A DNA stretch of 64,000 nucleotides from Halorussus limi. GTDB taxonomy: Archaea; Halobacteriota; Halobacteria; Halobacteriales; Haladaptataceae. The stretch lies in the NCBI RefSeq assembly GCF_023238205.1, contig NZ_CP096661.1, positions 1-64,000 on the forward strand, given 5' to 3'. The notes under the pieces are model-generated. The model ran no database searches. It had not been told where the DNA came from and saw only the letters and a list, made by a program, of their open reading frames with translations. The position numbers were made by a program, and so were the translations under genes. Positions 1 to 64,000 of this stretch are shown piece after piece; position 1 is the first letter of the stretch; each line of letters begins with the position of its first letter.

Positions 1-3
1 CAG

Positions 4-81
4 CCAAACTGTTCACCCTAGACAGTTAGCCTAATCAGCCAGCCTAACTCTTAGACCTAACTGGCCGTCTCAACCGCTCGG
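4..81. repeat. 13-bp iteron array 1 (about six copies, may continue upstream)
   Basis: Units begin every 13 bp at 4, 17, 30, 43, 56 and 69. The two best copies (43, 56) start with CCTAACT followed by six variable bases; the others are CCAAACT, CCTAGAC, CCTAATC and CTCAACC. The array touches the window edge, so more copies may lie upstream. Tandem iterons in front of a ParA gene usually serve as a partition centromere and operator, or as a replication initiator site. That role is inferred from position. Confidence 0.75.
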
Positions 82-139
82 GGTGACTCAGCACCGTAGC
101 GAGATACCCAGCGCTGGACCCTGACGAGTAGTACCACCG

Positions 140-230
140 CATAACCAGTTAGCATAACCCCCCAGCCTAACTCAACAACCTAACTGAATAGAATAACTGA
201 ACTACCTAACTGACAAGCATAACCAGTTCG
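140..230. repeat. 13-bp iteron array 2 (seven tandem copies) directly upstream of parA
   Basis: Seven contiguous 13-bp units start at 140, 153, 166, 179, 192, 205 and 218. Their heptamers are CATAACC, CATAACC, CCTAACT, CCTAACT, AATAACT, CCTAACT and CATAACC, each followed by six less conserved bases. The array is out of phase with the first array and separated from it by about 58 bp of non-repetitive DNA. It ends 41 bp before the parA start, overlapping the upstream edge of the promoter. It is a candidate parS centromere and autoregulatory operator. Confidence 0.85.
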
Positions 231-240
231 TCTGACGAGG

Positions 241-250
241 ATTTATATCG
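241..250 (+). promoter_or_regulatory. TATA-like element of the parA promoter
   Basis: The sequence ATTTATATCG lies about 25-30 nt before the parA ATG at 272, the normal spacing for an archaeal TATA box serving a leaderless transcript. No Shine-Dalgarno sequence precedes the ATG. The iterons end just upstream, so a protein bound there could repress this promoter. Confidence 0.6.
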
Positions 251-271
251 ACACTCTCTGATTAGCCTCGT

Positions 272-1102
272 ATGCTGACCTACACGACTTACAGCGAGGC
301 CGGGGGCGTCGGGAAGACGACGCTGTCGGCCAACCTCGCGCGTGCGCACCGCGACCACGGCCATCGCGTCCTCGTCGTCGACCTCGACCCGCAGGACGGT
401 TGTCTCTCCTACCTCCTCGGCGTGGACGACGACCGGAGCGACGAGGACGTGGACACCATCGTCCACCACATGATAGACCGCGGGGACGACTTCGACGGCC
501 TGATTCGCACGACCGAGGGCATCGACGTGGTGCCGAGCCACAACATGCTCGAGCGCCTCGGCGACCTCCTCGAAAAGGCGGCCTCCATCGCCGAACAGAC
601 CGGCGAGTCGTTCTCGAAGTACGGCCGCCTCCGGCACGTCCTCGCCGCCAACGACGTGCCCGAGAACTACGACGTGCTGATAGTGGACCCGCCCGCGACG
701 AGCGGTCCGCACCTCTACAACGCCATCGACGCGACCCGGAGCCTCGTCATCCCGGTCGAACCGAGCGGGAAGGGCGGCGAGTCCATCGCCGGACTGGAGT
801 CAGTCGTCGCGGGTATCGAGTCGAACCTCGACATCGACGTGGGCGTGCTGGCGACCGTCGTGAATCGCTTCGAGGGCACCAACGACCAGGAAGCGGTACT
901 CGGCGACGTGAACGACATGCCGTATCCGAACCCCGTCACGCTCCGCAAGCGGTCGAGCCTCTTCGAGGGGTGCTGGACCGAGCGGTGCAGCGCGTTCCAG
1001 TACGTCGAGGAACACCGCGACCGGGAGCGCGACCACGAGCGCGAGACGCTGGACAAACTCGACGAACTCGCGACCGTGTTGGAGGAGCGTGGGGAGCTAT
1101 GA
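272..1102 (+). CDS. ParA-family partition ATPase (deviant Walker A)
   Basis: A 276-residue ParA/MinD-type ATPase. The P-loop at residues 8-17 reads SEAGGVGKTT. The catalytic GKTT is present (K15), but the signature lysine expected at position 10 is Ala. The following VLVVDLDPQDG carries the A-prime aspartate, and LIVDPPATSG is the Walker B region. ParA proteins dimerise on ATP, bind DNA non-specifically and move plasmids or origins via a centromere-binding partner. The start is set by the TATA spacing and the conserved N-terminus. The stop overlaps the next gene (ATGA), so the two are probably co-translated. Two iteron arrays lie immediately upstream. Confidence 0.9.
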   Translation: MLTYTTYSEAGGVGKTTLSANLARAHRDHGHRVLVVDLDPQDGCLSYLLGVDDDRSDEDVDTIVHHMIDRGDDFDGLIRTTEGIDVVPSHNMLERLGDLLEKAASIAEQTGESFSKYGRLRHVLAANDVPENYDVLIVDPPATSGPHLYNAIDATRSLVIPVEPSGKGGESIAGLESVVAGIESNLDIDVGVLATVVNRFEGTNDQEAVLGDVNDMPYPNPVTLRKRSSLFEGCWTERCSAFQYVEEHRDRERDHERETLDKLDELATVLEERGEL

Positions 1103-1536
1103 AGGAGGGCACCGGCGGCGACCCGTTCGGCGACGACGACCCGCTAGACGGCGATTCATCGGGCGAGTCGGGCGACGCTGATTCCGGCGGGACCGACGGG
1201 GACGAGCGACCGGTAGCAGCTACGAGCGTCTCCCGAGAGACGGAAGACGACTGGACCGAACGCGACTCGGACGACTCGACCGACAACTCGCGAGGCGACG
1301 ACGGACTCCCGTGGGCGGTCGAGCGCAACAGCGTCAAGAGCGACCGGGAGATGGTGCAGTTCTACCTCCGGGACTTCGTGCAGGACCGCGAGTCCGAGTT
1401 CCAGCGCGAAATCGAGACCGAAACCGGATACGACACGTACCTGACCGACGTGCGCGAGGCCGCGTATCTCGTGGCGATGAACCACCCCGAGGAGGTCGCC
1501 GAACTGTTGGACGAGTGGGGTTGCGAGTACGTGTAA
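1099..1536 (+). CDS. Small acidic protein coupled to ParA (candidate ParB-like adaptor)
   Basis: A 145-residue protein whose ATG overlaps the parA stop in an ATGA junction, the typical arrangement for a partition partner. The first 70 or so residues are Asp/Ser/Gly-rich and probably disordered. The C-terminal half, starting near LPWAVERNSVKSDREMVQFY, looks folded and helical and contains FQREIETETGY and DVREAAYLVAMNHPEE. I recognise no named domain. Position suggests a centromere-binding or adaptor protein for the iterons, but no DNA-binding motif can be pointed to. Confidence 0.75.
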   Translation: MKEGTGGDPFGDDDPLDGDSSGESGDADSGGTDGDERPVAATSVSRETEDDWTERDSDDSTDNSRGDDGLPWAVERNSVKSDREMVQFYLRDFVQDRESEFQREIETETGYDTYLTDVREAAYLVAMNHPEEVAELLDEWGCEYV

Positions 1537-1678
1537 TCGGTCGGGAGTCGAAATCGGTCGCGCGGTTCTGTTATCGCCAATCCGGACTTACGGCGCTTCT
1601 CCGTCGTAGAGCGCCCGGCCCTCGGTCGTCCGCGACCGAAAGTTCGTATATCGCTCTTCCGTTTACGGACGGCATCCT
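1537..1678. other. Short convergent intergenic spacer
   Basis: This 142-bp gap lies between the ParA-partner stop and the end of the integrase on the other strand. No gene, repeat or clear terminator stem was recognised. Confidence 0.4.
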
Positions 1679-2872
1679 CTATCCGTCCGACTCGTCGAAC
1701 GCTTCGCTCGCCTCGTCGGCGGTTTCCTCGGCCGAGATGTGGGAGTACGCCTCCATCGTCGTCTTGGGGTCGGCGTGAAGCAGGTGTTTCTGTGCCTGCT
1801 CCCACCCCTTCCGGCGGACGAGCGTGTCGCCGGCACCGCGCCGCCCGCCGTGGAGTTCGAGATACTCGCCGTCCTCGGTGTCGAGGCCCGGCACGTCCGC
1901 TGCCTTCGAGAGCCGCCGCATTAGGTTCCGACCACCCGCGGTCGTCAGCGCAGGCGGTGCGATATCCTCGGCGTAGCAGAGTTCGAGCGCGGTCGCGTCG
2001 TCGCGCATCGCCTCGATTTCCTCGTCGGTGTACCCCGCGGCGTCGAGACCGTCCGCGACCGCCGACGAGAGCGACGGAGCGTGTAGAGTCGGAAACACCG
2101 GCCACTCCTCGCTCGGCGGGTCGAAGACAGTCTGCCACCGGTCGAGCGCCGAGACGGCTTGCCGGGGAACGCCCGTCTGGCGGTACTCTTGAGACCCCTT
2201 TTCCAGTACGGTCATGGTTCCCGCGTCGAGGTCCACGTCCTTCCAGCGCACGCCCTCGCGGCGGGCGTCGTTGCGGTCGCGCAGGACTTCGCCGCCGCGC
2301 ACGCCCGAATACGCGATGGTCGCGACGAACGCGCGGTCGCGCGCCTCGGCGAGCGCGTTCGACCCCGTCTCGTCTATCGCCTCGCGGGCGCGCTCGTCGG
2401 CGTACTCCACGATGGCGTTCCGTTGGGCGGGCGACCAGAGTTGCTGGCCGTGTTCGCTCCGTCGGTCGTCGTCCGGGAGCGCGCCGGTCGCGCGGCGCTT
2501 CGCGGCGGGGTTGTCCGCGAGGTGTTCGCGCCGCTGGCACCACGAGAGGTAGGCCCGCACGTAGTCGAAGTACTTGCGCGCCGAGGCGGGCGCGAGGCCG
2601 TCGGCGTCGTTCGTCCGACGCTTGAGGTGACGGGCGTAGGCTTCGAGGTCGTCCACGTCCAGCGCCGCGAACGTGTCGGCACTCCGCCGGTCGCGCGTCC
2701 ACGAGAGCCACTCCCGGAGGACGCGTTCGGCGTTTCGCCGGTAGTTGCCCGAGTCGTTTCCCTTCGACTTGTCGGTGAGGTAGTCCGCGAGCGGTGCGTC
2801 GAGCGATTGGTCTGATTTCGTCATGTCGGGTTTCTCCGGAGCTCTGTCCGAATCGGCGGTTTCGTGCGTCAC
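1679..2872 (-). CDS. Tyrosine recombinase / phage-type integrase
   Basis: A 397-residue site-specific recombinase with a SAM-like core-binding N-domain (about 20-125) and a catalytic domain (about 145-385). The catalytic set is visible: R192 in YSGVRGGE, K225 in LEKGS, H341-x-x-R344 in LELHGGRRG, H366 in LLHADPKTT and nucleophile Y376. All six positions are occupied, so it is probably active. The longest reading starts at a GTG (2872); an ATG at 2824 (codon 17) is an equally good start. It could integrate the element or resolve plasmid multimers. No att site or tRNA was found beside it, so which it does is open. Confidence 0.93.
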   Translation of the reverse strand: MTHETADSDRAPEKPDMTKSDQSLDAPLADYLTDKSKGNDSGNYRRNAERVLREWLSWTRDRRSADTFAALDVDDLEAYARHLKRRTNDADGLAPASARKYFDYVRAYLSWCQRREHLADNPAAKRRATGALPDDDRRSEHGQQLWSPAQRNAIVEYADERAREAIDETGSNALAEARDRAFVATIAYSGVRGGEVLRDRNDARREGVRWKDVDLDAGTMTVLEKGSQEYRQTGVPRQAVSALDRWQTVFDPPSEEWPVFPTLHAPSLSSAVADGLDAAGYTDEEIEAMRDDATALELCYAEDIAPPALTTAGGRNLMRRLSKAADVPGLDTEDGEYLELHGGRRGAGDTLVRRKGWEQAQKHLLHADPKTTMEAYSHISAEETADEASEAFDESDG

Positions 2873-2897
2873 CGAGGGCGTCGGGGCACTAATAGTT

Positions 2898-2925
2898 ACT
2901 TGTGATTCCTGCGCTAATCACAAGT
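2898..2925. repeat. Perfect 10-bp inverted repeat upstream of the integrase
   Basis: ACTTGTGATT (2898-2907) and AATCACAAGT (2916-2925) are exact reverse complements separated by 8 bp. The dyad lies 25-75 bp upstream of the two possible integrase starts. It is a good operator candidate for an integrase regulator, or an arm/core site for the recombinase itself. The spacing fits a dimeric DNA-binding protein contacting one face over about two helical turns. Confidence 0.7.
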
Positions 2926-2950
2926 GCGCAATTTCGTCGGCGATTCGGGG

Positions 2951-3078
2951 ATTAGAGGCCCCATAGGACAGGAAAATAGCCATTTCAGTTTCGAATGGAG
3001 GATTTTAAATCGTAATTCGATATACGTAATTGGGAGTCGTGAAAGTTGAGACTACAGTGGGTTTAGCGGGCCTCTAAT
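2951..3078. repeat. 128-bp AT-rich segment bounded by an 11-bp inverted repeat
   Basis: ATTAGAGGCCC at 2951-2961 is the exact reverse complement of GGGCCTCTAAT at 3068-3078. The 106 bp between them are clearly more AT-rich than the flanks and hold no gene. Possible readings are a small non-autonomous element with terminal inverted repeats, a recombination site, or paired protein-binding sites. No target-site duplication is evident next to the repeats. Confidence 0.6.
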
Positions 3079-3231
3079 GCGTGGTATTGGACGAATTAGT
3101 GATCGAAACTCCCTCAAATCGTCTCTCGAGTACGCAATCTTACCACACTGCTAACTATTTTGGTTGTTCCCTCAAACTACCACTAGCGTTGCCACTCTAA
3201 AAATCGGTATTCAACCGGTCTGAGAATCCTT
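3079..3231. other. AT-rich spacer between inverted repeat and transposase remnant
   Basis: The spacer is gene-free and noticeably AT-rich. It may contain the unrecognised end of the insertion sequence whose remnant follows; I could not define a terminal inverted repeat. Confidence 0.35.
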
Positions 3232-3756
3232 CTACCCAATACCCGTCTCTTTTTTCAGCAGCGTCAGCGTGTTATCGGCAGACACCATCGGCGCGTGCTC
3301 GTATTCGTCGGTCAGCGCGACCTGCACGAGCAGATCGACCGCCCGCCAGATGGAGTACAGCAGGCAGGCGAATGCGAAATAGAAGAACCGCAGTCCGAAG
3401 TCCTTCGCGGCAGTTGCAGGCGTGAAGCGCTTGATCGACTTGTAGCCGCTCTCAATCTCCCAGCGATAGTGATATTCCTTTACTGCTCCCGCTGAGGCAT
3501 TCGTCATGAAGACAGCGTACTGCCCGTAATCTGTTCGGTCAGAGTTTTTCTTCCGTATATACACCATCGTGGTCGGGTGCCACTCGTCGTTTCTTAGATG
3601 GAGTTTCCGGTCGGTGGTGTAGTAGTCCTGATCTCGCTTCAGATTACGAGATTTTCGTGGCGTCACAAGACGAGTCGGCGCCGGAAAGAAGAATGGCGCA
3701 CTACCGGTCCGACTCGACCCTCTGCGAAGAGTCAGGCGCGGACTGACTGTTCGCAA
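3232..3756 (-). pseudogene. Truncated IS4-superfamily DDE transposase (C-terminal part)
   Basis: Up to 174 codons, of which the last 130 or so look like a transposase C-terminus. YHYRWEIESGYKSIK matches the IS4-type Y-(2)-R-(3)-E-(6)-K signature exactly and supplies the last acidic catalytic residue. A hydrophobic block, FFYFAFACLLYSIWRAVDLL, follows it, as in haloarchaeal copies. The N-terminal domain with the first two catalytic aspartates is missing. The first 35 or so codons (Arg/Pro/Ser-rich) look like non-coding sequence read in frame, and the only start is TTG. It is therefore a decayed insertion sequence. The exact IS family is not assigned. Confidence 0.8.
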
Positions 3757-3757
3757 C

Positions 3758-4471
3758 TTACTCCGATTGCCACGGTCGCTCCGTGAGGTCTTGGAGTGAG
3801 TCTATCTGATAGTCCGGTATCTCGACAGAAGACGAGGTGGGTTTCGCAGTCGGATTCACGTCATCTAAAGACCGTGCGTGGGGCTTCCAGACTGACTGAA
3901 GTCCATACTTGTTTGCGCCCACAATGTCCGATGACAGGGAATTCCCGATATAGACTGTCTGTTCTTTGGTTGCATCGAACTCCGAAAGCGCCTGCTGGAA
4001 CGGTTCAGGATGTGGTTTCGCGGCGGTCTCGTACCCTGCAAGAATGATTGTGTCGAACCTCTCTCGGATGTCGAGTGCGTCTATCTTTGGCGACTGGGTA
4101 TCCGGTCCTCCGTTCGTCACGAGTCCGAGTTGATACTGGTCCGCCAGCGTGTCGAGAACCTGTTCTGCATCAGGAAGGAGTTGCATTTCCGTGTAGTCGG
4201 TGAGGGCTTCGTACGCGTCCGCAACACGGAGGCCGATCGACTCGTCAAATCCCTTCTTACGTGCGAGCTTCACGAAGCACGATTCACGGCGGCGAATATC
4301 GCTTTCCGTCCCGCCAACCTCGTTAACCTCTCTCACATATTCGTCGTACGTGAAATACGGTTCGACATCCGCTCGTTCGAACGCCTCTGCCAGTCGTTCT
4401 ACCCCCGAACGGATGTACTCACACAGCGTCTCGTCGAGGTCGAAGAGAACGGTCGTAACCTCAGCGGCCAT
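3758..4471 (-). CDS. HAD-superfamily hydrolase
   Basis: A 237-residue HAD phosphatase. Motif I is FDLDETL with nucleophile D11 and D13, motif II is VTNGG (T119), motif III is K152 in TAAKPHPE, and motif IV is GNSLSSD (176-182). A helical C1 cap (about 20-95) sits between motifs I and II, as in small-molecule phosphatases and haloacid dehalogenases. The substrate cannot be read from sequence. A leaderless promoter is likely, because an AT-rich box lies about 28 nt upstream. The transposase remnant begins right after the stop, so the 3-prime flank was probably disturbed by insertion, but the protein itself looks complete. Confidence 0.88.
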   Translation of the reverse strand: MAAEVTTVLFDLDETLCEYIRSGVERLAEAFERADVEPYFTYDEYVREVNEVGGTESDIRRRESCFVKLARKKGFDESIGLRVADAYEALTDYTEMQLLPDAEQVLDTLADQYQLGLVTNGGPDTQSPKIDALDIRERFDTIILAGYETAAKPHPEPFQQALSEFDATKEQTVYIGNSLSSDIVGANKYGLQSVWKPHARSLDDVNPTAKPTSSSVEIPDYQIDSLQDLTERPWQSE

Positions 4472-4493
4472 AGATCGTACATATCAGACAGTG

Positions 4494-4505
4494 TTTAATA
4501 TATTT
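4494..4505 (-). promoter_or_regulatory. TATA-like box for the HAD hydrolase gene
   Basis: On the minus strand the sequence reads AAATATATTAAA, centred about 28 nt from the ATG at 4471. This implies a leaderless or near-leaderless transcript. The divergent isomerase gene starts about 70 bp away. Confidence 0.55.
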
Positions 4506-4573
4506 GCGACTGGCCTGAAGCGTCCGACGATAAAAATCGGACACTTAATGGAGCTCGTTTGACGAATACGGGT

Positions 4574-5635
4574 ATGGACCCAGAGACGTCCGGACGAAAA
4601 GACGATCACATCGACATTATCCTCGAAGAAGACGTCGAGACGACTGGAAGCGGTTTCTCTAACGTTCAGTTACTGCACGAAGCACTTCCGGAAATCCATC
4701 AAGACGACATCGACACCTCGACCGAATTCTGTGGTCACAAACTTGCCGCACCGATAGTCATCGAAAGTATGACCGGTGGACACCCGAACACTACCAAGAT
4801 CAACCGGGCGCTCGCGACGGCCGCGGAGGAGACTGGCATCGCGATGGGGGTCGGGAGTCAGCGGGCAGGGTTGGAAGAGCCGAACAACGACGAGTTGCTG
4901 GAATCGTTCACGGTCGTCCGCGACGTCGCCCCTGATGCGTTTATATACGGCAATATCGGTGCGGCACAACTCGCAGAATACGGCGTTGACGGTGTCGAAC
5001 GAGCGGTCGAGATGATCGAAGCTGACGCGATGGCGATCCACCTAAACTTCCTGCAGGAAGCCGCACAACCTGAAGGTGACGTTGACGCGAGAAACTGTCT
5101 CACCAGAATCGAGACGATAGCAAACGAACTGAGCGTCCCCGTTATCGTCAAGGAGACCGGAAATGGTCTCTCTCAAGACACAGCACGGAGGCTCGCAGAC
5201 GCGGGCGTGGACGTATTAGATGTTGCCGGCAAGGGCGGAACGACGTGGTCCGGGGTCGAGGCGTATCGAGCGGCTTCCGTCGGAGCAGACCGCCACGCAA
5301 AAGTCGGGAATCGGTTCCGGAGTTGGGGAATTCCGACTGCCGTTAGCACCCTCAAGACGGCAGACGTCCATCCGTGCGTGGTCGCTAGCGGCGGCGTCAG
5401 GTCTGGACTCGATATCGCCAAAGCCATCGCGTTAGGCGCACAGGCTGGTGGGCTGGCAAAGCCTTTCTTACAGCCAGCAGGGACCGGCCCTGAAGCAGTT
5501 ATCGACACGGTCGGCGATCTCGTCGCCGAACTGAAGACGGCGATGTTCGTCACCGGATCAGACTCCGTCAAGGCGTTGCAAGACACCGATTACGTCCTTT
5601 TGGGACCGACGAAAGAGTTCGTCGACCAATGCTAG
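4574..5635 (+). CDS. fni: Type 2 isopentenyl-diphosphate delta-isomerase (FMN-dependent)
   Basis: A 353-residue FMN/NADPH-dependent isomerase that interconverts IPP and DMAPP, supplying the allylic primer for archaeal isoprenoid lipids and carotenoids. Family hallmarks are present: RKDDHI (8-13), ESMTGG (64-69), the GSQR segment, [19 protein letters not shown], and the phosphate-binding [19 protein letters not shown]. An in-frame TTG lies upstream (4559), but the ATG at 4574 gives the normal N-terminus and fits an AT-rich element near 4530. Haloarchaea usually carry this gene on the main chromosome, so if the replicon is a plasmid this copy is either extra or relocated. Confidence 0.95.
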
Positions 5636-5982
5636 CATAGCGATTTTTCGGTGGCTTTCGGCATTGCCGTTGGTCGAACAGATATAGCGACTTGTACACG
5701 GACGGACTCGACAACCAAGATTGTTGGAATTGGGGTATAGAGCCATATTCAGAACAGTTTGGCTGTCGGGACGCGATACGGCGGCGACAGCCGATTCGAT
5801 TACCAGAACTTCGGCGAGAACAGGGATACAGACTGAATTTTATCGAGGAGCGCAGACCGTATGGATTGAGACGACCGACCTCAACTTCTGAGGAGTCGCC
5901 GGTGTCGAGACTAGCACGACTTCAACACAGAATCGCTGGTCACTGCATCGGTTGATCAGAGCCAGTGGCTCCCGAAACGCCC
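5636..5982. other. Intergenic region, about 350 bp, no gene recognised
   Basis: The region lies between convergent genes and is lower in GC than its surroundings. Short open frames exist here (for example 5692-5955), but their translations resemble nothing I know and have no acidic haloarchaeal signature. The mixed composition could reflect old insertion-sequence debris; no repeat ends were found. Confidence 0.4.
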
Positions 5983-6408
5983 TCAGAGCTTTCCGAGTTC
6001 CTGCATGAGGTCGACCAGTTCACGCGCCGACTCGATTTTCTCCCGTCTCACCTGCTCTTCGAAGCGCGGTTCGTCCAGCGACTCGAAGGCGTTGATGGCC
6101 CGGTCGAGGCTCTGAATTCTGGGGACCAGCGACTGTCCGGTCTCGTAGTCGACTTCACGCTCCCGAACCCGACGAATCAGCTGCAATCGCTGCCGGCGGA
6201 GATACGAGAGTACTTCGCGGATGCGTTCGCGCTCCGTCTCCTGCAGGTGGTCGCGGTCGGCAATCTCGAAGTAGAACTCGCGGAGGGGGACGGTCTCGTC
6301 TTCGATTCGGACCGTCTCCGGAATCGAACTGCCGATGGTCCCGCTGTTCTGGTACACCTGTTCTAGCAGTTCCGTGCGCTGCTGTTCGCTCATTCGTTGC
6401 GTCATCAT
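5983..6408 (-). CDS. Haloarchaeal conserved hypothetical protein (DUF5788-like)
   Basis: A 141-residue, highly charged, mostly helical protein. The early segment QNSGTIGSSIPETVRIEDETVPLREF, followed by long Arg/Glu-rich helices (YLRRQRLQLIRRV, SLDRAINAFESLDEPRFEEQ), resembles the small haloarchaeal DUF5788 family as I recall it. No catalytic motif, signal peptide or membrane segment is present. Function is unknown. It is divergently arranged with the winged-helix protein at 6512, so the two may share a control region. Confidence 0.75.
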   Translation of the reverse strand: MMTQRMSEQQRTELLEQVYQNSGTIGSSIPETVRIEDETVPLREFYFEIADRDHLQETERERIREVLSYLRRQRLQLIRRVREREVDYETGQSLVPRIQSLDRAINAFESLDEPRFEEQVRREKIESARELVDLMQELGKL

Positions 6409-6511
6409 CTGTTCGAAGCGTCACTCGGTTGGAGGATAGGCGTTCCGAGCAACGAATTACTCTTAATATATTGTCATCAACGCTTAAGGGGCAGGGGCGT
6501 AGCTCTGAAAG

Positions 6512-7363
6512 ATGGGCGGAACGATGGACTCGGACGAGTTTTTCGACATTTTGAGCAACTCGACCAGGATCGATACTCTCCAAGCGCTGGCGAACGCATA
6601 CGAAGAGACGCCGGCCGATCCGTGGCTCGAATACAACGAACTCCGCACGACCGTCGGCGTCCGCGACAACGGTAACTTCAACTATCACCTCGACCGACTG
6701 GGTGACCTGCTCGTGAAGGGGCCGGCGGGATACCGACTCTCTCACGTCGGCATGGTAATCCTCTCGACAGTCGCCTCCGGCGTCTTCGACCCCGACTGGG
6801 AGTGGGGGCCAGTCGACGCACCCGGCGACTGCCAGTACTGTGACGAGTCCGTTCAACTCGTCTACGAGGACGGGAACCTCTGGCTCACCTGCGGGACCGA
6901 CAACCACACTATTCCGCTGTCGGTGCCACCGAGTGTCCTCGACTCTCATCCGGACGACGCCGTGGTCGAACAGGTCGCCGTGCTACAGAATCAGTGGAGC
7001 GCGCTGACCCGTCAGGGAATCTGTGCGGACTGTTCCGGACACGTCGACGGCGATATTCGGTACGGCGGTGTACGCGAGGACCACTACCATTATCACGGCG
7101 AGTGCCACCGCTGTGGCCTCCACCACGGCGTTCCCGTCGGCCTGTTCGTACTCGGCCACTCTACCGTTCGGGCATTCTACCACGAGCGCGGGGTCGACAT
7201 CCGGACGACGCCGTTCTGGGCACTCGACTTTTGTGAACCCGGGAGCGAGACGGTTCTCTCTACGGACCCCCTCCGCCTCCGAATCGACGTAACTTACGAC
7301 GACGACGAACTCCGCGTCACACTCGACGGGGACGGCACTGTCGTCTCGACTGAGTATCCGTAA
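6512..7363 (+). CDS. Winged-helix (ArsR-like) protein with zinc-ribbon motifs
   Basis: A 283-residue haloarchaeal regulator. Residues about 5-85 form an ArsR-type winged helix (FFDILSNSTRIDTLQALANAYE, then LRTTVGV, FNYHLDRLGDLL). Three cysteine pairs follow. CQYC may pair with the later LTCG to bind zinc; CADC pairs with CHRC in the middle. The C-terminal third is beta-rich with no cofactor motif. The layout matches the haloarchaeal family I know as DUF7351. It probably binds DNA as a transcription factor; the effector is unknown. A second ATG at 6524 is a possible start. Confidence 0.8.
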   Translation: MGGTMDSDEFFDILSNSTRIDTLQALANAYEETPADPWLEYNELRTTVGVRDNGNFNYHLDRLGDLLVKGPAGYRLSHVGMVILSTVASGVFDPDWEWGPVDAPGDCQYCDESVQLVYEDGNLWLTCGTDNHTIPLSVPPSVLDSHPDDAVVEQVAVLQNQWSALTRQGICADCSGHVDGDIRYGGVREDHYHYHGECHRCGLHHGVPVGLFVLGHSTVRAFYHERGVDIRTTPFWALDFCEPGSETVLSTDPLRLRIDVTYDDDELRVTLDGDGTVVSTEYP

Positions 7364-7490
7364 CACGTCCCCGTCCTTGGCCTCCACTCAGTCGAGCGCT
7401 CTCGCGTTCTCGCTCCAGTTCACGAGTATGGTTTCATCCGGTGAGTCTGAACAGAAGATAGCTTGCCGTCGAGTGTAGCCGCGCCGTCAC
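7364..7490. other. Short convergent spacer
   Basis: This 127-bp gap lies between the winged-helix gene and the end of the SMC-like gene. No gene or clear hairpin terminator was recognised. Confidence 0.35.
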
Positions 7491-9446
7491 TCAGATGTCG
7501 GTGATTCGCTCGTACTCGTCCGCGAGAGCGTCGGCGTCCTCGGGGAGGAGTGCGACGACCACGTAATCGACGTAGGACTCGAAGTACTCCACGAGCGACG
7601 CGATGCGCTCGGAGTCGATGGCTTCCAGCGAGTCCAACAGCATGAACGGCATGCGCTCGTGAACGTCGTGGACGAGGAACCCCGCGAGTGCGAACACGAG
7701 ACCCGTCACCTCACGCTCGCTCTCGCTCAGGTGGTCGATGGTGTCCTCGTAGGCGGTGCCCGACTCGGTACTGCGCACGACGTGCAGGTCGAACGTCGTC
7801 TTCGATACCTTGCGCCGTCCCTCGCGGACCTCGGTTTCAGTCCGTTCGAGCCAGATGCGGTCGAGATTCGAGTAGTGGAGAACGTCGAGCAGTTCCTCCA
7901 TGTGCCGGTTGAACGCTTCGATGGCCTCCCCTTCGATGCGGGAGACGCGCGTCCGCAGTTCTTCGAGGTCCGCGTCGATTTCGTCTCGCTCGGCTTCGAG
8001 CGACTCCCGCTCGTCGAGTCGGCCTTCGATTCGAGCTATCTCCTCCCGGACCTCCGAAATCTCGTCTCTCAGCCGGTCGCACTCGAATTCGAGCTGGTTC
8101 GCCTCGCGGTGGAGGTCCAGAATCTCGTCGTAGTCCTCGCTCCGCAGCGACTCGACTTCGTCGTTGAGCGTCGCGAGTTGCGATTCGAGACCCTCGCGTT
8201 CGATTCGCAGTTCCTCGACGCGCTCTTCCCGGTCCGCGATTTCGGACTCGGTCTCTGCTATCCGTCGCTCCAACTGTTCGCGCGTCTGAAGTCGGTCCTC
8301 CAGTTCGTCGCGTTCCGAGACGAGTTCCGAAATCCGAGTGTCGAGTTCGCGACGTTCGTCGCGCTTCGTCGACTGGAACTCTCGTATCTGCTCGGTCGTC
8401 GACTCTATCTGGTCGCGTTCGACGGCGCTCCCGCAGGTCCAGCAGGTGACCTCCTGACGGTCGCCGAGCAGTTGGTCGGTCAGCGCGTCGTCGCCCGACG
8501 CGTCGGCGTCGCCGAGCGTCCCGAGGACGTCCGAATCGTAGTCTTCGAGCATGTCCCGGTTGAACTGGATGATGCTCTGGAGTTGGGTGATGTCGGACTC
8601 GACGTCCTGTTTCCGCCGGCGGAGTCGGTCTATCTCCGAGTCGAGTTCGTCGACTCGTTCGGCCGACGCGTCCGGCAGTCGTTCCTTCTGTTCCCGATAC
8701 TCGTCGAGTTCCTCGCGCAGTCGCTCGATGCTCTCCCGGTCGGTTTCGATGTCGTAGCGCGCGTCTTCGAGCGACGAACGGACTTCCTGTAGCTCCTCCA
8801 GTTTCGATTCGAGGGCGTCTTTCTCCTCGCGGGTCTCGTCCACGTCGGCGTCCGAGGCGTCGATTTCGGCCTTCTTCGCTTCGAGTTCTTCGCGGGTTTC
8901 TTCGAGTTCCCGTTCGAGTTGCGTCTCCTCTTCGACGAGTTTGGGCAGTCGCCGTTCGAGGTCGGAGAGCTCTTCGAGGTCGTCGGCGAGTTCGCGTTTC
9001 TCTCGTTCGAGTCGGTCGATTTCCGCCTGTATCTCGTCGGTGTCGACGGGCCGCATAATTATCTCCCGGAGGTCGTCGCCTCGGGCGACCGCTCGCCGCG
9101 ACTCGTTGTCCTCCAGCAGGAACGCGTAGAGGTCCCCGAGGACGGAGTCGTCGGCCAGCGGTTCTCCCGTCGCGACCACGTCACCGTCGGTCCGCGTGAG
9201 CGTCCGCGTGTAGGTGTCGTCGCCGATGGTGAGTTCCACGTGTCCCCGTTCGGCGTCGGCCTTGAGATTCGCCCTGTCGCTCCCGAGGGCGGCCATGAGC
9301 GCCTGCAGCGTCGACGTTCGGTTCGTCGCGTTGCGGCCGGTGAGGACGTTCACCCCGGGACCGAGCGCGAGTTCCGTCTCGTCGATGCCGCCGACGTTCT
9401 CGACGGAGAGACGGGCCGTGTTCGTCAACCCGCTCGTAGAATTCAT
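7491..9446 (-). CDS. Archaea-specific SMC-related protein (Sph/Rad50-like ATPase)
   Basis: A 651-residue SMC/Rad50-like protein. Its head halves (about 1-130 and 520-651) flank a very long Glu/Arg coiled coil. The P-loop position reads GRNATNRTS (37-45) instead of GxxGxGKS/T, a degenerate form I recall as typical of this haloarchaeal family. A Rad50-type hook, CWTC (C335, C338), sits midway along the coil. The signature region LSESEREVTGLVF and Walker B PFMLLDSLEAID are near the C-terminus. It lies 93 bp downstream of the RdfA gene on the same strand, a pairing seen elsewhere in haloarchaea. The role is probably in chromosome or cell-shape organisation. Confidence 0.9.
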   Translation of the reverse strand: MNSTSGLTNTARLSVENVGGIDETELALGPGVNVLTGRNATNRTSTLQALMAALGSDRANLKADAERGHVELTIGDDTYTRTLTRTDGDVVATGEPLADDSVLGDLYAFLLEDNESRRAVARGDDLREIIMRPVDTDEIQAEIDRLEREKRELADDLEELSDLERRLPKLVEEETQLERELEETREELEAKKAEIDASDADVDETREEKDALESKLEELQEVRSSLEDARYDIETDRESIERLREELDEYREQKERLPDASAERVDELDSEIDRLRRRKQDVESDITQLQSIIQFNRDMLEDYDSDVLGTLGDADASGDDALTDQLLGDRQEVTCWTCGSAVERDQIESTTEQIREFQSTKRDERRELDTRISELVSERDELEDRLQTREQLERRIAETESEIADREERVEELRIEREGLESQLATLNDEVESLRSEDYDEILDLHREANQLEFECDRLRDEISEVREEIARIEGRLDERESLEAERDEIDADLEELRTRVSRIEGEAIEAFNRHMEELLDVLHYSNLDRIWLERTETEVREGRRKVSKTTFDLHVVRSTESGTAYEDTIDHLSESEREVTGLVFALAGFLVHDVHERMPFMLLDSLEAIDSERIASLVEYFESYVDYVVVALLPEDADALADEYERITDI

Positions 9447-9539
9447 ACGTGATGCTATCCGCTACGCGGGTCATAAGTCCTTCCGTCGTCCGGTTCCGTG
9501 GTCGCTCGGCGGTTTGCGAGCGTCGGGTGAAGAGACGGC

Positions 9540-10181
9540 CTACTCGCACTGACAGCGACCGCGGTCGAGCAGTTCGCCGACCGAGTACTGCGACTGGCAG
9601 TCGTTGCACGTGATGCGAACGTCGACGTAGACGTCGAAGTCCCCGAGGGTCAACTCGTCCGCGCTCCGGAGCGCGTCGAGCGACGTTTCCGTGACCGCCT
9701 GTACTCGACTCCGGAGTTGCTGGAGCGTCGTCCGAGTCTCGGGCGTCTTGGACTCGGAGTCGTTCGAAGTCGACTCCGCGCCCCGATACTTCGTCAGGTA
9801 GGTGTGAACCGCTTGGTGAGAGACGAAGTCCGATTTGAGGGCCGCCACGTCGAGACCGTCGCGTTCGAGTCGGCGCTCGGTCTGGACCTCCATCCCGCCG
9901 GAGACGCTCTCGCCCGTCAGGAGTTCGTAGAAGTTCTCGACTTCGCCGTCAAGGACATCGATGCCCTGCTCGTCCATCGCCGCGCGGAGGACGCGGCGGT
10001 TGAAGTAGTCCGCGAGTTCGCGGAGACTGTGGCGCTCTCGGGCGTCGCCGGTCCAACGCCGCTCTAACTCCTCGCCCAAGCCGTCGAGGTTCCGCTCCGC
10101 GATGACTCGGCCGACTTTGCTCCGCCGGTCGGGGTCCGCCGCGGTCCCCCGACCGGACCCGCCCGTAGATTCGTCCGTCAT
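9540..10181 (-). CDS. rdfA: Rod-determining factor RdfA-family protein
   Basis: A 213-residue haloarchaeal protein matching the RdfA family, named from Haloferax volcanii, where it is needed for rod morphology. Recognisable blocks are SKVGRVIAERNLDGLGEELE, the Arg-rich RWTGDARERHSLRELADYFN, DFVSHQAVHTYLTKYRGAE, and a C-terminal zinc-ribbon-like segment with CNDC and a final CQC. It sits directly upstream of the SMC-like gene and probably shares its transcript. Haloarchaea often encode several RdfA/SMC-like pairs, so this copy may be an extra-chromosomal paralogue and not the shape regulator itself. Confidence 0.87.
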   Translation of the reverse strand: MTDESTGGSGRGTAADPDRRSKVGRVIAERNLDGLGEELERRWTGDARERHSLRELADYFNRRVLRAAMDEQGIDVLDGEVENFYELLTGESVSGGMEVQTERRLERDGLDVAALKSDFVSHQAVHTYLTKYRGAESTSNDSESKTPETRTTLQQLRSRVQAVTETSLDALRSADELTLGDFDVYVDVRITCNDCQSQYSVGELLDRGRCQCE

Positions 10182-10811
10182 CCTTACCGGGAGTACGCAG
10201 AACGGCCGGAAAACGGTTTTGTCCTCCGCATCATCGCCTCGGTCGCGCCGGCGTGCGGTTATCCGACGCGAAGTCGGGCTTCAATACTACTGCGACGCGT
10301 CACTGTCGAGGGAGCGACCGCCCGGGTAAGGGGCCACCTGTATTGTTTATATTATACAATAACAGTTGGCGCGAAGACATCGCTCGACGATGCCGAGTCT
10401 GAGTGACAGTGGACGAAACCGAGGTTTGGCCCTCTATTTTTATCTCAATTACATCTTTTTCTCAATTGCACAAGATACAGAATAGTGCTTTTATTCCGTC
10501 TTATTAGCGCTATGCAGGCATATGTTTACTCTAGAACGCTCTCCGAGTTCACATCGAAGCAATACGTCGTTTTCTCGCCTTCGAGCGGGGCGAGTCCGTT
10601 CGTCGTGAGTGAGAACTCCGTGAGTTGCGCGACCATACTATTGTTTGTTTCTTTAATTTCTATACAAGACACATAGGCTCGAAGTCCCGACGAATGGGGG
10701 CACGAATAGTCGAGCGCAGTCTTGCCGGATAGATAGCTACGAACAAACACAGCTGACATCTACAGAGGAAATTATATTACGTCACCACCGGAACGTGTTC
10801 AGAGAGAGGAA
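10182..10811. other. 630-bp intergenic region with AT-rich centre
   Basis: No gene is supported. Two small overlapping open frames (10485-10676 plus, 10526-10759 minus) have atypical, non-acidic compositions and resemble nothing known. The right part is AT-rich and must hold the promoter of the IclR gene. A short inverted repeat at 10341-10361 is listed separately. Confidence 0.5.
10341..10361. repeat. AT-rich inverted repeat TATTGT-N9-ACAATA
   Basis: TATTGT (10341-10346) and ACAATA (10356-10361) are exact reverse complements with a 9-bp all-AT-type spacer. The dyad lies about 160 bp upstream of the RdfA start and could be an operator or part of its promoter. Its short arms make chance occurrence possible. 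Confidence 0.4.
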
Positions 10812-11573
10812 ATGACTGGCGAGTCGAACACCCCCGTTCGGACGACAGCCCGGTCGTTCGACATCATCGAAACCCTGCACGAACTCGACGGGGCCTGCCT
10901 CACGGATATCTCCGCCCACCTCGATTTGCCCGACAGCACGGTCCACAACCACCTCCGAACGCTCGTCCAGCGAGGGTACGTCGTCAGGAACGACAACACC
11001 TACCGCGTCAGCCTCAGGTTCCTCGAAATCGGTGAGTACGCCCGGTCCCGACGGAAAATCTGCGAGGTGGCCAAATCGGAAATCGACGAGTTGGCCGCCG
11101 AGACCGACGAGTCGGCCAGCCTCCTCGTGGAGGAGGACGGGCAGGGCGTGTACGTGTACGACGCGCAGGCCGACACCTCCATTCCGCTCGACACCTATCC
11201 CGGGAAGCACGTCTCGCTTCACGCCACCGCGCTCGGGAAGGCCATCCTCGCGTACCTGCCCGATAGCCGAGTCGAGGAGATACTCGACCAGCGAGGGTTA
11301 CCGGCACAGACCGCGAAGACGATAACCGACCGCGAGGTACTCGCGAGGGAACTGGAGACGATTCGAGAGACCGGGTACGCCGTCGATAGCGAGGAGCGCG
11401 TCCGCGGCGTCCGCTGCGTCGCCGTCGCCATCAAGAACGAGAACGGGCAGGTAATCGGCGCGATAAGCGTCTCGGGCCCGTCGAGTCGCATCGACGCCGA
11501 CCCGGACGAGCGACTGTTGGAGGAACTCCGGCGGGCGAAGAACATCATCGAGTTGAAACTGGCCCACGCGTAG
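10812..11573 (+). CDS. IclR-family transcriptional regulator of the catabolic island
   Basis: A 253-residue IclR protein. The N-terminal winged helix-turn-helix spans about 12-75, with recognition part LTDISAHLDLPDSTVHNHLRTLVQRGYV (helices at about 30-57). The C-terminal effector-binding domain contains HATALGKAILAYLP, ETGYAVDSEE and GVRCVAVAIKN, all typical. IclR regulators bind a small catabolite and switch the adjacent pathway operon. It is the first gene of the amino-sugar/murein island, so the ligand may be a sugar acid, lactate or amino-sugar derivative (inferred). GAGG precedes the ATG by a few bases, so this start may use a leader. Confidence 0.92.
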   Translation: MTGESNTPVRTTARSFDIIETLHELDGACLTDISAHLDLPDSTVHNHLRTLVQRGYVVRNDNTYRVSLRFLEIGEYARSRRKICEVAKSEIDELAAETDESASLLVEEDGQGVYVYDAQADTSIPLDTYPGKHVSLHATALGKAILAYLPDSRVEEILDQRGLPAQTAKTITDREVLARELETIRETGYAVDSEERVRGVRCVAVAIKNENGQVIGAISVSGPSSRIDADPDERLLEELRRAKNIIELKLAHA

Positions 11574-11732
11574 GGTCCGTGGCGGGGTGTTCGATACGCG
11601 AGCACGACACGGTCTCCGATGCGCCGAGGCGGCACGGTGTTCGACGCGCGAGAGAGGTCGAGAATGTAATCTCCCTCCCGCAGTGCCGACGTTCGACCGT
11701 CGCGTCGATACTGTCGAAGCAGGTCGTCCGGT
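11574..11732. other. Convergent spacer between IclR gene and chitinase
   Basis: The gap is 159 bp. No gene was recognised; transcription of both neighbours must end here. Confidence 0.35.
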
Positions 11733-12899
11733 TCAGTGGAGTCGGTCGTGCATCGCGGCGATGAGAGTGTTGCTGGGGTCTTGGGAGAGTTCCCAGCACA
11801 TCGCTCCGCCGAACCCGTTGTTCTTCACGAAATCCACCTTGTTCGAGATGGAGTCGACGTTGTCGTAGCAGACGAACGTGTTCTCCGCCGCGGAGTAGAG
11901 CCACGGCACCTTCGCGTCCGGATGCCAGTGGTACTCGTAGTCAGACTGCGGTTTGATGTTCTCCCGGATGTTGTAGAACGTCTCCGAGGACGCGGAGTCG
12001 AACGAGTTGAACAGGCCGTCGTTGGTGGACGAGACGCCGGTGTAGGAGCGGCCGTAGAACGGCATGCCCATGAGGAGCTTGTCGTTCGCTATCGGCTTGC
12101 CGGCCCAGTGTTGCATGTGGCTGGTGGTGTTCCAACTCGAACTACTGGGACCCTCGGGCGGCGAGTCGAACGGTGCGTTGAAGTTGGTGACGTCGCTCCA
12201 GTCGCCGTGGTAGTCGTAGGTCATGACGTTGACGTGGTCGAGGTAGTCGCTGATGGTCCCGACCTCGTACGCGTCGTCGGCGATGTTCGGATTGGGCGAC
12301 GCCGCCATCGTCAGGTGCGCCCACGACCCGACACGCGAATCGAGTTCGTTGCGACACGCCTCGAGCAGGAGCGTGAAGTTGTGCGGGTCCTCGGCCCGCA
12401 CCGACCCGTCGGGGTACTCCCAGTCCAAGTCGAGGCCGTCGAAGTTGTACTTCAGCATCAGGTCGACGGCGGTCTTGGCGAACCGCTGGCGTCGCTCGGC
12501 GGTCGACGCGGCGTCCGAGAACGTGCCGGAGTACCACCCGGAACTGATGGAAAGGAGGAAGACGGTGTTCTTGTCGTCGTACGTCGACAGTTCTTCGAGC
12601 GTGCTCTGCTTCGACGAGTCGCTGACCGCGACCGTCCCGTCCGACTGGGGTTCGACGAAGGCGAAGTTGAGGTGCGTGAGTTTGTCGTAGGGCACGTCCG
12701 CAGGCGAGTAATCGCCGGCCCACGCGGGGTAGTAGCCGACGACGCGATTGCCGTAGTCGCCGTGGGCCTGCGCGCTGTTCGAGGCGAGCGCCCCCGTCAC
12801 CACCGCGGCCCCCGTCCCTCGGAGGAACTTCCGTCGCGACGCGTCCGGGGTCAGTTTCCGTCCGATGCTACTCGACGCTGGTTTCTCTTCGTCTGGCAT
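11733..12899 (-). CDS. Tat-exported GH18 chitinase
   Basis: A 388-residue glycoside hydrolase family 18 enzyme. The catalytic DxxDxDxE motif is DGLDLDWE (154-161, acid E161), preceded by the FAFVEP strand and followed by MTMAASPN-type and MTYDYHGDW blocks that line the substrate site. The N-terminus has a Tat signal, SRRKFLRG (RR 22-23) plus a hydrophobic stretch ending near NSAQA, so it is secreted folded. GH18 enzymes cleave beta-1,4 bonds between GlcNAc residues by substrate-assisted catalysis. There is no chitin-binding module. The next gene upstream encodes a close paralogue. Bacterial murein glycan cannot be excluded as substrate. Confidence 0.93.
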   Translation of the reverse strand: MPDEEKPASSSIGRKLTPDASRRKFLRGTGAAVVTGALASNSAQAHGDYGNRVVGYYPAWAGDYSPADVPYDKLTHLNFAFVEPQSDGTVAVSDSSKQSTLEELSTYDDKNTVFLLSISSGWYSGTFSDAASTAERRQRFAKTAVDLMLKYNFDGLDLDWEYPDGSVRAEDPHNFTLLLEACRNELDSRVGSWAHLTMAASPNPNIADDAYEVGTISDYLDHVNVMTYDYHGDWSDVTNFNAPFDSPPEGPSSSSWNTTSHMQHWAGKPIANDKLLMGMPFYGRSYTGVSSTNDGLFNSFDSASSETFYNIRENIKPQSDYEYHWHPDAKVPWLYSAAENTFVCYDNVDSISNKVDFVKNNGFGGAMCWELSQDPSNTLIAAMHDRLH

Positions 12900-12925
12900 G
12901 CGACCTAAATAACAGAACGGAAGAC

Positions 12926-12936
12926 AATAAATATTA
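12926..12936 (-). promoter_or_regulatory. AT-rich promoter box of the first chitinase gene
   Basis: AATAAATATTA lies about 30 nt upstream of the ATG at 12899, reading TAATATTTATT on the coding strand. The spacing suits an archaeal TATA box. The chitinase therefore has its own promoter even though its paralogue lies upstream on the same strand. Confidence 0.5.
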
Positions 12937-13075
12937 TTCTAGATATACCCACATTTTATTTCTCCATAGGTGCTGGTTTTACTATCCCCGAGTGTAGTAC
13001 GCAGCAAAGGAGCGGAGGTGCCGCGGGCCTGTCGGCCAGTCAGCGTCGCCGGCTTGGTCAGCACCGCCGTCCCAG

Positions 13076-14260
13076 TCAGGGATGAGAGATGTGCCGGTCT
13101 ATCGTCTCCAGCAGGACGTTGTCGGGGTCTTGGGAGAGTTCCCAGCACATCATCCCGCCGAAGCCGTTGTCGACCGTGTACTTCGTCTTCTCCTTGACGG
13201 AGTGGCGGTCGTCGTAGGAGATGAACACGTCGTCCGCCTCGGAGTAGAGCCACGGCACGCGCGCCTCGGGGTGCCAGTGGTACTCGTAGTCGGTGCCGTG
13301 CCGGACGTTCTCCGCGATGTCCCCGAACGAGCGGGCGGAACCGCCCTCGAACGGCTGGAACAGACCGTGGTCGTCGGCGTGTTCGTTCTGGACGCTCTCG
13401 AAGGTGCGACCGTAGAACGGAAGCCCGAAGGTGAGTTTCCGCTTGGCTATCGGTTTCCCGGCCCAGTAGCGCATGGCGTGGTCGGCGGTGAACGACGGTT
13501 TCGCGTTGGGCGCGTCCGGCACGGGATAGAGCGGCGCGTTGAAGTGGGTCCGGTCGTCCCACGTCCCGTGGAAGTCGTAGTTCATCACGTTGAGGTAGTC
13601 CACGTCGTCGCTGAACGCGCCCACTTCCTGCGTGTCGATTATCGACGGGTTGGCCGACGCCGCCATGCTCAACTCGTATCGTTGGCCGTCCTCCTGCTCC
13701 GCGGCGTCGAGTTGTCTCCGGATTTCGCGCAGGAGGAGCGTCAGGTTGTGCGGGTCGCTCTCCCGAATCGTGCCGTCGGGGTACTCCCAGTCGATGTCGA
13801 TACCGTCGAAGTTGTACTCGCGCACGAGTTCGATGGCAGTCCGGGCGAATCGCTCGCGCCGTTCGGCCGTGAGCGCGGCGTCGGAGAAGCGACCGGAGTA
13901 CCACTCGGCCTGTATCGAGAACACGAACGACGTGTCGGGTTGTTCGTGAGTCACCGCGCGGAACTCGTCGAGGAGTTCGGGCGCGGCATCGCCGTTGACA
14001 GCGAGTTTGACCTCTCCGGTGGACTTCGGTTCGAGGAAGGCGTAGTTGAGGTGGGTGAGTTTGTCGTACGGTACGTCTCGGGGCGAGTAGTCGCCCGCCC
14101 ACGAAGGGTAGTAGCCGACGACTCGCTTCCCCGACGAAGGACCGCTCTCGCTCGACCCACTACTCGCTCCGGCGACGCCGCCGACCGTCGACAGCGCTGC
14201 CAGCGCACCGGTGCGTTTCATGAATTTGCGCCGCTGATTGCTTACTTTTTGCTCGGACAT
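13076..14260 (-). CDS. Second Tat-exported GH18 chitinase (tandem paralogue)
   Basis: A 394-residue GH18 enzyme. The start is the ATG of MSEQKVSNQRRKFMKR, chosen because the Tat motif QRRKFMKRTGALA follows directly and a TATA-like box sits about 28 nt upstream. The catalytic motif is DGIDIDWE (152-159, acid E159). AASANPSI and MNYDFHGTW complete the family blocks. It shares long identical stretches with the downstream chitinase (VVGYYP-WAGDYSP, VPYDKLTHLN, DYEYHWHP, MCWELSQDP), which indicates local duplication followed by divergence. The loop between YSG and the catalytic strand and the aglycon side differ, so the pair may split endo and exo activity (inference). Confidence 0.93.
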   Translation of the reverse strand: MSEQKVSNQRRKFMKRTGALAALSTVGGVAGASSGSSESGPSSGKRVVGYYPSWAGDYSPRDVPYDKLTHLNYAFLEPKSTGEVKLAVNGDAAPELLDEFRAVTHEQPDTSFVFSIQAEWYSGRFSDAALTAERRERFARTAIELVREYNFDGIDIDWEYPDGTIRESDPHNLTLLLREIRRQLDAAEQEDGQRYELSMAASANPSIIDTQEVGAFSDDVDYLNVMNYDFHGTWDDRTHFNAPLYPVPDAPNAKPSFTADHAMRYWAGKPIAKRKLTFGLPFYGRTFESVQNEHADDHGLFQPFEGGSARSFGDIAENVRHGTDYEYHWHPEARVPWLYSEADDVFISYDDRHSVKEKTKYTVDNGFGGMMCWELSQDPDNVLLETIDRHISHP

Positions 14261-14285
14261 CGGATTATCTAACGGTTTCGACCGT

Positions 14286-14292
14286 GATAAAA
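14286..14292 (-). promoter_or_regulatory. TATA-like box of the second chitinase gene
   Basis: On the minus strand it reads TTTTATC, 26-32 nt from the ATG at 14260, consistent with a leaderless transcript. This supports choosing that ATG over the longer upstream reading. Confidence 0.55.
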
Positions 14293-14408
14293 CTTGGTAC
14301 GTTGTGACATCACAGAGCCGCGCGACGGCCCGCCACAACTCGCCCCGGTGAGACCGAGCGTAACCGCCCGGCCATCCCGGACGCAAATCCGGTCTCGGGA
14401 ACCCCAAT

Positions 14409-14416
14409 AGATATAC
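14409..14416 (+). promoter_or_regulatory. TATA-like box of the creatininase-family gene
   Basis: AGATATAC lies about 27 nt before the ATG at 14440. It supports that ATG over the in-frame TTG at 14431. Confidence 0.5.
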
Positions 14417-14439
14417 GGCCGACACGAGCATTGGTACCT

Positions 14440-15240
14440 ATGCTCCCAACAGGACGCTCCTCGTCCGCCGCGTGGGCGGCGAAGACTCGACGCGAAATCC
14501 GCGAGACCGGAGCTGCCGACGGATCGGTCGTCGTCGTACCGGTCGGAAGCATCGAACAGCACGGTCACCACCTTCCCGTCGCCACCGACACGCTACTGGC
14601 CGACGCGGTCGCTCACCGCGGCGCGGAACGCGCCGCGGACGACGTACCGGTGCTCGTGACGCCGCCGGTCTGGTCCGGGTTCTCGCCCCACCACACCTCG
14701 CTGGGCGGCACGTTGACGCTCGAACTGGAGGATCTCCTCGCAGTCTTGGAGGACGTGGCCGACAGCGCGCTCGAAAGCGGATTCGACGGCATCTGCTTCG
14801 TCAACGGGCACGGGGGCAACGCCTCCATCATCGACAACGTCGTGAGTACGGTGGGGAAATCGCACCCCGACGCGGAAGTGACCGGGCTGACGTACTTCCA
14901 ACTCGCGGAACCGTTCATCGACGAGATTCGGGAGAGCGACGTGGGCGGCATGGCTCACGGCGGCGAGTTCGAAACCTCGCTCTTGCTCCACCTCCACCCA
15001 GACCTCGTGACGATGGCGGAGGCGGACGCCGAGTACCTCGACGAACCGTACGAGCGCGGGACGCAGGACCTGCTCGTCGGCGGCGCGCTCTCGACCTACC
15101 GGGAGTTCGAGGAGTACTCCGCGTCGGGCGCTATCGGCGACCCGTCGTTGGCGAGCGCAGAGAAAGGCGAGGAGTTGTTCGACCGACTGGGCGACGAACT
15201 GGCCGACGTGTTCCGGTCGGTCTCCGAGCAGGCGCGATAG
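14440..15240 (+). CDS. Creatininase-family metal-dependent amidohydrolase
   Basis: A 266-residue member of the creatininase/MftE superfamily. Metal-binding residues are recognisable: E39 and H41 in GSIEQHGHHLP, D50 in ATDT, H124 in NGHGGN, and E176 in HGGEFETS. These enzymes hydrolyse amide bonds, often cyclic or short, using two divalent metals in the cytoplasm. Nothing in the window suggests creatinine metabolism. In this context it may open an amide in a murein-derived compound, but that is speculation. It is transcribed towards the NagZ operon and is the only plus-strand gene between the chitinases and the HAD gene at 21382. Confidence 0.88.
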   Translation: MLPTGRSSSAAWAAKTRREIRETGAADGSVVVVPVGSIEQHGHHLPVATDTLLADAVAHRGAERAADDVPVLVTPPVWSGFSPHHTSLGGTLTLELEDLLAVLEDVADSALESGFDGICFVNGHGGNASIIDNVVSTVGKSHPDAEVTGLTYFQLAEPFIDEIRESDVGGMAHGGEFETSLLLHLHPDLVTMAEADAEYLDEPYERGTQDLLVGGALSTYREFEEYSASGAIGDPSLASAEKGEELFDRLGDELADVFRSVSEQAR

Positions 15241-15252
15241 GTCGGGACCGAC

Positions 15253-16842
15253 TCACCGCTCGTCGGGCATCGTGACCGGGAGTCGGCCGGTCGGTTCCCG
15301 GTCGCCGACGAGCACCTCCGCGACGGCCGCGAGCGACGGGGGAGTGGCGTCGTACGTCGTCAGATACGTCTCGACGTCCGGGAACTCGGCGAGGTCGTAG
15401 GGATTGCGGGTCGCGACGACCACCGCGCTCGCGTCTGCCGCGAGGAGGTCCCGAACCGCGGCCGCCTGCTCGGGGTCCGCGGCGGCGTCGGACGTTCGCA
15501 CGACCGTCGGGGCGTCGGACGCCGCGAACTCGGGCGTCTCGCCGGGGTCGAGAACCGTCGCGTCCACCGTCGCCCCCGCGTCCGAGAGCGCCGCTGCGAG
15601 CGCACCGCTGTCGTCGCGGCGTTCCTCGGCGAGCGAACTCCGGGTGGCGTCGAACTCGTAAACCGAGACGGGTTCCCGGGGAAGCGGCAGGGCGTCGCCG
15701 TCGTCGCGGACGAGCGTGACGGCGCGTTCGGCGACGCTCCGCGCGACGGCGCGACAGTCCGAGGCGGCGGCCTCCGACTCCGCTTCGTCGCCGACGGTGC
15801 CCGCGCCGTACGCCCGCTTCGCCCGGAGAACGCGCCGGACCGATTCGTCGATGCGCGACTCCGAAATACGTCCGGATTCGACGGCGGCCACGACGGCGTC
15901 GATGGCCGCGCGCTGTTTCTCCGGCGTGTGTGAGACGCAAATCTGGTCACAGCCCGCTTCGACCGCCTGCACGCAGCCTTCGACCGTCCCGACGCCGTCG
16001 GCGATGGCGTCCATCTCCATGCAGTCGGTGAAGACGAGTCCGTCGAAGCCGAGTTCCTCGCGGAGGAGACCCGTGACGACGCGGGGCGAGAGCGTCGCCG
16101 GGCGCTCGGCGTCCGCCGCGATGGTCGGGAACGCGACGTGAGTCGTCATGACGGCGCCGATACCGGCGTCGACGGCCCGGCGAAACGGCCGGAGTTCGAC
16201 GCGGTCGAGGCGGTCGCGGTCGTGGTCGATGACCGGCAAGTCGCGGTGGGAATCGATCGCGGTGTCGCCGTGTCCCGGGAAGTGCTTCCCGCAGGCCACG
16301 ACGTTCGCGTCCTGTAACCCGTCGGCGAACGCGGTGCCGAGTTCCGCGACGGTCTCGGGACGCTCGCCGAACGAGCGAACGCCGATGACCGGGTTGTCGG
16401 GGTTGTTGTTCACGTCGAGGACGGGCGCGAGGTCCACGTCGATGCCCAGCGACCGGAGTTCGCGCCCGACCGCTCGGCCGGCCCGCACCGCCAATTCGGG
16501 GTCGTCGGCCGCGCCGAACGCCATCGCGCTCGGCTGTTGGGTCCCCCACGAGAGTCGCGCGACCCGGCCGCCCTCCTGGTCGATGCTTACGAGCAGCGGC
16601 GGCCCGCCGTCGGGCACGAACCCCTGTAGCGTCCGAGAGAGCGTCCGGAGTTGGGCGGGCGACTCGACGTTGCGACTGAAGTAGATGACGCTGCCGAGGT
16701 GGCGCTCGGCGACCAGCGCCTCGATTTCGGCGGTCGGAGCGGTCCCGTCGAAACCAGCGACGAATAACTGTCCCACCTTCGCGTCGAGCGACAGCGACGA
16801 AACGGTCGATTCGACGTCGGAATGAGTCGTGTTAGCGTCCAT
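15253..16842 (-). CDS. nagZ: GH3 beta-N-acetylglucosaminidase (NagZ-like)
   Basis: A 529-residue two-domain GH3 enzyme. The NagZ signature KHFPGHGDTAIDSH (186-199) supplies the Asp-His acid/base dyad (D197, H199). The nucleophile is D273 in VFTDCMEMDAI. SIDQEGGRVARL is the substrate-binding block. The C-terminal alpha/beta domain (about 360-529) resembles the two-domain Bacillus enzyme and not the single-domain proteobacterial form. It removes non-reducing GlcNAc from GlcNAc-MurNAc or chitobiose. There is no signal peptide, so it probably works inside the cell, unlike the secreted Bacillus enzyme. It follows the NamZ stop by 5 bp, hence one operon. Confidence 0.95.
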   Translation of the reverse strand: MDANTTHSDVESTVSSLSLDAKVGQLFVAGFDGTAPTAEIEALVAERHLGSVIYFSRNVESPAQLRTLSRTLQGFVPDGGPPLLVSIDQEGGRVARLSWGTQQPSAMAFGAADDPELAVRAGRAVGRELRSLGIDVDLAPVLDVNNNPDNPVIGVRSFGERPETVAELGTAFADGLQDANVVACGKHFPGHGDTAIDSHRDLPVIDHDRDRLDRVELRPFRRAVDAGIGAVMTTHVAFPTIAADAERPATLSPRVVTGLLREELGFDGLVFTDCMEMDAIADGVGTVEGCVQAVEAGCDQICVSHTPEKQRAAIDAVVAAVESGRISESRIDESVRRVLRAKRAYGAGTVGDEAESEAAASDCRAVARSVAERAVTLVRDDGDALPLPREPVSVYEFDATRSSLAEERRDDSGALAAALSDAGATVDATVLDPGETPEFAASDAPTVVRTSDAAADPEQAAAVRDLLAADASAVVVATRNPYDLAEFPDVETYLTTYDATPPSLAAVAEVLVGDREPTGRLPVTMPDER

Positions 16843-16847
16843 CGCAC

Positions 16848-18014
16848 TCAGTAGCGGAGGTACTTCCCGCGCACGTCGGCGAACTCGGCGAGGTCGTCCT
16901 CCCAGTGGGCGGTGACGTCCGCCGCGATTTCGCGGGGTTCGCTCGTAGAGTCGGCGGCGTCGATAGTCTCGCGCAGGTAGCTACCGCCGGCGAGTTTGTC
17001 CACGAAGAACTCGTCGTCGTACTTTATCCACTCGCACTCGTCGTGAGAGGTGAACGCCGACGCGAGGACCGTGAGACCGACCATCACGGGGTCCACGGCG
17101 TCGCGGTCGAGGACGTGGACCTGCACGCCGGTCACGTTCTCGTGTTCGTGCTTCGAGAATGTCGGGGAGAAGTACGCCGGGCGGAACGCGACGCCGTCGA
17201 GGTTCTGGGCCGACAGTTCCGCTGCCCACTCGGCGGCGTCTATCCACGGCGCGCCGACGAGTTCGAAGGGCTTGGTCGTCCCGCGGCCCTCCGAGAGGTT
17301 CGTCCCCTCGAAGAAGCCCATGCCGGGGTACAGCGTCGCGGTTCCCGGCGTCGGCATGTTCGGCGAGGGGTACACCCACGGCAGGTCGGTGTCGGAGAAC
17401 CAGTCCGAACGCGACCAGTCGCGCATCTCGACGACTTCGAGCGTCGCGCCGATGTCGAACTCCTCGTTGAAGTACGTCGCCAGTTCGCCGACCGTCAGGC
17501 CGTGAACGATGGGGAGTTCGTACGCGCCGACGAACGAGGACGCCGACTCCTCGACCCGGTTGCCCGTGACCGACACCGGCGCGATGGGGTTCGGTCGGTC
17601 GAGGACGACCATGCGCTTTCCGGCCTCGGCGACGCCTTCGAGCGCGTACGCCAGCGTGTAGATGAGCGTGTAGAAGCGACACCCGACGTCCTGCATGTCG
17701 TAGATGACGGTGTCCACGTCCGACACCATCTCCGGGCGGAGTTGTCGCTGTTCGCCGTAGAGGCTCTTGACCGGGAGACCGGTTCGGTCGTCGGTGCTGT
17801 CGTCGACCTTGACGCCCGCCTGCGCGTCGCCCCGGATGCCGTGTTCGGGGCCGAACAGTTTCCGGAGGTCGAACGCGTCGCGGTCGTCGAGCAGGTCGAT
17901 TGTGGTGTTGAGGTCGCTGTCGGTCCCGGAGGGGTTCGTGATGAGTCCGAGTCGGTCGCCCTCGACCGCGCCGGAGCGGTCGTCTAACAAGCGTTCTACG
18001 CCCAGTTGAACCAT
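16848..18014 (-). CDS. namZ: NamZ-type exo-beta-N-acetylmuramidase (DUF1343, GH171)
   Basis: A 388-residue DUF1343 protein. Family blocks in order are LFGPEHGIRG (53-62), DMQDVGCRFYTLIYTL (106-121), LDRPNPI (138-144), VYPSPNMPTPGT, and EGTNLSEGRGTTKPFE (236-251), followed by GAPWID. Characterised members cleave terminal MurNAc from the non-reducing end of murein chains, leaving GlcNAc ends for NagZ. Length is normal for the catalytic domain, and there is no export signal. Just upstream is a TIM-barrel protein; immediately downstream is NagZ. The NamZ-NagZ pairing is the classical Bacillus muropeptide rescue arrangement, here in an archaeon without murein. Confidence 0.94.
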   Translation of the reverse strand: MVQLGVERLLDDRSGAVEGDRLGLITNPSGTDSDLNTTIDLLDDRDAFDLRKLFGPEHGIRGDAQAGVKVDDSTDDRTGLPVKSLYGEQRQLRPEMVSDVDTVIYDMQDVGCRFYTLIYTLAYALEGVAEAGKRMVVLDRPNPIAPVSVTGNRVEESASSFVGAYELPIVHGLTVGELATYFNEEFDIGATLEVVEMRDWSRSDWFSDTDLPWVYPSPNMPTPGTATLYPGMGFFEGTNLSEGRGTTKPFELVGAPWIDAAEWAAELSAQNLDGVAFRPAYFSPTFSKHEHENVTGVQVHVLDRDAVDPVMVGLTVLASAFTSHDECEWIKYDDEFFVDKLAGGSYLRETIDAADSTSEPREIAADVTAHWEDDLAEFADVRGKYLRY

Positions 18015-18137
18015 ACTTCCGGTAACGGACCGTCGGGTTAAAAAACATTGTGTCCCCCCGGACGCCGCGTCACGGTCGGGCGTTTCCGGTTGCGATTCGA
18101 CGACGGTGTCACCGACTGTGCGGGTCGAAGGACGGTA

Positions 18138-19313
18138 TCACTGTCCGAGGTGCGGGGCGGCCTCGTCGAACCAGTCGAGGTGGGCGTCGCTCATGAGCGC
18201 GTGGTTGTAGACGTGAACCTCGTCGGCGAGGTCGGAGACGCCGTCGACTATCCCCCGCCACTCGGTCTCGGTCCCGACCACGTCGGGGTCGAGCGTCACC
18301 CCGGCGTCGACCGGCACGTCCACCGCCTCCCGGTACCGCCGAACGCGGCGGCGGGCGAGTTCCCGGTCGTCGGTGTAGCAGAGCGCGACGATTCGGTCCA
18401 AGTGGGGCCGAATCCGGTCGAGGACGACGCCCGCGGGCCACCCGTCGTTCGGGTCCCGACCGAGGCCGTCCGACGCCGAGTAGGTGAGGTCGATCCCACC
18501 GCTGGCGGCCGCCACGCCCTCCACGAACGTCTCGATGACCGACGCCCGGAAGTCGAAGAGGTCCTCCAGCACGGGACGGTCCGCGACGAGGCGTTCGAGC
18601 GAACTCACCTGCGGCGTCGGTTCGCTCACGACGTCCCGGACTAGAGACCGGACGACCGAGCGGGCGCGGTCGAAATCGACGGGGTGGTCGGCCGCTCGCT
18701 CCCGGCAGGCCGAACAGAAGCACTGCGAGACGAGCATCTCCTCGGCCGCCCCGCTGACGACGTGGTTCTTCGCGTGGCCGAACGTCGCACCGTGACCGTG
18801 GAAGGCGCTCGGGAACCCGAGCGATTCGAGGTTGATGGCTTCGATGTCGTACTCGGCGAGCGAGCGCGCGACGTCCTCGAAGTAGGCGCGAACCGCCGGT
18901 TGCGACGGGCAGAACGCGTGTTCGTGGTCGTCGCCGAACGCGCTCTGGACGCGGAGCGCGGGGTTCTCCGCGCCGAGTTTCGAGTTGTGAAAGCAGACCA
19001 GCCACGCGTTCACGTCGATGCCGCTCTCGCGGAGCAGTTCGACCACGTCGCCGAACGGGTCGGCGCGCCCGTCCACCTCGTTCACCGGCGGGTCGACGGA
19101 CGTGTCGGCGAACGCCCCTCGGTCGGGATCGAAGTAACAGCCGCCTTCGTACGATTCGAACAGACCGTTCTCCGCGCGCGGGTCGAGCGTTCGGATAGAG
19201 TGGTAGTGTGCGGCGACGGTGACGCTCGTCACGCCCATCTCGACGAACTCGCGTCTCGTCTCGGCGGGGTCCTGTGAGAGCAGTCGCCACGGATAGCTCC
19301 AGACTGCGACCAT
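18138..19313 (-). CDS. TIM-barrel glycosidase-like protein with Cys cluster
   Basis: A 391-residue protein; the ATG at 19313 is preferred over an in-frame TTG nine bases earlier. It reads like a (beta/alpha)8 hydrolase-related protein: VAVWSYPWRLL, VTVAAHYHSIRTL, VNAWLVCFHNSK, EAINLESLGFP, GGIDLTYSASDG and VYNHALMSD mark successive strands. A CFCSAC motif after the fourth strand is a likely metal or structural site. A similar Cys cluster occurs in the protein at 36020. Such proteins are often annotated as alpha-amylase-like or GHL proteins; the substrate is unknown. Its place at the head of the NamZ-NagZ operon suggests a glycan-related task. Confidence 0.75.
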   Translation of the reverse strand: MVAVWSYPWRLLSQDPAETRREFVEMGVTSVTVAAHYHSIRTLDPRAENGLFESYEGGCYFDPDRGAFADTSVDPPVNEVDGRADPFGDVVELLRESGIDVNAWLVCFHNSKLGAENPALRVQSAFGDDHEHAFCPSQPAVRAYFEDVARSLAEYDIEAINLESLGFPSAFHGHGATFGHAKNHVVSGAAEEMLVSQCFCSACRERAADHPVDFDRARSVVRSLVRDVVSEPTPQVSSLERLVADRPVLEDLFDFRASVIETFVEGVAAASGGIDLTYSASDGLGRDPNDGWPAGVVLDRIRPHLDRIVALCYTDDRELARRRVRRYREAVDVPVDAGVTLDPDVVGTETEWRGIVDGVSDLADEVHVYNHALMSDAHLDWFDEAAPHLGQ

Positions 19314-19335
19314 ATCACTCAAGGCGTGCGATTTG

Positions 19336-19346
19336 TATTAAATATT
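19336..19346 (-). promoter_or_regulatory. TATA-like box of the TIM-barrel/NamZ/NagZ operon
   Basis: On the coding strand it reads AATATTTAATA, centred about 28 nt from the ATG at 19313. It is the only strong promoter-like element ahead of three consecutive minus-strand genes, so it probably drives all of them. Confidence 0.55.
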
Positions 19347-19423
19347 GTGCGTCCGAAGCAGGAATTCGGGCGCGTTCTCGGATGATAGCCACTTTCGACT
19401 CGGTCTCGAAACGACTCGCCGCC

Positions 19424-20464
19424 TCAATCGAACTTCCCGGCGGCGACCATCGCGTGGAATCGCTCGCGGAACCGAACGAGACCCGTGTCCTTCCCGTCGT
19501 GGACCTGGTTCGTGAGCAGTACGGCGAACCGGTCGCGGTCGTGGTCTAGCCAAAGCGACGTCCCGGTGTAGCCGGTGTGACCGAGTCCGCGCCGCGACCA
19601 GTTCGGCGCGGGGTAGGTCCCGTCGGCGAGTCGCCACCCGAGACTGTGACGCTCCTCGCAGTCCGGGAGCCAGTCGTCCCGGAGTCGTTCGACGGTGGCG
19701 GCCGAGAGGAGCGTCCCGTCGGCGGCGAGGTACGCCCGCGCGAACGCCGCGAGGTCGTCGACGGTCGTGAACAGTCCGGCGTTGCCGCTGTGTCCGTCCA
19801 TCGCCCACCCCAGCGGGTCGTGTACCTGCCCTCTGAGCGTGCGGTCCCGGTAGTCGTGGTCGTACGTCGCGGCGACGTTCTCTTCGTCGCTCACCGGACC
19901 GAGACGCGAGGCGTCCATTCCGGCGGGGTCGAAGACGCGGGTCTCGGCGAGTTCGTCTAGCGGGCGACCGGTCGCGCGCCGGAGCGCCTCCGCCAGATAG
20001 ACGAAGTTGAGACAGCTGTACTCGTGTCGCTCGCCGGGGGCGGCGTCGAGCAGCGAGCGGTCCCGAAGGCCCGCGAGCGCCTCGGACGCCGAACTCCACG
20101 ACTCCGAGAAGGCATATGGTTGCAGGCCGGAGCTATGAGTGAGAAGCTGGTCCAGTCGAATCTCGCCGCGACGGCGCCCCGCCAACTCGGGAACGTGACG
20201 GCCGAGTTCGTCCGAGAGCGCGATGTCGCCGGACTCGACGAGCGCGAGCGCAGTCGTGGCCGTCACGACCGGTTTGGTGAGCGAGGCGGCGTCGAACACC
20301 GTCGAGCGAGTCGTCGGGGCGTCGCGATCGGGGTCGCGCAGACCGACGGTGGAGACTCGGTCGATGCCGTCTGCGGTGCCGACCGCCGCCGCGGCGCCGG
20401 GGTAGACGCCGTCGGCGAGTCCGCGGGTCAGAAACGCTTCGAGGGGCGCGTTCGAGCGTGTCAT
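19424..20464 (-). CDS. Serine hydrolase of the beta-lactamase/PBP4* family, AmiE-like
   Basis: A 346-residue PF00144-type serine hydrolase. The S-x-x-K motif is SLTK (S61, K64), the Tyr motif is YSCLN (Y149), and HTG (296-298) replaces the class C KTG triad. The region VPELAGRRRGEIRLDQLLTHSSGL is typical. In Bacillus the N-acetylmuramoyl-L-alanine amidase AmiE of the muropeptide rescue operon belongs to this same family and sits beside nagZ and namZ. The same neighbourhood here makes an AmiE role likely, though esterase or D-peptidase activity is possible. No signal peptide is visible, so it is probably cytoplasmic. It is a separate transcription unit upstream of the NamZ operon. Confidence 0.88.
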   Translation of the reverse strand: MTRSNAPLEAFLTRGLADGVYPGAAAAVGTADGIDRVSTVGLRDPDRDAPTTRSTVFDAASLTKPVVTATTALALVESGDIALSDELGRHVPELAGRRRGEIRLDQLLTHSSGLQPYAFSESWSSASEALAGLRDRSLLDAAPGERHEYSCLNFVYLAEALRRATGRPLDELAETRVFDPAGMDASRLGPVSDEENVAATYDHDYRDRTLRGQVHDPLGWAMDGHSGNAGLFTTVDDLAAFARAYLAADGTLLSAATVERLRDDWLPDCEERHSLGWRLADGTYPAPNWSRRGLGHTGYTGTSLWLDHDRDRFAVLLTNQVHDGKDTGLVRFRERFHAMVAAGKFD

Positions 20465-20614
20465 CGTACTCGTGTACGGACGACCACCGTGTTAACTGTT
20501 GCAGTCCGAGCGTCCGGCGCTCGTCGGTCTCGACTTGCCGAGACGAGGAGAAAACTACGTCCGTCCGTCGTTCGTCCGAAATATGGGAACCGAAACGGAG
20601 TCGCCCGCGCCGCG

Positions 20615-21235
20615 TCAGTACGAGTTGACGAGGTCGATGTAGTAGTCCCAGTCCCAGTTGGCACCGGGGTCGGTGTGCGTGCTCTCGGGCACCTGCGAGT
20701 GGGCGATGATACCGCCGTTGGCCGGGTTCGCCGCGTCGTACGGGACGTTCGACGGGTGCTGCTTCGGGACGCCGTACTGGTCACAGAGCCAGCTGGCGAG
20801 CTTGGCCGACGCCCGGTACTGGGCGTCCTCGTAGCTCTCGCTGACGTAGCCGCCGTGTTCGATGCCGACCGAGTACGTGTTGTAGTTCGACCCGCCCGCG
20901 TGCCACGCGATGTTGATGTCGCTGACGCTCTGGTACTTGTGGCCGCCCTCGGAGACGGTGTAGTGGGCGCTCACGTCGGCGTCGGGGTCCTGGAACCAGT
21001 TGACCGCACTGCTGGCCGACCCCTGCACGGTGTGGATGACGATCCAGTCGATCTTGCCCGCACCGCGGTCCGCGGCCGTGTAGTTGCTCGAGTCGGCCGG
21101 TTCCCAGTCGACGGCCGGCTTCGCCGCCGCGGTACCGCTACCCAGTGCTGCGCCGCCGAGGCCGACCACACCGGCCGTGGCAGCGCGCTTCAGTACGTCT
21201 CGCCGAGTCGATTTCGCATCGTTGTTTTCTTGCAT
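20615..21235 (-). CDS. Tat-exported N-acetylmuramoyl-L-alanine amidase (Amidase_2/PGRP fold)
   Basis: A 206-residue secreted protein. Its Tat signal is STRRDVLKRAATAG (RR 11-12), with cleavage near GTAAA. The mature part is an Amidase_2 domain. Zinc ligands are H68 in IVIHTVQG, H179 in IIAHSQVP and D189 in HTDPG; the catalytic acid is E126 in VGIEHGG. NWDWDYY near the end matches the family. These enzymes cut the MurNAc-L-Ala bond of murein and release stem peptides. It lacks a wall-binding module. In an archaeon it can only target foreign cell wall, for feeding or antagonism. All catalytic positions are intact. Confidence 0.93.
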   Translation of the reverse strand: MQENNDAKSTRRDVLKRAATAGVVGLGGAALGSGTAAAKPAVDWEPADSSNYTAADRGAGKIDWIVIHTVQGSASSAVNWFQDPDADVSAHYTVSEGGHKYQSVSDINIAWHAGGSNYNTYSVGIEHGGYVSESYEDAQYRASAKLASWLCDQYGVPKQHPSNVPYDAANPANGGIIAHSQVPESTHTDPGANWDWDYYIDLVNSY

Positions 21236-21262
21236 CGCATTTCAATTATTAAGTCGTGGCTA

Positions 21263-21275
21263 CTTTAATTTATTT
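21263..21275 (-). promoter_or_regulatory. AT-rich promoter box of the amidase gene
   Basis: CTTTAATTTATTT (AAATAAATTAAAG on the coding strand) lies about 30-40 nt upstream of the ATG at 21235, within a strongly AT-rich stretch. It is probably the TATA region. Confidence 0.45.
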
Positions 21276-21381
21276 CTTAGAATAAAGACACTAGTTTAGG
21301 GTGCTTCCCGCGTGAATCTCACCTCGGTTCGACCGCCTCGTCGAAAACCTATTTGTGGCGTCCGACGGAACGACGTGGTAG

Positions 21382-22065
21382 ATGACGTACGACGCGATTC
21401 TGTTCGACGTGGACGGCGTCCTGCTGGATCTACACGCGGACCATCCGAGCGTCTATCGGCAGGCGGTGGCGACGACCTTCGACGAGTTCGGCGTCTCGCC
21501 CGGGGACGCCGACCTCGACGCGTTCGTCTCGGGGGCGACGGTCGAGGAGATGCGCCGGACGTGTTCCGAACACGGCGTCGAGTTCGAGACGTTCTGGCCG
21601 CGACGCGAGACCAACGCGTCGGACCTCCAGTGCGAGATGATGGACGACGGCGAACGCCTCCCGTACGGCGACTGCGCCGTCCTACACGAACTCGTCGACG
21701 AACACGATATGGGCGTCGTCAGCAGCAACCAGCACGCGACCGTCGAGTACATGCTGGCGCGTTTCGACCTCGAACACCTGTTCGACGCGGTGTACGGTCG
21801 AGAACCGACGGTCGAGGGGTTCCGACGGACCAAACCCGACACCCACTACGTCGAGCGAGCGATGGCCGACCTTGGCGTGGCGGAGGGACTGTACGTCGGC
21901 GACAGCGCCTGCGACGTGTCGGCCGCCCGCCGCGCGGGTCTCGATTCGGCTTTCGTCCGCCGGCCACACCGCGAGGACTACGCGCTCCCGGAAGAACCGA
22001 CGTACGAGATTTCGTCGCTCGTCGCGCTTCTCGACCTTCCCGGCGTCGCTCCGTCGTCGTCGTAG
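21382..22065 (+). CDS. HAD-superfamily sugar-phosphatase-like protein (possible MupP analogue)
   Basis: A 227-residue HAD hydrolase. Motif I is FDVDGVL (D9, D11), motif II is VSSNQ (S114), motif III is K151 in RTKPDT, and motif IV is GDSACD (173-178). A helical C1 cap gives the phosphoglycolate/beta-phosphoglucomutase-like layout. Between the amidase and AnmK it is well placed to dephosphorylate MurNAc-6-phosphate, as MupP does in Pseudomonas. That is inferred from position only, since HAD substrates cannot be read from these motifs. It is transcribed convergently with anmK, so it is a separate unit. Confidence 0.87.
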   Translation: MTYDAILFDVDGVLLDLHADHPSVYRQAVATTFDEFGVSPGDADLDAFVSGATVEEMRRTCSEHGVEFETFWPRRETNASDLQCEMMDDGERLPYGDCAVLHELVDEHDMGVVSSNQHATVEYMLARFDLEHLFDAVYGREPTVEGFRRTKPDTHYVERAMADLGVAEGLYVGDSACDVSAARRAGLDSAFVRRPHREDYALPEEPTYEISSLVALLDLPGVAPSSS

Positions 22066-22592
22066 ATTCGAACTCGTTCCGTTCTCTCGGCCTCGTTTTC
22101 TCGACTCCGAGAATTCCGGCGTATTTTCGCCGTCTTCGGTCGTCTTGCGGCGTTGCAGACGCCAGCACTCCGATTCGATTCTACCGAATCAGACTTCAGG
22201 ACATCGGCGTCGGAGATACGCAGTCGTAACAGCTCCGGCATGATTCGACTCTGTTCGAAGGCGTTTCTGCCTAGCCGAAATAGGAGGAAGACCAGTTCTA
22301 CCGCGTATTTATCGGGGTATCAGGTATAACCTTCCGATATCTACCCTTTACACCTCTAGTTCTGTAATGGCAACGTAAACGGTCGAATGGGGTGCGTTTC
22401 GCGCCGGTTTACTACGCTCGGCGGCGTTACGAGGAAAATCCGGCGCTTTCAGTCTGGTCGAAAGGGGAGACTGTCGGCGGACAGGCGCATCGCTCCGCCG
22501 ACGAGGCGGAGTCGACCAGCGTTCAAATGGCGAAAAAGTAGTTCACCGGAGTCGAAACGACCGGAATCGACGGCGAGAGAGTACCGACGCTC
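22066..22592. other. 527-bp convergent intergenic region, no gene recognised
   Basis: The region lies between two convergent genes. An AT-rich patch around 22300-22375 contains TATA-like words, but no supported gene follows. Open frames here have Arg-rich, non-haloarchaeal translations and are rejected. It is unusually long for a convergent gap, so a short RNA or remnant is possible. Confidence 0.45.
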
Positions 22593-23819
22593 TTACCGCG
22601 GCGGGCAGCGCTTCCCCATCACCACGGGGCGGGACGCGCCGGTCGCCTCGGGAACGTTGTTCGGAACCCCGTCCATCGCCGCGGCGGCGAGCAGAGCGAA
22701 GGCGACGGCCTCCTTCTCGTCGGCACCGACGCCGTACTCGTTGACGGTGCGCACCTCGGCTTCCACCGCGTCGTCGAGCATCCCGACGAGCGCCGGGTTG
22801 TACGCGCCGCCGCCGGAGACGACCACCTCGTCCGGGGTTCGCGGGAGGAACCGGCGGTAGGCGTCCGCGATGGAGCGAGCGGTCAGCGCGGTGGCGGTGG
22901 CGACGGCGTCCTCGTCCGAGAGGTTTCGAGCGCGACACGCGTCGAGAAACTTTCGGGCGTACGCCCGACCGAACCGCTCGCGCCCGGTCGATTTCGGCGG
23001 TTCGGAGCGGAAGTAGTCGTCGTCCAAGCACTCCTCGAGGAGCGCCTCGTCGACGGTTCCCGCGCGGGCGAGACACCCGTCGCGGTCGTACGTCCGTTCG
23101 CCGTCGGTCAGCAACTCCACGACGCCGTCGATGACCATATTCCCCGGCCCGGTGTCGAAGGCCGACACGTCGCCGCGGGTCGGGTCCGGCGGTAGCGCGG
23201 TGCAGTTGGCGATACCGCCGACGTTCTGGGCGACGCGAAAGCGGGTGTCGTCGGCCAGCAGGGCGAGGTCGGCGAACGGGACGAGCGGTGCGCCGTGGCC
23301 GCCGACTGCGACGTCCGCTGTTCGGAAGTCCGCCACCGTAGGCACGCCGGTTCGCTCGGCGACGACGCTGCCGTCGCCGATTTGTAGCGTCGAGCGCAGT
23401 CGGTCGTCGCCGACCGGGAGCGACTGCGGTTCCGGAACGTGGCGAATCGTCTGGCCGTGCGACCCGATTGCGTCCACGTCCGCGAGCGAGAGACCGGCGG
23501 CGTCCGCGGCGTCTTCGGCCGCGGCAGCGAACACCGCGCCGAGCGCCACGTTCAACTCGCACGCGTCGGCGACGGTTCCCGCCTCGCCACACGCCGCCGC
23601 GATTCGCTCGCGGAACGCGGGGTCGTACGGGCGCGTGACGAACGATTCGACGCTCACATCGTAGCCGCGCGGCCCGTCGCCGTCCCGGCGAATCCGACAG
23701 CAGGCGGCGTCCACGCCGTCGAGGGACGTGCCCGACATGAGACCGACGACGGTGCGCTCGCCGACTTCCTCGGGGGCGCATCGCTGGCGTCGGCGCGCGT
23801 CGAGTGACGCGTCGCTCAC
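22593..23819 (-). CDS. anmK: Anhydro-N-acetylmuramic acid kinase
   Basis: A 408-residue AnmK. The ATP-binding start GLMSGTSLDG (26-35), GSHGQT (119-124), DFRTADVAVGGHGAPLVP (164-181, containing the likely general base D169), NVGGIANCTALP (199-210) and FDTGPGNMVID (221-231) are all conserved. AnmK hydrates and phosphorylates 1,6-anhydro-MurNAc to MurNAc-6-phosphate. The start is a GTG overlapping the stop of the upstream acetyltransferase (GTGA); the conserved N-terminus leaves little room for another choice. The substrate arises only from lytic transglycosylase action on murein, so an archaeal copy points to scavenging. No MurQ etherase is present in the window. Confidence 0.95.
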   Translation of the reverse strand: MSDASLDARRRQRCAPEEVGERTVVGLMSGTSLDGVDAACCRIRRDGDGPRGYDVSVESFVTRPYDPAFRERIAAACGEAGTVADACELNVALGAVFAAAAEDAADAAGLSLADVDAIGSHGQTIRHVPEPQSLPVGDDRLRSTLQIGDGSVVAERTGVPTVADFRTADVAVGGHGAPLVPFADLALLADDTRFRVAQNVGGIANCTALPPDPTRGDVSAFDTGPGNMVIDGVVELLTDGERTYDRDGCLARAGTVDEALLEECLDDDYFRSEPPKSTGRERFGRAYARKFLDACRARNLSDEDAVATATALTARSIADAYRRFLPRTPDEVVVSGGGAYNPALVGMLDDAVEAEVRTVNEYGVGADEKEAVAFALLAAAAMDGVPNNVPEATGASRPVVMGKRCPPR

Positions 23820-24793
23820 GCCGAGACCTCCTTTTCCAGCGTCTCGTACGCCAGCCATGGCTCGAATCCGAGTTTCCGGTAGTAGTCGAGCAGTCCCGTC
23901 CAGTCGATGACCGTCCGGTCGTACCGAGCGTCGCGGTACCGTTCGACGATGGTAGCTATCATCCACAGTCCCCAGCCGCGACCCCGGTACGACTCGTGAA
24001 CGCCGAGCGGACCGAGACCGCAAACGGCACCGTCGAGGCGGTCGGCCCAGTTGACGTTCGCGCCGCGGTACGTCGAGTCCGGCGTGTTGGTCCGCGCGAA
24101 TCCGACGGCCGTCCCGTCGTGTCGGAGGAGCCAGTAATCGGTGCCGCCGCCGGGAACGCGACAGACGTTTCGCGCCTCGTAGTACCAGCGTCCCGGGAAC
24201 TGGTCGGCGAGGAACGAGCGGAGGTCGGCGTCGTCTGCGCCCACGCGCTCGACGGTCAGGTCCGGCCACGACTCGCCGACGCGGGCGACGCGCTCGCCCG
24301 GGTCGAACCCAGCGATGTCGCGTTGCAGGTCGTGGACGGTCCCGCGCGATTCGAACCCCGCGTCGCGGAGCGTCTCGCGGAGGCGGTCGAACTCGGTCGG
24401 CGCTCCGGGGAGGACCTGTCCGGGGTCGCCGCCGAAGCGGAGACGAGACACGCCGCGGTCGGTCGCGGCGCGCTCGACCGTCGCGAGCAGTTCGTCGGCG
24501 ACGGCGCGCCGGTCGGCGACCGACGGGTCCACGGCGAACAGGCTAATCCAGCCCTGTTCGGGACCGGCGTAGTCGGGAATCCTCTCCACGAGTCGCTTTC
24601 CGACCGCGACGGCGACGACGCTCCCCTCTGAGACCGCGCCCCACGCAGTCACGTCGAGACCGTCGAAGGGGGCGAACACGCTCTGGGTCACTACTCGCTC
24701 GGGGAGCGAAAAACCCGGATGCGCGCGATTCCAGCAGTCGATACCGTCGCGGACAGTGGTGTAGTCGGTGAGCCTGCGAACCTCGAACTCCAT
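23816..24793 (-). CDS. Tandem GNAT-type N-acetyltransferase
   Basis: A 325-residue protein with two GNAT-like halves. The N-half (about 1-150) contains ISLFAVDPSVADRRAVADELL, an eroded motif A. The C-half contains LGPLGVHESYRGRGWGLWMIATIV, a good acetyl-CoA pyrophosphate-binding motif (R/Q-x-x-G-x-G), and ends with IDWTGLLDYYRKLGFEPW. The C-half is the probable catalytic unit. An ATG at 24793 is preferred over the GTG one codon earlier. It overlaps anmK by 4 nt, so the two are translationally coupled. Acetylation of a glucosamine or muramic acid derivative is plausible but only inferred. Confidence 0.83.
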   Translation of the reverse strand: MEFEVRRLTDYTTVRDGIDCWNRAHPGFSLPERVVTQSVFAPFDGLDVTAWGAVSEGSVVAVAVGKRLVERIPDYAGPEQGWISLFAVDPSVADRRAVADELLATVERAATDRGVSRLRFGGDPGQVLPGAPTEFDRLRETLRDAGFESRGTVHDLQRDIAGFDPGERVARVGESWPDLTVERVGADDADLRSFLADQFPGRWYYEARNVCRVPGGGTDYWLLRHDGTAVGFARTNTPDSTYRGANVNWADRLDGAVCGLGPLGVHESYRGRGWGLWMIATIVERYRDARYDRTVIDWTGLLDYYRKLGFEPWLAYETLEKEVSA

Positions 24794-24846
24794 CACCCTC
24801 CGTCTTCCTCGCGGGAGTACTTATAGGCCGGCGACGGTCGGACCCG

Positions 24847-25686
24847 TCACTCGGCGTCGCCGCGGCCGTCCGTCGGCGGGTCGTCGATGTCGTACATCAT
24901 CGTCTCCAGTCGCTGGTCGAGACCCGCCGTGAGACCGCCGTCGATGGCGAGTTCGGCGCCCGTGACGAACGACGCCTCGTCGGACGCGAGAAAAGCCACG
25001 GCGGCCGCCACGTCCTCGGGGCGGCCGAACCGGTCGACCGGATACTGATTTAGCCACTCCTCGCGGACCGGTCCCTCGCTGGTGAGTTTCTCGCTCGACG
25101 CGTCGGTGATGATGCTCCCCGGACAGACCGCGTTCGAGCGGACGCCGTGTCGCCCGTACTGCGTGGCGATAATCCGAGACAGCGCGAGGACACCGTTCTT
25201 CGACGCGGAGTAGGCGGCGAGACCGATGCCGAGTCGGGCGTTGACCGAGGAGACGTGGACCATCGCGCCGCCGCCCGACTCGACCATCGCCGGGAGCGTC
25301 TCGCGCGCACAGAGGAACTGCCCTTTGAGGTTCACGTCCACGATTCGGTCCCACGTCTCCTCCGTGACTCGGTCCGGATTCCCGTCGTCGAACGAACCGC
25401 CGGCGTTGTTCACGAGCACGTCCACGCTCCCGTGGGCGTCCATCGTCGCCTCGACCATCGTCGAAACGTCGGTCGCGTCGCTCACGTCGGTGCGGACGAA
25501 CTCGGCGGTGCCGCCGTCGTCCTCGATTGCGGCAACCGTCTCCGCACCGCCTTCTGCGTCCACGTCAGCCACGACTACGGTGGCGTCCTCGGCGGCGAGG
25601 CGTCTGGCGATAGCCCGGCCGATACCGTTGCTCGCTCCGGTGACGATAGCGACGTCTCCGCTTCGACTGCGGTCGCTTCTGTCCAT
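24847..25686 (-). CDS. Short-chain dehydrogenase/reductase
   Basis: A 279-residue classical SDR. The cofactor motif is TGASNGIG (16-23), D41 after VVVAD favours NAD(H), NNAG is at 93-96, and the catalytic S147, Y159 and K163 are present (SSVNARLG, YSASK). The C-terminal loop GAELAIDGG is typical, with an unusual 20-residue acidic tail. It is the first gene of a three-gene minus-strand run with the acetyltransferase and anmK. It may oxidise or reduce a sugar or sugar acid; D-lactate, the MurNAc side chain, is less likely as SDR substrate. Specificity is unknown. Confidence 0.88.
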   Translation of the reverse strand: MDRSDRSRSGDVAIVTGASNGIGRAIARRLAAEDATVVVADVDAEGGAETVAAIEDDGGTAEFVRTDVSDATDVSTMVEATMDAHGSVDVLVNNAGGSFDDGNPDRVTEETWDRIVDVNLKGQFLCARETLPAMVESGGGAMVHVSSVNARLGIGLAAYSASKNGVLALSRIIATQYGRHGVRSNAVCPGSIITDASSEKLTSEGPVREEWLNQYPVDRFGRPEDVAAAVAFLASDEASFVTGAELAIDGGLTAGLDQRLETMMYDIDDPPTDGRGDAE

Positions 25687-25796
25687 GTAGTCGGTGTTTC
25701 GACTCCGACATGAACTGTCTTGCGGTCAGAGTCACCAATCTGTGACCCGACACGTTTTGCCACCGCCGGCGGTAATGTAAAAGAAACTACCAAAGG

Positions 25797-25811
25797 TTTT
25801 TAGTATCTTTT
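25797..25811 (+). promoter_or_regulatory. AT-rich promoter of the ABC-transporter receptor gene
   Basis: TTTTAGTATCTTTTA lies 20-34 nt upstream of the ATG at 25831, inside the AT-rich gap shared with the divergent SDR gene. The region between the two starts (25687-25830) is the natural place for an IclR operator; no obvious dyad was identified by eye. Confidence 0.5.
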
Positions 25812-25830
25812 ATCATTATTGTGAGTAAGT

Positions 25831-27816
25831 ATGGTTAACGATAACCATGTCACCGGTGGCGACACCGACGGAAACAGGGTGACTCGGCGGCAGTGGCTCG
25901 CGCTCGGCGGTGGCGCGGCGCTGACAGGATTGGCCGGTTGTAGCGGCGACAACCCGAACGAGACGGACGTGACGATGAGTTCGAAGCCGGACGAGACCGA
26001 CACCACCGGCGAGACGGACACCGAGCAGAGCGGTGGTTCGCCCGTGACAACGACGCTCAACATGCGCGCGCCGGTCAGTTGGCAACCGAGTAAGTCGAAC
26101 GTCAATCCGTTCACCGACACCAAGAACACCGAGTACTGGATGGACTACATGTGGTCGGAGTCGCCGGTGTACCCGAACGCTCGGGGCGAACCCATCTACT
26201 GGCTCGCCGACGAGATAAACCTCAAGGGCGGCGGTTGCGAGGTCCACATCAAACTCAGCGAGGACTACACGTGGTGGGACGGTACCCCGGTAACTGCGAA
26301 AGACGTTCACACGACCCAGCTCATCAGCGACTACAAGAACTACATGGGTCCCGACCAGACCGAAGATAGCTGGGAGGTCGTGGACAAGTACACCGTCAAG
26401 AACGTCCTGCCCGGTCCGGCCAACCCCTCGCTGAAGAAGTCCCAGTACTACTCGGTCGTCGCCAAACACGACTACTTCAAGTCGTGGTTGGAGAAGTACG
26501 AGGACGCGAGCAACGAGAGCGCCGTCAAGCAGGTGACCAAGAACCTCCAAGAACACCGGATAACGCTGAACGACCTCACGGAGAAGGGGTTAGGCTGTGG
26601 CCTCTGGAAGCCGACGCAGCTCTCGCCGACGAAAGCCGTCCACGAGAAGTATCAAGACCACCCGCGCGCCGACTGGACGAACCTGGAAACGTTCAACTGG
26701 CACCTCATCTCCGAGAAACAGAAGGCGATTCAGGCGCTCAAGACCGGAAAGCTGGACATGGGCGACAAGACCGTCACGCAGGCCCAGTCCAACGACAGAG
26801 TCAGCATCTTCAACCGGTTCGGCACCTCCAGCATCGTGAAGTTGGCGATGAACTGGAACAACGAGCACCTCGCCCGCCGGCCGGTCCGCCGCGCCATCGC
26901 GTACCTCCTCGACCACGACGAACTGGTCAAGATAATCAAGACGACGCAGGGGCTGAAGTACAAGTCCCGAAGCACCGTCAACGGGTTGTCCTCGAAGCAG
27001 GCCCAGAAGTGGGGCGGGAAGAGCTTCCAGAACAAACTCATCGGCTACGGTCGAAAGTCACAGCCGGAGAAGGCGAAGAAGGTCCTGCAGGACGCCGGCT
27101 ACTCGAAGAAAGGCGGCGTCTGGGTCGGGCCGAACGGGAGCAAGGTCAACGACCTCACCTACCTGACGCCGCCGTGGAACATCTACGAGACCATCGGGAA
27201 CTACCTCAGCCCGAAACTCGACAAGTTCGGATTCAAGAACAAACTCATCATCCCGTCGTCGAGCGGCTTCTGGAAGCGGTGGACCGACACCCACGACTTC
27301 GACATGGTCAACTGGTTCTCGAACACCTCACACCCGGGGAACGCCTTCGCGACCAACAGCGTGGCCGGTCTGGGCAAGTACAACGAAGTCGCCACCGTCA
27401 AGCAACCGAAGGGCAAGTGCAAGGTCAATCGCACGACGCCCGAACTCAGCCAGCCGCGGAGCAAGAAACTCAACCACCCCATCCGGCCGAAGTTCCCGAA
27501 GAAGGTGGGCACAATGGGAACCGGGGGCGAGCAACAGACGCTCTACCCCGTCAAGTGGAACGACATCATCACCCAAACCCAGTCCGCGGACGAGGTCAAG
27601 AAGTACGCCAAGAAGTTCATGTGGTACATGAACTGGCAGGTGCCTCACATCGGCTTCTACGACGAGACGAGGGCGTACTGGGGCAACACCGACAAGTTCA
27701 ATTTCCCCACCGGAAAGGTGGACGACCACCCGAACGCCAAGGAGACGAAGTCGGAACACTTCACGAACGCGATGGAGTTCCTCTCGAAGGGTCACATCAG
27801 CGCGAAGACCAAGTGA
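25831..27816 (+). CDS. Tat lipoprotein substrate-binding protein of an oligopeptide-type ABC importer
   Basis: A 661-residue SBP_bac_5-type receptor. The Tat motif VTRRQWLALGG (RR 19-20) ends in lipobox LAGC (C37), so it is exported folded and lipid-anchored. A Ser/Thr/Asp-rich linker (about 38-75) precedes the binding domain. YTWWDGTPVTAKDVH is the family signature, and RRPVRRAIAYLLDHDELV is also typical. The protein is unusually rich in lysine for a secreted haloarchaeal protein. With the permease and ATPase genes downstream it would import peptides, muropeptides or chitooligosaccharides; the family covers all three. It stands alone before a gap holding two opposite-strand small genes. Confidence 0.92.
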   Translation: MVNDNHVTGGDTDGNRVTRRQWLALGGGAALTGLAGCSGDNPNETDVTMSSKPDETDTTGETDTEQSGGSPVTTTLNMRAPVSWQPSKSNVNPFTDTKNTEYWMDYMWSESPVYPNARGEPIYWLADEINLKGGGCEVHIKLSEDYTWWDGTPVTAKDVHTTQLISDYKNYMGPDQTEDSWEVVDKYTVKNVLPGPANPSLKKSQYYSVVAKHDYFKSWLEKYEDASNESAVKQVTKNLQEHRITLNDLTEKGLGCGLWKPTQLSPTKAVHEKYQDHPRADWTNLETFNWHLISEKQKAIQALKTGKLDMGDKTVTQAQSNDRVSIFNRFGTSSIVKLAMNWNNEHLARRPVRRAIAYLLDHDELVKIIKTTQGLKYKSRSTVNGLSSKQAQKWGGKSFQNKLIGYGRKSQPEKAKKVLQDAGYSKKGGVWVGPNGSKVNDLTYLTPPWNIYETIGNYLSPKLDKFGFKNKLIIPSSSGFWKRWTDTHDFDMVNWFSNTSHPGNAFATNSVAGLGKYNEVATVKQPKGKCKVNRTTPELSQPRSKKLNHPIRPKFPKKVGTMGTGGEQQTLYPVKWNDIITQTQSADEVKKYAKKFMWYMNWQVPHIGFYDETRAYWGNTDKFNFPTGKVDDHPNAKETKSEHFTNAMEFLSKGHISAKTK

Positions 27817-27896
27817 AGTCCAGACGGGTCGAACGTCCGACCGACCGCATTTTTTACTGACGTGACGTCACCGCCGACCGGATTTTCCTCGCGGCG

Positions 27897-28118
27897 TCAC
27901 CTCCGATGGCACTTCAGAAGGACTCCCGCCGTCGGTACCGCGAGGACGGCGGCACCGACGAGGTTGAGGATGCCGACGACGTGCGAGGCGGTTCCTGGTT
28001 CCGTGCCGAGCACAAACACGACCGAGAGCACCCCCGCGAGACACTCGAACGCGAACAGCATGGCGAACTTATCGCTGTTCGAGCAGACGTAGTCGAAGAA
28101 CGTCGGTGAGTGAGACAT
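27897..28118 (-). CDS. Small two-helix membrane protein
   Basis: A 73-residue protein with two hydrophobic segments (about 17-37, FAMLFAFECLAGVLSVVFVL, and about 46-66, VVGILNLVGAAVLAVPTAGV). A short N-terminus, MSHSPTFFDYVCSNSDK, precedes them and CHRR ends it. The longer open reading upstream is Arg/Gly-rich and was rejected; the ATG at 28118 is the sensible start. It lies on the opposite strand between the ABC receptor and permease genes, with a zinc-ribbon gene 29 bp upstream. Function is unknown. Confidence 0.6.
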   Translation of the reverse strand: MSHSPTFFDYVCSNSDKFAMLFAFECLAGVLSVVFVLGTEPGTASHVVGILNLVGAAVLAVPTAGVLLKCHRR

Positions 28119-28147
28119 TTTCTCGTGAGGACGTTTTTCGACAGGAA

Positions 28148-28327
28148 TTAAGTATCTTGCCCCGACGTTCCCGCGTCGGTCGTGCGAACCACCGCGTGCG
28201 GGACGCCACACTCCGGACACTCGTAGTGGTCGCGCTCGAACGTCCGGCCGCACCTGATGCACTGATAGGGGTCGCGCTCGTCGTCCGAGTCGCCGACGAG
28301 TTCGAGGAGTCGCGAGAGCAGCGACAT
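28148..28327 (-). CDS. Small zinc-ribbon protein
   Basis: A 59-residue protein read directly from the minus strand. It begins MSLLSRLLELVGDSDDERD, then has CIRC and CPEC pairs 16 residues apart, a rubredoxin-like zinc ribbon (YQCIRCGRTFERDHYECPEC), and a short Thr-rich tail. Many haloarchaea encode such miniature zinc-finger proteins, which may act as regulators or chaperones. It shares an orientation with the membrane protein just downstream and may be co-transcribed. Its start is about 100 bp from the permease start on the other strand. Confidence 0.72.
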   Translation of the reverse strand: MSLLSRLLELVGDSDDERDPYQCIRCGRTFERDHYECPECGVPHAVVRTTDAGTSGQDT

Positions 28328-28426
28328 ACGCGAACGTGCGGCGCGGGCGTAATGAGCCTTCCTCTCTCTGTGCGAAGAACCCCCATAGCTTTATTGAGGT
28401 GGGAGAAATACAGGCAGGATAGCACG

Positions 28427-29452
28427 ATGTATTATGCGAAGCGAATCGGCCAATCAGTGCTGGTGTTTTTCATCGCACTGACAGTAACGTTCGCTCTCTA
28501 CCGGATGTTACCGTTCGGTCCGGTCGAGATGGTCAAGGTTCGACTGATGAAACAACTGATCGAACAGGGCCAGAGCCCGTCGGCCGCGCAGATGCAGACC
28601 ATCAACTCGATGGTCAAAACGTACACCGGTATCGACCCGTCGGTGCCGTGGTACGTCTCCTACTACGAGTACCTGAAGAACATCGTCCTCTATCAGGACT
28701 TCGGGCGGTCGATATTCAAGAACAAGCCTGTGTTCGACATCCTCTTCCGAGCGATGCCGTGGTCGGTGTTCATCAGCATCTACGGCCTCGCGCTCGGGAC
28801 GACCGTCAGTCTGCTGTTCGGCGCCGTCATGGCGTACAACGAGGGGAGCAAGTTCGACGCCGTGATGACCATCGTCTCCATCGGCAACAGCACGGTTCCC
28901 TACTACGTCGTCGCCATCCTCACGCTCATCGTCTTCTCGTTCAACCTCGGGTGGTTCCCCAGCGGGGGGCGCATGAACCCCTCGACGACGCCCGGCCTCA
29001 ACTTGCCGTTCATCGTCGGCGTCGTCAAGCACGCGGCGCTCCCGGTCTTCTCGGCGTTCATCGCCAGTTTCGGCGGCGCGCTGGCGTTTCGCGGCAACTG
29101 CATCCGCGAGATGGGCGAGGGATACATCCGTGTCGCCCGACTTCGCGGCATCAGTCAGGGTCGAATCGCGATTCGCTACGTCGGCCGTAACGCGCTGTTG
29201 CCCGTCTACACCAACATCATGATGGGCATCGCGAGCGTCTTCGGGAGCAGCATCATCCTCGAGACGATATTCAACTACCCTGCGATGGGGATGGTGACGT
29301 TCAACGCGCTCATGAACCGGGACTACCCGCTCATCATGGGGTCGTTCATCTTCTTCACGATAATCACGCTGTTGGGCATCCTCGTCGCCGACCTCACGTA
29401 CGGTATCATCGACCCGCGCGTCAAAGGAGGGAAGGAACGTGAAACCTACTGA
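28427..29452 (+). CDS. ABC transporter permease, DppB/OppB type
   Basis: A 341-residue membrane permease. It begins MYYAKRIGQSVLVFFIALTVTFALYRMLP, the first membrane helix, followed by a large external loop and about five more helices. The cytoplasmic EAA-type coupling loop is YIRVARLRGISQGRIAIRYVGRNALLP. The start at 28427 is chosen because upstream in-frame codons belong to the antisense zinc-ribbon region, and a TATA-like GCTTTATT lies about 35 nt upstream. It overlaps the next permease by 14 nt. It forms the channel with the DppC-type protein. Confidence 0.92.
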   Translation: MYYAKRIGQSVLVFFIALTVTFALYRMLPFGPVEMVKVRLMKQLIEQGQSPSAAQMQTINSMVKTYTGIDPSVPWYVSYYEYLKNIVLYQDFGRSIFKNKPVFDILFRAMPWSVFISIYGLALGTTVSLLFGAVMAYNEGSKFDAVMTIVSIGNSTVPYYVVAILTLIVFSFNLGWFPSGGRMNPSTTPGLNLPFIVGVVKHAALPVFSAFIASFGGALAFRGNCIREMGEGYIRVARLRGISQGRIAIRYVGRNALLPVYTNIMMGIASVFGSSIILETIFNYPAMGMVTFNALMNRDYPLIMGSFIFFTIITLLGILVADLTYGIIDPRVKGGKERETY

Positions 29453-30506
29453 CGACCCGACCGAATCGGCCGACGACGCCGACGGTGCGGCCGTTCGCAC
29501 CGACGGCGGAACCGGTAGCCGCTCCGGCGGGACCGGCGGCGTGGACGAGACGCTGTTCACGCAGACGTCGAACGTGCCCGACCCGACGGTCCGCGAGAAG
29601 GTCGAGCGAGCGTTCGAGCGCCGCGTCTACGCCCCCGCGGCGATACTCCTGAACGATTGGCGGGGACTCGTCGGGTCGGTCATCCTCGTCGGATTCGTCC
29701 TCATGGGGACGGTCGGCGTCTACGTCGTTCCCGAACCCACCGTGATGGAGGGGCCCATCTTCGTGCCGCCGTTCACGAACTGGTCGTACCCGCTCGGGAC
29801 CGGCGTGATGGGCGAGTCACTCTTCAAGCAAGTCGTTCACGCGACGCCCGCGATGTTGCAGATGATAACCGCCGGTGCGCTGCTCTCGGTCGTCCTCGGG
29901 ACCGGAATCGGAACCGTCGCGGGCTACCGCGGCGGTCGCACCGACAAGACCCTGATGACGCTGACCGACACCGTCCTCACGATTCCGGGGCTGGTCCTCA
30001 TCATCGTGCTGGCGACAATCTATCAGCCCGAAAACCCCTTCGTGGTCGGTCTCATCCTCGGCATCGACAACTGGCCGCGGCTGGCGCGAACCATCCGCTC
30101 GCAGGTGTTGAGCATCCGCGAGGAGGCGTTCACCGAGGCGTCGCGCATCATGGGGCTGTCGGACCCCCACATCCTCCGCCGAGACGTCATCTCGAACCTG
30201 ATGCCGTACATCACGGTGAACTTCGCCAACAGCGCGCGCCGCATCATCTTCGAGTCGGTCGCGCTATACTTCCTCGGCATCCTTCCCCAATCGCAACTCA
30301 ACTGGGGCGTGATGATGGACGACGCGTACACCGGCGCGAACCTGACGAACCCGAACCAGATTCACTGGTTGCTGGTTCCGATGGCGCTCATCGTCCTCAT
30401 CTCGCTCGGGTTCATCCTGCTGGCGCAGGGACTCGACCGCGTCTTCAACGTCAAACTCCGGGCCCGCCACGAGGGGTCGGCGAACGGCGGAGGTGACGCG
30501 ACGTGA
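29439..30506 (+). CDS. ABC transporter permease, DppC/OppC type
   Basis: A 355-residue permease starting at a GTG inside the end of the previous gene. A disordered acidic N-terminal extension (about 1-65) precedes the first helix (WRGLVGSVILVGFVLMGTVGVYVV). The coupling loop is EEAFTEASRIMGLSDPHILRRDVISNLMP, with the EAA motif recognisable. Several further helices follow, ending with the segment LVPMALIVLISLGFILLAQGL. The external loop GTGVMGESLFKQVVHATP is typical of OppC/DppC. It pairs with the upstream permease; both feed from the Tat lipoprotein receptor. Confidence 0.92.
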   Translation: MKPTDDPTESADDADGAAVRTDGGTGSRSGGTGGVDETLFTQTSNVPDPTVREKVERAFERRVYAPAAILLNDWRGLVGSVILVGFVLMGTVGVYVVPEPTVMEGPIFVPPFTNWSYPLGTGVMGESLFKQVVHATPAMLQMITAGALLSVVLGTGIGTVAGYRGGRTDKTLMTLTDTVLTIPGLVLIIVLATIYQPENPFVVGLILGIDNWPRLARTIRSQVLSIREEAFTEASRIMGLSDPHILRRDVISNLMPYITVNFANSARRIIFESVALYFLGILPQSQLNWGVMMDDAYTGANLTNPNQIHWLLVPMALIVLISLGFILLAQGLDRVFNVKLRARHEGSANGGGDAT

Positions 30507-30742
30507 GTACCGCATCGACCGGACGCGTGACGTCCGTCCTGCTGGCGATTCGACAGTCGTTCCTCGCCTTCGTTACGGCCATCGGCGTCGGTTGCTGCCT
30601 GCTCGCCGTCCTGCTGTCGGAGTACGTCCTCGCCGGACTGTCGTACGGCGTCCTCGCGGGGATGTTCGCCATCTGGGGCGTGAGCGCGTTCGTCTACGCC
30701 GTCGTCGGCCACCTCGGACTCCGACTCATCGGGTACCGCTAA
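30503..30742 (+). CDS. Small membrane protein coupled to the ABC permeases
   Basis: A 79-residue protein with two clear membrane segments (about 16-38, FLAFVTAIGVGCCLLAVLL, and about 45-68, GLSYGVLAGMFAIWGVSAFVYAV), and a short Arg-containing end. It starts at a GTG overlapping the permease stop (GTGA) and so is translated with it. It lies between the permease and ATPase genes. No known family is recognised. It could be an accessory subunit of the importer, because tight coupling inside a five-gene transport operon is rarely accidental. Confidence 0.7.
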   Translation: MSTASTGRVTSVLLAIRQSFLAFVTAIGVGCCLLAVLLSEYVLAGLSYGVLAGMFAIWGVSAFVYAVVGHLGLRLIGYR

Positions 30743-30868
30743 CCAGACCAATGACACGACAAACCACACGATTCATGTCTGCTTTCGACACTGCGACGCC
30801 GCCGTATCGCCGCGCCAACCGAGACAGACCCCCGGAACCGACCGGCGGGGTCCGCGGAATCGCCGACC

Positions 30869-30876
30869 GGAGGTGA
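30869..30876 (+). promoter_or_regulatory. Strong Shine-Dalgarno sequence of the first ATPase gene
   Basis: GGAGGTGA ends 5 nt before the ATG at 30882, a near-perfect match to the 16S rRNA tail. It decides the start of the DppD-type ATPase in favour of ATG 30882 over the GTG at 30873, which is part of this site. Confidence 0.8.
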
Positions 30877-30881
30877 CAGCA

Positions 30882-31991
30882 ATGGCAACGGAACACCGAC
30901 CTACCAAGGCGGACGACGACCGCGCCGACGAGGAGGTCATCTTGGAGGTACGGGACGCCAGCGTCTCGTTCAGCACTGACGACGAAGACTCTCGAGTCCT
31001 GCGCGACGTGAACCTCACCGTTCGCGCCGGCGAAGCGCTCGGCGTCGTCGGGGAGAGCGGGTCGGGCAAGTCGATGCTCGCCTCGGCGATGCTGGACGCC
31101 GTCGTCTCGCCGGGACAGGTGAGCGGCGAGGTCATCTATCACCCGCCGGAGGGGACTCCCGTCGACGTCCTCTCGCTCTCGCGGGAGGAACTGATGGACC
31201 TCCGCTGGAACGAGATTTCGTTCGTCATTCAGGGCGCCCAGAGCGCGTTCAACCCGACGATGGTCATCGGCGACCACTTCGAGGAGACGCTGCGCGCGCA
31301 CGACGCGGACGTGGCCGAGGGCATGGAACGCGCCCGCGAACTGCTGGCCGACCTCTACCTGCCCGCGGACCAAGTGCTGAACTCCCACCCGCACGAACTC
31401 TCGGGCGGCATGAAACAGCGCGCGCTCATCGCGCTCGGACTCGTCCTCGACCCGAACGTGGTCGTGATGGACGAACCGACGGCCGCGCTCGACCTCCTGA
31501 TGCAACGGTCCATCGTCAGCATGCTAGAGAGCCTCCGGGAGAAGTACGACCTCACGCTGGTATTCGTCACCCACGACCTGCCGCTGGTCGCGGACCTCGC
31601 CGACCGACTCGCCGTAATGTACGCCTTCGACCTCGTGGAACTCGGCCCGACCGACGAACTCATCGAGAACGCGGCCCACCCGTACACGCGCGCGCTTCTC
31701 AACGCGGTTCCCAACATCTCCGACCGGGCGATGGACATCGAGGGCATCGAGGGGACGAGTCCCAACCCCGCCTCGCTGCCCGCCGGCTGTTCGTTCCACC
31801 CCCGGTGTCCGCTCGCGGACGAGACCTGCGAGCGGAACGACCCGGAGATGCGGGACGTGGACGGCGACCACGAGGCCGCCTGTTTCCACTGGCAGGACGC
31901 CCGCGAGGAAGTCCCGCTGATGCTCGGCGACCCGGAGGACACCATCGACCGCGAGTACGGCGACGGAAACGCCGGAGGTGCGTCTCGATGA
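30882..31991 (+). CDS. ABC transporter ATPase, DppD/OppD type
   Basis: A 369-residue ATPase. The Walker A is GESGSGKS (57-64), the Q-loop VIQGAQSAFNP, the signature LSGGMKQR, the Walker B VVVMDEPTAALD, and the H-loop FVTHDLPLV. The C-terminal oligopeptide-transporter extension has CSFHPRCPLADETC plus a later ACFHW cysteine, the four-Cys motif known in OppD/DppD proteins to hold an iron-sulfur cluster. An N-terminal acidic tail of about 18 residues is halophilic in character. It overlaps the next ATPase gene by 4 nt (ATGA). It energises import with its DppF partner. Confidence 0.94.
   Translation: MATEHRPTKADDDRADEEVILEVRDASVSFSTDDEDSRVLRDVNLTVRAGEALGVVGESGSGKSMLASAMLDAVVSPGQVSGEVIYHPPEGTPVDVLSLSREELMDLRWNEISFVIQGAQSAFNPTMVIGDHFEETLRAHDADVAEGMERARELLADLYLPADQVLNSHPHELSGGMKQRALIALGLVLDPNVVVMDEPTAALDLLMQRSIVSMLESLREKYDLTLVFVTHDLPLVADLADRLAVMYAFDLVELGPTDELIENAAHPYTRALLNAVPNISDRAMDIEGIEGTSPNPASLPAGCSFHPRCPLADETCERNDPEMRDVDGDHEAACFHWQDAREEVPLMLGDPEDTIDREYGDGNAGGASR
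31974..31980 (+). promoter_or_regulatory. Shine-Dalgarno sequence of the second ATPase gene
   Basis: GGAGGTG lies 7 nt before the ATG at 31988, inside the end of the preceding gene. It supports translational re-initiation across the ATGA overlap. Confidence 0.7.
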
Positions 31992-33133
31992 GCGGCGCGG
32001 ACGACGAACCGCTGCTATCGCTCCGGAACGTGAGCGTCCACTTCGAGGACGAACAGCTGTTCGGTCTCGCCGGTTCGGAGACCGTCCGCGCCGTCGACGA
32101 CGTGAGCCTCGACGTCCACGAGAACGACGTGGTGGCGCTGGTCGGCGAGTCGGGGTGCGGCAAGACCACGCTCGGGAAGACCGCCATCGGCGTCCAGCGA
32201 CCCACCGACGGCAACGTGCGGTACCGCGGTCAGGATGTCTGGGAGGCGAAGGACGCGAAGGGGTTCCTCGGCGGCGGGGGCGACGTGACCCACTCGTGGG
32301 AGGAGATTCGACGGTCGCTCCAGATGATTCACCAGGACCCCGGGAGTTCGCTGAACTCGAACTTCACCATCGAGTCGATACTCTCGGCGCCGCTGAAGAA
32401 GTGGGAACCCGAGATGAGCGAGGCCGACCGCCGGGTCCGCATCTACGGCCTGCTCGAATACGTCGGCATGACGCCCGCGGAGGACTACGCCAGCCGATAC
32501 CCCCACCAACTGTCGGGCGGCGAACAACAGCGCGTCGCGCTCATCCGGGCGCTGTTGATGAACTCGGACCTCATCCTCGCCGACGAGGCCATCAGCGCAC
32601 TCGACGTGTCGCTACGCGCGGAGATGATGGACCTCATGCTCGAACTACAGGAGGAGTTCGACACCTCCTACCTGTTCATCTCGCACAACCTCGCCAACGC
32701 GAAGCACCTCACTCAGCGGGCGGGCGGTCGCATCGGAATCATGTACCTCGGCGAACTCGTAGAAATCGGCACGCCCGAGCAGATAATCCACGACCCACAG
32801 CACCCCTACACGAAGGTGTTGCTGTGGGCGACTTCGGACCTCCAGAACAGGTCGGAGGGCGTCTCGACGCCTCCGGTTCGGTCGCTCGACATCCCCGAAC
32901 CGACCGACCCGCCCTCCGGGTGTCGGTTCCACACGCGCTGTCTCGAAGCGCGGGAGGTCTGCACGCGCGAGTGCCCGTCGCTCGACGACCACGACGGCGA
33001 CGGCCGACGGACCGCCTGCTTCCGCGCGGACCCGGACCACGAGTACTGGGAGAGCGAACCGCTCGACGGCGCTGAAACCGAAGAAAGCGCGACCGGTAAC
33101 CGAAGCGAACGCGGTGCGGCCGGAGACGACTGA
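31988..33133 (+). CDS. ABC transporter ATPase, DppF/OppF type
   Basis: A 381-residue ATPase. The Walker A is GESGCGKT (53-60), the Q-loop MIHQDPGSSLN, the signature LSGGEQQR, the Walker B LILADEAISALD (Glu present, with Ala where Pro is usual), and the H-loop FISHNLA. The C-terminal cysteine motif is CRFHTRCLEAREVC. An insert after the Walker A region (KDAKGFLGGGGDVTH) is longer than in typical DppF. It completes the importer, after which the operon ends; the next gene is on the opposite strand. Confidence 0.94.
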   Translation: MSGADDEPLLSLRNVSVHFEDEQLFGLAGSETVRAVDDVSLDVHENDVVALVGESGCGKTTLGKTAIGVQRPTDGNVRYRGQDVWEAKDAKGFLGGGGDVTHSWEEIRRSLQMIHQDPGSSLNSNFTIESILSAPLKKWEPEMSEADRRVRIYGLLEYVGMTPAEDYASRYPHQLSGGEQQRVALIRALLMNSDLILADEAISALDVSLRAEMMDLMLELQEEFDTSYLFISHNLANAKHLTQRAGGRIGIMYLGELVEIGTPEQIIHDPQHPYTKVLLWATSDLQNRSEGVSTPPVRSLDIPEPTDPPSGCRFHTRCLEAREVCTRECPSLDDHDGDGRRTACFRADPDHEYWESEPLDGAETEESATGNRSERGAAGDD

Positions 33134-33166
33134 GGCCGCTACGACCGCCCGCTCGGAGGTCTCCTC

Positions 33167-34282
33167 TCAGTCGACGCGGTACTGTTCGACCTTCTGCTCG
33201 TCCACGTCGATGCCGAGTCCCGGGCCGTCGGGAACCGGGTACGCGCCGTCCTCGACCTCGAACGGGTCCTCGACGATGTAGTCGTCCCACCCGTAGTAGA
33301 CGCTGTCCGGCGGCAGGTTGATGCCGGGCGTGCTGGCCACGGTGTGGAGCACCGCCGCGGTCTTGACCCCGAGGTCGAACCCGCAGTGGTGGGTGACGGA
33401 GACGCCGGCGTTGGCGGCCATCGCGACCTGTTCGCGGACGCGGAGGATGCCGCCCGCTGGGACGAGGTCCACGACGGCCACGTCGATGGCGTCGGCCTGG
33501 AGGAGGTATCGGAGGTTCCGCGGGAAGTAGGTGTCCTCGTTGACCGCGACGGGCGTCCGCACGCGGTCCCGGAGCGACGCGTACGTGCCGTAGGTGTCGA
33601 TTCGGACGGGTTGTTCGAGGTACTGGAGCAGGATGCCCTCCTCTTCGAGTCGGGTGGCGACCCGGACCGCGTCCTCGAACGACCACCCCTGATTGGGGTC
33701 GAGGCGGAACTCAAGTTGGCCGTCGACCTCCTCGTGCATCGCTCGGATTCGCGCCACGTCCTCGCGCCAGTCGGGACCCGCCTTCGTCTTCAGCGTCGAG
33801 AACCCGTGTTCGACCGCTCGTCTGGCGTACGTGCGCGACTCCTCGGGACCGAGGATGCCGAGGCAGGTGGCGACGGGAACTCGGTCGCGGGTCTTCCCGC
33901 CGAGGAGTCGGTGGACGGGTTGGCCGACCGACTTGCCGAACGCGTCCCAGAGCGCGGTCTCGACCGCACCGAGGAACGGCCGCACTTTCACGTACGGGAA
34001 GTAAAACGAGTCCACGAAGTCGCGTATCTCGCCGACTTCGCGGCCGACGAGTTCGGGGGCGACGACGTCGTCCATCACGGCCTTCGTCACTGCCGCGGAC
34101 TTCATTCCGACGAGCATCTCGCCCCACCCGGTCACGCCGTCGTCGGTATCGACCCTGACGAGCATGCGCGTGACGGACTCGACTTCGTCGTGATTGCTCA
34201 CGTAGGGCGCGAGGCCGAGGTCGGATTCGAGCGGCGCTACGTCCATCTCCACCGGGATGGCGGTGACGTTCGTAATCGGCAT
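33167..34282 (-). CDS. Enolase-superfamily enzyme (mandelate racemase/muconate lactonizing group)
   Basis: A 371-residue enolase-superfamily protein. The K-x-K motif on strand 2 is K165-T-K167; metal ligands are D195 (RLDPNQGW), E223 (YLEQP) and E249 (VNEDTY). On strand 6 the lysine typical of dipeptide epimerases is absent (VVDLVPAGGI, D272), while H298/H299 in THHCGFD follow on strand 7, as in the mandelate racemase Asp-His dyad. This favours a sugar-acid dehydratase or racemase over an L-Ala-D/L-Glu epimerase. Haloarchaea use enolase-superfamily dehydratases in the semi-phosphorylative Entner-Doudoroff route. It abuts the ABC operon convergently. Confidence 0.9.
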   Translation of the reverse strand: MPITNVTAIPVEMDVAPLESDLGLAPYVSNHDEVESVTRMLVRVDTDDGVTGWGEMLVGMKSAAVTKAVMDDVVAPELVGREVGEIRDFVDSFYFPYVKVRPFLGAVETALWDAFGKSVGQPVHRLLGGKTRDRVPVATCLGILGPEESRTYARRAVEHGFSTLKTKAGPDWREDVARIRAMHEEVDGQLEFRLDPNQGWSFEDAVRVATRLEEEGILLQYLEQPVRIDTYGTYASLRDRVRTPVAVNEDTYFPRNLRYLLQADAIDVAVVDLVPAGGILRVREQVAMAANAGVSVTHHCGFDLGVKTAAVLHTVASTPGINLPPDSVYYGWDDYIVEDPFEVEDGAYPVPDGPGLGIDVDEQKVEQYRVD

Positions 34283-34366
34283 ACCTGTCCCTCGTAGCCC
34301 ACCTACAAATAATTCGTCACTGTGGCGGACGCCGCCAGCGACGACGGAGACGGGGTCGGTCCGCAG

Positions 34367-34374
34367 TTTTTATG
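34367..34374 (+). promoter_or_regulatory. TATA-like box of the deacetylase gene
   Basis: TTTTTATG lies 26-33 nt upstream of the ATG at 34400, consistent with a leaderless transcript. It supports that start over an upstream in-frame ATG at 34322. Confidence 0.5.
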
Positions 34375-34399
34375 CCGCCGCCGGGTGTCGCGAGAATCG

Positions 34400-35224
34400 A
34401 TGCCAACCGAGACAGTTCGCGTTCTCGTCGTCGGTGCCCACCCCGACGACTGCGACCTCAAAGCCGGCGGCGTCGCCTGTAAGTACGCCGACCGCGGTGA
34501 CGAAGTGCTGTTCGTCTCGATGACGAACGGCGAGGCGGGCCACCACGAACTCGCGGGCCGGGAACTGGTAGAGCGCCGCCGCGCGGAGGCCGAGGCCTCG
34601 GCGGCGGTCGCGGGCGCCGAGTTCGAGATGTTCGACGTTCCCGACGGGCGACTCGAACCGTCGCTAGAGAACCGCGACCGCCTCATTCGGACGATTCGGG
34701 AGTTCCGCCCGGATCTCGTCCTCACCCACCGACCGAACGACTACCACCCGGACCACCGGTACACCGCCCAACTCGTGCGGGACGCCGCCTACCTCGTCGC
34801 GGTGCCGAACGTCTGTCCGGCGACACCCGCGCTCGACCGGAATCCCGTCTTCGCGTACCTGAGCGACGGGTTCGACCGGCCGTACCCCTTCTCGCCGGAC
34901 GTGGTCGTGGACGTGGACGACGTGGCCGACCGGAAGTTCGAAATGCTCGACTGCCACGAGTCCCAGATGTACGAGTGGCTTCCCCACGTCGAAGACGCGT
35001 TAGCGGAGGTCCCCGACGACCCCGACGCGCGCTTCGAATGGCTCCGGGACGGCGGCCTGCCCCACGTAGAGGCGCTCGCGGACGTGTCGGACCGCTTCCG
35101 CGACGCGCTGGTCGAGCGCTACGGCGCGGACGGCGAGGACGTTCGCTACGCGGAGGCGTTCGAGGTGAGCGAGTACGGCCGACCGCTGACCGACGACGCG
35201 GCCGAGCGCCTGTTCCCGTTCTGA
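34400..35224 (+). CDS. PIG-L/LmbE-family deacetylase
   Basis: A 274-residue PIG-L family zinc hydrolase. The metal/catalytic motif GAHPDDCDL (H14, D16, D17) is at the N-terminus and the third zinc ligand is in NDYHPDHR (H116, H119). Members remove acetyl groups from GlcNAc-containing substrates; the archaeal diacetylchitobiose deacetylase Dac of Thermococcus belongs here. In this island it could deacetylate GlcNAc, chitobiose or MurNAc after entry. No signal peptide is present, so it is cytoplasmic. The next gene starts 52 bp downstream in the same direction. Confidence 0.92.
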   Translation: MPTETVRVLVVGAHPDDCDLKAGGVACKYADRGDEVLFVSMTNGEAGHHELAGRELVERRRAEAEASAAVAGAEFEMFDVPDGRLEPSLENRDRLIRTIREFRPDLVLTHRPNDYHPDHRYTAQLVRDAAYLVAVPNVCPATPALDRNPVFAYLSDGFDRPYPFSPDVVVDVDDVADRKFEMLDCHESQMYEWLPHVEDALAEVPDDPDARFEWLRDGGLPHVEALADVSDRFRDALVERYGADGEDVRYAEAFEVSEYGRPLTDDAAERLFPF

Positions 35225-35276
35225 GGAGTCGGCGCCAGCGGTGTACTTATGTCGCGGGCGTTCGAGACGACGGACG

Positions 35277-36005
35277 ATGACGAACGTCCTCCTCGCCGGA
35301 GAGTCGTGGGTGACCGTACAGTTCGAAATCAAGGGCCGAAACGTGCTGCAAGACAGTCAGTACGGTGAGGCCGCCGACCGGTTCGTCTCGACGCTGGAGG
35401 AGGTCGGCGCGTCGGTGACGTACCAGCCGTGTCACGTCGCGGCGGAGTCGTTCCCCCGAACGACGGCGGAACTCGACGAGTACGACCTCGTGATTCTCAG
35501 CGACGTCGGCGCCGACACCCTCCAGATTACGGACCGAGTCGCCGACGGCGACACCGACGTCGACCGGTGTGCGCTGCTCGCGGAGTGGGTCCGGGAGGGC
35601 GGTGCGCTCGGCATGGTCGGCGGCTACATGAGTTTCGCGGGGAAGGGCGGCCAAGCCCGGTACGGGCGGACGCCGGTCGCGGACGTGTTACCGGTCGAAG
35701 TGTCCGCGGGCGACGACCGGGTCGAGACGCCCGACGGGGCGGTTCCCCAAAACGAGGGCGTGCCGGGCGCCGACCTCCCCGCGGAGTGGCCCCACGTCCT
35801 CGGCTACAACCGGACCGTAGCGAAGTCTGACGCGGACGTCTGGGCGACGGTCCGAAGCGACCCGTTCCTCGCGGTCGGCGACTACGGCGACGGGAGTTCG
35901 TTCGCGTACGCGACCGACTGCGCGCCCCACTGGGCGCCGGAGGGACTGCTCTCGTGGGACCACCTCCCGACGCTCTGGAGACGCGTCCTCGACCGCGTGA
36001 CGTAG
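35277..36005 (+). CDS. Glutamine-amidotransferase-like protein (PF07090 type), lacks nucleophile Cys
   Basis: A 242-residue class I glutamine-amidotransferase-like (ThuA-like) protein. The N-terminal VLLAGESWVTVQFEIKG, then YDLVILSDVGADTL, LGMVGGYMSFAGKGGQARY and GYNR are hallmarks of the PF07090 family. Where true amidotransferases have the nucleophile elbow with Cys, this reads GGYMSF, so it should not hydrolyse glutamine. Related ThuA proteins act in sugar catabolism, so a sugar-binding or isomerising role is conceivable. It is probably co-transcribed with the deacetylase. The late HW motif (APHWAPEG) is also conserved in my recollection of the family. Confidence 0.82.
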   Translation: MTNVLLAGESWVTVQFEIKGRNVLQDSQYGEAADRFVSTLEEVGASVTYQPCHVAAESFPRTTAELDEYDLVILSDVGADTLQITDRVADGDTDVDRCALLAEWVREGGALGMVGGYMSFAGKGGQARYGRTPVADVLPVEVSAGDDRVETPDGAVPQNEGVPGADLPAEWPHVLGYNRTVAKSDADVWATVRSDPFLAVGDYGDGSSFAYATDCAPHWAPEGLLSWDHLPTLWRRVLDRVT

Positions 36006-36019
36006 CGGGTCGGTCGCGG

Positions 36020-37024
36020 TCAGGGGAGTTCGTCGAGGTAGGCGTTCCACACGGCCATCGGTTCCTCGCAGGCTATCTCCGAAATGGTCCGACAGCCGTC
36101 GTAGCCCCACACGAACACGCTGTCCGCGCCGGTGTCGAGCGCGGTCCGGGTCGCGGTCCGAACGTCGTCGGCGGCCGACTCGCCCGACAGGCCGAAGCCC
36201 TGAATCCAGAGTTGGCTCCGGAGACCGTGGTCGTCGGCGACCTCGACCAGTTCCTCGCCGTACCGCGCGACGTACTCGCCGGGGTCGGCGTCCTCGGTGA
36301 ACGCCGCCCAGTAGGGGTCGGTCGCCAGCACGTCGATGTGGTCGCTCTCGGCCATCTGCGCCCAGTCGCGCGGCCCGTGGTCGGCCGACTGGGTGGGCAT
36401 GAGACAGACGGCGTTCTCCGCGCCCTCCTCGCTACCCAGAGCCATCATCTCGTCGAGGAAGTCGAGCATCGAGGCCTCGCGGAACCGGGAGACTCGCTCG
36501 GTCTCGGTCGCCGGCATCGGTTCGTCGTACCGCTCGCGGTACCGCTCCCGGCAGTGGTCGCACCGACAGCACCACACGTCGTCGGGGTAGCCGTCCTCGT
36601 ACCAGTGGACGTCGTGCCAGTGGGGTTCGTCCCAGAAGAGAACGTCCGCGCCGAGTCCGGCGGCGTCCTCGGTCCACCCGCGCATGAACTCCCGGAACGC
36701 CGGGTCGTTGAAACAGGCGGCCGGAACCCGCTCGCCGGTGCTGAGCACCTGCCGGGAGTCCGGGTTGTGGGCCACGAACCGGGAGAACTCCTCGCCGCCG
36801 AAGACGCCGCCGACCGCCCACGGGTTGACGTACGTCGTCAGCCCCCGGTCGCGACTCGCCGCGACGATGTCGGCCATCGTCTCGCGATAGAACGCCCGGT
36901 CGCGCTCGCTGAACGTGTGGAGGACGGCGTCGAGTCCGGCCTCTCGAAAGCGGTCCAAGTCCGCCGCCGCGTGTTCTGGGTCCTGTACGCCGAAGTAGCT
37001 CGTACCGGCTTCTGTGTCGGGCAT
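36020..37024 (-). CDS. TIM-barrel glycosidase-like protein with CCRCDHC motif
   Basis: A 334-residue protein. The start is the ATG of MPDTEAGTSYFGVQD; longer upstream reading is Arg/Pro-rich and rejected. Strand-like blocks (TYVNPWAVGG, GADVLFWDEPHWHD, AVCLMPTQ, IDVLATDPYWAAF, LWIQGFGLS, DSVFVWGYDG) fit a (beta/alpha)8 barrel. The Glu and Asp in FWDEPHW are good catalytic candidates. A Cys cluster, CCRCDHC, follows the fourth strand, as in the protein at 18138, suggesting that the two are distant paralogues. No signal peptide is present. It is convergent with the amidotransferase-like gene and divergent from the PLP enzyme. Confidence 0.75.
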   Translation of the reverse strand: MPDTEAGTSYFGVQDPEHAAADLDRFREAGLDAVLHTFSERDRAFYRETMADIVAASRDRGLTTYVNPWAVGGVFGGEEFSRFVAHNPDSRQVLSTGERVPAACFNDPAFREFMRGWTEDAAGLGADVLFWDEPHWHDVHWYEDGYPDDVWCCRCDHCRERYRERYDEPMPATETERVSRFREASMLDFLDEMMALGSEEGAENAVCLMPTQSADHGPRDWAQMAESDHIDVLATDPYWAAFTEDADPGEYVARYGEELVEVADDHGLRSQLWIQGFGLSGESAADDVRTATRTALDTGADSVFVWGYDGCRTISEIACEEPMAVWNAYLDELP

Positions 37025-37154
37025 GGAACGCGTCGTGCTATCGATGCACATCCGAGAACCATGAACGTACCGGTGGGCGAAGGGAGAAAAAGGGTCGAAG
37101 TGAGTCGAAATGGGCCGAGGCGAGGTAGACCGAGACGGGCGGCGAACGCCGAAC

Positions 37155-37163
37155 CTATTTAAC
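37155..37163 (+). promoter_or_regulatory. TATA-like box of the SelA-like gene
   Basis: CTATTTAAC lies 24-31 nt upstream of the ATG at 37186. The spacing implies a leaderless transcript for the PLP enzyme. Confidence 0.6.
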
Positions 37164-37185
37164 GCAGGCCGCGCCAGACGTTCGT

Positions 37186-38394
37186 ATGCCACCCGAGACC
37201 ATCTACGAGGAGTTGGGCGTCCCGCACGTGGTCAACGCGACGGGGACGAAGACCCGCATCGGCGGGAGTCGAATCCGGCCGGAGGCCGTCGACGCGATGG
37301 CCCGCGCGTCGGAGGCGTTCGTGCGCCTCTCGGACCTGCAGGCCAGGGCGAGCGAACTGATAGCGGACGTGACCGGGGCGGACGCGGGCTACGTCGCGTC
37401 CGGCGCGGCGAGTGCGCTCGCGCTCGGCGCGGCGGCCTGCATCGCGGGCGACGACCTCGGAGCGATGGCCCGCCTCCCCGACACCGAGGGCGTCGCCGAC
37501 GAAATCGTGATGGCCCGGACCCACCGGACCGGCTACGACCACGCGCTCCGGGCCGCGGGCGCGACAGTCGTGGACGTCGGGACCAACGACAAGCACCTCG
37601 GCACCGGGTCGCGGAACGTCGAACCGTGGGAAATCGAGGACGCCATCGGCGAGGACACCGCGGCGGTCGCCTACGTCGAGAAGTCCTACACAGAACCGCC
37701 GCTCGACGTGGTGTGCGACATCGCCCACGACAACGGCGTTCCCGTAATCGTGGATGCGGCCGCCGAACTCCCGCCGACGAGCAACCTCTCGGCGTTCGTG
37801 GACGCCGGTGCTGACCTCGTGGCGTTCAGCGGCGGGAAGGCCGTCCGCGGCCCGCAGACGACCGGTATCCTCGCCGGGCGAGAGGAGCTCGTCGAGTCGG
37901 TCGCGGCCCAGCACCTCGACATGCACGCCGCCGAGCAGGTGTGGGAACCGGCGCGCGAACTCGTGGACCCCGAGGAACTCGGCGGCGTCCCCCGGCAGGG
38001 AATCGGTCGCCCGATGAAGGTCGGCAAGGAGGAACTCGTCGGCCTGATTCGCGCGCTCGAACTGTTCGTCGAGGAGGACCACGACGCCCTCACCGAGGAG
38101 TGGCGCGAACGCGCGGAGCGAATCTCCGCCGACCTCGATTCTGTCGCCGGATTCGACACCTCGCTCACGGCCGACGACAAGACCGCGGTTGCGCCCGAAG
38201 TCATCGTCTCGGTGGACCCGGACGTCGCCGGCGTCTCGGCGGCCGACGTGGTCGGCGGACTCCGGCGCGAGGAACCCCGCGTGTTCGTCGGCGCGGACGC
38301 GCTCCCGGCGGGCGAGTTCACGGTCAACCCGATGTGTCTCACCGACGCGGAGGCCGACTACGCCGTCGAACGCATCGCCGCACAGGTCGAATAG
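37186..38394 (+). CDS. SelA-like PLP enzyme (D-glucosaminate ammonia-lyase-type candidate)
   Basis: A 402-residue fold-type I PLP protein of the SelA/DgaE group. The PLP lysine is K218 in FSGGKAVRGPQTTG; D190 in VIVDAAAELPP pairs with the pyridine nitrogen. The N-terminal VVNATGTKTRIGGSR and YVASGAASALALGAAACIAG are typical. It is not selenocysteine synthase: the tRNA-binding parts are missing and the neighbours are catabolic. Relatives such as Salmonella DgaE eliminate ammonia from D-glucosaminate-6-phosphate to form the 2-keto-3-deoxy acid. Next to a glucose dehydrogenase, RidA and a deacetylase, an amino-sugar-acid lyase is the best guess. Confidence 0.85.
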   Translation: MPPETIYEELGVPHVVNATGTKTRIGGSRIRPEAVDAMARASEAFVRLSDLQARASELIADVTGADAGYVASGAASALALGAAACIAGDDLGAMARLPDTEGVADEIVMARTHRTGYDHALRAAGATVVDVGTNDKHLGTGSRNVEPWEIEDAIGEDTAAVAYVEKSYTEPPLDVVCDIAHDNGVPVIVDAAAELPPTSNLSAFVDAGADLVAFSGGKAVRGPQTTGILAGREELVESVAAQHLDMHAAEQVWEPARELVDPEELGGVPRQGIGRPMKVGKEELVGLIRALELFVEEDHDALTEEWRERAERISADLDSVAGFDTSLTADDKTAVAPEVIVSVDPDVAGVSAADVVGGLRREEPRVFVGADALPAGEFTVNPMCLTDAEADYAVERIAAQVE

Positions 38395-38421
38395 TGAGAC
38401 GGTCGAAATCTGTGGCGGAAG

Positions 38422-39489
38422 CTACAGCGTGTCGAACTCCACGACGGTCTTTATCACGTCGTCGCCGGTCTCGAACGCTCGCTCGACCTCGTCGGGACCG
38501 TAGACGCCGGTGACGAGTTCGTCGGTGAACCACTCGGGGAACGCAGCGAGCGACTCCTCGGCCGCCTCGTACTGCTCGACGTTGGAGTTGACGCTCCCGA
38601 GCAGCGCCTTGTTCTGCAACACCATCTCGCGGTGGATACGCCCGCCGTCGAGTTCGACCGTCCCGTCCGAGGGGATGCCGAGCAGTGCCCCGACGCCGTT
38701 CGGCGCGAGCGCAGTCACCGTCTCGAACGCGTGGGGCGCGTGTCCGGTCGCCTCGTAGACGAAGTCCATCGCCTCGTGAGCGTCTAGCACCTCGGGGAGC
38801 GGCGTCTCGCGCGAATCGACGTAGGTCGCGCCGAGGCGCTCGATTATCTCTATCGTCGGGTCGGGTCGGTCGCGCCGACCGAGGCAGTAGCACCGCTCGA
38901 AGTCGTCGCGTTCGACCAGCATCGCCAGCGTCAGGAGACCGAGCGGCCCGTTGCCGAGGACGAGCGCGGACTCGGGCTCCCACTCGAACGCCGACCGACT
39001 GGCGTAGGCGTGTTCGAGGGCCTTCTCGGTGTTGCTGACCGGTTCGACGAGGAACCCGGTGGTCGCGAAGTCGTCGGGGACGCCGACGAGAAATCGCTCG
39101 TCGCTGGTGAAGTAGTCGGCCATGTAGCCGTGCGCGCCGACGATTCCCCGTTCGAGGTATGCGCCGTCGGGAGCCATGTCGGGTTCGCCGCGCTCGAAGT
39201 GCTCGTTTCCCGCTCCCGGCGGCCGCCGGACCGTCGGGACGACGAGGTCGCCCGCGTCGAATCGGGTCCCGTTCGGGTCCTCTACGACCCCGACCGCCTC
39301 GTGGCCGAGAATCTGGTAGTCCGTGCCCTCGGGAAAGCCGCCGTGGCTCCCGCCGACGACTTCGTGGTCGGTGCCGTCGATGCCGACTCGGAGCGTCCGA
39401 ACCAGCGCTTCGCCGGTGTCGGGAGTCGGTTTCGGCACGTCGACGACTCGGGGCGTCGATTCACCGCGCCGAACTGCGATGGCTCTCAT
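38422..39489 (-). CDS. gdh: Glucose 1-dehydrogenase-family zinc dehydrogenase
   Basis: A 355-residue medium-chain dehydrogenase of the haloarchaeal glucose dehydrogenase type. It begins MRAIAVRRGESTPRVV. Zinc ligands match the Haloferax enzyme: D38 (IDGTD), H63 and E64 (LGHEA), and a Glu near 149 (FLVEPVS). The nucleotide motif is LVLGNGPLGLLTLAML. The family oxidises glucose and some analogues to the lactone with NADP. In this operon glucosamine or another murein-derived hexosamine may be the substrate. It starts 14 bp downstream of the RidA stop, so the two share a transcript. Confidence 0.93.
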   Translation of the reverse strand: MRAIAVRRGESTPRVVDVPKPTPDTGEALVRTLRVGIDGTDHEVVGGSHGGFPEGTDYQILGHEAVGVVEDPNGTRFDAGDLVVPTVRRPPGAGNEHFERGEPDMAPDGAYLERGIVGAHGYMADYFTSDERFLVGVPDDFATTGFLVEPVSNTEKALEHAYASRSAFEWEPESALVLGNGPLGLLTLAMLVERDDFERCYCLGRRDRPDPTIEIIERLGATYVDSRETPLPEVLDAHEAMDFVYEATGHAPHAFETVTALAPNGVGALLGIPSDGTVELDGGRIHREMVLQNKALLGSVNSNVEQYEAAEESLAAFPEWFTDELVTGVYGPDEVERAFETGDDVIKTVVEFDTL

Positions 39490-39503
39490 CGGTCGGTCAC
39501 TCC

Positions 39504-39893
39504 TCACTCCTCCGTCCCGCGGGCGCTGGCGACGACTTCGATTTCGACGCCGATGTCGATGGGGAGGTCCTCGACTTGGACCGCGCTCCGGGCGGGATAC
39601 GGTGACGACATGTACTCGGCGTACACCTCGTTGATGGCGTCGTAGTCGTCCATGTCCTGCACGAAGACGGTCGCTTTCACCACGTCGTCGAGCGAGCGGT
39701 CGGCCGCCGCGAGGACCGCTTCGACGTTTTCCAGCGTTCGCTCGGTCTGTTCCTCGATGGTGTCGCCGACGATGTCGCCGGACTCGGGGTCGACCGGTCC
39801 CTGCCCCGAGACGTATATCCGGTCCCCGTCGCGGATACCCTGCGAGAAGGGGCCGATGCTCGGCGGCGCGGCGTCGGTGCTAATTTCCTCCAT
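39504..39893 (-). CDS. ridA: RidA-family enamine/imine deaminase
   Basis: A 129-residue YjgF/YER057c/UK114 protein. The invariant arginine is R102 (PARSAVQV), E119 lies in VEIEVVASA, and SIGPFSQGI and IYVSGQGPVDPESG form the N-terminal half. RidA hydrolyses reactive enamines and imines released by PLP-dependent dehydratases, giving the keto acid plus ammonia. Here it is the first gene of an operon with a sugar dehydrogenase, opposite a PLP lyase candidate, which fits handling of an aminoacrylate-like intermediate. It is preceded by about 135 nt of untranslated sequence if the TATA box at 40028 is used. Confidence 0.93.
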   Translation of the reverse strand: MEEISTDAAPPSIGPFSQGIRDGDRIYVSGQGPVDPESGDIVGDTIEEQTERTLENVEAVLAAADRSLDDVVKATVFVQDMDDYDAINEVYAEYMSSPYPARSAVQVEDLPIDIGVEIEVVASARGTEE

Positions 39894-40491
39894 CGGTTCC
39901 CTCCCGTCGAGTGCGAGGAGTCGATGTCGTCGTTCGCGGGTCGCCGCGGCGGGCGAACGACGGACTAACTGCTCGTGCGGTCTCCGGTCTGCGTACCGTC
40001 ATCAGACGTGTAATCAGACCGCGGAAGTATAAAACCAATCCACGCTTTGGGACAGGGGTTTGGGAGTCTCAGTCGGTTCGACGGCGGTCTGTTTTGTTTG
40101 TTTTTCACAATTTTAGTTGGTCGGCGCCCTCGATTGAGAATGCTGTGTTTTATCGCCTAGGTACACGCATTATCTATCCTTTTCCCATCAAAGGTTGAGT
40201 TACAAGAATAGTTCGTGGTTTTTCTGAACGGTAACGCAGATTATTAGGCCTCTATCTTTCGTGTTCGGTTCCGGAGTTTTGTGAATGTTATTCAGGTCGC
40301 ACGGAGCATATACCCCCTCATGAGCCAGCTTCCCTATGTTTCTGCATCGTTCGTCACGAACGGATATTTGACCGAGGTATTGAATAGTTTTGTGTTACAT
40401 CTACACTTCTACTTCATTCGAAGAGCGCGCCGAGCGCCCGACCACTGGACACCGGTCGAAGCGGCGAGTGGGGTCGGCGGGTCCCCGAGAG
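39894..40491. other. About 600-bp AT-rich intergenic region
   Basis: It contains a TATA-like TATAAAA at 40028-40034 that would serve the RidA-Gdh operon (minus strand). Beyond it the DNA is very AT-rich for this genome, with T-runs (for example around 40091-40110). No supported gene is present; the open frames at 40281-40629 have non-haloarchaeal composition. The 3-prime end of the P450 gene faces this region. It marks the right boundary of the catabolic island and may be an old junction. Confidence 0.5.
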
Positions 40492-41829
40492 TCAGCGCTC
40501 GTGAACGCGCATCGGCATCCCGTTCCGGGGGTGCATCGTCAGCGTCGGCCAGAGTTCCGGTTCGTCGTCGCGGGTGTATTCGAGACGGTACTGCTGTGCG
40601 GTGCGTGTGAGGATGAGTTTCGCCTCTAATTTGGCGAGGTGCTTGCCGATGCAGTGGCGGGGTCCGCCGCCGAACGGGAAGTAGGCGAAGCGCGGCCGGT
40701 CGGCGTCGCGGGTCCAGCGGTCGGGGTCGAACGCGTCCGGATTCTCCCAGTAGCGGTCCGAGCGGTGCATCGCCCACTGCGAGAGCATGATGGCGGCGTC
40801 TTCGGGGATGCGATAGCCGCCTAGCTCTACCGGTTCCGTCGCTTCGCGGAACATCGCGTACACCGGCGGGTAGAGGCGCATCGCCTCGTCTACGACCTGC
40901 TCGACGTAAGTGAGGTCGCCCACGTCCGTCATCGTCGGCGGGTCGTCGCCGAGAACCTCCGCTACCTCCTCGTGGACGCGGCGCTCGGCGTCGGGATGCT
41001 GAGAGAGGAGGTACCACGTGTAGGTCAGCGTGAGCGCGGTGGTGTCGTGGCCCGCCAGAAGCATCGTCATCACCTCGTCGCGTATCTGGCGGTCGGACTG
41101 CTCGCCGCGGTCCTGTGCCCGGAGCAGAATCGACAGCAGGTCGTCGGGGCCCTCGTCGGTGTCGGCGTCGCCGTGCGTGCCGCGTCGCTCGGCGACGATG
41201 TCGTCGATGACGCTCTCCATCGTCCCGACTGCGTTCCGGTACTCGCTGTCGCCGGGCATCGGGAGCCACTGGGGCGCGGCGAACCGGACCGGGTCGGGTT
41301 CGAAGCGCGCGCCGAGCGGAAGCAAGGCCTCGCGGATGGTCCGGACGCGTTCGTCGTTCAGGTCGGTGCCGAGCATCAGGTCAACGATGACCGCCAGCGT
41401 CACCTGCGTCATGTCCTGTTCCACGTCCACCACCGCACCGTCGGCCCAGTCGGCGAGCAGGTCGTCGTTGTGAGCGACGATGTCGTCGGCGAACCCCATC
41501 AGTCGGCGCGCGTCGAACGCGGGGTTCGCGAGTTGGCGCTGGTCGCGCCACGTCTGGCCCTCGCTGAGCAGGAGCCCCTTCCCGAGCAGGTCGCCCAGCG
41601 CGTCGCTCTGGAAGTCCGGCTTGCGGAACTTCTCGGCCTCCGAGACCAACACGCGCTCCACGTCGGCCGGGTCGGTCAACAGGTAGGTGTTCAGCGGGCC
41701 GAGGTCGAACTGCACGACGTCGCCGTACGCCTCCTCAAGCGCCGAGAGGAACCGGAACGGGTCGCGGGCGTACCGGCGGCTACTGCCGAACAACGGTTCT
41801 CCGCGCGGGCCGGGCGGTGACGAACTCAT
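40492..41829 (-). CDS. Cytochrome P450
   Basis: A 445-residue P450. The I-helix oxygen-binding motif is AGHDTT (259-264), the K-helix ExxR is EAMR (315-318), and the heme-binding loop is FPFGGGPRHCIG with thiolate C393. PPGPRGEPLFG at the N-terminus is a proline-rich hinge without a membrane anchor, so it is soluble as in most prokaryotes. Haloarchaeal P450s of the CYP174 type look like this; the substrate (carotenoid, fatty acid or terpenoid) is unknown. No ferredoxin reductase is encoded nearby. It is not linked by promoter to the sugar island. Confidence 0.95.
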   Translation of the reverse strand: MSSSPPGPRGEPLFGSSRRYARDPFRFLSALEEAYGDVVQFDLGPLNTYLLTDPADVERVLVSEAEKFRKPDFQSDALGDLLGKGLLLSEGQTWRDQRQLANPAFDARRLMGFADDIVAHNDDLLADWADGAVVDVEQDMTQVTLAVIVDLMLGTDLNDERVRTIREALLPLGARFEPDPVRFAAPQWLPMPGDSEYRNAVGTMESVIDDIVAERRGTHGDADTDEGPDDLLSILLRAQDRGEQSDRQIRDEVMTMLLAGHDTTALTLTYTWYLLSQHPDAERRVHEEVAEVLGDDPPTMTDVGDLTYVEQVVDEAMRLYPPVYAMFREATEPVELGGYRIPEDAAIMLSQWAMHRSDRYWENPDAFDPDRWTRDADRPRFAYFPFGGGPRHCIGKHLAKLEAKLILTRTAQQYRLEYTRDDEPELWPTLTMHPRNGMPMRVHER

Positions 41830-41872
41830 CGGTACTCTGTTGGGCTCTACGCGAATGAATCCAACGGTGGGG

Positions 41873-42307
41873 TCACTCCGGTTCGTAGGGGTTGGTCGCG
41901 GTGTCGAGCCGATACACGTCGTCGGCGGCGTCGAAGTCGTTGTCGAACGCGTAGAGGTAGCCGAGCCCCTCGGTCTGCATGTACGCGACGATGCAGGCGT
42001 CCACGAACGAAAACGAGGCGTGCTGGCGAAACAGCGCCTTCGCGGTGGCGAACCCGTCTGCGGTGAGCGAGTCGATGTGGAAGCGGGCGTTCTCTTCGAG
42101 ACGGTCGAGTAAGTCGACGCCGGCGTCGTGTCCGGCGTGCGTGACGAGTCCGTTCATCGTCTCGGCGAGGACGTAGTCGAGGACGACGCCTTCGGGGAGC
42201 GTCCCGCCGTCGATACCCCGGAGAACCGGCAGCGCATCGTCGTGAGACGCGTCGCGTCGATACGCCGCGGCGAAGAGGACGGACGTATCGAGGACCGCAC
42301 GCGGCAT
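41873..42307 (-). CDS. PIN-domain ribonuclease toxin (VapC-type)
   Basis: A 144-residue PIN domain. Acidic metal-binding residues are D7 (AVLDTSVL), E49 (LAETMNG), D103 (FSFVDACI) and D122/D124 (FDNDFDA). VapC toxins cleave RNA in a Mg-dependent manner and are held by a DNA-binding antitoxin. The ATG directly abuts the antitoxin stop, so the pair is co-translated. Its position beside Orc1/Cdc6 and the origin suits a replicon-stabilising addiction module. Confidence 0.88.
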   Translation of the reverse strand: MPRAVLDTSVLFAAAYRRDASHDDALPVLRGIDGGTLPEGVVLDYVLAETMNGLVTHAGHDAGVDLLDRLEENARFHIDSLTADGFATAKALFRQHASFSFVDACIVAYMQTEGLGYLYAFDNDFDAADDVYRLDTATNPYEPE

Positions 42308-42553
42308 CTACTCCGTCCCCCACGCGTCGTGGTCCGTCGTCGCGTCAGTCGCCTCGTCCCCCTCGTAGCCCTCGAACTCCGCGAAGGTTCCCGTCCGTTG
42401 CTGGACGACTTCGACGCGGAGGGTTCCGTCGTCGGCGAGCGTCCAGCGGAGGTGGTCGCCGTCTTCGATGTCCAGTTCGCGCCGAATCCGGGCCGGAATG
42501 TTCGCCTGATTCCCTGACACTTTACTCTCTGCCCCCACGCGGTCGCTGCTCAT
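42308..42553 (-). CDS. AbrB/SpoVT-type antitoxin (VapB-like)
   Basis: An 81-residue protein. Residues about 5-50 form an AbrB swapped-hairpin DNA-binding domain (ESKVSGNQANIPARIRRELDIEDGDHLRWTLADDGTLRVEVV). The acidic C-terminal tail probably wraps the toxin. A much longer in-frame reading upstream is Ser/Arg-rich and rejected; the ATG at 42553 is the start. It sits immediately upstream of the PIN toxin with no gap. It is expected to autoregulate the operon. Confidence 0.85.
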   Translation of the reverse strand: MSSDRVGAESKVSGNQANIPARIRRELDIEDGDHLRWTLADDGTLRVEVVQQRTGTFAEFEGYEGDEATDATTDHDAWGTE

Positions 42554-42680
42554 GCGAAACCGTACGAACTGGAACACGAAAAGGCTAGTGTACTCGCACA
42601 CTAAACTGGGTTCGTCACCCTTTTCGGCGCTTTCGAAGGTTCGACGACTTCGGAATCTCCGGTGATTCGGTGGCGCGGAG

Positions 42681-43883
42681 TCAGTCCTTCGCGGCCTGAC
42701 AGGCCTTGACGACGAGTTCGGGGTCGTCAAGCAGTTGGTTGACGGTGTAGCCGCCCTTGCCTTTGCCGCGGCCGCGGCGGTCCTGCTCGATGATGGAGAG
42801 GAACTCGAGTTCCGAGAGGATGTCACGGACGCGGCGCTGTTTCAGCGGCGAGAGACCGTCCTGCTCGCAGAGTTGGCGGTACATCTCGTAGACGTCGGTG
42901 TTGGGGACCTCGGGAGTCCCCTCGGGGGCCTGCTGGACTTGGAACGCGAGCGCGAGCAGGACCTGCTGGGAGTGGGGCGGCGACTTCGAGATGAGTTCCG
43001 AGAGCCGGTTCTGCTCCTCGCGTTCCTGGGCCTGCTCGACGTGTTCCTCGTCGACGGTGCTGTCGCCCTGTTTCTCCGCGATTTCCCCGGCGAACCGGAG
43101 GATATCGATGGCCTTCCGGGCGTCGCCGTGTTCGCGGGCGGCGAGTGCCGCGACCTTCGGGATGACACCGTCCTCGATGACGCCGTCGGCGAAGGCGTCG
43201 CTCCGCGCTTCGAGAATCTGTCGGAGTTGGGTCGCGTCGTACGGCGGAAAGACGTAATCGACCTCGCAGAGACTACTCTTGACGCGCTCGTTCAACTTCT
43301 CCTTGTACCGAATCTTGTTGGAGATGGCGATGGTGGCGACCTTCCCGTCCTGCAGTTTCTCGGACTCGGCGGCGCGCGAGAGTTGCATGAGGACGGAGTC
43401 GTTTTCGAGTTTGTCCACCTCGTCGAGGATGATGATGGCGACGTCGTAGAGGTCGTCGATGACGTTCCAGAGGCGCTTGTAGTAGGCCGCGGTCGAGATG
43501 CCGGTCTCGGGGATGGAGACGCCGGTCTGCCCAGCGTGGTTGAGTTGCGTGCCGGCGTTGCGGACGGCCTGCGTCTCGGTGGAGTCCTGAAGGCAATCGA
43601 CGTAGGCATAGCCGACGTGAACGTCGTTGTCGGACGCTTCTCGGACGAGTTGTCGGCTGATGAACTTCGAGCAGAGCGATTTGCCGGTTCCGGTCTTGCC
43701 GTAGAGAAAGACGTTGTTCGGCGTGTTGCCGTCGAGGGCGGGACGGAGAGCGCGGCCGAGGCTCTTGAGTTCTCCTTCGCGACCGATGATGTCGTCGTCG
43801 TCCTCGGGGAGATGAGAAATCTGGAGGAGTTCCTTGTTCTCGAAGATGGGGCCGTCCCCGAAGTAGTCGATGGAGCTTGACAT
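42681..43883 (-). CDS. Orc1/Cdc6-family replication initiator
   Basis: A 400-residue AAA+ initiator. Starting at MSSSIDYFGDGPIFENKELLQISHLPE, it has Walker A GKTGTGKS (62-69), Walker B IILDEVD (154-157), sensor 1 near IAISNKIRY, and sensor 2 around HGDARKAIDIL. The C-terminal winged helix (about 300-400) binds origin-recognition boxes. It lies beside a region with five such boxes. The upstream in-frame reading crosses those boxes and is not coding; an ATG ten codons further up (43913) is an alternative start. It should initiate replication at the adjacent origin. Confidence 0.95.
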   Translation of the reverse strand: MSSSIDYFGDGPIFENKELLQISHLPEDDDDIIGREGELKSLGRALRPALDGNTPNNVFLYGKTGTGKSLCSKFISRQLVREASDNDVHVGYAYVDCLQDSTETQAVRNAGTQLNHAGQTGVSIPETGISTAAYYKRLWNVIDDLYDVAIIILDEVDKLENDSVLMQLSRAAESEKLQDGKVATIAISNKIRYKEKLNERVKSSLCEVDYVFPPYDATQLRQILEARSDAFADGVIEDGVIPKVAALAAREHGDARKAIDILRFAGEIAEKQGDSTVDEEHVEQAQEREEQNRLSELISKSPPHSQQVLLALAFQVQQAPEGTPEVPNTDVYEMYRQLCEQDGLSPLKQRRVRDILSELEFLSIIEQDRRGRGKGKGGYTVNQLLDDPELVVKACQAAKD

Positions 43884-43955
43884 CCCTTTGTGGGTTGCTC
43901 GGTGGAAACGCATATCAATATTTGGATTCGTTAACGCCGGTTTGCCGCTGTACGC

Positions 43956-43977
43956 CCCCCTCGTTGCCGCTGTAAGT
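43956..43977 (+). repeat. Origin-recognition box 1
   Basis: It contains CCCTCGTTGCCGCTGTAA followed by GT where the other boxes have AC, so it is slightly diverged. It is the box closest to the initiator gene. Confidence 0.8.
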
Positions 43978-44018
43978 TTCGGATTTATAGAATACTGCGG
44001 CCGACGTGTGCGTCTCCC

Positions 44019-44040
44019 ACCCCTCGTTGCCGCTGTAAAC
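44019..44040 (+). repeat. Origin-recognition box 2
   Basis: An exact consensus copy with core CCCTCGTTGCCGCTGTAA ending in AAC. A half-box (TTCCGCTGTAAG) follows at about 44049-44060. Confidence 0.88.
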
Positions 44041-44115
44041 GGGCGAAGTTCCGCTGTAAGCGCGGAATATACGTGTTGGTCGAGTCCCATTTTCGACGGG
44101 GTTCTCGAGCGGCAC

Positions 44116-44137
44116 ACCCCTCGTTGCCGCTGTAAAC
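44116..44137 (+). repeat. Origin-recognition box 3
   Basis: An exact consensus copy, identical over 22 bp to boxes 2 and 4 and extended upstream by ACAC, which is shared with box 4. Confidence 0.88.
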
Positions 44138-44342
44138 GGAAAGCGGTCGGCGCAGTGGTCGGCGTAACTATCATCTCAGTAGTCCGCGCAGAATCAGACG
44201 AACGCCGAATTCAGCAGATAGCAAGTCGAGTAGACCCCTGTCTTCCGCTAATTCGAGGCTTGGAGTCCCAAGAGGGAGTACGTCTGAGATTGTCACACGT
44301 CCGGTTCGGCGGAAGTTACTTCCCGCCGGTCGGAGAGGAGAC

Positions 44343-44364
44343 ACCCCTCGTTGCCGCTGTAAAC
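44343..44364 (+). repeat. Origin-recognition box 4
   Basis: An exact consensus copy, the last forward box before the AT-rich element. It lies about 200 bp from box 3. Confidence 0.88.
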
Positions 44365-44713
44365 TGTCAGTTACTGTGTCCGATGACTCAATTGGAGAAA
44401 ACAGAGTCCTGCCGGGAAAGAAATCTTCGGAGAATTAAACACACTGAGAAAGAACGTGACGTTGGAGAACCAGACGCAGAATCGGGGAAATAGACCGGGA
44501 ATCGAGAACTAGACGAACAGGTTCTCTGTGCCAAATTTTAGCCGGTCGCGAGACTGCCGCAAATCGCGACCTACGGTCGCTTTGATATTTGCGATTCCAT
44601 CAATGGACTTTGACGTAGTACCTATATAAAAAGTTGACTATATTGTCGAAGTCGTCACGAAAGAGAAACTCCATTTCCGACCCTTCTTCATCACCCACTC
44701 CCACCCCATCCAC

Positions 44714-44735
44714 GTTTACAGCGGCAACGAGGGGT
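44714..44735 (-). repeat. Origin-recognition box 5 (inverted)
   Basis: The exact reverse complement of the consensus (TTACAGCGGCAACGAGGG), on the far side of the AT-rich stretch. Opposed boxes flanking a DUE are the arrangement expected for bidirectional initiation. Confidence 0.88.
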
Positions 44736-44740
44736 GTGTG

Positions 44741-44903
44741 CACCATAAAGAAACTCACAAAACCGGCCAACAAAACCGAACGACATTCAACCGAAACCGG
44801 TGTCAAAGACGACTCCGTCAACGATGAGTCCATCAACGGCAATTCGGTCAACGACCGGTCAACGACAATTTAGTCGACGACGGCCGTCAGCGAGCGACCC
44901 GAC
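44741..44903. other. Spacer between origin and aldo-keto reductase gene
   Basis: It contains short AAC/TCAACGA-type direct repeats (44817-44870; several CGTCAACGA/GGTCAACGA units) but no gene. The repeats may be extra initiator or partition contacts. Confidence 0.4.
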
Positions 44904-45914
44904 TCAGAGACCGGCGTAGGGCCCGCCCTTCGCCTCCGTGAGTCGGTCGACCTGTTCGTCCGAGAGGTCGATGTCGGCGGCCGCGAGGTTCTCGTCCAGT
45001 TGCTCGACGGTCCGAGCGCCGACGATGGGCGCGGTCACGCCGTCGCGCTGAGCAACCCACGCCAGCGCGGTCTGTGCGGGTGTGGCGTCCACCTCGTCTG
45101 CCACTGCGTCGAGTTCGTCGTGGAGGTCGAAGTTCTCCTCGGTGAGGTAGGCGTCCTCGAAGCGACTCGACTCCGCGGCGCGCGACTCGCCGGTCAGGCC
45201 GTCCTCGCGCGAGTACTTGCCGGTGAGGAAGCCCTGCCCGAGCGGACTCCACGGACAGACCGCGAGGTCCTCTTGGCGAGCCATCTCCAGATAGTCCCCC
45301 TCGATTTCACGGTCCACGAGGTTGTACCGCGGCTGGAGAACGGTGAACGGCTCCCAGCCCTCGGCGCGGGCGATGGCATTGGCCTTCGCCACCTTCCACG
45401 CGTTCGGTCGGAGCGTCGAGGCACCGAGGTAGTTGACCTTCCCCGACTCCACGAGCGCGTTGAGCGTCTTCATCATCTCGCGTGCGGAGGTCTGGTCGTC
45501 CCAGCGGTGGATGTAGAGCACGTCCACGTAATCGGTGCCGAGTCGGTCGAGAATCGCCTCGGCGCGGTGCCGGAGGTTCTTCCGGTTGGTGCCCCGACTG
45601 TTCGGGTCGCCGTCTCGAATCTGCCAGTAAATCTTCGAGGCGATGGTGAACCGCTCGCGGTCGCGGTCCTCCAACCAGTTGCCGATCCATTCCTCGGCCT
45701 TCCCGCCGCCGTACACGTCGGCGGTGTCGATGTAGCGCCCGCCGGCGGCCTCGTAGGCGTCGAGGAGTTCGTAGGCGCGCTCTTCGCCGATTTCGACGTT
45801 GCCCTCTTCGGTCTCCTTCCCGAAGCGCCACGTTCCGAACTGAAGTTCGCTCGTCTGGAGGCCGGTCCCGCCCATCTGGACGAAGTCGAGGTCGAGTGAC
45901 TCTGCGTCTGTCAT
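44904..45914 (-). CDS. Aldo/keto reductase
   Basis: A 336-residue AKR-fold NADPH-dependent oxidoreductase. The catalytic tetrad is D63 and Y68 (IDTADVYG), K94 (ASKIYW) and H136 (YIHRWD). The C-terminal APIVGARTVEQLDENLAA is the cofactor 2-prime-phosphate region. Halobacterial members act on aldehydes and sugars; the substrate is unknown. It stands alone next to the origin with no operon partner. Confidence 0.93.
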   Translation of the reverse strand: MTDAESLDLDFVQMGGTGLQTSELQFGTWRFGKETEEGNVEIGEERAYELLDAYEAAGGRYIDTADVYGGGKAEEWIGNWLEDRDRERFTIASKIYWQIRDGDPNSRGTNRKNLRHRAEAILDRLGTDYVDVLYIHRWDDQTSAREMMKTLNALVESGKVNYLGASTLRPNAWKVAKANAIARAEGWEPFTVLQPRYNLVDREIEGDYLEMARQEDLAVCPWSPLGQGFLTGKYSREDGLTGESRAAESSRFEDAYLTEENFDLHDELDAVADEVDATPAQTALAWVAQRDGVTAPIVGARTVEQLDENLAAADIDLSDEQVDRLTEAKGGPYAGL

Positions 45915-46274
45915 TCCGTTCTCCGCTAGGCGTGTCGGTTTGAAAAGGATTCAGCAAGCGGCAGGGGACGGGGAGAAGTCCCAAAGCCGTTCGAGAAAGC
46001 ATCTACCCGCAGTTCCTCACGTCGAAAATGATGTCGCTTTAGACGACAGGTTCTCATCGAGTCGCTGTGGGAGACGGCCGGTCTTCACCGCTTTCGACGT
46101 GGCTGACGAAACCCTCTGCTCGTGGGAGATTTCCTCTCGCTCGGGAACCGTCACGACAACCTAAACCTTCCCTTACCACGACAAAATATTTCCCTAAGAA
46201 ATGAAAATGCGGGCGACCGGACACGAGCGTCCCATCGCCCGCGTACCTCATCGTTGACCGCGACCGACCGTGTC

Positions 46275-46309
46275 GGCGAGACCCGCGAGCGAATGTCGGG
46301 AAGGCACGC
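46275..46309. repeat. Imperfect 35-bp direct repeat, copy A
   Basis: It begins GGCGAGACCCGCGAGCGAAT and ends GGAAGGCACGC. It matches copy B at 29 of 35 positions, 71 bp apart, and the differences are all transitions. No coding frame explains the conservation. Confidence 0.6.
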
Positions 46310-46345
46310 AAAGCGGACGACGGTGCGGCACGCGAAGCAGATACC

Positions 46346-46380
46346 GGCGAGGCCTGCGAGCGGATGCCAGGAAGGCACGC
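46346..46380. repeat. Imperfect 35-bp direct repeat, copy B
   Basis: It begins GGCGAGGCCTGCGAGCGGAT and ends GGAAGGCACGC. It is the partner of copy A. Confidence 0.6.
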
Positions 46381-46649
46381 GAGATGTGCGTCGTGGGACG
46401 GGACTAGCCCCACGAGGACACGCACGTTTCGACCGGGTTCGGCGTTCACTCGCGAACGCCACCAGTCGATAGGGCCGCCCTTCACTTTCCTATGCGGTTC
46501 GTAAACCCGTCCGCGATGGCGAAGTCGCCACCTGTTCGGCGACTCAATCGCAGTCGAACGAGACCTGTCCGGCGAGGGAATTGCGGTCGGACGAGGCGCG
46601 AACACCTGCCCGAATCATCCATCTCACGGAGGCCGCCCGCTGACCCGAA

Positions 46650-47216
46650 TCACCCGTCTCGGTCGAACTGCGTCTGGAGAAAGAGACCAACGGGGAGGAG
46701 ATTCAGCGCCGCGACGCCGAGGACGGGCGGCGTCGCTAGCCGCGGCGACGCGACGGCCGCGGCGAGTAGCGTGGCGACGGTCACCGTACTCGTCGCGAGC
46801 GCCACCGCGCTGATCCCGCGGCGGGTGGTTCCCGGTGTTACCGAGACCCGAGTGACCGCCTCGAAGTTCGGCCCGGTCGCGACCGACCGGGCCTCGCGGT
46901 CGTACCGGACGACCTCCCACTCGTCCAACTTGTCGAGGTGGTGCTGCGAGAGCGAGGTGTAGACGCTCTGGCGCAGGCCGTCGGACGCCGGTCCGTCGTC
47001 CGCGACCGAGTCGGCGACGGCGTCGGCGAGGTCGCGGACCGACACGACCGCGCCGTCGCTCGGACCGCGGCCCTCGCGGTTCCGCAGGTGGCGGACGCAC
47101 GCGCGGCGCCGCGCGTTGGCGAGCAGTTCGTAGGTCTGGTCGTCGCTCAGGTCGCGGGACCCGTCGTGGTCGCTCCGACCGACGACCGGCCCGGTCTCGT
47201 TCGGTTGCGCATTCAT
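46650..47216 (-). CDS. Winged-helix protein with C-terminal membrane helices (DUF7344 type)
   Basis: A 188-residue haloarchaeal protein. Residues about 24-110 form a winged helix of the DUF7344 type (LSDDQTYELLANARRRACVRHL, VSVRDLADAVAD, VYTSLSQHHLDKLDEWEVVRYD). Two hydrophobic segments follow (about 135-160 and about 162-182). It is thus a membrane-tethered candidate transcription regulator. Ligand and targets are unknown. A second DUF7344-like gene lies upstream on the same strand. Confidence 0.8.
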   Translation of the reverse strand: MNAQPNETGPVVGRSDHDGSRDLSDDQTYELLANARRRACVRHLRNREGRGPSDGAVVSVRDLADAVADSVADDGPASDGLRQSVYTSLSQHHLDKLDEWEVVRYDREARSVATGPNFEAVTRVSVTPGTTRRGISAVALATSTVTVATLLAAAVASPRLATPPVLGVAALNLLPVGLFLQTQFDRDG

Positions 47217-47363
47217 CCCGAAGACACGACCGACGAGAGGCGCCTCGCTACCTTATCTATCGGCGAGGTAACGCGCTCGCGCCGATTTCCAACAGTCCCG
47301 ACAACAGTTGCCAAAACCGAACGCGTCGACGAGTCGCGTCTTCACCTCGAACAGCCGTCTCCG

Positions 47364-47699
47364 TCACGCTGAACAGTCGTCTCGCGACCCCTCTCGCTGG
47401 GTGTCGTCGGCGTAGACCAGTCCCATCTCCATGTCAAAGACGAGCACGCCCGTCGCGTCGAGGCGCTGGAGGTGGTCCCGATACAGCGCCTCGTGAACGT
47501 CGCCGTACTCGCGCCCGTCGCCGGTCGCGTGCAGTCGCTCGGCGAGTTGACTCACGCTGACCGGCGCGCTGGCCTCCTCGACGGCGCGACGGACGCGCCG
47601 GAGGAGTCTCGCCCGTTCGCCCGTCTCCCCGTCCCGTCCGGCGGCACCGAGCGGACCGCTCGGGAGGTCCGAATCCGGTGAGTTCTGCGGCCGACTCAT
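47364..47699 (-). CDS. Small winged-helix protein (DUF7344-like)
   Basis: A 111-residue protein with helices RARLLRRVRRAVEEASAPVSVSQLAERLHA and ALYRDHLQRLDATGVLVFDMEMGLVYAD, the short wHTH found in many haloarchaeal regulators. Cys is almost absent and there is no membrane segment. It lies 147 bp upstream of the membrane-bound relative and may act with it. Confidence 0.75.
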   Translation of the reverse strand: MSRPQNSPDSDLPSGPLGAAGRDGETGERARLLRRVRRAVEEASAPVSVSQLAERLHATGDGREYGDVHEALYRDHLQRLDATGVLVFDMEMGLVYADDTQREGSRDDCSA

Positions 47700-47897
47700 T
47701 CTGTTCGGTCCGTCGGCGCGTTCCGGCTTAAGTATGCGGTGCCGTTGTGGGATTCAATCGGCGTTATCCGCGCCGTACGCCCGACTGGGGCTATTCCGGT
47801 TCTCGGGCCCTATGCGGTTGCTAAACGCTCCCGCGACCCACAACGGTCGTCCCGATTTAACTCCCGTCGCTCCCGACGAGACGCCGAGGGAAACACC

Positions 47898-48080
47898 ATG
47901 AGCAAGTCCGACACCCCCGCGACGGGGCTGACCACCGAGGAGTTCGAGGCCGCGCTCGCGGACCTGCTACGAACCGCCGACCGGAACGACCTCGATACCC
48001 CGGGGTCGCTGGACGTGTCAGGCGGGTCCGGCGGAGCCGAGTGGATGGTCGAGATTACCAGAATCGAGCGGCGTCGCTGA
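47898..48080 (+). CDS. Small acidic hypothetical protein
   Basis: A 60-residue protein starting MSKSDTPATGLTTEEFEAALADLL, with an amphipathic helix and a short beta segment (AEWMVEITRIERR). The acidic composition suggests it is a true gene. It is followed 48 bp later by a HTH_10 regulator in the same orientation. No family is recognised. Confidence 0.55.
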   Translation: MSKSDTPATGLTTEEFEAALADLLRTADRNDLDTPGSLDVSGGSGGAEWMVEITRIERRR

Positions 48081-48128
48081 CCCGCCGAGAGAACACGTGT
48101 GCGAGGATTCAGCCGAAACAACGTGGCG

Positions 48129-48962
48129 ATGAGTCGGGACGCGGACGACGAGTCAGACGGCGCGGACGACCCAGACGACCCGGACGAGTCGAACGGCGCG
48201 GACGACGCAGACGAATCGCGGGACGCGGGCGAGTCCAACGAAGCGAGCGAACCTAACGACGCCGACGAATCGGACGACTCGAAGGACGTAGGAGTTCCCC
48301 GCAGACCGTACACGCTCTTCGTCCGCGCTCGACTCTCGCACCCGGAACTGCCGTTCGCGCCCGCGCTGGCCGACGCGCCGGGGACGACCGTCAGACCCCG
48401 CTCGGCGATGCTCGACGCCGACCGGTTCTTCGTCGCCGGGGTCGGCGACTCGCTTGACGCCTTCGAGGCCGGACTCGCGGCGGACCCGACGGTTGCAGAC
48501 CCCGCGGTCGTCAGCGAGTCCGGCGACCGCCGCATCTATCGGAGCGACCTCACGGACCGCGGCCGCGAGCGACTGGCCCCGCTGGAGGCCGCCGCGGCGT
48601 TCGTCCACGACGCCAGCGGCACCGACGAGGGCTGGACGGTCCGGATGGAACTCCCTGACAGAGATGCGCTCGTCCGCTTCGTCGAGGCGTGTCGCGCGGC
48701 CGACGTCGACGTCGACCTCCAGCGAATCACCGATACCGGGGGCGTCGAGCGCCACCACGCGTACGGCCTCAGCGCCGACCAGGAGCGCATCCTCCGGACC
48801 GCCTACGAGACCGGCTACTACGACGTTCCCCGGAAGGTCTCTCAGAGCGACCTCGCGGAGTCGTTCGGTCTCTCCACGTCGGCGGTCTCCCAGCACCTCC
48901 GGCGCGCGACCGCGGAACTCGTCGGGAGCGCGCTCCTGCCTCGACGCGACCCCGACCCGTGA
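48129..48962 (+). CDS. Bat-like transcription regulator with HTH_10 domain
   Basis: A 277-residue protein. The first 55 residues or so are a low-complexity Asp/Ser/Glu tail. A central beta/alpha domain (about 60-210) is the bacterio-opsin-activator-like sensor type. The C-terminal HTH_10 domain is LSADQERILRTAYETGYYD, then VSQSDLAESFGLSTSAVSQHLRRA. The GTG at 48099 would add ten residues; ATG 48129 is chosen. Such regulators are abundant in haloarchaea; the target is unknown. Confidence 0.85.
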   Translation: MSRDADDESDGADDPDDPDESNGADDADESRDAGESNEASEPNDADESDDSKDVGVPRRPYTLFVRARLSHPELPFAPALADAPGTTVRPRSAMLDADRFFVAGVGDSLDAFEAGLAADPTVADPAVVSESGDRRIYRSDLTDRGRERLAPLEAAAAFVHDASGTDEGWTVRMELPDRDALVRFVEACRAADVDVDLQRITDTGGVERHHAYGLSADQERILRTAYETGYYDVPRKVSQSDLAESFGLSTSAVSQHLRRATAELVGSALLPRRDPDP

Positions 48963-49054
48963 CCGCCGTTCGGCGATACCTACTCGACTCGGGGACCGAC
49001 TTCGACCCCGTTAGCAATCGCATTACTACGTGGCCGTCTCCCCAACAGTGAGCC

Positions 49055-50017
49055 ATGAACTCGTCCGAAGCGAGCCGTCGCTGTAACGAGGTGCTCGACG
49101 CCGTCTCGAACGCGGTCATCACCGAGCGCGAGACGCTCCGAACCGTCCTCTCGGGCGTCCTCGCCGGGGGGAACGTCCTGCTCGAAGACGTGCCCGGAAC
49201 CGGCAAGACGCTGACCGCCCGGAGTTTGGCGACCGCGCTCGGCCTCTCCTTTTCGCGCATCCAGTTCACGCCCGACCTGCTCCCCGCCGACGTGACGGGG
49301 ACCGACGTGTTCAACGAGCGAGACCGGGAGTTCGAGTTCGACCGCGGTCCGCTGTTCGCCAACGTGGTCCTCGCCGACGAGATAAACCGCGCGTCGCCCA
49401 AGACGCAGGCCGCCCTTCTCGAAGCCATGGAGGAGGGACAGGTGACGGTCAACGGCGAAACCCACCAGCTACCCGACCCGTTCTTCGTCATCGCCACGCA
49501 GAACCCAGTCGAGGACGGGCAGGGGACCTTCCCGCTGCCGGAGGCTCAGAAGGACCGCTTCCTCGTGAAGACGAGTCTCGGCTACCCCGAGGAGGAGGGC
49601 GAACTCGAACTCCTCGACCGCCGCGACGCCCGCGACAGCAGACACCCGAGCGCCCGGCGGACGCTCGACCCCGCCGACCTCCGGGAAATCCAGTCCCTCG
49701 TGGAGCGAATCGAGGTCGACCGGGACGTGAAATCCTACGTGGTGGACCTCGCGCGCGCGACCCGCGACCACGCTCGGACCCGGGTCGGCGTCTCGCCCCG
49801 CGGGACCCAGCGCCTCTTCGAGACCGCCAGAACCCGCGCGCTCCTCGACGGCCGCGACTACGTCGTTCCCGACGACGTGAAGGCGGTCGCGCACCCGGTC
49901 GTGGCCCACCGACTCGTCCTAACCGCCGACGCCCGCGTGGACGAGGTGACGCGAACCGACGTCGTCGAGGACCTCCTCTCGGAGGTGTCGGTCCCGACGA
50001 TTGCCCGCACGGCGTAG
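49055..50017 (+). CDS. MoxR-family AAA+ ATPase
   Basis: A 320-residue AAA_3 ATPase. The Walker A is VPGTGKT (47-52), the Walker B is LADEIN (106-111), sensor 1 is IATQNP, and the arginine-finger region is FPLPEAQKDRF. The C-terminal lid (about 220-310) contains GVSPRGTQ, typical of MoxR. MoxR proteins work as chaperones with DUF58 proteins. The DUF58/DUF4129 cluster starts nearby but on the opposite strand, so MoxR is a separate unit, convergent with it. Confidence 0.95.
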   Translation: MNSSEASRRCNEVLDAVSNAVITERETLRTVLSGVLAGGNVLLEDVPGTGKTLTARSLATALGLSFSRIQFTPDLLPADVTGTDVFNERDREFEFDRGPLFANVVLADEINRASPKTQAALLEAMEEGQVTVNGETHQLPDPFFVIATQNPVEDGQGTFPLPEAQKDRFLVKTSLGYPEEEGELELLDRRDARDSRHPSARRTLDPADLREIQSLVERIEVDRDVKSYVVDLARATRDHARTRVGVSPRGTQRLFETARTRALLDGRDYVVPDDVKAVAHPVVAHRLVLTADARVDEVTRTDVVEDLLSEVSVPTIARTA

Positions 50018-50070
50018 GCGAGGCCCGAGTCGTGCGGGCCGGTCGCGGTCACTCCGCGCTTCGCTCGTGG

Positions 50071-50381
50071 TCACTCTGGCGCTTCGATTTCGATGTCGCC
50101 GTCCCAGTACGCGGTCACGAGGCAGTCGTTGTACGAAAACGTGAGACATCCGCCACCGGGCCGGAGGTGCATCGTGGGCGTCGGTGCGAACAGTCTGTTC
50201 AGGGAGTCTGGGTCGGCCACCTCGTAAGCGGCGAGAGTTCCGTAGGGTCGGTCCCCGTGACCGAGGCGACGGCGGCGACGATGGTGTCGCTGAGTTCGTC
50301 GTCGCTCAGCCAGTCGCGTTCGGCGTGAAACGTGGTCGATTCGTCGGTAGTCACTCGCCGTAACTCCGGTGCGTCGTTCAC
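50071..50381 (-). pseudogene. HalOD1-domain protein gene broken by a 1-nt deletion
   Basis: The first 52 codons from 50381 read MNDAPELRRVTTDEST and on to VASVTGTDPTELSPL. The frame then shifts at about 50226. One base later the frame continues as YEVADPDSLNRLF, MHLRPGGGCLTFSYND and GDIEIEAPE and stops at 50071. The joined product is a normal HalOD1 output-domain protein of about 103 residues. The total of 311 nt is one short of a multiple of three, in a short run (CCGCTTACGAG) where an extra T restores CTT-TAC-GAG. It is either a true pseudogene or a sequencing error. Confidence 0.85.
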
Positions 50382-50551
50382 GGCTAAGTCCTCCGTCGTA
50401 GTAGAAACCGACCGCTTAAATTTTTAATTTGCCGGCTTTATATTGAAATCACACCGCGATCGGAACTATAACTCGACAGAGGGAATCGAACGCGGTCAGA
50501 GCGACACCGAACGCGCCGGAAGCGCCTGGAGCGACACCGAGCGCGACTCGC
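50382..50551. other. AT-rich promoter gap
   Basis: TTTAAATTTTTAATTTG-type sequence at about 50417-50433 is the likely promoter of the HalOD1 gene (minus strand). No other feature is seen up to the end of the DUF7519-like gene. Confidence 0.4.
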
Positions 50552-51286
50552 CTACTCGTGAAGCGCGACGCTGAGGAGGACGACCGCGAGGACCAACAGC
50601 GCGAGCGCCGGGAGCGAGAGACCGGTCGAACCGACCCCGTCCACGACGCGCCCCGTCAGCATCGCCGCGACGCCGACGAGACCGGCACTCGCGGCGTGTA
50701 CGCCCTCGGTGCGCCACGTCGAGGCCGCGCGGCCCAACTGCTCGCCGACGTTGATGGCGTGTTCGCCGAGGTCCCACCCGACGACCGCCGCGACCGCTCC
50801 GGCGACCAGCGTCCCCGGCGGGACCGCCTGGAAGACGCCGGTGACGAGGACCGTCACGAGGACGAGGCCCGCGCCGAGTTTCACCAGTCTCCGCGACCCC
50901 CGTCCGCGCGCCGGGACCACCCCGGCCCCGAGCGTCAGGACGCCGACCAGACCCGGAAGCACGCGCAGGACGCTCGGCACGTCGCCGGCCAGCACCGCGC
51001 CCGCGGCGATTCCGGCGAGCGCGATTGTGCCGCCCGTGCCGAACGCGGCCAGCGACTGCGCTCGCCGCCCCCGCGCCCGGAGTTCGTCGCCCGTCGCCGC
51101 CGCCGCGAGACCGACGAGGACGACGCCGACCGCCGGACCGCCCGGACCGCCGACGAGCAGAACGCCCGCCGCGGCGGCGAGACTGGCGACCGTCGCGCTG
51201 AGGCGCGTCGGTCGCCGCCCGACCGCGATTCCGTCGCTCGCCGGGGTCGGTTCGCCCGCCCGCTCGCCGGTCGCGGTTCCCGTCAT
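50552..51286 (-). CDS. Multi-spanning membrane protein, DUF7519-like, last gene of the DUF58 cluster
   Basis: A 244-residue membrane protein with about six Ala/Val/Gly-rich helices (LAAAAGVLLVGGPG, VGVVLVGLAAAATG, TIALAGIAAGAVLAG, VLPGLVGVLTLGAGVV, ALALLVLAVVLLSVAL). The start is an ATG overlapping the DUF58 stop (ATGA); the longer in-frame upstream reading is an Arg-rich shadow. This layout is what I know as DUF7519 in haloarchaea. Function is unknown; it presumably assembles with the other cluster proteins. Confidence 0.8.
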   Translation of the reverse strand: MTGTATGERAGEPTPASDGIAVGRRPTRLSATVASLAAAAGVLLVGGPGGPAVGVVLVGLAAAATGDELRARGRRAQSLAAFGTGGTIALAGIAAGAVLAGDVPSVLRVLPGLVGVLTLGAGVVPARGRGSRRLVKLGAGLVLVTVLVTGVFQAVPPGTLVAGAVAAVVGWDLGEHAINVGEQLGRAASTWRTEGVHAASAGLVGVAAMLTGRVVDGVGSTGLSLPALALLVLAVVLLSVALHE

Positions 51287-52545
51287 AGCGCCCCCCTGTC
51301 GCCCGCCTTGGCGACCGCGGCGGCCAGACCGTCGTCGGTCCCCCAGTCGAGGACGGGAATCTCCCGTCGCCGGAGCGCCGCGATGCGGTTCTCCCGCTCG
51401 GTCGCCGCCAGTCTCCGGCCCGGCGTCGCGTCGCCGGTCGCGTCCGGACTGACGACGGTCACGCTGTGGCCGTGGGCCTCCAGCGTGCTGGCCGCCGTCA
51501 CCGCGTCGTCGTCGCACAGCGGCGTGAGGAACGTGACCTGTGTGTCCGGACTCAACTGCCGCCGGACCCGGGCTACCCGGTCCGCTATCGGTTCTTCGGC
51601 GTCGTCGTTCGGCGGCGACGCCGCGAACGCTGAGTGGGTCGCCAGTGTTCGCATCGCGCGCGTCCGGTGGTCGGTCCCCGCGCCCGGCGGAAGCCAGCAG
51701 TTCTCGCGGCCGAGCGCCGCCACGCCGACTCGGTTGCGCCCCGTGAGGAGCGACCCCGCGAGTCGCTGGGCGGCCGCGACGCTCCGGACGACCGCGTGGG
51801 GTTCGCCCTCGGACGCTCGATAGGCCGGAGCGCGGGCGTCCACCAGCAGGACGACCGAGGCGCTTCGCTCTTCGCGGTACTCGACGGTCGTGAGTTCGCC
51901 GGCGCGGGCGAACCGCTTCCAGTCGATGCGACTCATCGCGTCGCCGCGCCGGTACTCGCGGGTCTGGTGGAACTCGACCCCGACGCCGCCGTGGTCGGTC
52001 AGCAGGTCGCCAGCGTCCTCGACGGCGAGGTTCCGGCGCGGCGGCGCGCCGCCCGCCACGGTGCAGTCGATTTCGGTCTCTGCGGACACCGTCGTTTCGA
52101 CCTCGCGCTCCCCGCTCGGGTCGCGGACGACCGCTGTCGCGGGGTCGAACCCGTGCTTGCCCTCGTCGGTCTCGACGGCGTACTCGAAGGTCGCCTCGCC
52201 GCCTGGTCGGAGCGGACCGCCGTACCGCGGCGACCCCGACGTGACCGTCAGCGCGGGCGGCACCCCGTCCACGACGCGAAGGTCGAACAGCGTCTGGTCG
52301 CCGGCGTTCCGGACCGTGACACTCACTTCGACCGTCTCGCCCGGCGAAGGTGCTCGCTCGCTCAACCGACGCTCGATTTCGAGGTCCGGGGTCTCGGGCG
52401 GCGCGGGCGAGAGTCGCGGGTACGCCGCGAACGCGACCCCGACCACGGAGACGAGGACGAGGTCGGGCCGGTCGGCGACGAGTCCGACGCCTCCGACGAG
52501 CAGCGTCACCGCCACGACGCCCCGCCAACGACGAGTCTCGGTCAT
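51283..52545 (-). CDS. DUF58 domain protein
   Basis: A 420-residue membrane-anchored protein. Two N-terminal hydrophobic segments (about 10-45) are followed by a beta-rich domain of NEW/CARDB-like repeats, then the DUF58 core with EFHQTREYRRGDAMSRIDWKRFAR (191-214) and a vWA-like tail (SVVLLVDARAP). DUF58 proteins are MoxR partners and have been tied to cell envelope maturation in bacteria. It overlaps both neighbours by 4 nt. Confidence 0.92.
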   Translation of the reverse strand: MTETRRWRGVVAVTLLVGGVGLVADRPDLVLVSVVGVAFAAYPRLSPAPPETPDLEIERRLSERAPSPGETVEVSVTVRNAGDQTLFDLRVVDGVPPALTVTSGSPRYGGPLRPGGEATFEYAVETDEGKHGFDPATAVVRDPSGEREVETTVSAETEIDCTVAGGAPPRRNLAVEDAGDLLTDHGGVGVEFHQTREYRRGDAMSRIDWKRFARAGELTTVEYREERSASVVLLVDARAPAYRASEGEPHAVVRSVAAAQRLAGSLLTGRNRVGVAALGRENCWLPPGAGTDHRTRAMRTLATHSAFAASPPNDDAEEPIADRVARVRRQLSPDTQVTFLTPLCDDDAVTAASTLEAHGHSVTVVSPDATGDATPGRRLAATERENRIAALRRREIPVLDWGTDDGLAAAVAKAGDRGAL

Positions 52546-53252
52546 CGCTCGACCTCCGGTCGCCGATTCAGTTCGCGCTCTCGCTGCTCGTTCTCTCTCC
52601 GCCTATTCCCTCCCCGCTCGCTCTCTTTCCGCACGTCTCCTCTCGGCCCGTTCGCTCCTCGCTCGTCTTCTCTCTGCTCGCTCCGCTCGCGTTCGAGCAG
52701 TTCCGCGACGGCCCGCCGAGCGCCGCGCCTGCTCCACGGTTCGGCGCGGGCCAGCGCCAGCGCGCGGGCCTCGACGCCGGGCCCGTTCCCGGCGAGGAAC
52801 GCGGCCGCCTCGCGATCGTCGGTCCACGTCCCCGCGTCGAGGCGCTCCTCGGCCTCCTCGCGGGAACACTCGTCCCGGCGAACCCACGTTTCGACCGCGA
52901 CGGTCCGGAGGCGCTCGCGGAGGGCCTCGCGGCGCTCGTCGCCGACGACCGGCGCGAGCGCGGTCCGACTCGCGAGCGCGTCGTCCACCGCGTCGCCCGC
53001 GACCGGCGCCGTCACCGGACGCTCGGGCGTCGGCGTCTCGGTCTGTCGGAGCGCGCCGCCCCCGCCGGACGCCAGCACGGACGCGGCGACGAGCAACCCG
53101 ACGCCCGCGAACGCGGCGACCACGAAGTAGTCGTTGCCGAGCGCGGTCAGCATCGCCCCGACGGCCCCGCCCGCGGGACCGCCGCCGAGCGCGAGCGCGC
53201 ATCCCAGCGCCACCACGCCGGCGCCCCCGGAGACGACCCGATAGCGCTTCAC
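52542..53252 (-). CDS. Small membrane protein of the DUF58 cluster (DUF7269-like)
   Basis: A 236-residue protein beginning at GTG 53252 (VKRYRVVSGGAG). It has two membrane helices (about 8-30 and about 44-66) and a cytoplasmic helical region with EALRERLRTVAVETWVRRDECSREEAEERLDAGTWTDDREAAAFLAG. The C-terminal 45 residues are an Arg/Glu repeat. Starts and stops overlap the neighbours in GTGA and ATGA junctions. Function is unknown. Confidence 0.82.
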   Translation of the reverse strand: MKRYRVVSGGAGVVALGCALALGGGPAGGAVGAMLTALGNDYFVVAAFAGVGLLVAASVLASGGGGALRQTETPTPERPVTAPVAGDAVDDALASRTALAPVVGDERREALRERLRTVAVETWVRRDECSREEAEERLDAGTWTDDREAAAFLAGNGPGVEARALALARAEPWSRRGARRAVAELLERERSEQREDERGANGPRGDVRKESERGGNRRRENEQRERELNRRPEVER

Positions 53253-54160
53253 TGCCGGACCTCCAGTTGCGAGCGCACGCTGTCGAGGGTCCGCTCGGCG
53301 CGCCGGCGGCGCTCGTCGGTCACACGAGCGCCGCCGTACCGGACTTCCTCGAACAGCGCGGTCAGTTTCCGGGCGGTCTCGTCGTCCACGCCGCGGCGCT
53401 TCGCCGCCGCCGCGCACTCTCGGGGCGTGAGGTCGCGTCGGTCGGCGAGGTCGAGTCGCTCGACCATCTCGAACCACGCCGCCGCGATATCGTTCTGCGG
53501 GTCGGGTTCGCGGTCGGCCGCCGCTTCGCTCTCGTCGCCGTCCTCGGTCTCCCCCGGCGAAATCCGGGCGAGAATCCGGTCGCGGTACCGGACCGCCGCG
53601 CCGAACAGCACCGCCAGCACCAGATACGGGAGCAGGTTCGACAGCAGGTCGAGCAGGTCCCGCAGGAGCGACAGCAGGCGTTCGAGCAGCGTCTGGTCGC
53701 GAATCCCAGTCCCGTTACCTTCTCCGGACTGGGAGTTCGCTCCGCCGCTCTGTTGCATCTCGTTTCCGCTGCCCCCGGACTGCTTGCTGTGTTGGTTCTC
53801 GCCGCTTCCTGCGGCTTGGTCCTGTCGTCCCCCGTCACCGCCGGACGCCGACCGAGTGAAGTCGCCGTTCTCCGCGGCGTCGCCCGCTTTCGCCGCCTGC
53901 ACCTTCTCGTCGCCGGAGGACCCCGACTCAGACGAGGCGTCCTTCCCGGACCCGGACTGGCCGGAGGCCGACCGGCCGCCGTCGATGGCGTCGTCGAGTT
54001 TCTTGGCTTGCCCCGTCCCGATTGGGACCTTGTCGTAGTCGAAGTTCGTGACCTCCTCGGGGTCGGTCGAGACCGTCGAGTCGAGCGTGGTCGAGGTCGC
54101 GCCGATTGCGAGGACACAGCAGAGCGCGACGACGACCGTGAGGACCGAGTCGGCCTTCAT
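53249..54160 (-). CDS. DUF4129 domain protein, first gene of the DUF58 cluster
   Basis: A 303-residue protein. A signal/anchor helix (about 5-27), a long Ser/Gly/Gln-rich linker (about 55-155), a membrane helix (LLPYLVLAVLFGAAV, about 175-192) and the C-terminal DUF4129 helical domain (DIAAAWFEMVERLDLADRRDLTPRECAAAAKRRG) are visible. DUF4129 proteins often accompany MoxR and transglutaminase-like genes. The linker probably extends outside the membrane. The first gene of four with 4-nt overlaps. Confidence 0.9.
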   Translation of the reverse strand: MKADSVLTVVVALCCVLAIGATSTTLDSTVSTDPEEVTNFDYDKVPIGTGQAKKLDDAIDGGRSASGQSGSGKDASSESGSSGDEKVQAAKAGDAAENGDFTRSASGGDGGRQDQAAGSGENQHSKQSGGSGNEMQQSGGANSQSGEGNGTGIRDQTLLERLLSLLRDLLDLLSNLLPYLVLAVLFGAAVRYRDRILARISPGETEDGDESEAAADREPDPQNDIAAAWFEMVERLDLADRRDLTPRECAAAAKRRGVDDETARKLTALFEEVRYGGARVTDERRRRAERTLDSVRSQLEVRQ

Positions 54161-54313
54161 CCTCGCGCTCGAAGGTTCTCCGAGCGTATCGTTCGGCGAG
54201 CGGTTCCGTGCATTCTCTGTCCGGTCGGAAGGGGCGTTCGGGGTTAATTATGACGCGCTTAAGCCGGTCATAGGTCGCGGATAATAATCCTGTCCCGGTC
54301 CCGTCTCCGAAGT

Positions 54314-55381
54314 ATGCCCGATACACTGGCAGGCGGAGGAGGTCGTCGCCGCGTCGTGGCTATCGCGCTGGTCGGATTACTCGTCGCTTTCTCCGGGTGC
54401 GCCGGGTTCGGCGGGGGCGTGTCAGACGGCACTTCGACCGAGAACGGAACGACTACCGCGGGTGAACCGACCACCGAACCGGCGACGGGCGAATCGACCG
54501 TGGTGAACGGCACCGATGAGACGACTACGGCGAACGACAGTACCGGAACGACCGCGACGAACGACAGTTCGGAGACCACCGCCGGTGACGGCCACAGTCA
54601 CTCCCACGGCGGAGAGACGACCGACTCCGAAGGCTCCGACGACGGCGGAAACGACTCCGAGAGCGCGAACGCGACCGGAGACCTCTCGGGTAAGATGACG
54701 GTGGTCGTCGCCGGGACCGAACTCCCGCTCGACGAACTCTCCTCGGGCGACCGGGTGTCGATAGCGGCCGACGACGAACACTCGTGGCGAGCGAACTCCT
54801 CGCTCACGCTCGCGGCGGCGCTGTCCTCGTTCGGCGTCGAGGCGAGCGCGGACGCCGTGAGCTACGACGGCGAGACCTACCGCGAGGCGACGAACGGCAC
54901 CGAAATTCACTACCGAGTGAACGGCGAGGAGGTCGACCCCGAGTCCTACACGCTCGGCGACGGCGACCAGATTTGGGTGACCGTCGAGACGGCAGACGCG
55001 AACTACTCGGTGCCCGGCACGTACATCGACGCCGACCAGCAGCACATCCACGGCCCGATGACGTTCGTCGTGGACGGCGAGAAGGTGGACTTCAGCGCCG
55101 AGCGGTTCCAGTCGGGCCACCGCCACTTCCACTTCGAGGGCGGTCACGCGAACCCGTGGCACGCCCACTCGTGGAGCGTCACCCTCCAGTACGGACTGAA
55201 CACCCTGTCCGGTATCAACGTGACCGACGACTCGGTGACGTACAACGGTACGACCTACCGGCGTGGGGCCGCCAACACGTCGGTCTCGATTACGGTGAAC
55301 GGCGAGGCGGTCGACCCGAGCGAGTACTTCCTGAAGGACGGCGACGAGGTGCGCGTCGTGGTTGAGAAGGACGACTCGTAG
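54314..55381 (+). CDS. Histidine-rich lipoprotein with duplicated domain
   Basis: A 355-residue exported lipoprotein with a basic N-region RRR, a hydrophobic helix and lipobox FSGC (C29). A Thr/Asn-rich linker with many NxT/S sequons follows, then a HSHSHGG stretch. Two homologous domains of about 100 residues follow (about 125-225 and about 240-350); both contain V-x-Y-x-G-T-Y-R and V-N-G-E-x-V-D-P. The second domain has an inserted His cluster, HRHFHFEGGHANPWHAHSW. These features suggest an extracellular transition-metal-binding protein. The gene is flanked by other surface proteins. No known family is recognised. Confidence 0.82.
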   Translation: MPDTLAGGGGRRRVVAIALVGLLVAFSGCAGFGGGVSDGTSTENGTTTAGEPTTEPATGESTVVNGTDETTTANDSTGTTATNDSSETTAGDGHSHSHGGETTDSEGSDDGGNDSESANATGDLSGKMTVVVAGTELPLDELSSGDRVSIAADDEHSWRANSSLTLAAALSSFGVEASADAVSYDGETYREATNGTEIHYRVNGEEVDPESYTLGDGDQIWVTVETADANYSVPGTYIDADQQHIHGPMTFVVDGEKVDFSAERFQSGHRHFHFEGGHANPWHAHSWSVTLQYGLNTLSGINVTDDSVTYNGTTYRRGAANTSVSITVNGEAVDPSEYFLKDGDEVRVVVEKDDS

Positions 55382-55511
55382 CCGACCCCGCTCTCTTCTG
55401 GCCACCGAGTACGGAATCCTTGATTTAAAAGCTGGCCATGTGAACGACAGCAACCATTTGGGGCGGCCAGAAGACTTTTCTACGGTTCATTCCCGACGAA
55501 CCGTGGAAAAT

Positions 55512-57131
55512 ATGACGACACGGACACCTAAATCTGACTACGACTCCGAGGCGGCGGAACGCGACGAACTTTCCGAAGACGGCGACGCTGCACGAACCAT
55601 CTCTCGACGGGGCTATCTCGCGTCTCTGACTAGGGCGGGCCTTCTCGGGGGCGTGTCTCCCGCGCTCGTCGGGCGGGCGAGCGCAGCCTCGACCGACCGA
55701 ATCGAACAGTTGAAAGACCAGTACAGCACCGTCGTCGACATCGCCGACGCTGGCGCCGACGACACCGGCGCGGAATCGATAACCCCAGTTCTCGATGCTC
55801 ACGCGGGCGACGACACGCTGTTCGTCTTCCCGCAGGGTCGCTACCGGATGAACGAGGAGTTCCGACACTGCGGCTACGACCACTTCGGGATGGTGGGCGA
55901 CGACGCCACCATCGTCCCCGGCGACTATTACGAGTTCGAGGGGCCGAACCGGCGACTCTTCCGACTCGGGGTCTACCACGACCCCGGCCGGGACCTGCAC
56001 GTCGAGGGCCTCACCGTGGACCAGACGGCCCCCGACACCGGTATCCGGGCCATCGAGGCGCAGGTCTCGGACGGACTGACGGTCCGGGACGTGGACGTGG
56101 TCGGCAAGCACGACAGCGGCACGTGGGGTCCGGCGCTCTTCGACGTAATGGACCCCGACGGGACCGGCACGGTCGAGGGGTTCCGCGCGCCCGCCGGCGG
56201 CGAGTGGGTGTCGAACACGCCCAACGACGGCGACCTCTGGCGCGGGCCGACGGGCATCATGGTCAGTCGCTACCACGAGGGGACGGTCGAACTCGTCGAC
56301 TGCCAACTCGGGGGCTTCCCCGACAACGGCGTCTACGCCGGAAACGCCAAGGGGACCGTAATCGTTCGGCGCGGCGTCTTTCGCAACAGCCACGCCAGCA
56401 GTCTCCGCATCGGCGGCCACCACAGCAAAATCGTGGGCGCGACCGTCATCGTGGACGACAACCCCGACCACTTCGACAACCAGCGCGGGATTCGCCTCGA
56501 CCAGGGTTCGTGGCTACAGGTCCTCGACTCGACGGTTCGACTCGACAAGCCGACCGGCAACGGCATCACGGTCCTCGACGACGTGGAGTCGGCAAAAATT
56601 CACAACTCCTCGGTGATTCAGCGCACCGACCGCACGAACCAGGCCATCGTCGTCGAGGACGAGGCCGGTCCGACCTACGTCCAGAAGGTCCACGTCGACA
56701 TCCACGGGAGCGGCAATGCCGTCGAAATCAAGGGCGGCGACCGACCCGGCGAGGTCGGCGTCTCGGACGTTCGGGTCACCGGTCCGGCGTCCGGGAGCGT
56801 CTTCCGGAACGCCATCCGGTGCGAGCGAGCGAACTGCGAGTTCCGAGGACTCGAAATCGACCAACCGGGGAGCGACTACCGGCGCGCGCTCGAAATCAAC
56901 GCCGACGACTGCCTCGTCTACGGGGGCACCTTCGAGACGACTCACCACCCCATCGTGGTCAACGGAACCGGCGCGTGGATAGAGTCGGCCTACGCCGAGT
57001 CGTACTCGGACTACGAGGCGCTCCGACTCAACGAGTCGAGCGCCGACGTCAAAGTGAAGGACAACACGCTGGTCGGCGGCGTCCTCGACGTGGGGTGCGA
57101 GGGCCTCACGATGTACGGCAACGAGACGTAA
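55512..57131 (+). CDS. Tat-exported right-handed beta-helix protein (1)
   Basis: A 539-residue protein; start at ATG 55512. The Tat signal TISRRGYLASLTRAG is followed by a hydrophobic region. The mature part consists of short beta-helix turns (DLHVEGLTVDQT, GLTVRDVDVVG, VELVDCQLGGFPDNGVYAG, SSLRIGGHHSKIVGATV, VYGGTFETTHHP), the pectate-lyase-like fold. Asp and His residues at repeat corners could bind calcium or sugars. It is a paralogue of the protein at 59078. It is likely a cell-surface glycan-binding or glycan-cleaving protein; the substrate is unknown. Confidence 0.87.
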   Translation: MTTRTPKSDYDSEAAERDELSEDGDAARTISRRGYLASLTRAGLLGGVSPALVGRASAASTDRIEQLKDQYSTVVDIADAGADDTGAESITPVLDAHAGDDTLFVFPQGRYRMNEEFRHCGYDHFGMVGDDATIVPGDYYEFEGPNRRLFRLGVYHDPGRDLHVEGLTVDQTAPDTGIRAIEAQVSDGLTVRDVDVVGKHDSGTWGPALFDVMDPDGTGTVEGFRAPAGGEWVSNTPNDGDLWRGPTGIMVSRYHEGTVELVDCQLGGFPDNGVYAGNAKGTVIVRRGVFRNSHASSLRIGGHHSKIVGATVIVDDNPDHFDNQRGIRLDQGSWLQVLDSTVRLDKPTGNGITVLDDVESAKIHNSSVIQRTDRTNQAIVVEDEAGPTYVQKVHVDIHGSGNAVEIKGGDRPGEVGVSDVRVTGPASGSVFRNAIRCERANCEFRGLEIDQPGSDYRRALEINADDCLVYGGTFETTHHPIVVNGTGAWIESAYAESYSDYEALRLNESSADVKVKDNTLVGGVLDVGCEGLTMYGNET

Positions 57132-57209
57132 CCCGGGAGTTCGACGCGGCGGTTCGGCCCGGCTTACCCGCCGGATAATAAAGCACGACGGGTTCCTGAG
57201 TTCCCGTCG

Positions 57210-58361
57210 ATGGAGTCACGTCCCGCACGCGGATACCTCGACCTGCTGGTCGCGTTCGGCCTGCTGGCGGCGGCGGCCGCCGCGACCGCGCTCTCGCTCG
57301 ACGGCATCGCCCGCTTCGTCCTCCTGATTCCGACGGTCGTGTTCCTGCCGGGGTACGCCGTCGTCGCCCTCGTCTACCCGACCCGCGGGTCGCCGCCCGA
57401 GGAGTCGACCATCGGGCCGACAGGCACCGGTCTCCGAACGGCGTTCTCGCGCGGCGACCACGGCATCGGCGGCGTCGAGCGCGTCGTCCTCGCGGTTCTC
57501 TGGACCGTTATCGTGGTTCCGGCGGTCGCACTCGCGGTCCACTTCTCGCCGTTCCCCATCGCGGCGCGGCCGATTCAGGTCGGCGTCTTCGGCGCGACGG
57601 CCGTCCTGCTGGTCTGCGCGGCGGTGAGTCGCGCCCGACAGTCCCCGGACGACCGGTTCGCGCCCGGCGTCCCCTCGCCGTCGGACCTGTTCGGCGAGTC
57701 GTCGTCCGGGTTCCGGACCGGTTCGCCGACGCTCGGGACGCCCTCGAAGGCCTCCCGCCCGTGGTCGGGGATACTCGTCGCGGTGAGTCTGCTCGTCCTC
57801 GCGTCGTCGGTCGGGTACGCGCTCGTCGCGCCGCCCGCCGACGAGGGGTTCACCGAACTCTACGTCCAGTCAGGAAACGTCACCGACGAGACCACCGCGC
57901 TCTACCCCTCGACGCTGACCCGCGGCCGGTCCCAACCGCTCGACTTCGCGGTCGTCAACCGAGAGGGTTCGACCGTCGAGTACGGCTACGCGGTCGAACT
58001 CCAGCGCGTCGAGCGGTCCGGCGCGGCGGGCGCGAACGCGTCGGTCGCCGACGACGGTTCTGCCGGTACGAAGGGCGCAAACGACTCGGTCGAAGTCGTT
58101 GCCGAGACAGAGGTGGACCGCGGGAGCTTCGAACTCGCCGCCGGGGAGACCCGGAACCTAACCGCGCAAATCACCCCGCAGGCGACCGGCGACGACCTCC
58201 GAATCGTCGTCCTCGTCTACCGCGGCGACCCGCCGCAGGACCCGAGTCTCGACACCGCCTACCGGTCGCTCCGGCTTCCGGTCGAAGTCGCGGCCGGCGG
58301 CGACGGCGCGAACGGTAGCGCCGCGCGCCGGACACCGCGAGTCCCGCGGGGAGACGGCTGA
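57210..58361 (+). CDS. DUF1616 membrane protein
   Basis: A 383-residue protein. Four helices in the first 215 residues (GYLDLLVAFGLLAAAAAA, RFVLLIPTVVFLPGYAVVALVYP, VVLAVLWTVIVVPAVALAV, VGVFGATAVLLVCAAVS) and a fifth near 190-210 are followed by an external beta-rich domain with several NxT/S sequons (about 220-350). PGYAVVALVYP is the DUF1616 hallmark. The family is common in archaeal surface clusters, possibly for glycoprotein processing. It overlaps the next gene by one base. Confidence 0.9.
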   Translation: MESRPARGYLDLLVAFGLLAAAAAATALSLDGIARFVLLIPTVVFLPGYAVVALVYPTRGSPPEESTIGPTGTGLRTAFSRGDHGIGGVERVVLAVLWTVIVVPAVALAVHFSPFPIAARPIQVGVFGATAVLLVCAAVSRARQSPDDRFAPGVPSPSDLFGESSSGFRTGSPTLGTPSKASRPWSGILVAVSLLVLASSVGYALVAPPADEGFTELYVQSGNVTDETTALYPSTLTRGRSQPLDFAVVNREGSTVEYGYAVELQRVERSGAAGANASVADDGSAGTKGANDSVEVVAETEVDRGSFELAAGETRNLTAQITPQATGDDLRIVVLVYRGDPPQDPSLDTAYRSLRLPVEVAAGGDGANGSAARRTPRVPRGDG

Positions 58362-58939
58362 TGTGGCCGTGGGAACACGCCGCCTTCGGCTACCTGCTGG
58401 TCTCGCTGTGGTGGCACCTCCGGCGCGGCGAGTCGCCCGACGGTCGAATCGCGCTCGCGGCCGGATTCGGCGCGGTCTTCCCCGACCTCGTGGACAAGCC
58501 GCTCTCGTGGACGCTCGGGGTGTTTCCGTCGGGTTACGCCGTCGCCCACTCGGCGTTCGTCTTCCCGGCGTTCGCGGCGGCGCTCTGGTTGGCCGCCCGG
58601 CGGCGAAACGCGGCGGGGGCGGCGACCGCGTTTCTCGTCGGCCACGCCTCCCACCTCGCCGGCGACGTGGTCTACCCCTTCCTGCTGGGCGACGAGTTGG
58701 CGGTCGAGGCGGTGCTGTGGCCCGCGGTCGTCTCGTCGGCCTCGCCGACCGAGGCGGGCCTGGTCGCCCGGACGCTGTTCTACCTCCGAGCGTGGCTGGT
58801 CCGACTATGGGCGCTCGAGTTCGGTCCCCTGCTCGCCTTCGAACTCGCGCTCGTCGGGGTCGTCGCCGCGGTCTGGTTGTACGACGGCGCGCCGGTCCTC
58901 GCGGAGTGCCGGACGCTGTTGGCGGGTCGGTCCGAGTAG
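58361..58939 (+). CDS. Membrane-bound metal-dependent hydrolase (YdjM-like)
   Basis: A 192-residue integral membrane protein of the PF04307 type. Conserved His/Asp pairs in helices are WEHAAFGYLL, AVFPDLVDKPLS, VAHSAFVFP and GHASHLAGDVVYP. These residues are thought to hold a metal. The ATG starts on the last base of the DUF1616 stop, so they are translationally coupled. The substrate is unknown. Confidence 0.87.
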   Translation: MWPWEHAAFGYLLVSLWWHLRRGESPDGRIALAAGFGAVFPDLVDKPLSWTLGVFPSGYAVAHSAFVFPAFAAALWLAARRRNAAGAATAFLVGHASHLAGDVVYPFLLGDELAVEAVLWPAVVSSASPTEAGLVARTLFYLRAWLVRLWALEFGPLLAFELALVGVVAAVWLYDGAPVLAECRTLLAGRSE

Positions 58940-59043
58940 CCCGTCGGCACGGTGCGAGTCGCGTCGGGACGGTGACGACTTTTCTCCCGAAATCCTGCTT
59001 GGCAACTGTTGTGCAACCGTTCAGCGCCGGAAACGGTCGCCCC

Positions 59044-59051
59044 GATATAAC
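59044..59051 (+). promoter_or_regulatory. TATA-like box of the second beta-helix gene
   Basis: GATATAAC lies 27-34 nt upstream of the ATG at 59078, giving a leaderless transcript. It supports this start. Confidence 0.55.
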
Positions 59052-59077
59052 GGCGCCTCGCGAGACTGCCGAGGTGG

Positions 59078-60637
59078 ATGTCTCCCGAAGACGACACTCC
59101 GAAACAGTCGAGTAGGCGTCGATTTCTGGCGACCGCCGTCGCCACAGCGACCGCCGCGACGGCCACTTCGTCGGCGGTCACCGGGTCGAAAGCAACTGCG
59201 CCGGGCGAACTCTCCAGTCGCGGCGCGGCCCTGTCCAGCGAGTACGACACCGTCGTCGACGTGACCGAGGCCGGCGCGGACGACACCGGGAACGAACCGA
59301 TCAACTCGGTACTGAATCGGCTCTGCAACGACGGAGCCACCGACACGCTGCTCCGGTTCCCGCCGGGGACCTACGCGATGGACGAGATGTTCCGACTCGT
59401 CGCGTACGACCGCGTCGGGTTCGTCGGCGACGACGCGACCGTCGTGCCGACCGCCGACTTCGACGACAGCGCGCCGTGGCTGTTCCGCCTCGGCGTCCTC
59501 GCGGACCCCGGCCGAGACCTGCTGTTCGAGGGCTTCACGTTCGACTTCACGGCCCCCGACACCGGGATGCGGGCGCTCGAAGCCCAAGTCACCGACGGAC
59601 TCGCCGTCCGCGACGTGAACGTCGTCGGCTTCCACGACGGCGGCACGCTCGGTCCGGCGATGTTCGACGTTCTCGACCCCGACGGGTGGGGTACCGTCGA
59701 GCGGTTCCGCGCGCCCGACGGCGGCGCGTACTCCGCGAACACCGACGGGAACATCGCTGTCGGGCCGACCGGCGTGCTGGTGAGTCCCTACCACCGCGGC
59801 ACGCTCCGTCTGCGGGACCTCGAAGTCGGCGGCTTCCCCGACAACGGTCTCTACGCGGACACACCCGACGGCCGGGTACTGGTCGAGGGCGGACGCTACC
59901 GGAACAGCAACGTCGCCAGCGTCCGCGTCGCGGGCGACGGAAGCCGCGTCCGGGGGACTCGCATCGAAGTGACACACAACCGACCGGAGGACGTGAACCA
60001 GCGCGGCCTCCGCCTCGACGCGGGCGCGGACCTCCGAGTCGAGAACGTCGGCATCGAACTGACCCGGCCCAACGGCTACGCGCTCTCGGTCCAAGACGAG
60101 GTGGAGTCGGCCCGCATCGAAGGGGTGAACGTCGCGGTGGCGGACCGACCCAACACTGCGATGGTGGTCGCGCCGACCGCGAACCGCGTCACCGTCGCCG
60201 ACAGCGAGATTCACCTCGGCGGCGGCGGGTACGCTCTCGCCGCCTTCGGCGACGCGCCCGGCCCAGTGGTCGCCCGGAACCTGTCGGTCTACGGGTGGGC
60301 GACCGGCGGCGCGGGACGCCCGGCCGTCCTCTGTCACCGCGACCACTGCGAGTTCCACGACCTCGCGGTGTACCAACCCGGCGAGGACCGCCGCGCCATC
60401 GACGTTCGGGGCGACGACTGCCTCGTCTCGGGCGGGACCTACATGGCGAGCGACACTCCGCTGTACAACACCGGTTCGCGGACCCGGTTCGAGGGCGTCA
60501 CCGCCGACTCGTGGGGCGACTCCCCCGCGCTCTACCTGCTCGACGGCGACGGCGTCGAGGTGGTCGACTGCGACCTCTCGGGCGGCGTCCGGACCGGCGG
60601 TGGCACCTTTGCCACTCGAAGCGGTAATTCGACGTAG
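59078..60637 (+). CDS. Tat-exported right-handed beta-helix protein (2)
   Basis: A 519-residue protein with a clear Tat signal, SSRRRFLATAVATATAATAT. The mature beta-helix carries the same succession of repeats as the protein at 55512 (YDTVVDVTEAGADDTG, APDTGMRALEAQVTDGL, GGFPDNGLYAD, CEFHDLAVYQPGEDRRAIDV), so they are diverged paralogues. About 30% of blocks look shared by eye. Both probably act at the cell surface; the ligand is unknown. Confidence 0.87.
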   Translation: MSPEDDTPKQSSRRRFLATAVATATAATATSSAVTGSKATAPGELSSRGAALSSEYDTVVDVTEAGADDTGNEPINSVLNRLCNDGATDTLLRFPPGTYAMDEMFRLVAYDRVGFVGDDATVVPTADFDDSAPWLFRLGVLADPGRDLLFEGFTFDFTAPDTGMRALEAQVTDGLAVRDVNVVGFHDGGTLGPAMFDVLDPDGWGTVERFRAPDGGAYSANTDGNIAVGPTGVLVSPYHRGTLRLRDLEVGGFPDNGLYADTPDGRVLVEGGRYRNSNVASVRVAGDGSRVRGTRIEVTHNRPEDVNQRGLRLDAGADLRVENVGIELTRPNGYALSVQDEVESARIEGVNVAVADRPNTAMVVAPTANRVTVADSEIHLGGGGYALAAFGDAPGPVVARNLSVYGWATGGAGRPAVLCHRDHCEFHDLAVYQPGEDRRAIDVRGDDCLVSGGTYMASDTPLYNTGSRTRFEGVTADSWGDSPALYLLDGDGVEVVDCDLSGGVRTGGGTFATRSGNST

Positions 60638-60763
60638 AAGCGAGCGATTTCCCCATCCCGACCGACGCGGCAAACGACGACCGCGACGAATCGACTCGTC
60701 GCGGCCGACCGCTCTCGGCGTCTCTCGTTCACTCTCGCTCAGGTCAGCCTTTCCCGATGTCGC

Positions 60764-61921
60764 TTATTCGCCCTCGCTACCTCGGTCGTCGTCGCTCGCG
60801 GGGTCGCACTTCGGCGGTTCGTCGCCGCCCTCGACTCGCACGGTCCCGGAGGCGGTCTCCGTTCTCCCGTTCTCGCCGACCGCCGTAACCGTGACGCCGT
60901 AGCTACCTCTCTCGTCGTAACTGTGTTCGACCGTCCGGTTATCGGTGGTCTCGTCTGCGTCGCCGTCGCCGTCGAAGTCCCACTCGTAGGTCGCGTTCTC
61001 GCCGTCGTCCGCGAAGCCGCTGGCCTCGAACCTCACCGTCTCGCCGGGGTTGACCTCCTCGGCCGAGACCGAGAGCGCGCCCTCCGAGCGGTTCACGCCG
61101 TCGCCCGACCCGTCGCCGTCGTCCGGCGAATCGTCGCCGTCCGACCCGTCGCTCCCCGAACAGCTACCTTTTCGGATAGTGACGGGTTCGCCCTTGTCGA
61201 GTGCGAACTCCTCGCCGGTGCCCGAGCGGAGGTGCCACTCCTCGACGTCGTCGGTGGCGAACCGCCACGGATTGCTCCGGTTCCGGTAGGCCCACGAGTT
61301 CTCGCCCCACTCGGCGTCGACGGTGATGGCGTCGAACTCGCCGGAGATACCGCGGACCGCCGCGCCGTCGGTCCGGCCGTCGCCCCACATCCAGTGGAGC
61401 GTGGAGTTGGTCTCGCCGTGGACGAAGTTGTCGTCGCGGTTCGGGTAGTCGTCGTCCTCGACGGCCCACACGCGGTCGGCGGGTAGGCCGGAGACCGAGA
61501 AGGAGGCCGCGCCGCCCCGCGACGAGTCGAGTTCGTCGTGGAGCATTACGAGGCTCAGTCCCTGTTCGCCCTCGTAGACGAAGAGGTGACTGACCTGATT
61601 CTGCTGAATCGCTCGGGACCGCTCGCCGTACGACCCGTACAGCGTGCCTGCCCCCGACCGGTAGCCGTAGAACTCCGAGACGGTTCGGTTCCCGTCGCCC
61701 AGCGCCGTGATTTCGTAGCACTCCTCGCCCTGCACGACGTGGAACGTCTGCCCGGCGGTTCCGGCGTTTCCGGCCGTCCGGTCTTCGTTTCCGGCCGTTT
61801 CGTCGGTAGTTCCGACATCGACTGTCCCCGAACCCGCTCCGGGTCCGGTGGCGACCGCTCCGAACGACGAGACGAGCAGGAGCGCGACGAGCAGGACGCT
61901 CGTCGTCTTCGCGGTCGTCAC
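60764..61921 (-). CDS. Secreted PKD-domain protein
   Basis: A 385-residue protein starting at GTG 61921. A Sec-type signal (TTSVLLVALLLVSSFGAVA) is followed by an uncharacterised beta-rich domain (about 60-265) with QGEECYEITALGDG and a Trp-rich region. An acidic Asp/Ser/Gly linker leads to one PKD domain (about 280-365, with YEWDFDGDGDADETTDN and SYDERGSYGVTVTA). It ends in an acidic hydrophilic tail with CDP. No membrane anchor is seen at the C-terminus. The N-terminal domain occurs in other haloarchaeal surface proteins as far as I recall. Confidence 0.83.
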   Translation of the reverse strand: MTTAKTTSVLLVALLLVSSFGAVATGPGAGSGTVDVGTTDETAGNEDRTAGNAGTAGQTFHVVQGEECYEITALGDGNRTVSEFYGYRSGAGTLYGSYGERSRAIQQNQVSHLFVYEGEQGLSLVMLHDELDSSRGGAASFSVSGLPADRVWAVEDDDYPNRDDNFVHGETNSTLHWMWGDGRTDGAAVRGISGEFDAITVDAEWGENSWAYRNRSNPWRFATDDVEEWHLRSGTGEEFALDKGEPVTIRKGSCSGSDGSDGDDSPDDGDGSGDGVNRSEGALSVSAEEVNPGETVRFEASGFADDGENATYEWDFDGDGDADETTDNRTVEHSYDERGSYGVTVTAVGENGRTETASGTVRVEGGDEPPKCDPASDDDRGSEGE

Positions 61922-62343
61922 GTCGAGGTTCCTCCGCTGAGTCGCGTCGCTCTATCTCCGCAGCGCCGCGTCGTGTCGTTTCTGCGGGTTCGCGTTGTGC
62001 TGTCTCTGCCGAGTCGCGTTTCGTGGTCCGTGTGCGTCGAACGTATCATGTCGAGTTGGCTGTCGTGAAGCTCGAATTCTCGCGCGTTGCGTCGGTCGTA
62101 CTCGGTGATTCGGTCACGGCATCGAACTCCACGTTCCGGGGTAGCGATATTTACTATCCGACGTCTAAGCCGTTGGAAGGCGGGGTCTACGGCCTGCAAC
62201 GGTCGAAATCTTTCTCGGGCGCGGTCGGCCGCTCCCCGCCGATTCGACTCCCGCCCGTGACGCCTCGTTCCTCGACACCGTCGCCTTGCACCCGACTTAG
62301 CCGGTCGGTAGTAATGGCCGTCGGGTGCCTACGTCCCGAGAAG
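61922..62343. other. Intergenic region, about 420 bp
   Basis: It separates the PKD gene from the glycosyltransferase. An AT-rich element near 62146-62162 (GATATTTACTATCC) could be a promoter, though it is about 180 bp from the ATG. An open frame here continues into the glycosyltransferase in frame, but it reads as non-conserved sequence and is not counted. Confidence 0.4.
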
Positions 62344-63303
62344 ATGCCCACAGTTTCGGTCGTCATCCCGACGTACAACCGTGCGGAACTGCTGACCAGA
62401 GCCATCGACAGCGTCCTCGCTCAGACCTACGACGACTTCGAACTCGTCGTCGTGGACGACGGTTCGACCGACGACACCGAGGCGGTCGTCACCGGTTACG
62501 ACGACGACCGGGTGCGCTACCTCGCCCACGAGACCAACCGCGGCGCGAACCCGGCGCGGAACACCGGCATCGAGGCCGCCGAGGGCGAGTACGTCGCCTT
62601 CCTCGACTCGGACGACGAGTGGCGACCCCGAAAGCTCGACGCCCAACTCGACCGACTCTCGGGCACCGGCGACGAGTGGGTCGCGGTCTACTGCGACTAC
62701 GAGGTCACGGTACCCGGCGCGTCCGGACTGATTCGAGAGGCCGCCGCCGACCTTCTGGCGACGGACGACGGAGAGGCGGTCGTCGAGGGCGGCGAGGACC
62801 TCGTCGGCCCGACGCTGGCCGACACGCTTCACACCGGGGCCGGGTCGACGCTGCTCGTCCGGACCGAAGTCGCCCGCCGAATCGACGGCTTCGACGAGGA
62901 CCTCGACTGGTTTCAGGACCCCGACTTCCTGCTCCGGGTCCTGCTGGAGGGGAACCTCGCGCACGTCCCCGAACCGCTGGTCGTGCGCCACTACTCGGGG
63001 TCGCCCGACGCCGACACCGCCGCGGCGGCCGACGAGGAGTTCCTCGACAAGCACGCCGACTCGGTCCGGCGCGCCGAGCGCGACGGCTACGACGTTCGGG
63101 GCGCTCACGACCTCGTCCTCGCCAAGTACTACCTCCGGGAGGGCCGGTTCCTGCGAGGGCTGGCGAAGCTACGGACCGCCTCGGCTGGCCCGCGACAGGT
63201 TCCATCGCTCGCGTGGTTCGCCGCGACCGGGAGTCGGCGCGGGCGCTCGGCGATGCTCGCGGCGCTCGCGATGGCGGTGCTGGTCGCTCGGCGGAGTCGG
63301 TAG
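62344..63303 (+). CDS. Family 2 glycosyltransferase
   Basis: A 319-residue GT-A enzyme. VSVVIPTYNRAELLTRAIDS opens the Rossmann core, with VVVDDGSTDDTE at the UDP-binding site and AFLDSDDEWRP at the metal-binding DxD-type motif. HTGAGSTLLVRTEVARRI and FQDPDFLLRVL (acidic catalytic region) follow. ATG 62344 is chosen because the GT2 core begins two residues later; ATG 62314 is an alternative. It transfers sugars in glycoprotein or lipid-linked glycan assembly, fitting the surface-protein neighbourhood. Confidence 0.92.
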   Translation: MPTVSVVIPTYNRAELLTRAIDSVLAQTYDDFELVVVDDGSTDDTEAVVTGYDDDRVRYLAHETNRGANPARNTGIEAAEGEYVAFLDSDDEWRPRKLDAQLDRLSGTGDEWVAVYCDYEVTVPGASGLIREAAADLLATDDGEAVVEGGEDLVGPTLADTLHTGAGSTLLVRTEVARRIDGFDEDLDWFQDPDFLLRVLLEGNLAHVPEPLVVRHYSGSPDADTAAAADEEFLDKHADSVRRAERDGYDVRGAHDLVLAKYYLREGRFLRGLAKLRTASAGPRQVPSLAWFAATGSRRGRSAMLAALAMAVLVARRSR

Positions 63304-63559
63304 CGGGTCCGAGTCGGTTTCGTACTTTCGCCCTTATTTTGGAAACACAGAGTGAGCTTTGGGACGTAGAAATATTTCTCAGGAGTGGGTAGAAACTGCT
63401 AACAGCGGTATCGAGTTATTCGTGTAGAAATGCGCTCACGCCCCGTTTCGACGAAACCACTCGAACGACGAGGTGTCCGTCGCGTCAAATCCGGAAAACG
63501 TCCAATCGCGGAAAACGGGGGAACGCCACCCGGACCGAGAAACCGTTCGACGGACTCGA
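63304..63559. other. Intergenic region, no gene seen
   Basis: An AT-rich portion near 63335-63400 is probably the terminator or promoter zone. No supported gene was found. Confidence 0.35.
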
Positions 63560-64000
63560 CTACCAGAACTGACCGCCGACGAGGCGACCGAGCAGACTGT
63601 CGGTGTCGGAACTGTCGTCGGTCCCGTTCGCGGTCGTCGTCCGGTTCGTCGTGGTCGTCGTCCGGTTCGTCGTGGTCGTCTCGTCCAGATTTATCATCGA
63701 CTCGGTCGTGGTCGTCGTGCCGTTCTCCGTCGCAGTTCCATTTACCGTCGTCCCGTTCATCGTGGTCGTGCCGTTGGGGGCCGTCGTGGTGTTCCCGGCG
63801 GTCCCGTTGGTCGTTCCGGCGTCGGCGGTGACGGTCGTCTCGGCGAACGACGACAGTTTGCCTTCGACCTCGTAACTCGGCGTGCCGACGGTGACGGTGT
63901 CGGACCCCGAGACGGACCCGGACGCGAACTCGACGGCGTAAGAGCCGTCGGCGGCTATCTCCGCGCCCGCCACGCGGTCGGTCCGGCTATCGTAGACGTA
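63560..64000 (-). CDS. Thr/Asn-rich secreted or surface protein, 5-prime end outside window
   Basis: A partial gene whose frame runs off the right edge. The visible 146 codons begin ...YVYDSRTDRVAGAEIAADG and hold a beta-rich segment with VTVGTPSYEVEG, then a low-complexity Thr/Asn region full of NGT, NRT and NTT N-glycosylation sequons. The C-terminus SLLGRLVGGQFW has no membrane anchor. It is likely an extracellular glycoprotein. Confidence 0.75.
   Translation of the reverse strand, partial: YVYDSRTDRVAGAEIAADGSYAVEFASGSVSGSDTVTVGTPSYEVEGKLSSFAETTVTADAGTTNGTAGNTTTAPNGTTTMNGTTVNGTATENGTTTTTESMINLDETTTTNRTTTTTNRTTTANGTDDSSDTDSLLGRLVGGQFW

Follow-up and report, generated by a model that had tools for sequence, protein, structure and literature searches.

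A plasmid-borne gene cluster in Halorussus with an exported Amidase_2 protein, predicted to serve the breakdown of bacterial murein

Introduction

The MurNAc operon of Bacillus subtilis is of the murQ-murR-murP-amiE-nagZ-namZ type; its MurQ is a MurNAc-6P etherase, the usual bacterial means of opening this wall sugar. Haloarchaea, as far as we are aware, have no murein of their own, so a dedicated murein-breakdown set in one of them implies feeding on bacteria or on their remains. The Amidase_2, NamZ, NagZ and AnmK families are already known, as are exported archaeal peptidoglycan hydrolases. Two modular haloarchaeal hydrolases of the latter kind, Woldo and Danwoldo, kill bacteria (Strock et al., 2025; PMC12352652). 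The same study reported a more frequent occurrence of an OppBCDF-MppA set in archaeal genomes that encode peptidoglycan hydrolases, and left undecided whether the role of these enzymes is killing, competition or scavenging (PMC12352652). For Natrarchaeobius, a GlcNAc route has been predicted that comprises a deacetylase, glucose dehydrogenase, glucosaminate lyase, IclR and RutC; GH171 is listed there just as a CAZyme family, and murein is not discussed (PMC12343721). Our search of open-licence papers, which leaves most subscription journals outside, found no report of murein catabolism in haloarchaea and none of a linked archaeal murein-catabolism set that consistently lacks MurQ.

Here we analyse a window of 64,000 nucleotides from a 311 kb secondary replicon of Halorussus limi; in relatives, syntenic copies of the locus lie on plasmids. 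We conclude that its exported amidase probably performs the first, extracellular step for a plasmid-borne cluster that lets the cell feed on bacterial murein (and chitin). Like Woldo and Danwoldo, the amidase is haloarchaeal, exported, a predicted murein cutter, patchy in distribution and often plasmid-borne; unlike them, it is an Amidase_2 rather than an M23 protein, has a single domain and is set among catabolic genes. Its family lay outside the earlier survey because only modular hydrolases with a wall-binding domain were taken (PMC12352652). With the Natrarchaeobius cluster, the locus shares CE14, glucose dehydrogenase, DgaE-like lyase, MR-type dehydratase, RidA/RutC, IclR, GH18 and GH3 genes, and the Halorussus set additionally links NamZ, AnmK, an AmiE-like protein and the exported amidase (PMC12343721). 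A cluster that joins an exported hydrolase, import and sugar catabolism makes the question of role testable in cultured Halorussus and Haladaptatus.

The exported amidase

The amidase gene (20615..21235, minus strand, ATG start) encodes a protein of 206 aa that matches PF01510 (E 1.2e-30) over aa 60-191, at 107 bits against a cut-off of 26. A profile search identified it as the sole PF01510 gene of the 4.6-Mb genome. Its GC3 of 0.90, its acidic composition and the orthologues at the equivalent place in Halorussus aquaticus, annotated "peptidoglycan recognition family protein", show that the reading frame is not a chance or frame artefact.

As expected of an Amidase_2 protein, the sequence holds three zinc ligands, H68 (WIVIHTVQ), H179 (GIIAHSQ) and D189 (THTDPGANW), and a catalytic Glu, E126 (SVGIEHGG). 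In an alignment to E. coli AmpD (PDB 1j3g), E126, H179 and D189 fall on the catalytic Glu and zinc ligands of AmpD. Two residues ahead of its zinc Asp, AmpD has a Lys, and this position is occupied by His187 in the amidase. An earlier note on this DNA had called the catalytic set complete: the four residues that it named are exactly as claimed, and completeness holds for the zinc ligands and the Glu, not for the Lys. Fold family, zinc ligands and catalytic Glu are thus common to the amidase and the superfamily of E. coli AmpD, T7 lysozyme and PGRPs, from which it differs in being Tat-exported, in having His for the AmpD Lys and in being closest, among the relatives found, to short actinobacterial amidases. 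An assignment as AmpD equivalog was rejected on its score (58 bits against the NCBIfam cut-off of 143), its Tat signal and His187.

By inspection, the N terminus is a Tat signal (STRRDVLKRAATAGVV...GTAAA, with cleavage before KPA) that has a twin-arginine motif (STRRDVLK), a hydrophobic stretch and a cleavage site between TAAA and K; no lipobox was seen in it. Tat signal and catalytic residues are both kept in orthologues from several genera. The 206 aa consist of the Amidase_2 domain and the signal region only, with no wall-binding domain. Structure predictions for the amidase and for UNK1 (see below), made from two input sequences each, were of low confidence (pLDDT 39.7 and 43.4).

Gene content of the cluster

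From upstream to downstream, a minus-strand run (21235 to 15253) comprises the amidase, a PF00144 protein, UNK1, NamZ and NagZ, separated by 150, 110, 123 and 5 bases. Next to this run lie AnmK, an importer of Opp type and what is predicted to be a haloarchaeal module for chitin/GlcNAc; the whole spans about 29 kb. Several separate murein-sugar families (Amidase_2, NamZ, NagZ, AnmK and the AmiE-like PF00144 protein) are found side by side. Tat signals are limited, among the proteins examined, to the amidase, two GH18 glycosidases and the binding protein of the importer; NagZ, NamZ, AnmK and the PF00144 protein start without a signal peptide. No upstream motif common to the amidase and other cluster genes scored above shuffled sequence.

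The PF00144 protein (19424..20464, minus strand; E 9.7e-58; Ser-x-x-Lys) is a serine hydrolase of penicillin-binding-protein/beta-lactamase fold and, by position and family, of YbbE/AmiE type. Of 16 related genomes, 11 have its gene in their clusters, and counterparts of 25-35% lie beside NagZ/NamZ in nine of the 80 NamZ loci examined, all bacterial. The putative exo-beta-N-acetylmuramidase NamZ (GH171; 16848..18014, minus strand) matches PF07075 (E 3.4e-81), PF20732 (E 1.5e-47) and PDB 4k05 (E 1.9e-82). Adjacent to it is the GH3 beta-N-acetylhexosaminidase NagZ (15253..16842, minus strand; PF00933, E 1.8e-97), which carries the KHFPGHG-x4-D-S-H motif and passes the NCBIfam PRK05337 equivalog cut-off.

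UNK1 (18138..19313, minus strand) is a conserved GH-like, TIM-barrel-type protein of 391 aa that has no signal peptide and no Pfam domain above cut-off, and it is present in 15 of the 16 related clusters. Its predicted secondary structure alternates strand and helix in a TIM-barrel-like manner; DUF4015 matches seven of 15 UNK1 members weakly (best E 5e-4), and UNK1 matches the DUF4015-type structure 4s1a at E 5.7e-5. A reading as a Cwp19-type lytic transglycosylase, which would be a source of anhydro-MurNAc, was unsupported (Cwp19 E 0.27). A murein-specific function was rejected on its occurrence in NamZ-free clusters. By tblastn, UNK1 also occurs on 113 Rhizobium plasmid records and in NamZ-free haloarchaeal clusters.

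Further left are a creatininase-family amidohydrolase (14449..15240, plus strand; PF02633, E 1.3e-66; in 14 of the 16 related clusters) and two Tat-exported GH18 glycosidases on the minus strand, a chitinase-like one at 13076..14272 (PF00704, E 1.7e-73; DGIDIDWE; RRKFMKR signal) and a second at 11733..12899 (PF00704, E 1.3e-76; DGLDLDWE; RRKFLRG signal). An IclR-family regulator (10812..11573, plus strand; PF01614, E 8.8e-43), found in nearly all related clusters, forms the left edge of the conserved block.

Divergent from the amidase is a HAD phosphatase (21382..22065, plus strand; PF13419, E 5.3e-20); a MupP-like role as MurNAc-6P phosphatase is only possible, the MupP model matching at E 3e-4, far under its cut-off. 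AnmK, of the anhydro-N-acetylmuramic acid kinase family (22593..23801, minus strand; PF03702, E 4.3e-99; FDTGPGN motif), scores 453 bits against the NCBIfam AnmK equivalog cut-off of 387, and its best PDB match is a levoglucosan kinase, not an AnmK. It is followed, towards higher coordinates, by a GNAT-family protein (23816..24796, minus strand; PF00583, E 4.4e-15), which has a counterpart beside NamZ in Bacillota and is 22% identical to those of loci L177 and L129, and by an SDR dehydrogenase of a glucose-1-dehydrogenase-like subfamily (24847..25686, minus strand; PF13561, E 1.9e-65; PRK07231 above cut-off). The Opp/Dpp-type ABC importer (25831..33133, plus strand) consists of a Tat-lipoprotein binding protein (RRQWL, LAGC; PF00496), two permeases (PF00528 twice) and two ATPases (PF00005 with PF08352, twice).

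The right part of the block begins with an enolase-superfamily lyase/dehydratase (33167..34282, minus strand; PF13378, E 7.9e-58; KTK, LDPN, LEQP, D-x4-GG and HHC motifs), kept at at least 50% in 15 of the 16 related clusters. It lacks the catalytic Lys at the end of strand 6, which excluded it as an L-Ala-D/L-Glu (murein dipeptide) epimerase; from D-x4-GG and HHC, by motif only, the protein appears to be of the acid-sugar lyase type. Then come a PIG-L/CE14 deacetylase (34322..35224, plus strand; PF02585, E 1.5e-31; HPDD, HPDH), a DgaE/SelA-like PLP ammonia-lyase (37186..38394, plus strand) with an SGGK lysine, a match to PDB 7lc0 (D-glucosaminate-6-P ammonia lyase, E 2.1e-47) and a DgaE-model score of E 6e-61 that is under the cut-off of that model, a glucose-dehydrogenase-type zinc dehydrogenase (38422..39507, minus strand; PF16912, E 2.5e-93) and, at the right edge, a RidA enamine/imine deaminase (39504..39893, minus strand; PF01042, E 4e-40; TIGR00004 above cut-off). 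Largely the same genes as in this right half are also grouped in loci for chitin or sulfated glycans that have no NamZ. A GATase1-like protein (PF07090; 35241-36005) and UNK2 (36020-37192; no family match) are kept in the Halorussus and Haladaptatus clusters; a cytochrome P450 at 40492-41829, just beyond the conserved block, is not retained in related clusters.

Distribution and linkage in haloarchaea

The block from 10.8 to 39.9 kb is kept in Halorussus and Haladaptatus and partly in further genera, and the flanking genes are not. Halorussus aquaticus and H. vallis have near-identical loci on plasmids, with 92.7% for the amidase and 98.7% for NamZ in H. aquaticus. Of 391 Halobacteria genomes, 17 have NamZ. 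AnmK is present in 16, every one of them inside the NamZ set, and in all 16 the two genes are no more than about 17 kb apart. The co-occurrence of the two genes is significant over genomes (Fisher 1.6e-27) and over genera (5e-13); such tests treat related genomes as independent, and the genus-level figures here and below are safer, correcting for this only partly. The NamZ genome without AnmK, alone among those surveyed, is that of Halosolutus gelatinilyticus (G379), which has two divergent NamZ copies on a plasmid (L101/L102). On a plasmid of Haladaptatus pallidirubidus, AnmK is a 378-base fragment (L193:3744-4121), apparently decayed, beside two NamZ genes, and the UNK1, creatininase and enolase-superfamily genes are retained. 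In a 392-genome sample, taken across the whole phylum, only one genome outside the class Halobacteria has NamZ; that copy (L195; G659:C92:1523-2125) comes from a fragmented assembly, where it lies on a small contig, and may be contamination.

Any Amidase_2 gene (PF01510) is present in 51 of the 391 Halobacteria genomes, that is, in 12/17 NamZ genomes and 39/374 others (p 3e-8). Since 39 of the 51 are without NamZ, the amidase has functions, or a past, that do not involve the cluster. Short exported amidases are overrepresented among NamZ genomes (8/17 against 5/374 others, p 2e-9), also at the genus level (4/12 against 0/74, p 2e-4). Five species have the amidase gene within the cluster itself: that of the window, H. 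aquaticus, H. vallis, one of another family (G073) and YIM A00010. Several NamZ genomes carry an amidase on another replicon and five have none, so that it is a frequent accessory and not a core part. A second haloarchaeal Amidase_2 class (L024 to L052; about 300-840 aa) has extra sequence and mostly Tat-like N termini, and many of its members have CPG, not DPG, at the third zinc ligand.

A predicted murein route without MurQ

Each activity, substrate and direction of flow in the following scheme is read from sequence. The amidase would be folded in the cytoplasm, exported by the Tat system and, because it has no lipobox, released. Outside, with zinc, it would cut the MurNAc-L-Ala bonds of sacculi or debris into peptides and bare glycan, which the exported GH18 enzymes may shorten. 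Fragments would be taken up by the Opp-type importer, and NagZ and NamZ would alternately strip GlcNAc and MurNAc inside the cell, where the PF00144 protein may take off leftover peptide and AnmK would phosphorylate anhydro-MurNAc. The amino sugars would then pass through the oxidative route of haloarchaea, by way of the CE14 deacetylase, a C1 dehydrogenase, a glucosaminate-type lyase and RidA, to give keto-deoxy-gluconate for the Entner-Doudoroff pathway.

Gene identity, motifs, the presence or absence of signals, linkage and co-occurrence were established directly, and so was the absence of MurQ. Profile searches of the 17 NamZ genomes (that of the window and 16 relatives) found no MurQ over cut-off, yielding weak SIS-domain matches alone, in frames of about 600-1000 aa. 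The same model scored 386-406 bits on bacterial NamZ neighbours as a positive control. The lack of MurQ counts against the scheme, leaving one of its steps with no enzyme known to carry it out. That MurQ is consistently missing where AnmK and NamZ are present suggests that the lactyl ether of muramic acid is opened in a manner not yet recognised; in mycobacteria, a non-MurQ lactyl etherase has also been posited (PMC13041923). As a tentative proposal, of which we are doubtful, MurNAc might lose its acetyl group and be oxidised at C1, giving a 2-amino-aldonate from which a PLP (DgaE-like) or enolase-superfamily lyase would beta-eliminate the 3-O-lactyl group. The products would be keto-deoxy-gluconate, lactate and ammonia, with lactate instead of water leaving C3. 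Beta-elimination of lactate by either type of lyase is chemically plausible. The PIG-L, PLP and dehydrogenase genes are missing from some related clusters, whereas the enolase-superfamily gene is present in 15 of 16, which makes it a fair candidate for the lactyl lyase too. If such a route exists, the chemistry predicted for glucosaminate in these archaea would also serve to open the muramic-acid ether.

Nutrition, weaponry and other readings

The earlier note had read the protein as an exported murein amidase, which the sequence backs well, and had left its role open between predation, competition and nutrition; the surroundings now favour nutrition, as the gene shares a conserved cluster with those for NamZ and NagZ, for an AmiE-like protein and AnmK, and for an importer of Opp type. 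Were the amidase mainly a weapon that lyses neighbouring halophilic bacteria, the catabolic genes would be there by the chance of a mobile replicon or for a later use of the spoils. Patchy distribution, plasmid location and Tat export would suit such a role, and haloarchaeal peptidoglycan hydrolases of different architecture do kill a halophilic bacterium (PMC12352652). This killing, together with the NamZ-free majority (39 of 51) of Amidase_2 genomes, leaves the idea some weight. However, the amidase differs from the reported killers in having no domain for wall binding or targeting, we noticed no gene for immunity, injection or a further toxin in the cluster, and the association with the murein-sugar catabolic set is significant, so that we regard a mainly offensive role as unlikely. 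Nutrition is the better supported of the two, and killing may be a stage on the way to feeding.

The cluster could also be essentially one for chitin/GlcNAc, with NamZ, AnmK and the amidase as side activities or acting on non-murein glycans. AnmK would then be a levoglucosan-type anhydrosugar kinase, as its best solved relatives are, although it scores above the AnmK equivalog cut-off and has 50% relatives in MurQ-bearing clusters. The two GH18 genes, CE14, glucose dehydrogenase, DgaE-like lyase, RidA and IclR do match the Natrarchaeobius module (PMC12343721), and NamZ-free clusters with sulfatases and GH20 likewise contain UNK1, creatininase, MR/MLE, SDR, PLP and RidA genes. Against this, several murein-linked families would need to be together by coincidence, and two related clusters (G047, G167) keep NamZ, AnmK and NagZ with no GH18 relative in the stretch searched; we consider an essentially chitin-directed cluster quite improbable. 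That the amidase is a recent and functionally idle import with no settled role, for example of actinobacterial or endolysin source, seems to us scarcely credible: its patchy distribution and its nearest bacterial relatives in the plasmid collection (Streptomyces and Nonomuraea, 42-48%) would fit, but its catalytic residues and Tat signal are conserved over several genera. A viral origin was rejected, as peptide patterns found no relatives in the viral contigs of IMG/VR and endolysins in phage records are distant (about 31-34% identical).

Origin and bacterial counterparts

Horizontal acquisition is the best reading of the murein-catabolism island that the amidase would feed. A quick tree of 95 NamZ proteins placed those of haloarchaea in a single group (SH-aLRT 99), which also takes in one bacterium of the Halanaerobiales, a halophile lineage; from this tree, a single entry of NamZ into haloarchaea followed by spread is likely. 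NamZ neighbourhoods of that bacterium and of Paenibacillus contain MurQ at equivalog level, PIG-L and GNAT, with NagZ and AnmK in addition in Paenibacillus, and the haloarchaeal cluster thus resembles a Bacillota MurNAc-utilisation set minus MurQ. Compared with bacterial MurNAc/muropeptide operons (including the Paenibacillus and Halanaerobiales loci L161 and L129), NamZ, NagZ, the AmiE-like PF00144 protein, AnmK, PIG-L, GNAT, an importer and a regulator are common to both. The haloarchaeal set differs in lacking MurQ, in its Opp-type importer and IclR regulator (neither an RpiR-type MurR nor a PTS is among the annotated cluster genes) and in adding the exported Amidase_2, the GH18s and the oxidative amino-sugar module. 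The bacterial NamZ nested among the haloarchaeal ones is that of a Halanaerobiales MAG (L129), 58% identical to NamZ of the window; its placement may reflect transfer between halophilic bacteria and archaea, in either direction.

Follow-up and report, generated by a model that had tools for sequence, protein, structure and literature searches.

A haloarchaeal AnmK locus without MurQ, and a candidate oxidative route for MurNAc from bacterial peptidoglycan

Gene content of the AnmK locus

The window, a 64,000 nt stretch of DNA, is part of a replicon of about 311 kb from a Halorussus-like haloarchaeon. It carries the only AnmK gene of the genome, and the surrounding region is, judged by the predicted functions of its NamZ, NagZ-like GH3, PGRP amidase and Opp transporter, a conserved locus for scavenging peptidoglycan. 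Its features are as follows.

10812-11573 (+): IclR-family regulator (PF01614, 146 bits)
11733-12899 and 13076-14431 (-): two Tat-signal GH18 proteins (homolog annotated GH18 in Halorussus aquaticus)
14431-15240 (+): creatininase-family amidohydrolase, candidate N-acetyl-enamine hydrolase (PF02633, 225 bits)
15253-16842 (-): GH3 beta-N-acetylhexosaminidase, NagZ-like (PF00933, 327 bits; NF003740, 224 bits, above its cut-off of 207)
16848-18014 (-): NamZ, GH171 exo-N-acetylmuramidase (PF07075, 272 bits, and PF20732, 163 bits, both over cut-off)
18138-19322 (-): ORPH, a TIM-barrel glycosidase-like protein without a Pfam family (start at 19313 or 19322)
19424-20464 (-): class C beta-lactamase-fold serine hydrolase (PF00144, 196 bits)
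20615-21235 (-): PGRP/Amidase_2 N-acetylmuramoyl-L-alanine amidase (PF01510, 107 bits)
21382-22065 (+): HAD-IA phosphatase, candidate MurNAc-6-phosphate phosphatase (PF13419, 73 bits)
22593-23819 (-): AnmK, 1,6-anhydro-MurNAc kinase, 408 aa, GTG start (PF03702, 332 bits)
23816-24796 (-): GNAT family protein, upstream of AnmK (PF00583)
24847-25686 (-): SDR (glucose-1-dehydrogenase-like), candidate MurNAc C1 dehydrogenase (NF005559, 241 bits, above its cut-off of 215)
25831-27816 (+): Opp transporter lipoprotein of the SBP_bac_5 family, binding peptides or muropeptides by prediction (PF00496, 110 bits)
28352-33133 (+): OppB, OppC, OppD and OppF (PF00528, PF00005/PF08352)
33167-34282 (-): MR, enolase superfamily (MR_MLE), candidate N-acetylmuramate lyase (lactyl etherase) (PF13378, 196 bits)
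34322-35224 (+): PIG-L/CE14 deacetylase (PF02585, 110 bits)
37186-38394 (+): DgaE-like PLP lyase with a SelA fold, second candidate for the etherase or a glucosaminate lyase (PDB 7lc0, E=2e-47)
38422-39507 (-): glucose-dehydrogenase-family medium-chain dehydrogenase (PF16912, 312 bits)
39504-39893 (-): RidA enamine/imine deaminase (PF01042, 137 bits; TIGR00004, 153 bits, above cut-off)

Signal motifs are visible in several of these proteins: the amidase has a Tat-like signal at its N-terminus (STRRDVLKRA), both GH18 proteins have twin-arginine motifs, and the SBP_bac_5 lipoprotein has a twin-arginine motif and a lipobox. For ORPH a structure was predicted (AF2 pLDDT 77, pTM 0.83), the nearest folds to which, by Foldseek, are Cwp19, the C-terminal part of PgaB and beta-amylase. 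Outside this group of genes, an FMN-dependent dehydrogenase lies at 4559, for which a role as a lactate oxidase was considered.

AnmK was detected in 16 of 391 sampled genomes of the class, and these 16 haloarchaea were used for comparison. All of them have NamZ, which is present in only 17 of the 391 overall and the predicted product of which is free MurNAc. Opp-like transporter genes are kept at most AnmK loci, and a creatininase-family gene is near AnmK in 13 of the 16. The SDR is near AnmK in 12 genomes, with an F420-dependent LLM protein (FGD-like) in the other four; hence the two are complementary across AnmK loci, although they occur together in some other loci.

Identity of the kinase

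The sequence-only reading had reported a full-length AnmK, and this is borne out by a score of 453 bits against the NCBIfam AnmK model NF007148 (cut-off 387), in addition to the PF03702 match, and by the presence of the ATPase motifs MSGTSLDG, DTGPGN and SGGGAYN. The stop codon of the GNAT gene and the GTG start of AnmK overlap by 4 bp (GTGA). However, the best match of the protein in the PDB is levoglucosan kinase (278 vs 206 bits), and at diagnostic positions the haloarchaeal AnmKs resemble Pseudomonas aeruginosa AnmK at 26, levoglucosan kinase at 31 and neither at 21. These scores raised the alternative of a levoglucosan-type 1,6-anhydrosugar kinase in a locus unrelated to MurNAc, which we regard as very unlikely: the haloarchaeal set retains AnmK-type residues (among them GGxGAPL, TGA and the His in QTI[R/W]H), NamZ accompanies AnmK in every genome, and the bacterial AnmK that comes closest in plasmid records, that of Thermomicrobium (50% identity), has NagZ and MurQ as neighbours. 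The gene context favours MurNAc, and anhydro-MurNAc is the predicted substrate.

Absence of MurQ, NagA and NagB

In E. coli-type recycling, MurNAc is processed by AnmK or MurP, then MurQ, NagA and NagB; no lactyl etherase for MurNAc other than MurQ is known to us. The window lacks MurQ, as previously noted from its sequence, and the suggestion made at the same time that the gene might lie elsewhere in the genome is contradicted by a whole-genome search with TIGR00274 (cut-off 302 bits), which found only fragments of 25-32 bits, the best at 31.6 bits; the three frames holding these weak SIS matches encode GlmS (685-734 bits). The same model likewise found no MurQ in the 15 other AnmK-bearing haloarchaea. 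Across the 16 genomes NagB had no match, and NagA was represented only by fragments of about 31 bits or less, against a cut-off of 226. Divergent proteins can escape models, and a single MurQ model was run genome-wide; even so, that a MurQ was missed, through either an incomplete genome or extreme divergence, is barely credible, given that the genome is 99.99% complete, five control genomes score above the cut-off with this model and all 16 haloarchaea agree.

Phosphatases associated with AnmK

The earlier reading had also drawn attention to a HAD phosphatase beside AnmK. The two genes are indeed adjacent, but they are convergent and not co-transcribed. The catalytic motifs of the HAD-IA protein are visible (DVDG, SSNQ, TKPD and GDSACD), and locus-specific orthologues of it, with 57-76% identity, are found at the locus in eight AnmK genomes, including that of the window, whilst the paralogues common elsewhere have at most 51% identity. 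A ninth AnmK genome has a more distant HAD-IA at the locus, and five others have an unrelated protein of the HAD-IB type, the gene for which overlaps that of AnmK by 1-4 bp; the two types are never found together at one AnmK locus, and two of the 16 genomes have no HAD there. The HAD-IB also occurs in loci lacking AnmK, and Haladaptatus pallidirubidus retains it next to a truncated AnmK of which only the last 120 or so residues are left.

Because one or other type of HAD sits at the locus in most AnmK genomes, dephosphorylation of AnmK's product by these enzymes is plausible; as the step would be futile if the cells rephosphorylated MurNAc, the proposal requires that they do not. Hence the phosphatase step of the MupP-like bypass suggested previously remains plausible, but not with MupP itself as the enzyme. 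The HAD does belong to the same class, HAD-IA, as MupP, and adjoins AnmK, yet its score of 20.6 bits against the NCBIfam MupP model NF009696 (cut-off 359) led us to reject it as a true MupP. To our knowledge haloarchaea do not synthesise peptidoglycan, to which a MupP-type bypass leads; such a route would therefore have no end point here and AmgK and MurU no use, making a MurNAc-6-phosphate phosphatase that feeds Pseudomonas-like recycling highly improbable.

An enolase-superfamily candidate for the lactyl etherase

The gene for the MR protein is present in all 16 AnmK genomes, in 15 of them on the same contig and within about 12 kb of AnmK, and this linkage persists across several different gene orders. 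At a threshold of at least 59% identity it is found in 16/16 AnmK genomes and 0/46 others (Fisher 4e-15), and at E<1e-60 in 4/46 of the others (Fisher 2e-11), these counts not being phylogenetically independent. The MRs of NamZ loci form one clade (support 100/99), which tracks NamZ: among the matches listed, all 10 haloarchaeal NamZ plasmids carry MR, and in Halosolutus the MR and NamZ genes overlap by 4 bp, with a lactonase nearby and no AnmK seen in that locus. Phage records contained only distant relatives, with less than 60% identity.

Residues K165, K167, D195, E223, E249, D272 and H299 are invariant in all 27 aligned sequences, and comprise the KxK motif, D/E/E metal ligands and Asp-His dyad of the mandelate racemase subgroup; D272 and H299 align with the Asp and His of 3ozm. 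A Lys in strand 6 of 3i4k, an MLE-type relative, is replaced by Asp in MR, and on this basis a function as an L-Ala-D/L-Glu epimerase was rejected; MR scores 90 bits against the epimerase model NF041118 (cut-off 500). No lactyl-binding residue was identified in MR. Relatives outside NamZ loci have all the same catalytic residues; the sister group of the NamZ-locus clade consists of seven entries without NamZ in the stretches seen, and Haloferax mediterranei has a related module, GH-MR-SDR-RidA-eda-kdgK. As these relatives without NamZ share its catalytic residues, the substrate that MR dehydrates may be a different aldonate, for instance the one derived from GlcNAc.

A proposed oxidative pathway and its alternatives

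Our leading, if still tentative, reading is that the locus scavenges peptidoglycan without MurQ, NagA and NagB, most likely through oxidative catabolism of MurNAc with MR as the etherase. The gene content of the locus, the lack of MurQ, NagA and NagB, and the linkage and active-site residues of MR are established from the sequences. In the scheme, each reaction of which is predicted, bacterial walls would be cut outside the cell by the PGRP amidase, perhaps with the GH18 proteins, and the fragments imported by Opp. Inside, NamZ would free MurNAc and the GH3 enzyme GlcNAc, whilst AnmK would open anhydro-MurNAc to give MurNAc-6-phosphate, which the HAD would convert to free MurNAc, such that both streams converge on this compound. 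Oxidation at C1, by the SDR or, in four relatives, the F420-dependent LLM, would give the lactone or aldonate (N-acetylmuramate); MR would take the acidic C2 proton of the latter and expel D-lactate from C3, and the creatininase-family protein and RidA would convert the resulting N-acetyl-enamine to KDG, acetate and NH3. The new means of removing the lactyl ether that had been envisaged is thus favoured by the comparative evidence, but with MR, rather than the HAD, as the best candidate. The Haloferax mediterranei module and the bacterial GlcNAc-aldonate pathway described below also speak for the scheme. Slightly more tentative is the general claim that haloarchaea feed on bacterial peptidoglycan by an oxidative pathway for MurNAc that is non-phosphorylative; its MR-type enolase would cut the lactyl ether and so represent a further class of etherase for MurNAc besides MurQ, to which it is not related.

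The occurrence of MR relatives with identical catalytic residues in sugar loci without NamZ lends some weight to MR acting elsewhere, as an N-acetylglucosaminate dehydratase, a lactate racemase or a cell-wall-peptide epimerase, with the ether cut by another enzyme, possibly ORPH or the creatininase-family protein, or with MurNAc not broken down further and GlcNAc and peptides alone being used. We consider this unlikely, though deserving of attention: the NamZ-locus MR clade is distinct, the strand-6 Asp makes a dipeptide epimerase improbable, and NamZ and AnmK would be needless in a pure GlcNAc or peptide locus. ORPH, which has no known family, is as universal as MR, being found in all 16 AnmK genomes, but its relatives also occur in 52 AnmK-free genomes and its modelled glycosidase-like barrel, close to Cwp19 and PgaB, makes a glycosidase role likelier than that of an etherase.

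A further candidate is the DgaE-like PLP lyase, with MR serving another step. PIG-L would deacetylate MurNAc, the glucose-dehydrogenase-like protein would oxidise the product to 2-amino-3-O-lactyl-gluconate, and PLP-dependent beta-elimination would expel lactate and then ammonia. The lyase forms a cassette with PIG-L, the glucose dehydrogenase and RidA, its closest solved relative is D-glucosaminate-6-phosphate ammonia lyase, and it is found in 14/16 AnmK genomes but only 5/46 others (Fisher 4e-8); the same route is predicted for GlcNAc in chitinotrophic haloarchaea (PMC12343721). At 206 bits against the DgaE model NF047797 (cut-off 600), however, it belongs only to a related subfamily, it is missing from two AnmK genomes, and it resembles the GlcNAc half of the locus. 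In its tree, unlike that of MR, genomes with and without AnmK are interspersed, with at least four changes; because it does not track AnmK in this way, the lyase is only our second choice, and its being the etherase appears improbable.

If the MR pathway is correct, it would constitute a full archaeal route for eating the bacterial cell wall. Literature searches on MurNAc use by haloarchaea found nothing directly relevant. MurNAc and the other amino sugars are described as being catabolised by way of an initial phosphorylation (PMC9537276), mycobacteria have been inferred to use a non-MurQ etherase (PMC13041923), and a 2025 paper reporting that archaeal peptidoglycan hydrolases kill bacteria asks whether the bacteria get eaten (PMC12352652). 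The locus makes both the etherase and the bacteria-as-food questions testable, as it encodes, by prediction, an import system, glycosidases, a phosphatase and dehydrogenases, together with one specific candidate for the etherase, the catalytic residues of which are defined.

Comparison with known systems

AnmK, a NagZ-type GH3, an amidase and Opp-type import are shared with E. coli-type recycling, the MurQ, NagA and NagB of which are all absent from AnmK haloarchaea. The likeness to the MupP-AmgK-MurU route of Pseudomonas (PMC5371407) is that the product of AnmK could be a substrate for a HAD phosphatase; the haloarchaeal HAD differs in not being MupP, and there is no peptidoglycan synthesis to feed.

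The AnmK loci of Paenibacillus guangzhouensis, Deinococcus ficus and Thermomicrobium roseum contain NamZ, GNAT, PIG-L, serine hydrolase, family-10 GH and NagZ genes in one or more cases; GNAT follows AnmK in Paenibacillus, and the other two also have serine hydrolases. Matches to the AnmK, NamZ, serine hydrolase and Opp proteins of haloarchaea are found in these bacterial loci, all three of which carry MurQ and a BadF-type kinase; neither of the latter was found by tblastn of 2.27 Mb of haloarchaeal loci, where MR, SDR or LLM, creatininase, RidA and HAD replace them.

The oxidative chitin (Ong) pathway of Pseudoalteromonas likewise takes an N-acetylhexosamine aldonate to KDG unphosphorylated, with RidA and KDG kinase, as proposed here; in this bacterial GlcNAc-aldonate pathway the participation of RidA, a PLP deaminase and KDG kinase has been proven. 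It differs in starting from LPMO-derived GlcNAc-aldonate, in using a deacetylase and PLP deaminase rather than an enolase, and in involving no lactyl ether (PMC9537276). The GlcNAc route predicted for Natrarchaeobius shares CE14/PIG-L, glucose dehydrogenase, a DgaE homolog, a RutC/RidA-like protein and IclR, and a 'galactonate dehydratase' is noted too; in the available part of that source it concerns chitin only, and neither MurNAc nor AnmK nor the removal of lactate is discussed (PMC12343721). Finally, the acid-sugar dehydratases of the mandelate racemase subgroup have the KxK motif, Asp-His dyad and D/E/E metal ligands in common with MR, but whereas these enzymes expel water, the leaving group proposed for MR is lactate from the ether.

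The AnmK locus and its replicon

The window is part of a 311-kb contig belonging to a 4.62 Mb genome that is 99.99% complete, and its gene order is identical to that of plasmid unnamed3 of Halorussus aquaticus, the closest named relative, with 94% identity between the AnmK proteins and 99% between those termed MR, mandelate-racemase-type members of the enolase superfamily (33167-34282, - strand, in the window). The sequence-only reading had remarked on AnmK without MurQ and with a HAD phosphatase nearby, correctly as regards both genes:

21382-22065, + strand, HAD-IA phosphatase, convergent with AnmK
22593-23819, - strand, AnmK, full-length and single-copy, its GTG start overlapping the last bases of a GNAT gene (GTGA)
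24847-25686, SDR, a candidate MurNAc C1 dehydrogenase, upstream of AnmK

It is the set of neighbours that makes this observation of interest. They include NamZ, a NagZ-like GH3 protein, a Tat-signal PGRP amidase and two Tat-signal GH18 proteins; alongside are a beta-lactamase-fold serine hydrolase, an Opp transporter, a creatininase-family protein, MR and an orphan TIM-barrel protein (ORPH; 18138-19322). Genes for a PIG-L deacetylase, a DgaE-like PLP lyase, a glucose dehydrogenase and RidA form a cassette in the same window. Also present are a 343 aa protein of no Pfam family (36020-37051), near AnmK with PIG-L, DgaE-like and RidA genes in eight of 16 genomes; an FMN-dependent alpha-hydroxyacid dehydrogenase family gene (PF01070; 4559-5635), which lies 17 kb away from AnmK and might oxidise lactate; and a gene for Rod-determining factor A (RdfA, PF21811; 9540-10181).

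MurQ is truly missing, from the whole genome and not just from the window, where that reading had noted its absence: the model TIGR00274 detected nothing beyond fragments of 25-32 bits, all in frames of three GlmS genes (685-734 bits), so a MurQ elsewhere, one of the options which it gave, is refuted. AnmK is found in 16 of 391 haloarchaeal genomes and 11 of 86 genera; owing to common descent, neither these nor the other counts across genomes given below amount to independent observations. Neither MurQ nor NagA exceeded its cut-off in any of these 16, and NagB gave no match of any kind; hence the E. coli-type branch is absent in its entirety, rather than by one gene.

An enolase in the place of MurQ

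In this conserved haloarchaeal locus for peptidoglycan sugars, free of MurQ and NagA/NagB, an enolase of one clade takes the place of MurQ by position and co-occurrence. MR is present at 59% identity or more in all 16 AnmK genomes, at most about 12 kb from AnmK in 15 of them, a linkage kept through several gene orders; in the sixteenth (G073), a fragmented assembly, it is on a separate contig. Among 46 AnmK-free genomes, hand-picked as spaced handle numbers plus five congeners, four had an MR match at E<1e-60 and none reached 59% identity. Genes were called in Python with a simple composition score. NamZ and ORPH likewise occur in 16/16, NamZ in just 17/391 overall. The ORPH family extends to 68/391 genomes and matches no Pfam or NCBIfam model; its fold is nearest to Cwp19 lytic transglycosylase, the PgaB C-terminal domain and beta-amylases.

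Phylogenetically, the MR proteins of NamZ loci form one clade (support 100/99), beside groups comprising seven entries without NamZ in the stretches seen and 14 from other sugar loci. One replicon, contig C3 of G384, carries MR and its adjoining cassette twice, the copies (at 3603 and 213802) being equally identical to the window MR. Haloarchaeal plasmids with NamZ also had MR in 10/10 cases among the matches listed (63-99% identity). In Halosolutus gelatinilyticus and Halomontanus rarus, NamZ and MR occur although the stretches seen contain no AnmK, and in Halosolutus the two genes overlap by 4 bp. Free MurNAc, the product of NamZ, is thereby pointed to as the source of the MR substrate.

Against the MupP model, which has a cut-off of 359 bits, the HAD phosphatase reached 20.6 bits, and so by family model it is not MupP; of the MupP-like bypass that had been envisaged, dephosphorylation by a HAD protein is the part that is favoured. 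On the kinds of solution, the sequence-only reading was partly right. The window HAD and its locus-specific orthologues (57-76% identity) account for eight AnmK genomes, each at the locus, other haloarchaea having only paralogues of 51% or less; a ninth locus has a HAD-IA protein at 45%, and in five further genomes a HAD-IB gene, unrelated to these, shares 1-4 bp with AnmK. Because one or other type recurs, and never both together, conversion of the AnmK product to free MurNAc seems the favoured role. Against it, HAD-IB is present in AnmK-less loci too, and is kept beside an AnmK fragment in Haladaptatus pallidirubidus, whilst two of the 16 AnmK loci have no HAD. That remnant (L136:20910-21287) is cut to the last ~120 residues, and around it MR, ORPH, HAD-IB, RidA and NamZ are all retained.

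A candidate oxidative route

In mandelate racemase and the acid-sugar dehydratases, a site of the KxK/Asp-His type abstracts the alpha proton of a carboxylate; the dehydratases in addition expel a beta substituent. MR has this active site: the KxK motif, the Asp-His dyad and three acidic metal ligands are conserved across all 27 sequences. In alignments the Asp and His match their counterparts in 3ozm, and at strand 6 MR has Asp in the position taken by Lys in the MLE-type relative 3i4k. In C1-oxidised MurNAc the lactyl ether would be the beta substituent for MR to expel, and therefore a dehydrogenase would be required. This could be the SDR, found in 12 of the 16 AnmK genomes, or the LLM protein, found in exactly the remaining four; among solved structures, F420-dependent alcohol and glucose-6-phosphate dehydrogenases are the nearest to this LLM protein. 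Three of the LLM genomes (G166, G167 and G047) have closely similar loci and the fourth belongs to the same genus as the window, so that this exchange represents no more than two independent cases; away from AnmK loci, SDR and LLM sometimes occur together.

A related module on Haloferax mediterranei pHME505 (387925-407088) reads IclR-MalK-creatininase-sugar ABC-GH-MR-SDR-RidA-eda-kdgK1, with gdhB nearby. As MR is here accompanied by KDPG aldolase, KDG kinase and glutamate dehydrogenase, by analogy KDG and ammonia are suggested as end products, and the module itself looks like an undescribed oxidative pathway to KDG from an N-acetylhexosamine or other aldose. Haloferax mediterranei is a tractable haloarchaeon; Haloarcula plasmids, too, carry MR relatives of similar identity. 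In Pseudoalteromonas, experiments have established roles for RidA, a PLP deaminase and KDG kinase in the use of GlcNAc-aldonate (PMC9537276).

The elimination could in principle be carried out instead by the DgaE-like lyase, acting on a deacetylated aldonate, and this gene is enriched in AnmK genomes (14/16, against 5/46 AnmK-free); however, its tree intermixes the two sets of genomes, and PMC12343721 predicts a role for it in GlcNAc use. Alternatively, MR might dehydrate GlcNAc-aldonate only. The closest solved structure to AnmK is levoglucosan kinase, and the sequence diagnostics separating the two are mixed. An oxidative route with MR as the etherase is, on this sequence evidence, a tentative reading, to which we give slightly less than an even chance.

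Comparison with bacterial AnmK loci

The closest bacterial match to AnmK among plasmid records is that of Thermomicrobium roseum (50% identity). Its locus and those of Paenibacillus guangzhouensis and Deinococcus ficus have parts of the haloarchaeal set in common, namely NagZ, the serine hydrolase, NamZ, GNAT, PIG-L and a family-10 GH. Twin-arginine GHL10 proteins lie near AnmK in three haloarchaeal loci (L032:10590-12188, L033:7752-9326 and L087), the first two being ~41% identical to the Deinococcus family-10 GH. All three bacterial loci, however, also contain MurQ and a BadF-type kinase, neither of which had a match by tblastn in 2.27 Mb of haloarchaeal loci, whereas AnmK, NamZ, serine hydrolase and Opp proteins from haloarchaea do match those bacterial loci. 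In appearance, the haloarchaeal locus is the bacterial one minus its phosphorylation and etherase block.

Follow-up and report, generated by a model that had tools for sequence, protein, structure and literature searches.

Among the closest described systems are the chitin clusters of the haloarchaeon Natrarchaeobius, for which a GlcNAc pathway was predicted from genomes in 2025 (PMC12343721). The Ong oxidative chitin pathway of Pseudoalteromonas deaminates free glucosaminate with a PLP enzyme, has an essential RidA protein and proceeds to 2-keto-3-deoxygluconate (KDG) and then KdgK with no phosphorylation before KDG (PMC9537276). Killing of bacteria by secreted wall-cutting enzymes is also described in archaea, in work that left undecided whether archaea feed on bacteria or on their walls (PMC12352652). 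A lactyl etherase other than MurQ has been postulated but is unidentified in mycobacteria (PMC13041923).

Organization of the locus

The window analysed here comprises the first 64,000 nucleotides of contig NZ_CP096661.1 of Halorussus limi. At 10.8–39.9 kb it holds a locus of about 29 kb and some 25 genes, a plasmid-type block (Table 1) that includes the exo-muramidase NamZ, NagZ, AnmK, an amidase and two GH18 enzymes with Tat signals, and an ABC transporter of the peptide/muropeptide type. The host, a haloarchaeon, has no bacterial-type cell wall (murein) of its own. The locus probably serves to scavenge bacterial peptidoglycan, and its catabolic end would combine an unphosphorylated oxidative route for GlcNAc with a loss of lactate from MurNAc that does not use MurQ. 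We infer every substrate and step from gene identities, linkage, phylogenetic co-occurrence, catalytic residues and the absence of MurQ, NagA and NagB at cut-off.

An earlier note had read positions 33167–39893 as a possible oxidative amino-sugar pathway; the seven genes there form the distal, sugar-catabolic end of the locus. The ORFs lie where it placed them, with Pfam matches over cut-off (PF02585, PF16912, PF03841/PF00266, PF01042 and MR_MLE), and carry the residues it named in the DgaE-like, RidA and Gdh proteins. The probable peptidoglycan nature of the locus, indicated by the NamZ, NagZ, AnmK, amidase and ABC flank, and the muramic acid half went unmentioned there.

Table 1. Features of the Halorussus limi locus (positions in the window).
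Feature	Position	Strand	Evidence
IclR-family regulator	10812..11573	+	PF01614/PF09339; adjoins NamZ in most NamZ loci
GH18 glycosidase, twin-arginine signal (predicted exported)	11733..12899	-	PF00704 E 1e-76; RRKFLRG motif
GH18 glycosidase, twin-arginine motif in N-terminal part	13076..14431	-	PF00704 E 2.5e-73; RRKFMKR
Creatininase-family amidohydrolase	14431..15240	+	PF02633; in 16/17 NamZ+ genomes
NagZ-type GH3 beta-N-acetylhexosaminidase	15253..16842	-	NF003740 223.6 > cut-off 207; KHFPGHG motif
NamZ exo-beta-N-acetylmuramidase (GH171)	16848..18014	-	PF07075 E 3e-81, PF20732 E 1.5e-47
TIM-barrel protein, fold nearest Cwp19 lytic transglycosylase	18138..19313	-	AF2 pLDDT 89.7; in 16/17 NamZ+ genomes
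Class C beta-lactamase/PBP4B-like serine hydrolase	19424..20464	-	PF00144
Amidase_2 N-acetylmuramoyl-L-alanine amidase, Tat signal (predicted exported)	20615..21235	-	PF01510 E 1e-30; RRDVLKR
HAD-IA phosphatase	21382..22065	+	PF13419
AnmK anhydro-N-acetylmuramic acid kinase	22593..23780	-	PF03702 E 4e-99; NF007148 453.5 > cut-off 387
GNAT-family acetyltransferase	23816..24796	-	PF00583
SDR dehydrogenase, glucose-1-dehydrogenase type	24847..25686	-	NF005559 241.4 > cut-off 215
Family 5 solute-binding lipoprotein (peptide/muropeptide type)	25831..27816	+	PF00496; Tat-type signal
DppB, DppC, DppD, DppF ABC transporter genes	28409..33133	+	ORFs; PF00528 for DppB; gene order kept in relatives
Enolase-superfamily (MR-subgroup) enzyme	33167..34282	-	PF13378/PF02746 (MR_MLE); KTK, D272, H299
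PIG-L/CE14 N-deacetylase	34397..35224	+	PF02585 E 1.5e-31, 110 bits vs cut-off 28.2; AHPDD motif
GATase1-like protein	35274..36005	+	PF07090 E 1e-72
TIM-barrel glycosidase-like protein	36020..37024	-	Moderate model, pLDDT 73; glycosidase barrels matched
DgaE/SelA-like PLP enzyme	37186..38394	+	PF03841/PF00266; K218 in SGGK; NF047797 206 bits
Gdh paralogue	38422..39489	-	PF16912 E 2.5e-93; N154 group
RidA enamine/imine deaminase	39504..39893	-	PF01042; TIGR00004 153 > cut-off 106; R102

Probable genes for wall breakdown and their distribution

Both NamZ domains score over cut-off (271.9 and 162.6 bits), and no signal was seen in the NagZ-type protein. The barrel at 18138–19313 matches no Pfam family, PF02638 (Cwp19/GHL10) included; Cwp19 (5oq3) is the top match of its model in Foldseek and VIA (Z 25.8, 3.2 Å, 285 aligned residues), with fucosidase, PgaB and GH42 folds within 1–3 Z of it. 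The best NCBIfam match of the serine hydrolase, PBP4B, falls under cut-off at 81 bits. Outside the cell, the Tat-exported amidase and GH18 enzymes would loosen bacterial wall material, small fragments of which the Dpp-type transporter would bring in; NamZ and NagZ, probably together with the Cwp19-like barrel, would then release GlcNAc and MurNAc or anhydro-MurNAc. The latter would be converted to MurNAc by AnmK and the HAD phosphatase, for which we propose a MupP-like role as MurNAc-6-phosphate phosphatase. A HAD protein of one of two types lies in the locus of 14 of the 16 genomes with AnmK. The MupP equivalog model gives the window protein 20.6 bits, far under its cut-off of 359.

Among 391 haloarchaeal genomes, NamZ is confined to 17, and the 16 with AnmK all belong to these (hypergeometric p ~1e-27, with related genomes treated as independent). 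The gene set at 33167–39893 recurs across many genera, far from chance. A DgaE-like orthologue is present in 15 of the 17 genomes with NamZ, compared with 89 of 391 overall, and in 12 of them, from several genera and with shuffled gene orders, it lies within 25 kb of NamZ. No MurQ scores over cut-off in the 17 (best 36.6 bits vs 302, from partial matches in ORFs of ~600 aa or more), nor do NagA or NagB reach cut-off there; bacterial controls gave matches in these searches. The lack of NagA and NagB matches agrees with the earlier proposal of a route without GlcNAc-6-phosphate.

The locus might instead serve mainly chitin or chitin-like amino-sugar polymers, with NamZ and AnmK incidental. Such a role is proposed for Natrarchaeobius, where a chitin-cluster prediction is in print (PMC12343721); the GH18 enzymes of the window are compatible with chitin too, and other genomes join NagZ and a sugar ABC transporter to PIG-L, Gdh, DgaE and RidA without NamZ. 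However, NamZ and AnmK, in some genomes together with an exported muramoyl amidase, co-occur and co-localize, and the transporter here is of the peptide type, whereas the chitin-like loci have one of the sugar type. We know of no substrate for AnmK in chitin. A locus mainly for chitin thus seems improbable to us. Peptidoglycan, which we prefer as the substrate, has points against it besides the GH18 enzymes, among them the HAD protein that does not match the MupP model and two NamZ-containing genomes that lack a DgaE orthologue. With exported wall enzymes, a transporter and intracellular muramic acid enzymes in one locus, the use of bacterial walls as archaeal food becomes directly testable.

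The proposed GlcNAc branch

GlcNAc would be used unphosphorylated, PIG-L deacetylating it to glucosamine and a specialized Gdh paralogue oxidizing this to glucosaminate. The nearest solved structure to the PIG-L protein is diacetylchitobiose deacetylase (E 3e-22). The Gdh paralogue, our proposed glucosamine 1-dehydrogenase, has the haloarchaeal glucose dehydrogenase fold (2b5v, E 1e-157) and keeps D38, H63 and E149, the zinc ligands of the Haloferax mediterranei enzyme. DgaE-linked Gdhs nevertheless branch apart from canonical Gdh, H. mediterranei GDH included, and position 154 is Asn in 22/22 linked rows (17 distinct copies) vs Ile in 13/13 canonical rows. A second, canonical Gdh, which the earlier note did not mention, is encoded elsewhere in the window genome. 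In several DgaE loci a non-orthologous MDR dehydrogenase takes the place of Gdh.

The DgaE-like PLP enzyme, which we propose to be a D-glucosaminate ammonia-lyase, would eliminate water from glucosaminate to give an enamine/imine whose hydrolysis to KDG and ammonia RidA would accelerate; KDG kinase, whose haloarchaeal equivalog scores over cut-off in the window genome, would pass KDG to the haloarchaeal Entner-Doudoroff pathway. The PLP enzyme aligns with structure 7lc0 (E 2e-47), K218 on its Lys. With curated DgaE models it reaches 206.4 and 204.5 bits, under cut-off (385.3 for TIGR01437), and all 47 haloarchaeal DgaE-like sequences carry a 27-residue insertion, preceding a GxGRPMKVGKE motif, that is absent from 7lc0 and 8t7j.

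Of 48 DgaE loci, 28 have PIG-L, 21 RidA and 21 a dehydrogenase (Gdh or the second MDR) within 8 kb, and in several of them a GH3 N-acetylglucosaminidase and a sugar ABC transporter join the set. The TIM-barrel gene of the 36020–37024 type, which matches no Pfam family, lies near the DgaE-like gene in 13 loci. All three partners occur together within 8 kb in only 13 of the 48, and several DgaE loci have a peptide-type ABC transporter only, so that a different or a broader substrate of the PLP enzyme is conceivable.

The recurrence of this set, the distinct Gdh and the KDG kinase make the earlier sequence from GlcNAc through glucosamine and glucosaminate to KDG plausible; it is incomplete as an account of the locus and was already predicted in print (PMC12343721). 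RidA beside Gdh, which the earlier note took as the telling clue, is not unique evidence, since the bacterial Ong cluster already pairs a PLP deaminase with RidA for free glucosaminate (PMC9537276). Glucosaminate could alternatively be phosphorylated first, the DgaE-like enzyme acting on glucosaminate-6-phosphate as in Salmonella. Its nearest characterized relative is indeed a glucosaminate-6-phosphate ammonia-lyase, and the same was suggested for Natrarchaeobius (PMC12343721), but AnmK is the only dedicated sugar kinase seen in the locus, the KDG kinase of the genome uses free KDG, and the DgaE-like family is under DgaE cut-offs with a remodelled loop. We therefore consider prior phosphorylation unlikely. 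The genes of the proposed unphosphorylated route are concrete candidates for archaeal oxidative amino-sugar breakdown.

A candidate lactyl etherase

On the proposed scheme, something other than MurQ must take the lactate off MurNAc. No gene is more NamZ-specific than the enolase-superfamily gene, whose likely importance the earlier note did not bring out: all 17 genomes with NamZ have an orthologue, in 16 of them no more than 17 kb from NamZ, and these orthologues form one clade. NamZ-linked and unlinked copies lie on opposite sides of a split with 0.993 support and are distinguished by S29 and P170; no genome without NamZ scores above the NamZ-associated copies. The KTK motif, metal ligands and D272/H299 dyad are those of the MR (mandelate racemase) subgroup. 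No named dehydratase model scores over cut-off, the best being galactonate dehydratase (149 vs 311). L-Ala-D/L-Glu epimerase was rejected as an identity (90.2 vs 500), D272 occupying the place of the second catalytic Lys on strand 6. The gene is always accompanied by one of sugar C1 dehydrogenase type, either an SDR (13 of the 17 loci) or an F420-LLM only (4).

NamZ-specificity, MR residues and this constant partner make the enolase-superfamily enzyme a candidate lactyl etherase acting after C1 oxidation; it may eliminate lactate from, or dehydrate, a C1-oxidized amino sugar. MurNAc would be oxidized to N-acetylmuramonate by the SDR, our candidate MurNAc C1 oxidase, or by the F420-dependent G6PDH-like enzyme of other genomes. 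The enolase-superfamily enzyme would abstract the C2 proton and expel the 3-O-lactate, as sugar-acid dehydratases expel a 3-hydroxyl, and the 2-acetamido-enoate would be deacylated by PIG-L or by the creatininase-family enzyme, a possible deacetylase or ring-opening enzyme of this branch, before RidA hydrolysed the enamine to KDG. MurQ itself carries out a C2-H/C3-O elimination. A genome without DgaE (G026) keeps SDR, enolase, AnmK, HAD, RidA and creatininase together, and no MurQ reaches cut-off in any of the 17. Conversely, little separates the scores of NamZ-linked and unlinked copies (492.5 vs 491.7 bits), homologues in genomes without NamZ suggest that these enzymes may in general act on other sugar acids, SDR functions are very diverse, and no lactonase was identified in the branch. 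As an extension of the peptidoglycan pathway, this oxidative MurNAc branch is tentative.

A further possibility is that the DgaE-like enzyme removes the lactate, PIG-L deacetylating muramic acid, Gdh giving muramonate and beta-elimination at C3 expelling lactate instead of water, so that one enzyme set would handle both wall sugars. Muramonate is an alpha-amino acid whose leaving group is on the beta carbon, where DgaE-type enzymes eliminate; the window genome has one full-length DgaE-like copy only, the gene is linked to NamZ, and the insertion could reshape the pocket. Yet the insertion is equally present in loci without NamZ and is thus not a muramate marker, and the two NamZ-containing genomes that lack DgaE retain AnmK and the enolase. 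The PLP enzyme is possibly a muramonate lyase as well, but we think it rather unlikely to be the lactyl etherase. In the oxidative branch, a tentative reading, haloarchaea may cleave muramic acid's lactyl ether in a manner unlike MurQ's, by C1 oxidation of (N-acetyl)muramic acid and carboxylate-assisted beta-elimination of D-lactate, the creatininase-family amidohydrolase and RidA then leading to KDG within a full peptidoglycan-feeding pathway. A lactyl etherase other than MurQ can now be sought among concrete candidates in this locus.

Comparison with known systems

The Natrarchaeobius clusters share CE14/PIG-L, Gdh, DGA (DgaE-like), GAD, IclR and a RidA-family gene, and the same overall route, with our locus (PMC12343721). 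They differ in their chitin context, in an assumed but unknown glucosaminate kinase and in the reading of the RidA-family gene as a RutC repressor, whereas in the Halorussus limi locus NamZ and AnmK point to peptidoglycan, the transporter is of the peptide type and the enolase-superfamily gene is NamZ-specific. The Ong pathway, similar from free glucosaminate onwards, oxidizes outside the cell by an LPMO, and oxidation there precedes deacetylation by OngB, a D-aminoacylase-type enzyme; OngC is described as a putative D-amino acid deaminase (PMC9537276).

Bacterial MurNAc catabolism and recycling (NamZ-NagZ-MurQ; AnmK-MurQ; AnmK-MupP-AmgK-MurU) have NamZ, NagZ, AnmK, an amidase and a beta-lactamase-family gene in common with the locus, and its pairing of AnmK with a phosphatase recalls AnmK-MupP of Pseudomonas (PMC5371407). 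Here, by contrast, oxidative enzymes would stand in place of MurQ, the HAD protein is not MupP by model, and an archaeon without murein does not need UDP-MurNAc. The bacteria-killing peptidoglycan hydrolases of archaea resemble our locus in haloarchaeal hosts, plasmid bias and Tat-exported wall-cutting enzymes; that work covers killing, to which the Halorussus limi locus adds genes for import and intracellular breakdown (PMC12352652).

Gene content of the locus and its replicon

The locus is real and functionally coherent. The genes that the earlier note had named at 33167-39893 were found there by open reading frame and Pfam analysis, and their residues were confirmed: K218 in the DgaE-like PLP enzyme, R102 in RidA, D38, H63 and E149 in the Gdh paralogue and the AHPDD motif of the PIG-L deacetylase. 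Upstream of them, in the same locus, lie genes for peptidoglycan breakdown (Table). The window opens a contig of 311 kb (genome 4.6 Mb, five contigs) and, as we read the sequence, has genes for proteins resembling ParA and Orc1/Cdc6; in the nearest named relatives (Halorussus, Haladaptatus) the locus is plasmid-borne. The CACCCCTCGTTGCCGCTGTAAAC repeats are likely the origin repeats of the replicon, and the PIN-like/AbrB-like pair is possibly a toxin-antitoxin system of the VapBC type.

Table. Features of the locus and of its surroundings in the window.
Feature	Position (nt)	Strand	Observation
NamZ			both domains matched
NagZ			above equivalog cut-off
AnmK			above equivalog cut-off
Amidase_2 enzyme			twin-arginine signal
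GH18 enzymes			twin-arginine signals
Beta-lactamase/PBP4B-like protein			same locus
Creatininase-family protein			same locus
Family 5 solute-binding protein, DppBCDF			same locus
First TIM-barrel protein	18138-19313	-	no Pfam family
HAD phosphatase	21382-22065	+	same locus
SDR	24847-25686	-	glucose-1-dehydrogenase subfamily
Enolase-superfamily enzyme	33167-34282	-	
PIG-L deacetylase	34397-35224	+	
GATase1-like protein			PF07090; a further gene, lying among those of the earlier note
Second TIM-barrel protein	36020-37024	-	no Pfam family; a further gene, lying among those of the earlier note
DgaE-like PLP enzyme	37186-38394	+	
Gdh paralogue	38422-39489	-	
RidA	39504-39893	-	
Cytochrome P450	40492-41829		PF00067
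PIN-domain-like ORF adjoining AbrB-like short protein	41873-42826		
Orc1/Cdc6-like gene	42681-44174	-	
Repeat CACCCCTCGTTGCCGCTGTAAAC, about 25 nt	43955-44739		four direct and one inverted copy, 5' side of Orc1/Cdc6-like gene

Distribution among haloarchaea

NamZ is rare (17 of 391 haloarchaeal genomes, 12 genera), and all 16 genomes with AnmK are among these 17. A DgaE-like orthologue occurs in 89 of the 391 genomes and in 15 of the 17 with NamZ, within 25 kb of NamZ in 12; four Halorussus-group genomes are non-independent and the co-occurrence p-values ignore kinship. The set persists between genera with its gene order shuffled, an argument that function, and not common descent of the block alone, holds it together. 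MurQ, NagB and NagA fall below curated cut-offs in 17/17 NamZ-positive genomes, with bacterial controls positive in the same searches, so that neither the usual etherase for MurNAc-6-P nor the usual pathway through GlcNAc-6-P can be seen. The KDG kinase equivalog is found in the genome of the window. Searches of mainly open-access literature gave nothing specific to AnmK or NamZ catabolism in archaea, which is weak evidence of its absence from print.

The enolase-superfamily enzyme and a proposed MurNAc branch

The most NamZ-specific gene is that of the enolase-superfamily enzyme. All 17 NamZ-positive genomes carry it, 16 of them no more than 17 kb from NamZ; the copy of G073 sits at the end of a contig, next to NagZ and the creatininase gene. 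No NamZ-minus genome scores higher, with a margin at the boundary of less than 1 bit. In the enolase tree a split with a support of 0.993 separates NamZ-linked from unlinked copies, and positions S29 and P170 tell them apart; P170 adjoins the catalytic KTK. The catalytic residues match the mandelate-racemase subgroup, not dipeptide epimerases; on these residues and the model score an L-Ala-D/L-Glu epimerase was rejected. A galactonate/gluconate dehydratase was also rejected: this enzyme scores below the cut-off of the galactonate dehydratase model, which is passed by a different enolase gene of GlcNAc-type loci (L113, 575.8 over 311).

Every NamZ-positive genome has in its locus an SDR (13 genomes) or only an F420-dependent G6PDH-like LLM enzyme (four). 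A HAD phosphatase of one of two unrelated types is in the locus of 14 of the 16 AnmK-positive genomes; the one in the window was rejected as MupP, scoring below the equivalog cut-off. In G026, where a DgaE orthologue is absent, the SDR, enolase, AnmK, HAD, RidA and creatininase genes are kept together. The pattern suggests that anhydro-MurNAc is catabolised to KDG via lactate elimination, each step being predicted. Anhydro-MurNAc would give MurNAc-6-P and then MurNAc, which would become N-acetylmuramonate; elimination of lactate would leave an enamine and, from it, KDG. Expulsion of lactate from muramonate by the DgaE-like enzyme is a less likely alternative. What is new here is the archaeal setting, putatively one of feeding on peptidoglycan, and a candidate for a missing lactyl etherase, all enzyme steps being putative.

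The LLM oxidoreductase adjoins NamZ in three compared loci (L072, at 10286-11284; L073; L100) and at 174 kb of G147:C5, apparently in place of the SDR; F420-linked sugar oxidation in haloarchaea is possible. Modules in L214 (G051:C54, 4992-12998) and G271:C3 (about 177-187 kb) combine an enolase homologue with a creatininase-family protein, RidA, a relative of the barrel and genes of a sugar ABC transporter. AnmK is absent; L214 has a HAD, and G271 an SDR and F420-LLM. As a PLP-free amino-sugar-acid module, this set may reach beyond peptidoglycan.

TIM-barrel proteins

The first TIM-barrel protein adjoins NamZ in nearly every locus. Its AlphaFold model (pLDDT 89.7) is nearest in fold to the lytic transglycosylase Cwp19 (Z 25.8), only narrowly above fucosidase, PgaB and GH42 folds. 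Bacterial relatives (23-34% identity) occur in Alphaproteobacteria, Chloroflexota and Planctomycetota (L143-L164); several of them lie close to genes of ABC transporters, and NamZ is near none. The barrel was rejected as the etherase, given its nearest fold among glycosidases and these relatives; with them it apparently forms an undescribed glycosidase-like family. A genuine exported protein of GHL10, the domain family of Cwp19 (PMC6016235), is encoded near NamZ in L072, L073 and L100. A lytic transglycosylase, if present, would explain the need for AnmK. The model of the second barrel is moderate, built from two usable sequences, and glycosidase-like folds are tied.

The proposed GlcNAc branch

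Within 8 kb of 48 DgaE-like genes (43 genomes) we counted PIG-L at 28, RidA at 21 and Gdh or a second MDR dehydrogenase at 21, with all three at 13. In NamZ-minus genomes the set often occurs with NagZ, a sugar ABC transporter, IclR and a true galactonate dehydratase. In three loci (L079, L083, L089) the DgaE-like gene stands beside a peptide-type ABC transporter only, PIG-L, Gdh and RidA being absent within 8 kb. A DppC-to-RidA segment, including the flagged genes and not NamZ/AnmK, occurs twice on one replicon (L116 and L061; G384:C3, 0-11 kb and 210-221 kb). The enolase and Gdh branches of the two copies have the same lengths, which points to a recent duplication or an assembly effect.

The DgaE-linked Gdhs form a branch separate from canonical Gdh, to which the characterised H. 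mediterranei enzyme belongs. Position 154, shortly after the zinc ligand Glu150, is Asn in each of the 22 linked rows, 17 of them distinct, and Ile in all 13 canonical ones; the aligned Sulfolobus residue is Asp154, which we take to be a sugar contact. The closest solved structure to PIG-L is diacetylchitobiose deacetylase. Salmonella DGL (7lc0) is a relative of the DgaE-like enzyme, which scores below the DgaE cut-offs. A 27-residue insertion immediately before the GxGRPMKVGKE motif is present in 47/47 sequences in every context, and was thus rejected as a muramate marker. The DgaE-like enzyme is best read as a RidA-assisted free-glucosaminate ammonia-lyase, ending at KDG.

Comparison with published routes

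The oxidative route from GlcNAc to KDG, as the earlier note had it, is partly supported here. The same route has been proposed in print for the chitin clusters of Natrarchaeobius (PMC12343721), and in Pseudoalteromonas deamination of free glucosaminate has been shown, with a RidA protein essential (PMC9537276); in the light of these precedents that claim is sound but not new. The Natrarchaeobius proposal differs in that a kinase is assumed and RidA is taken for a repressor (PMC12343721).
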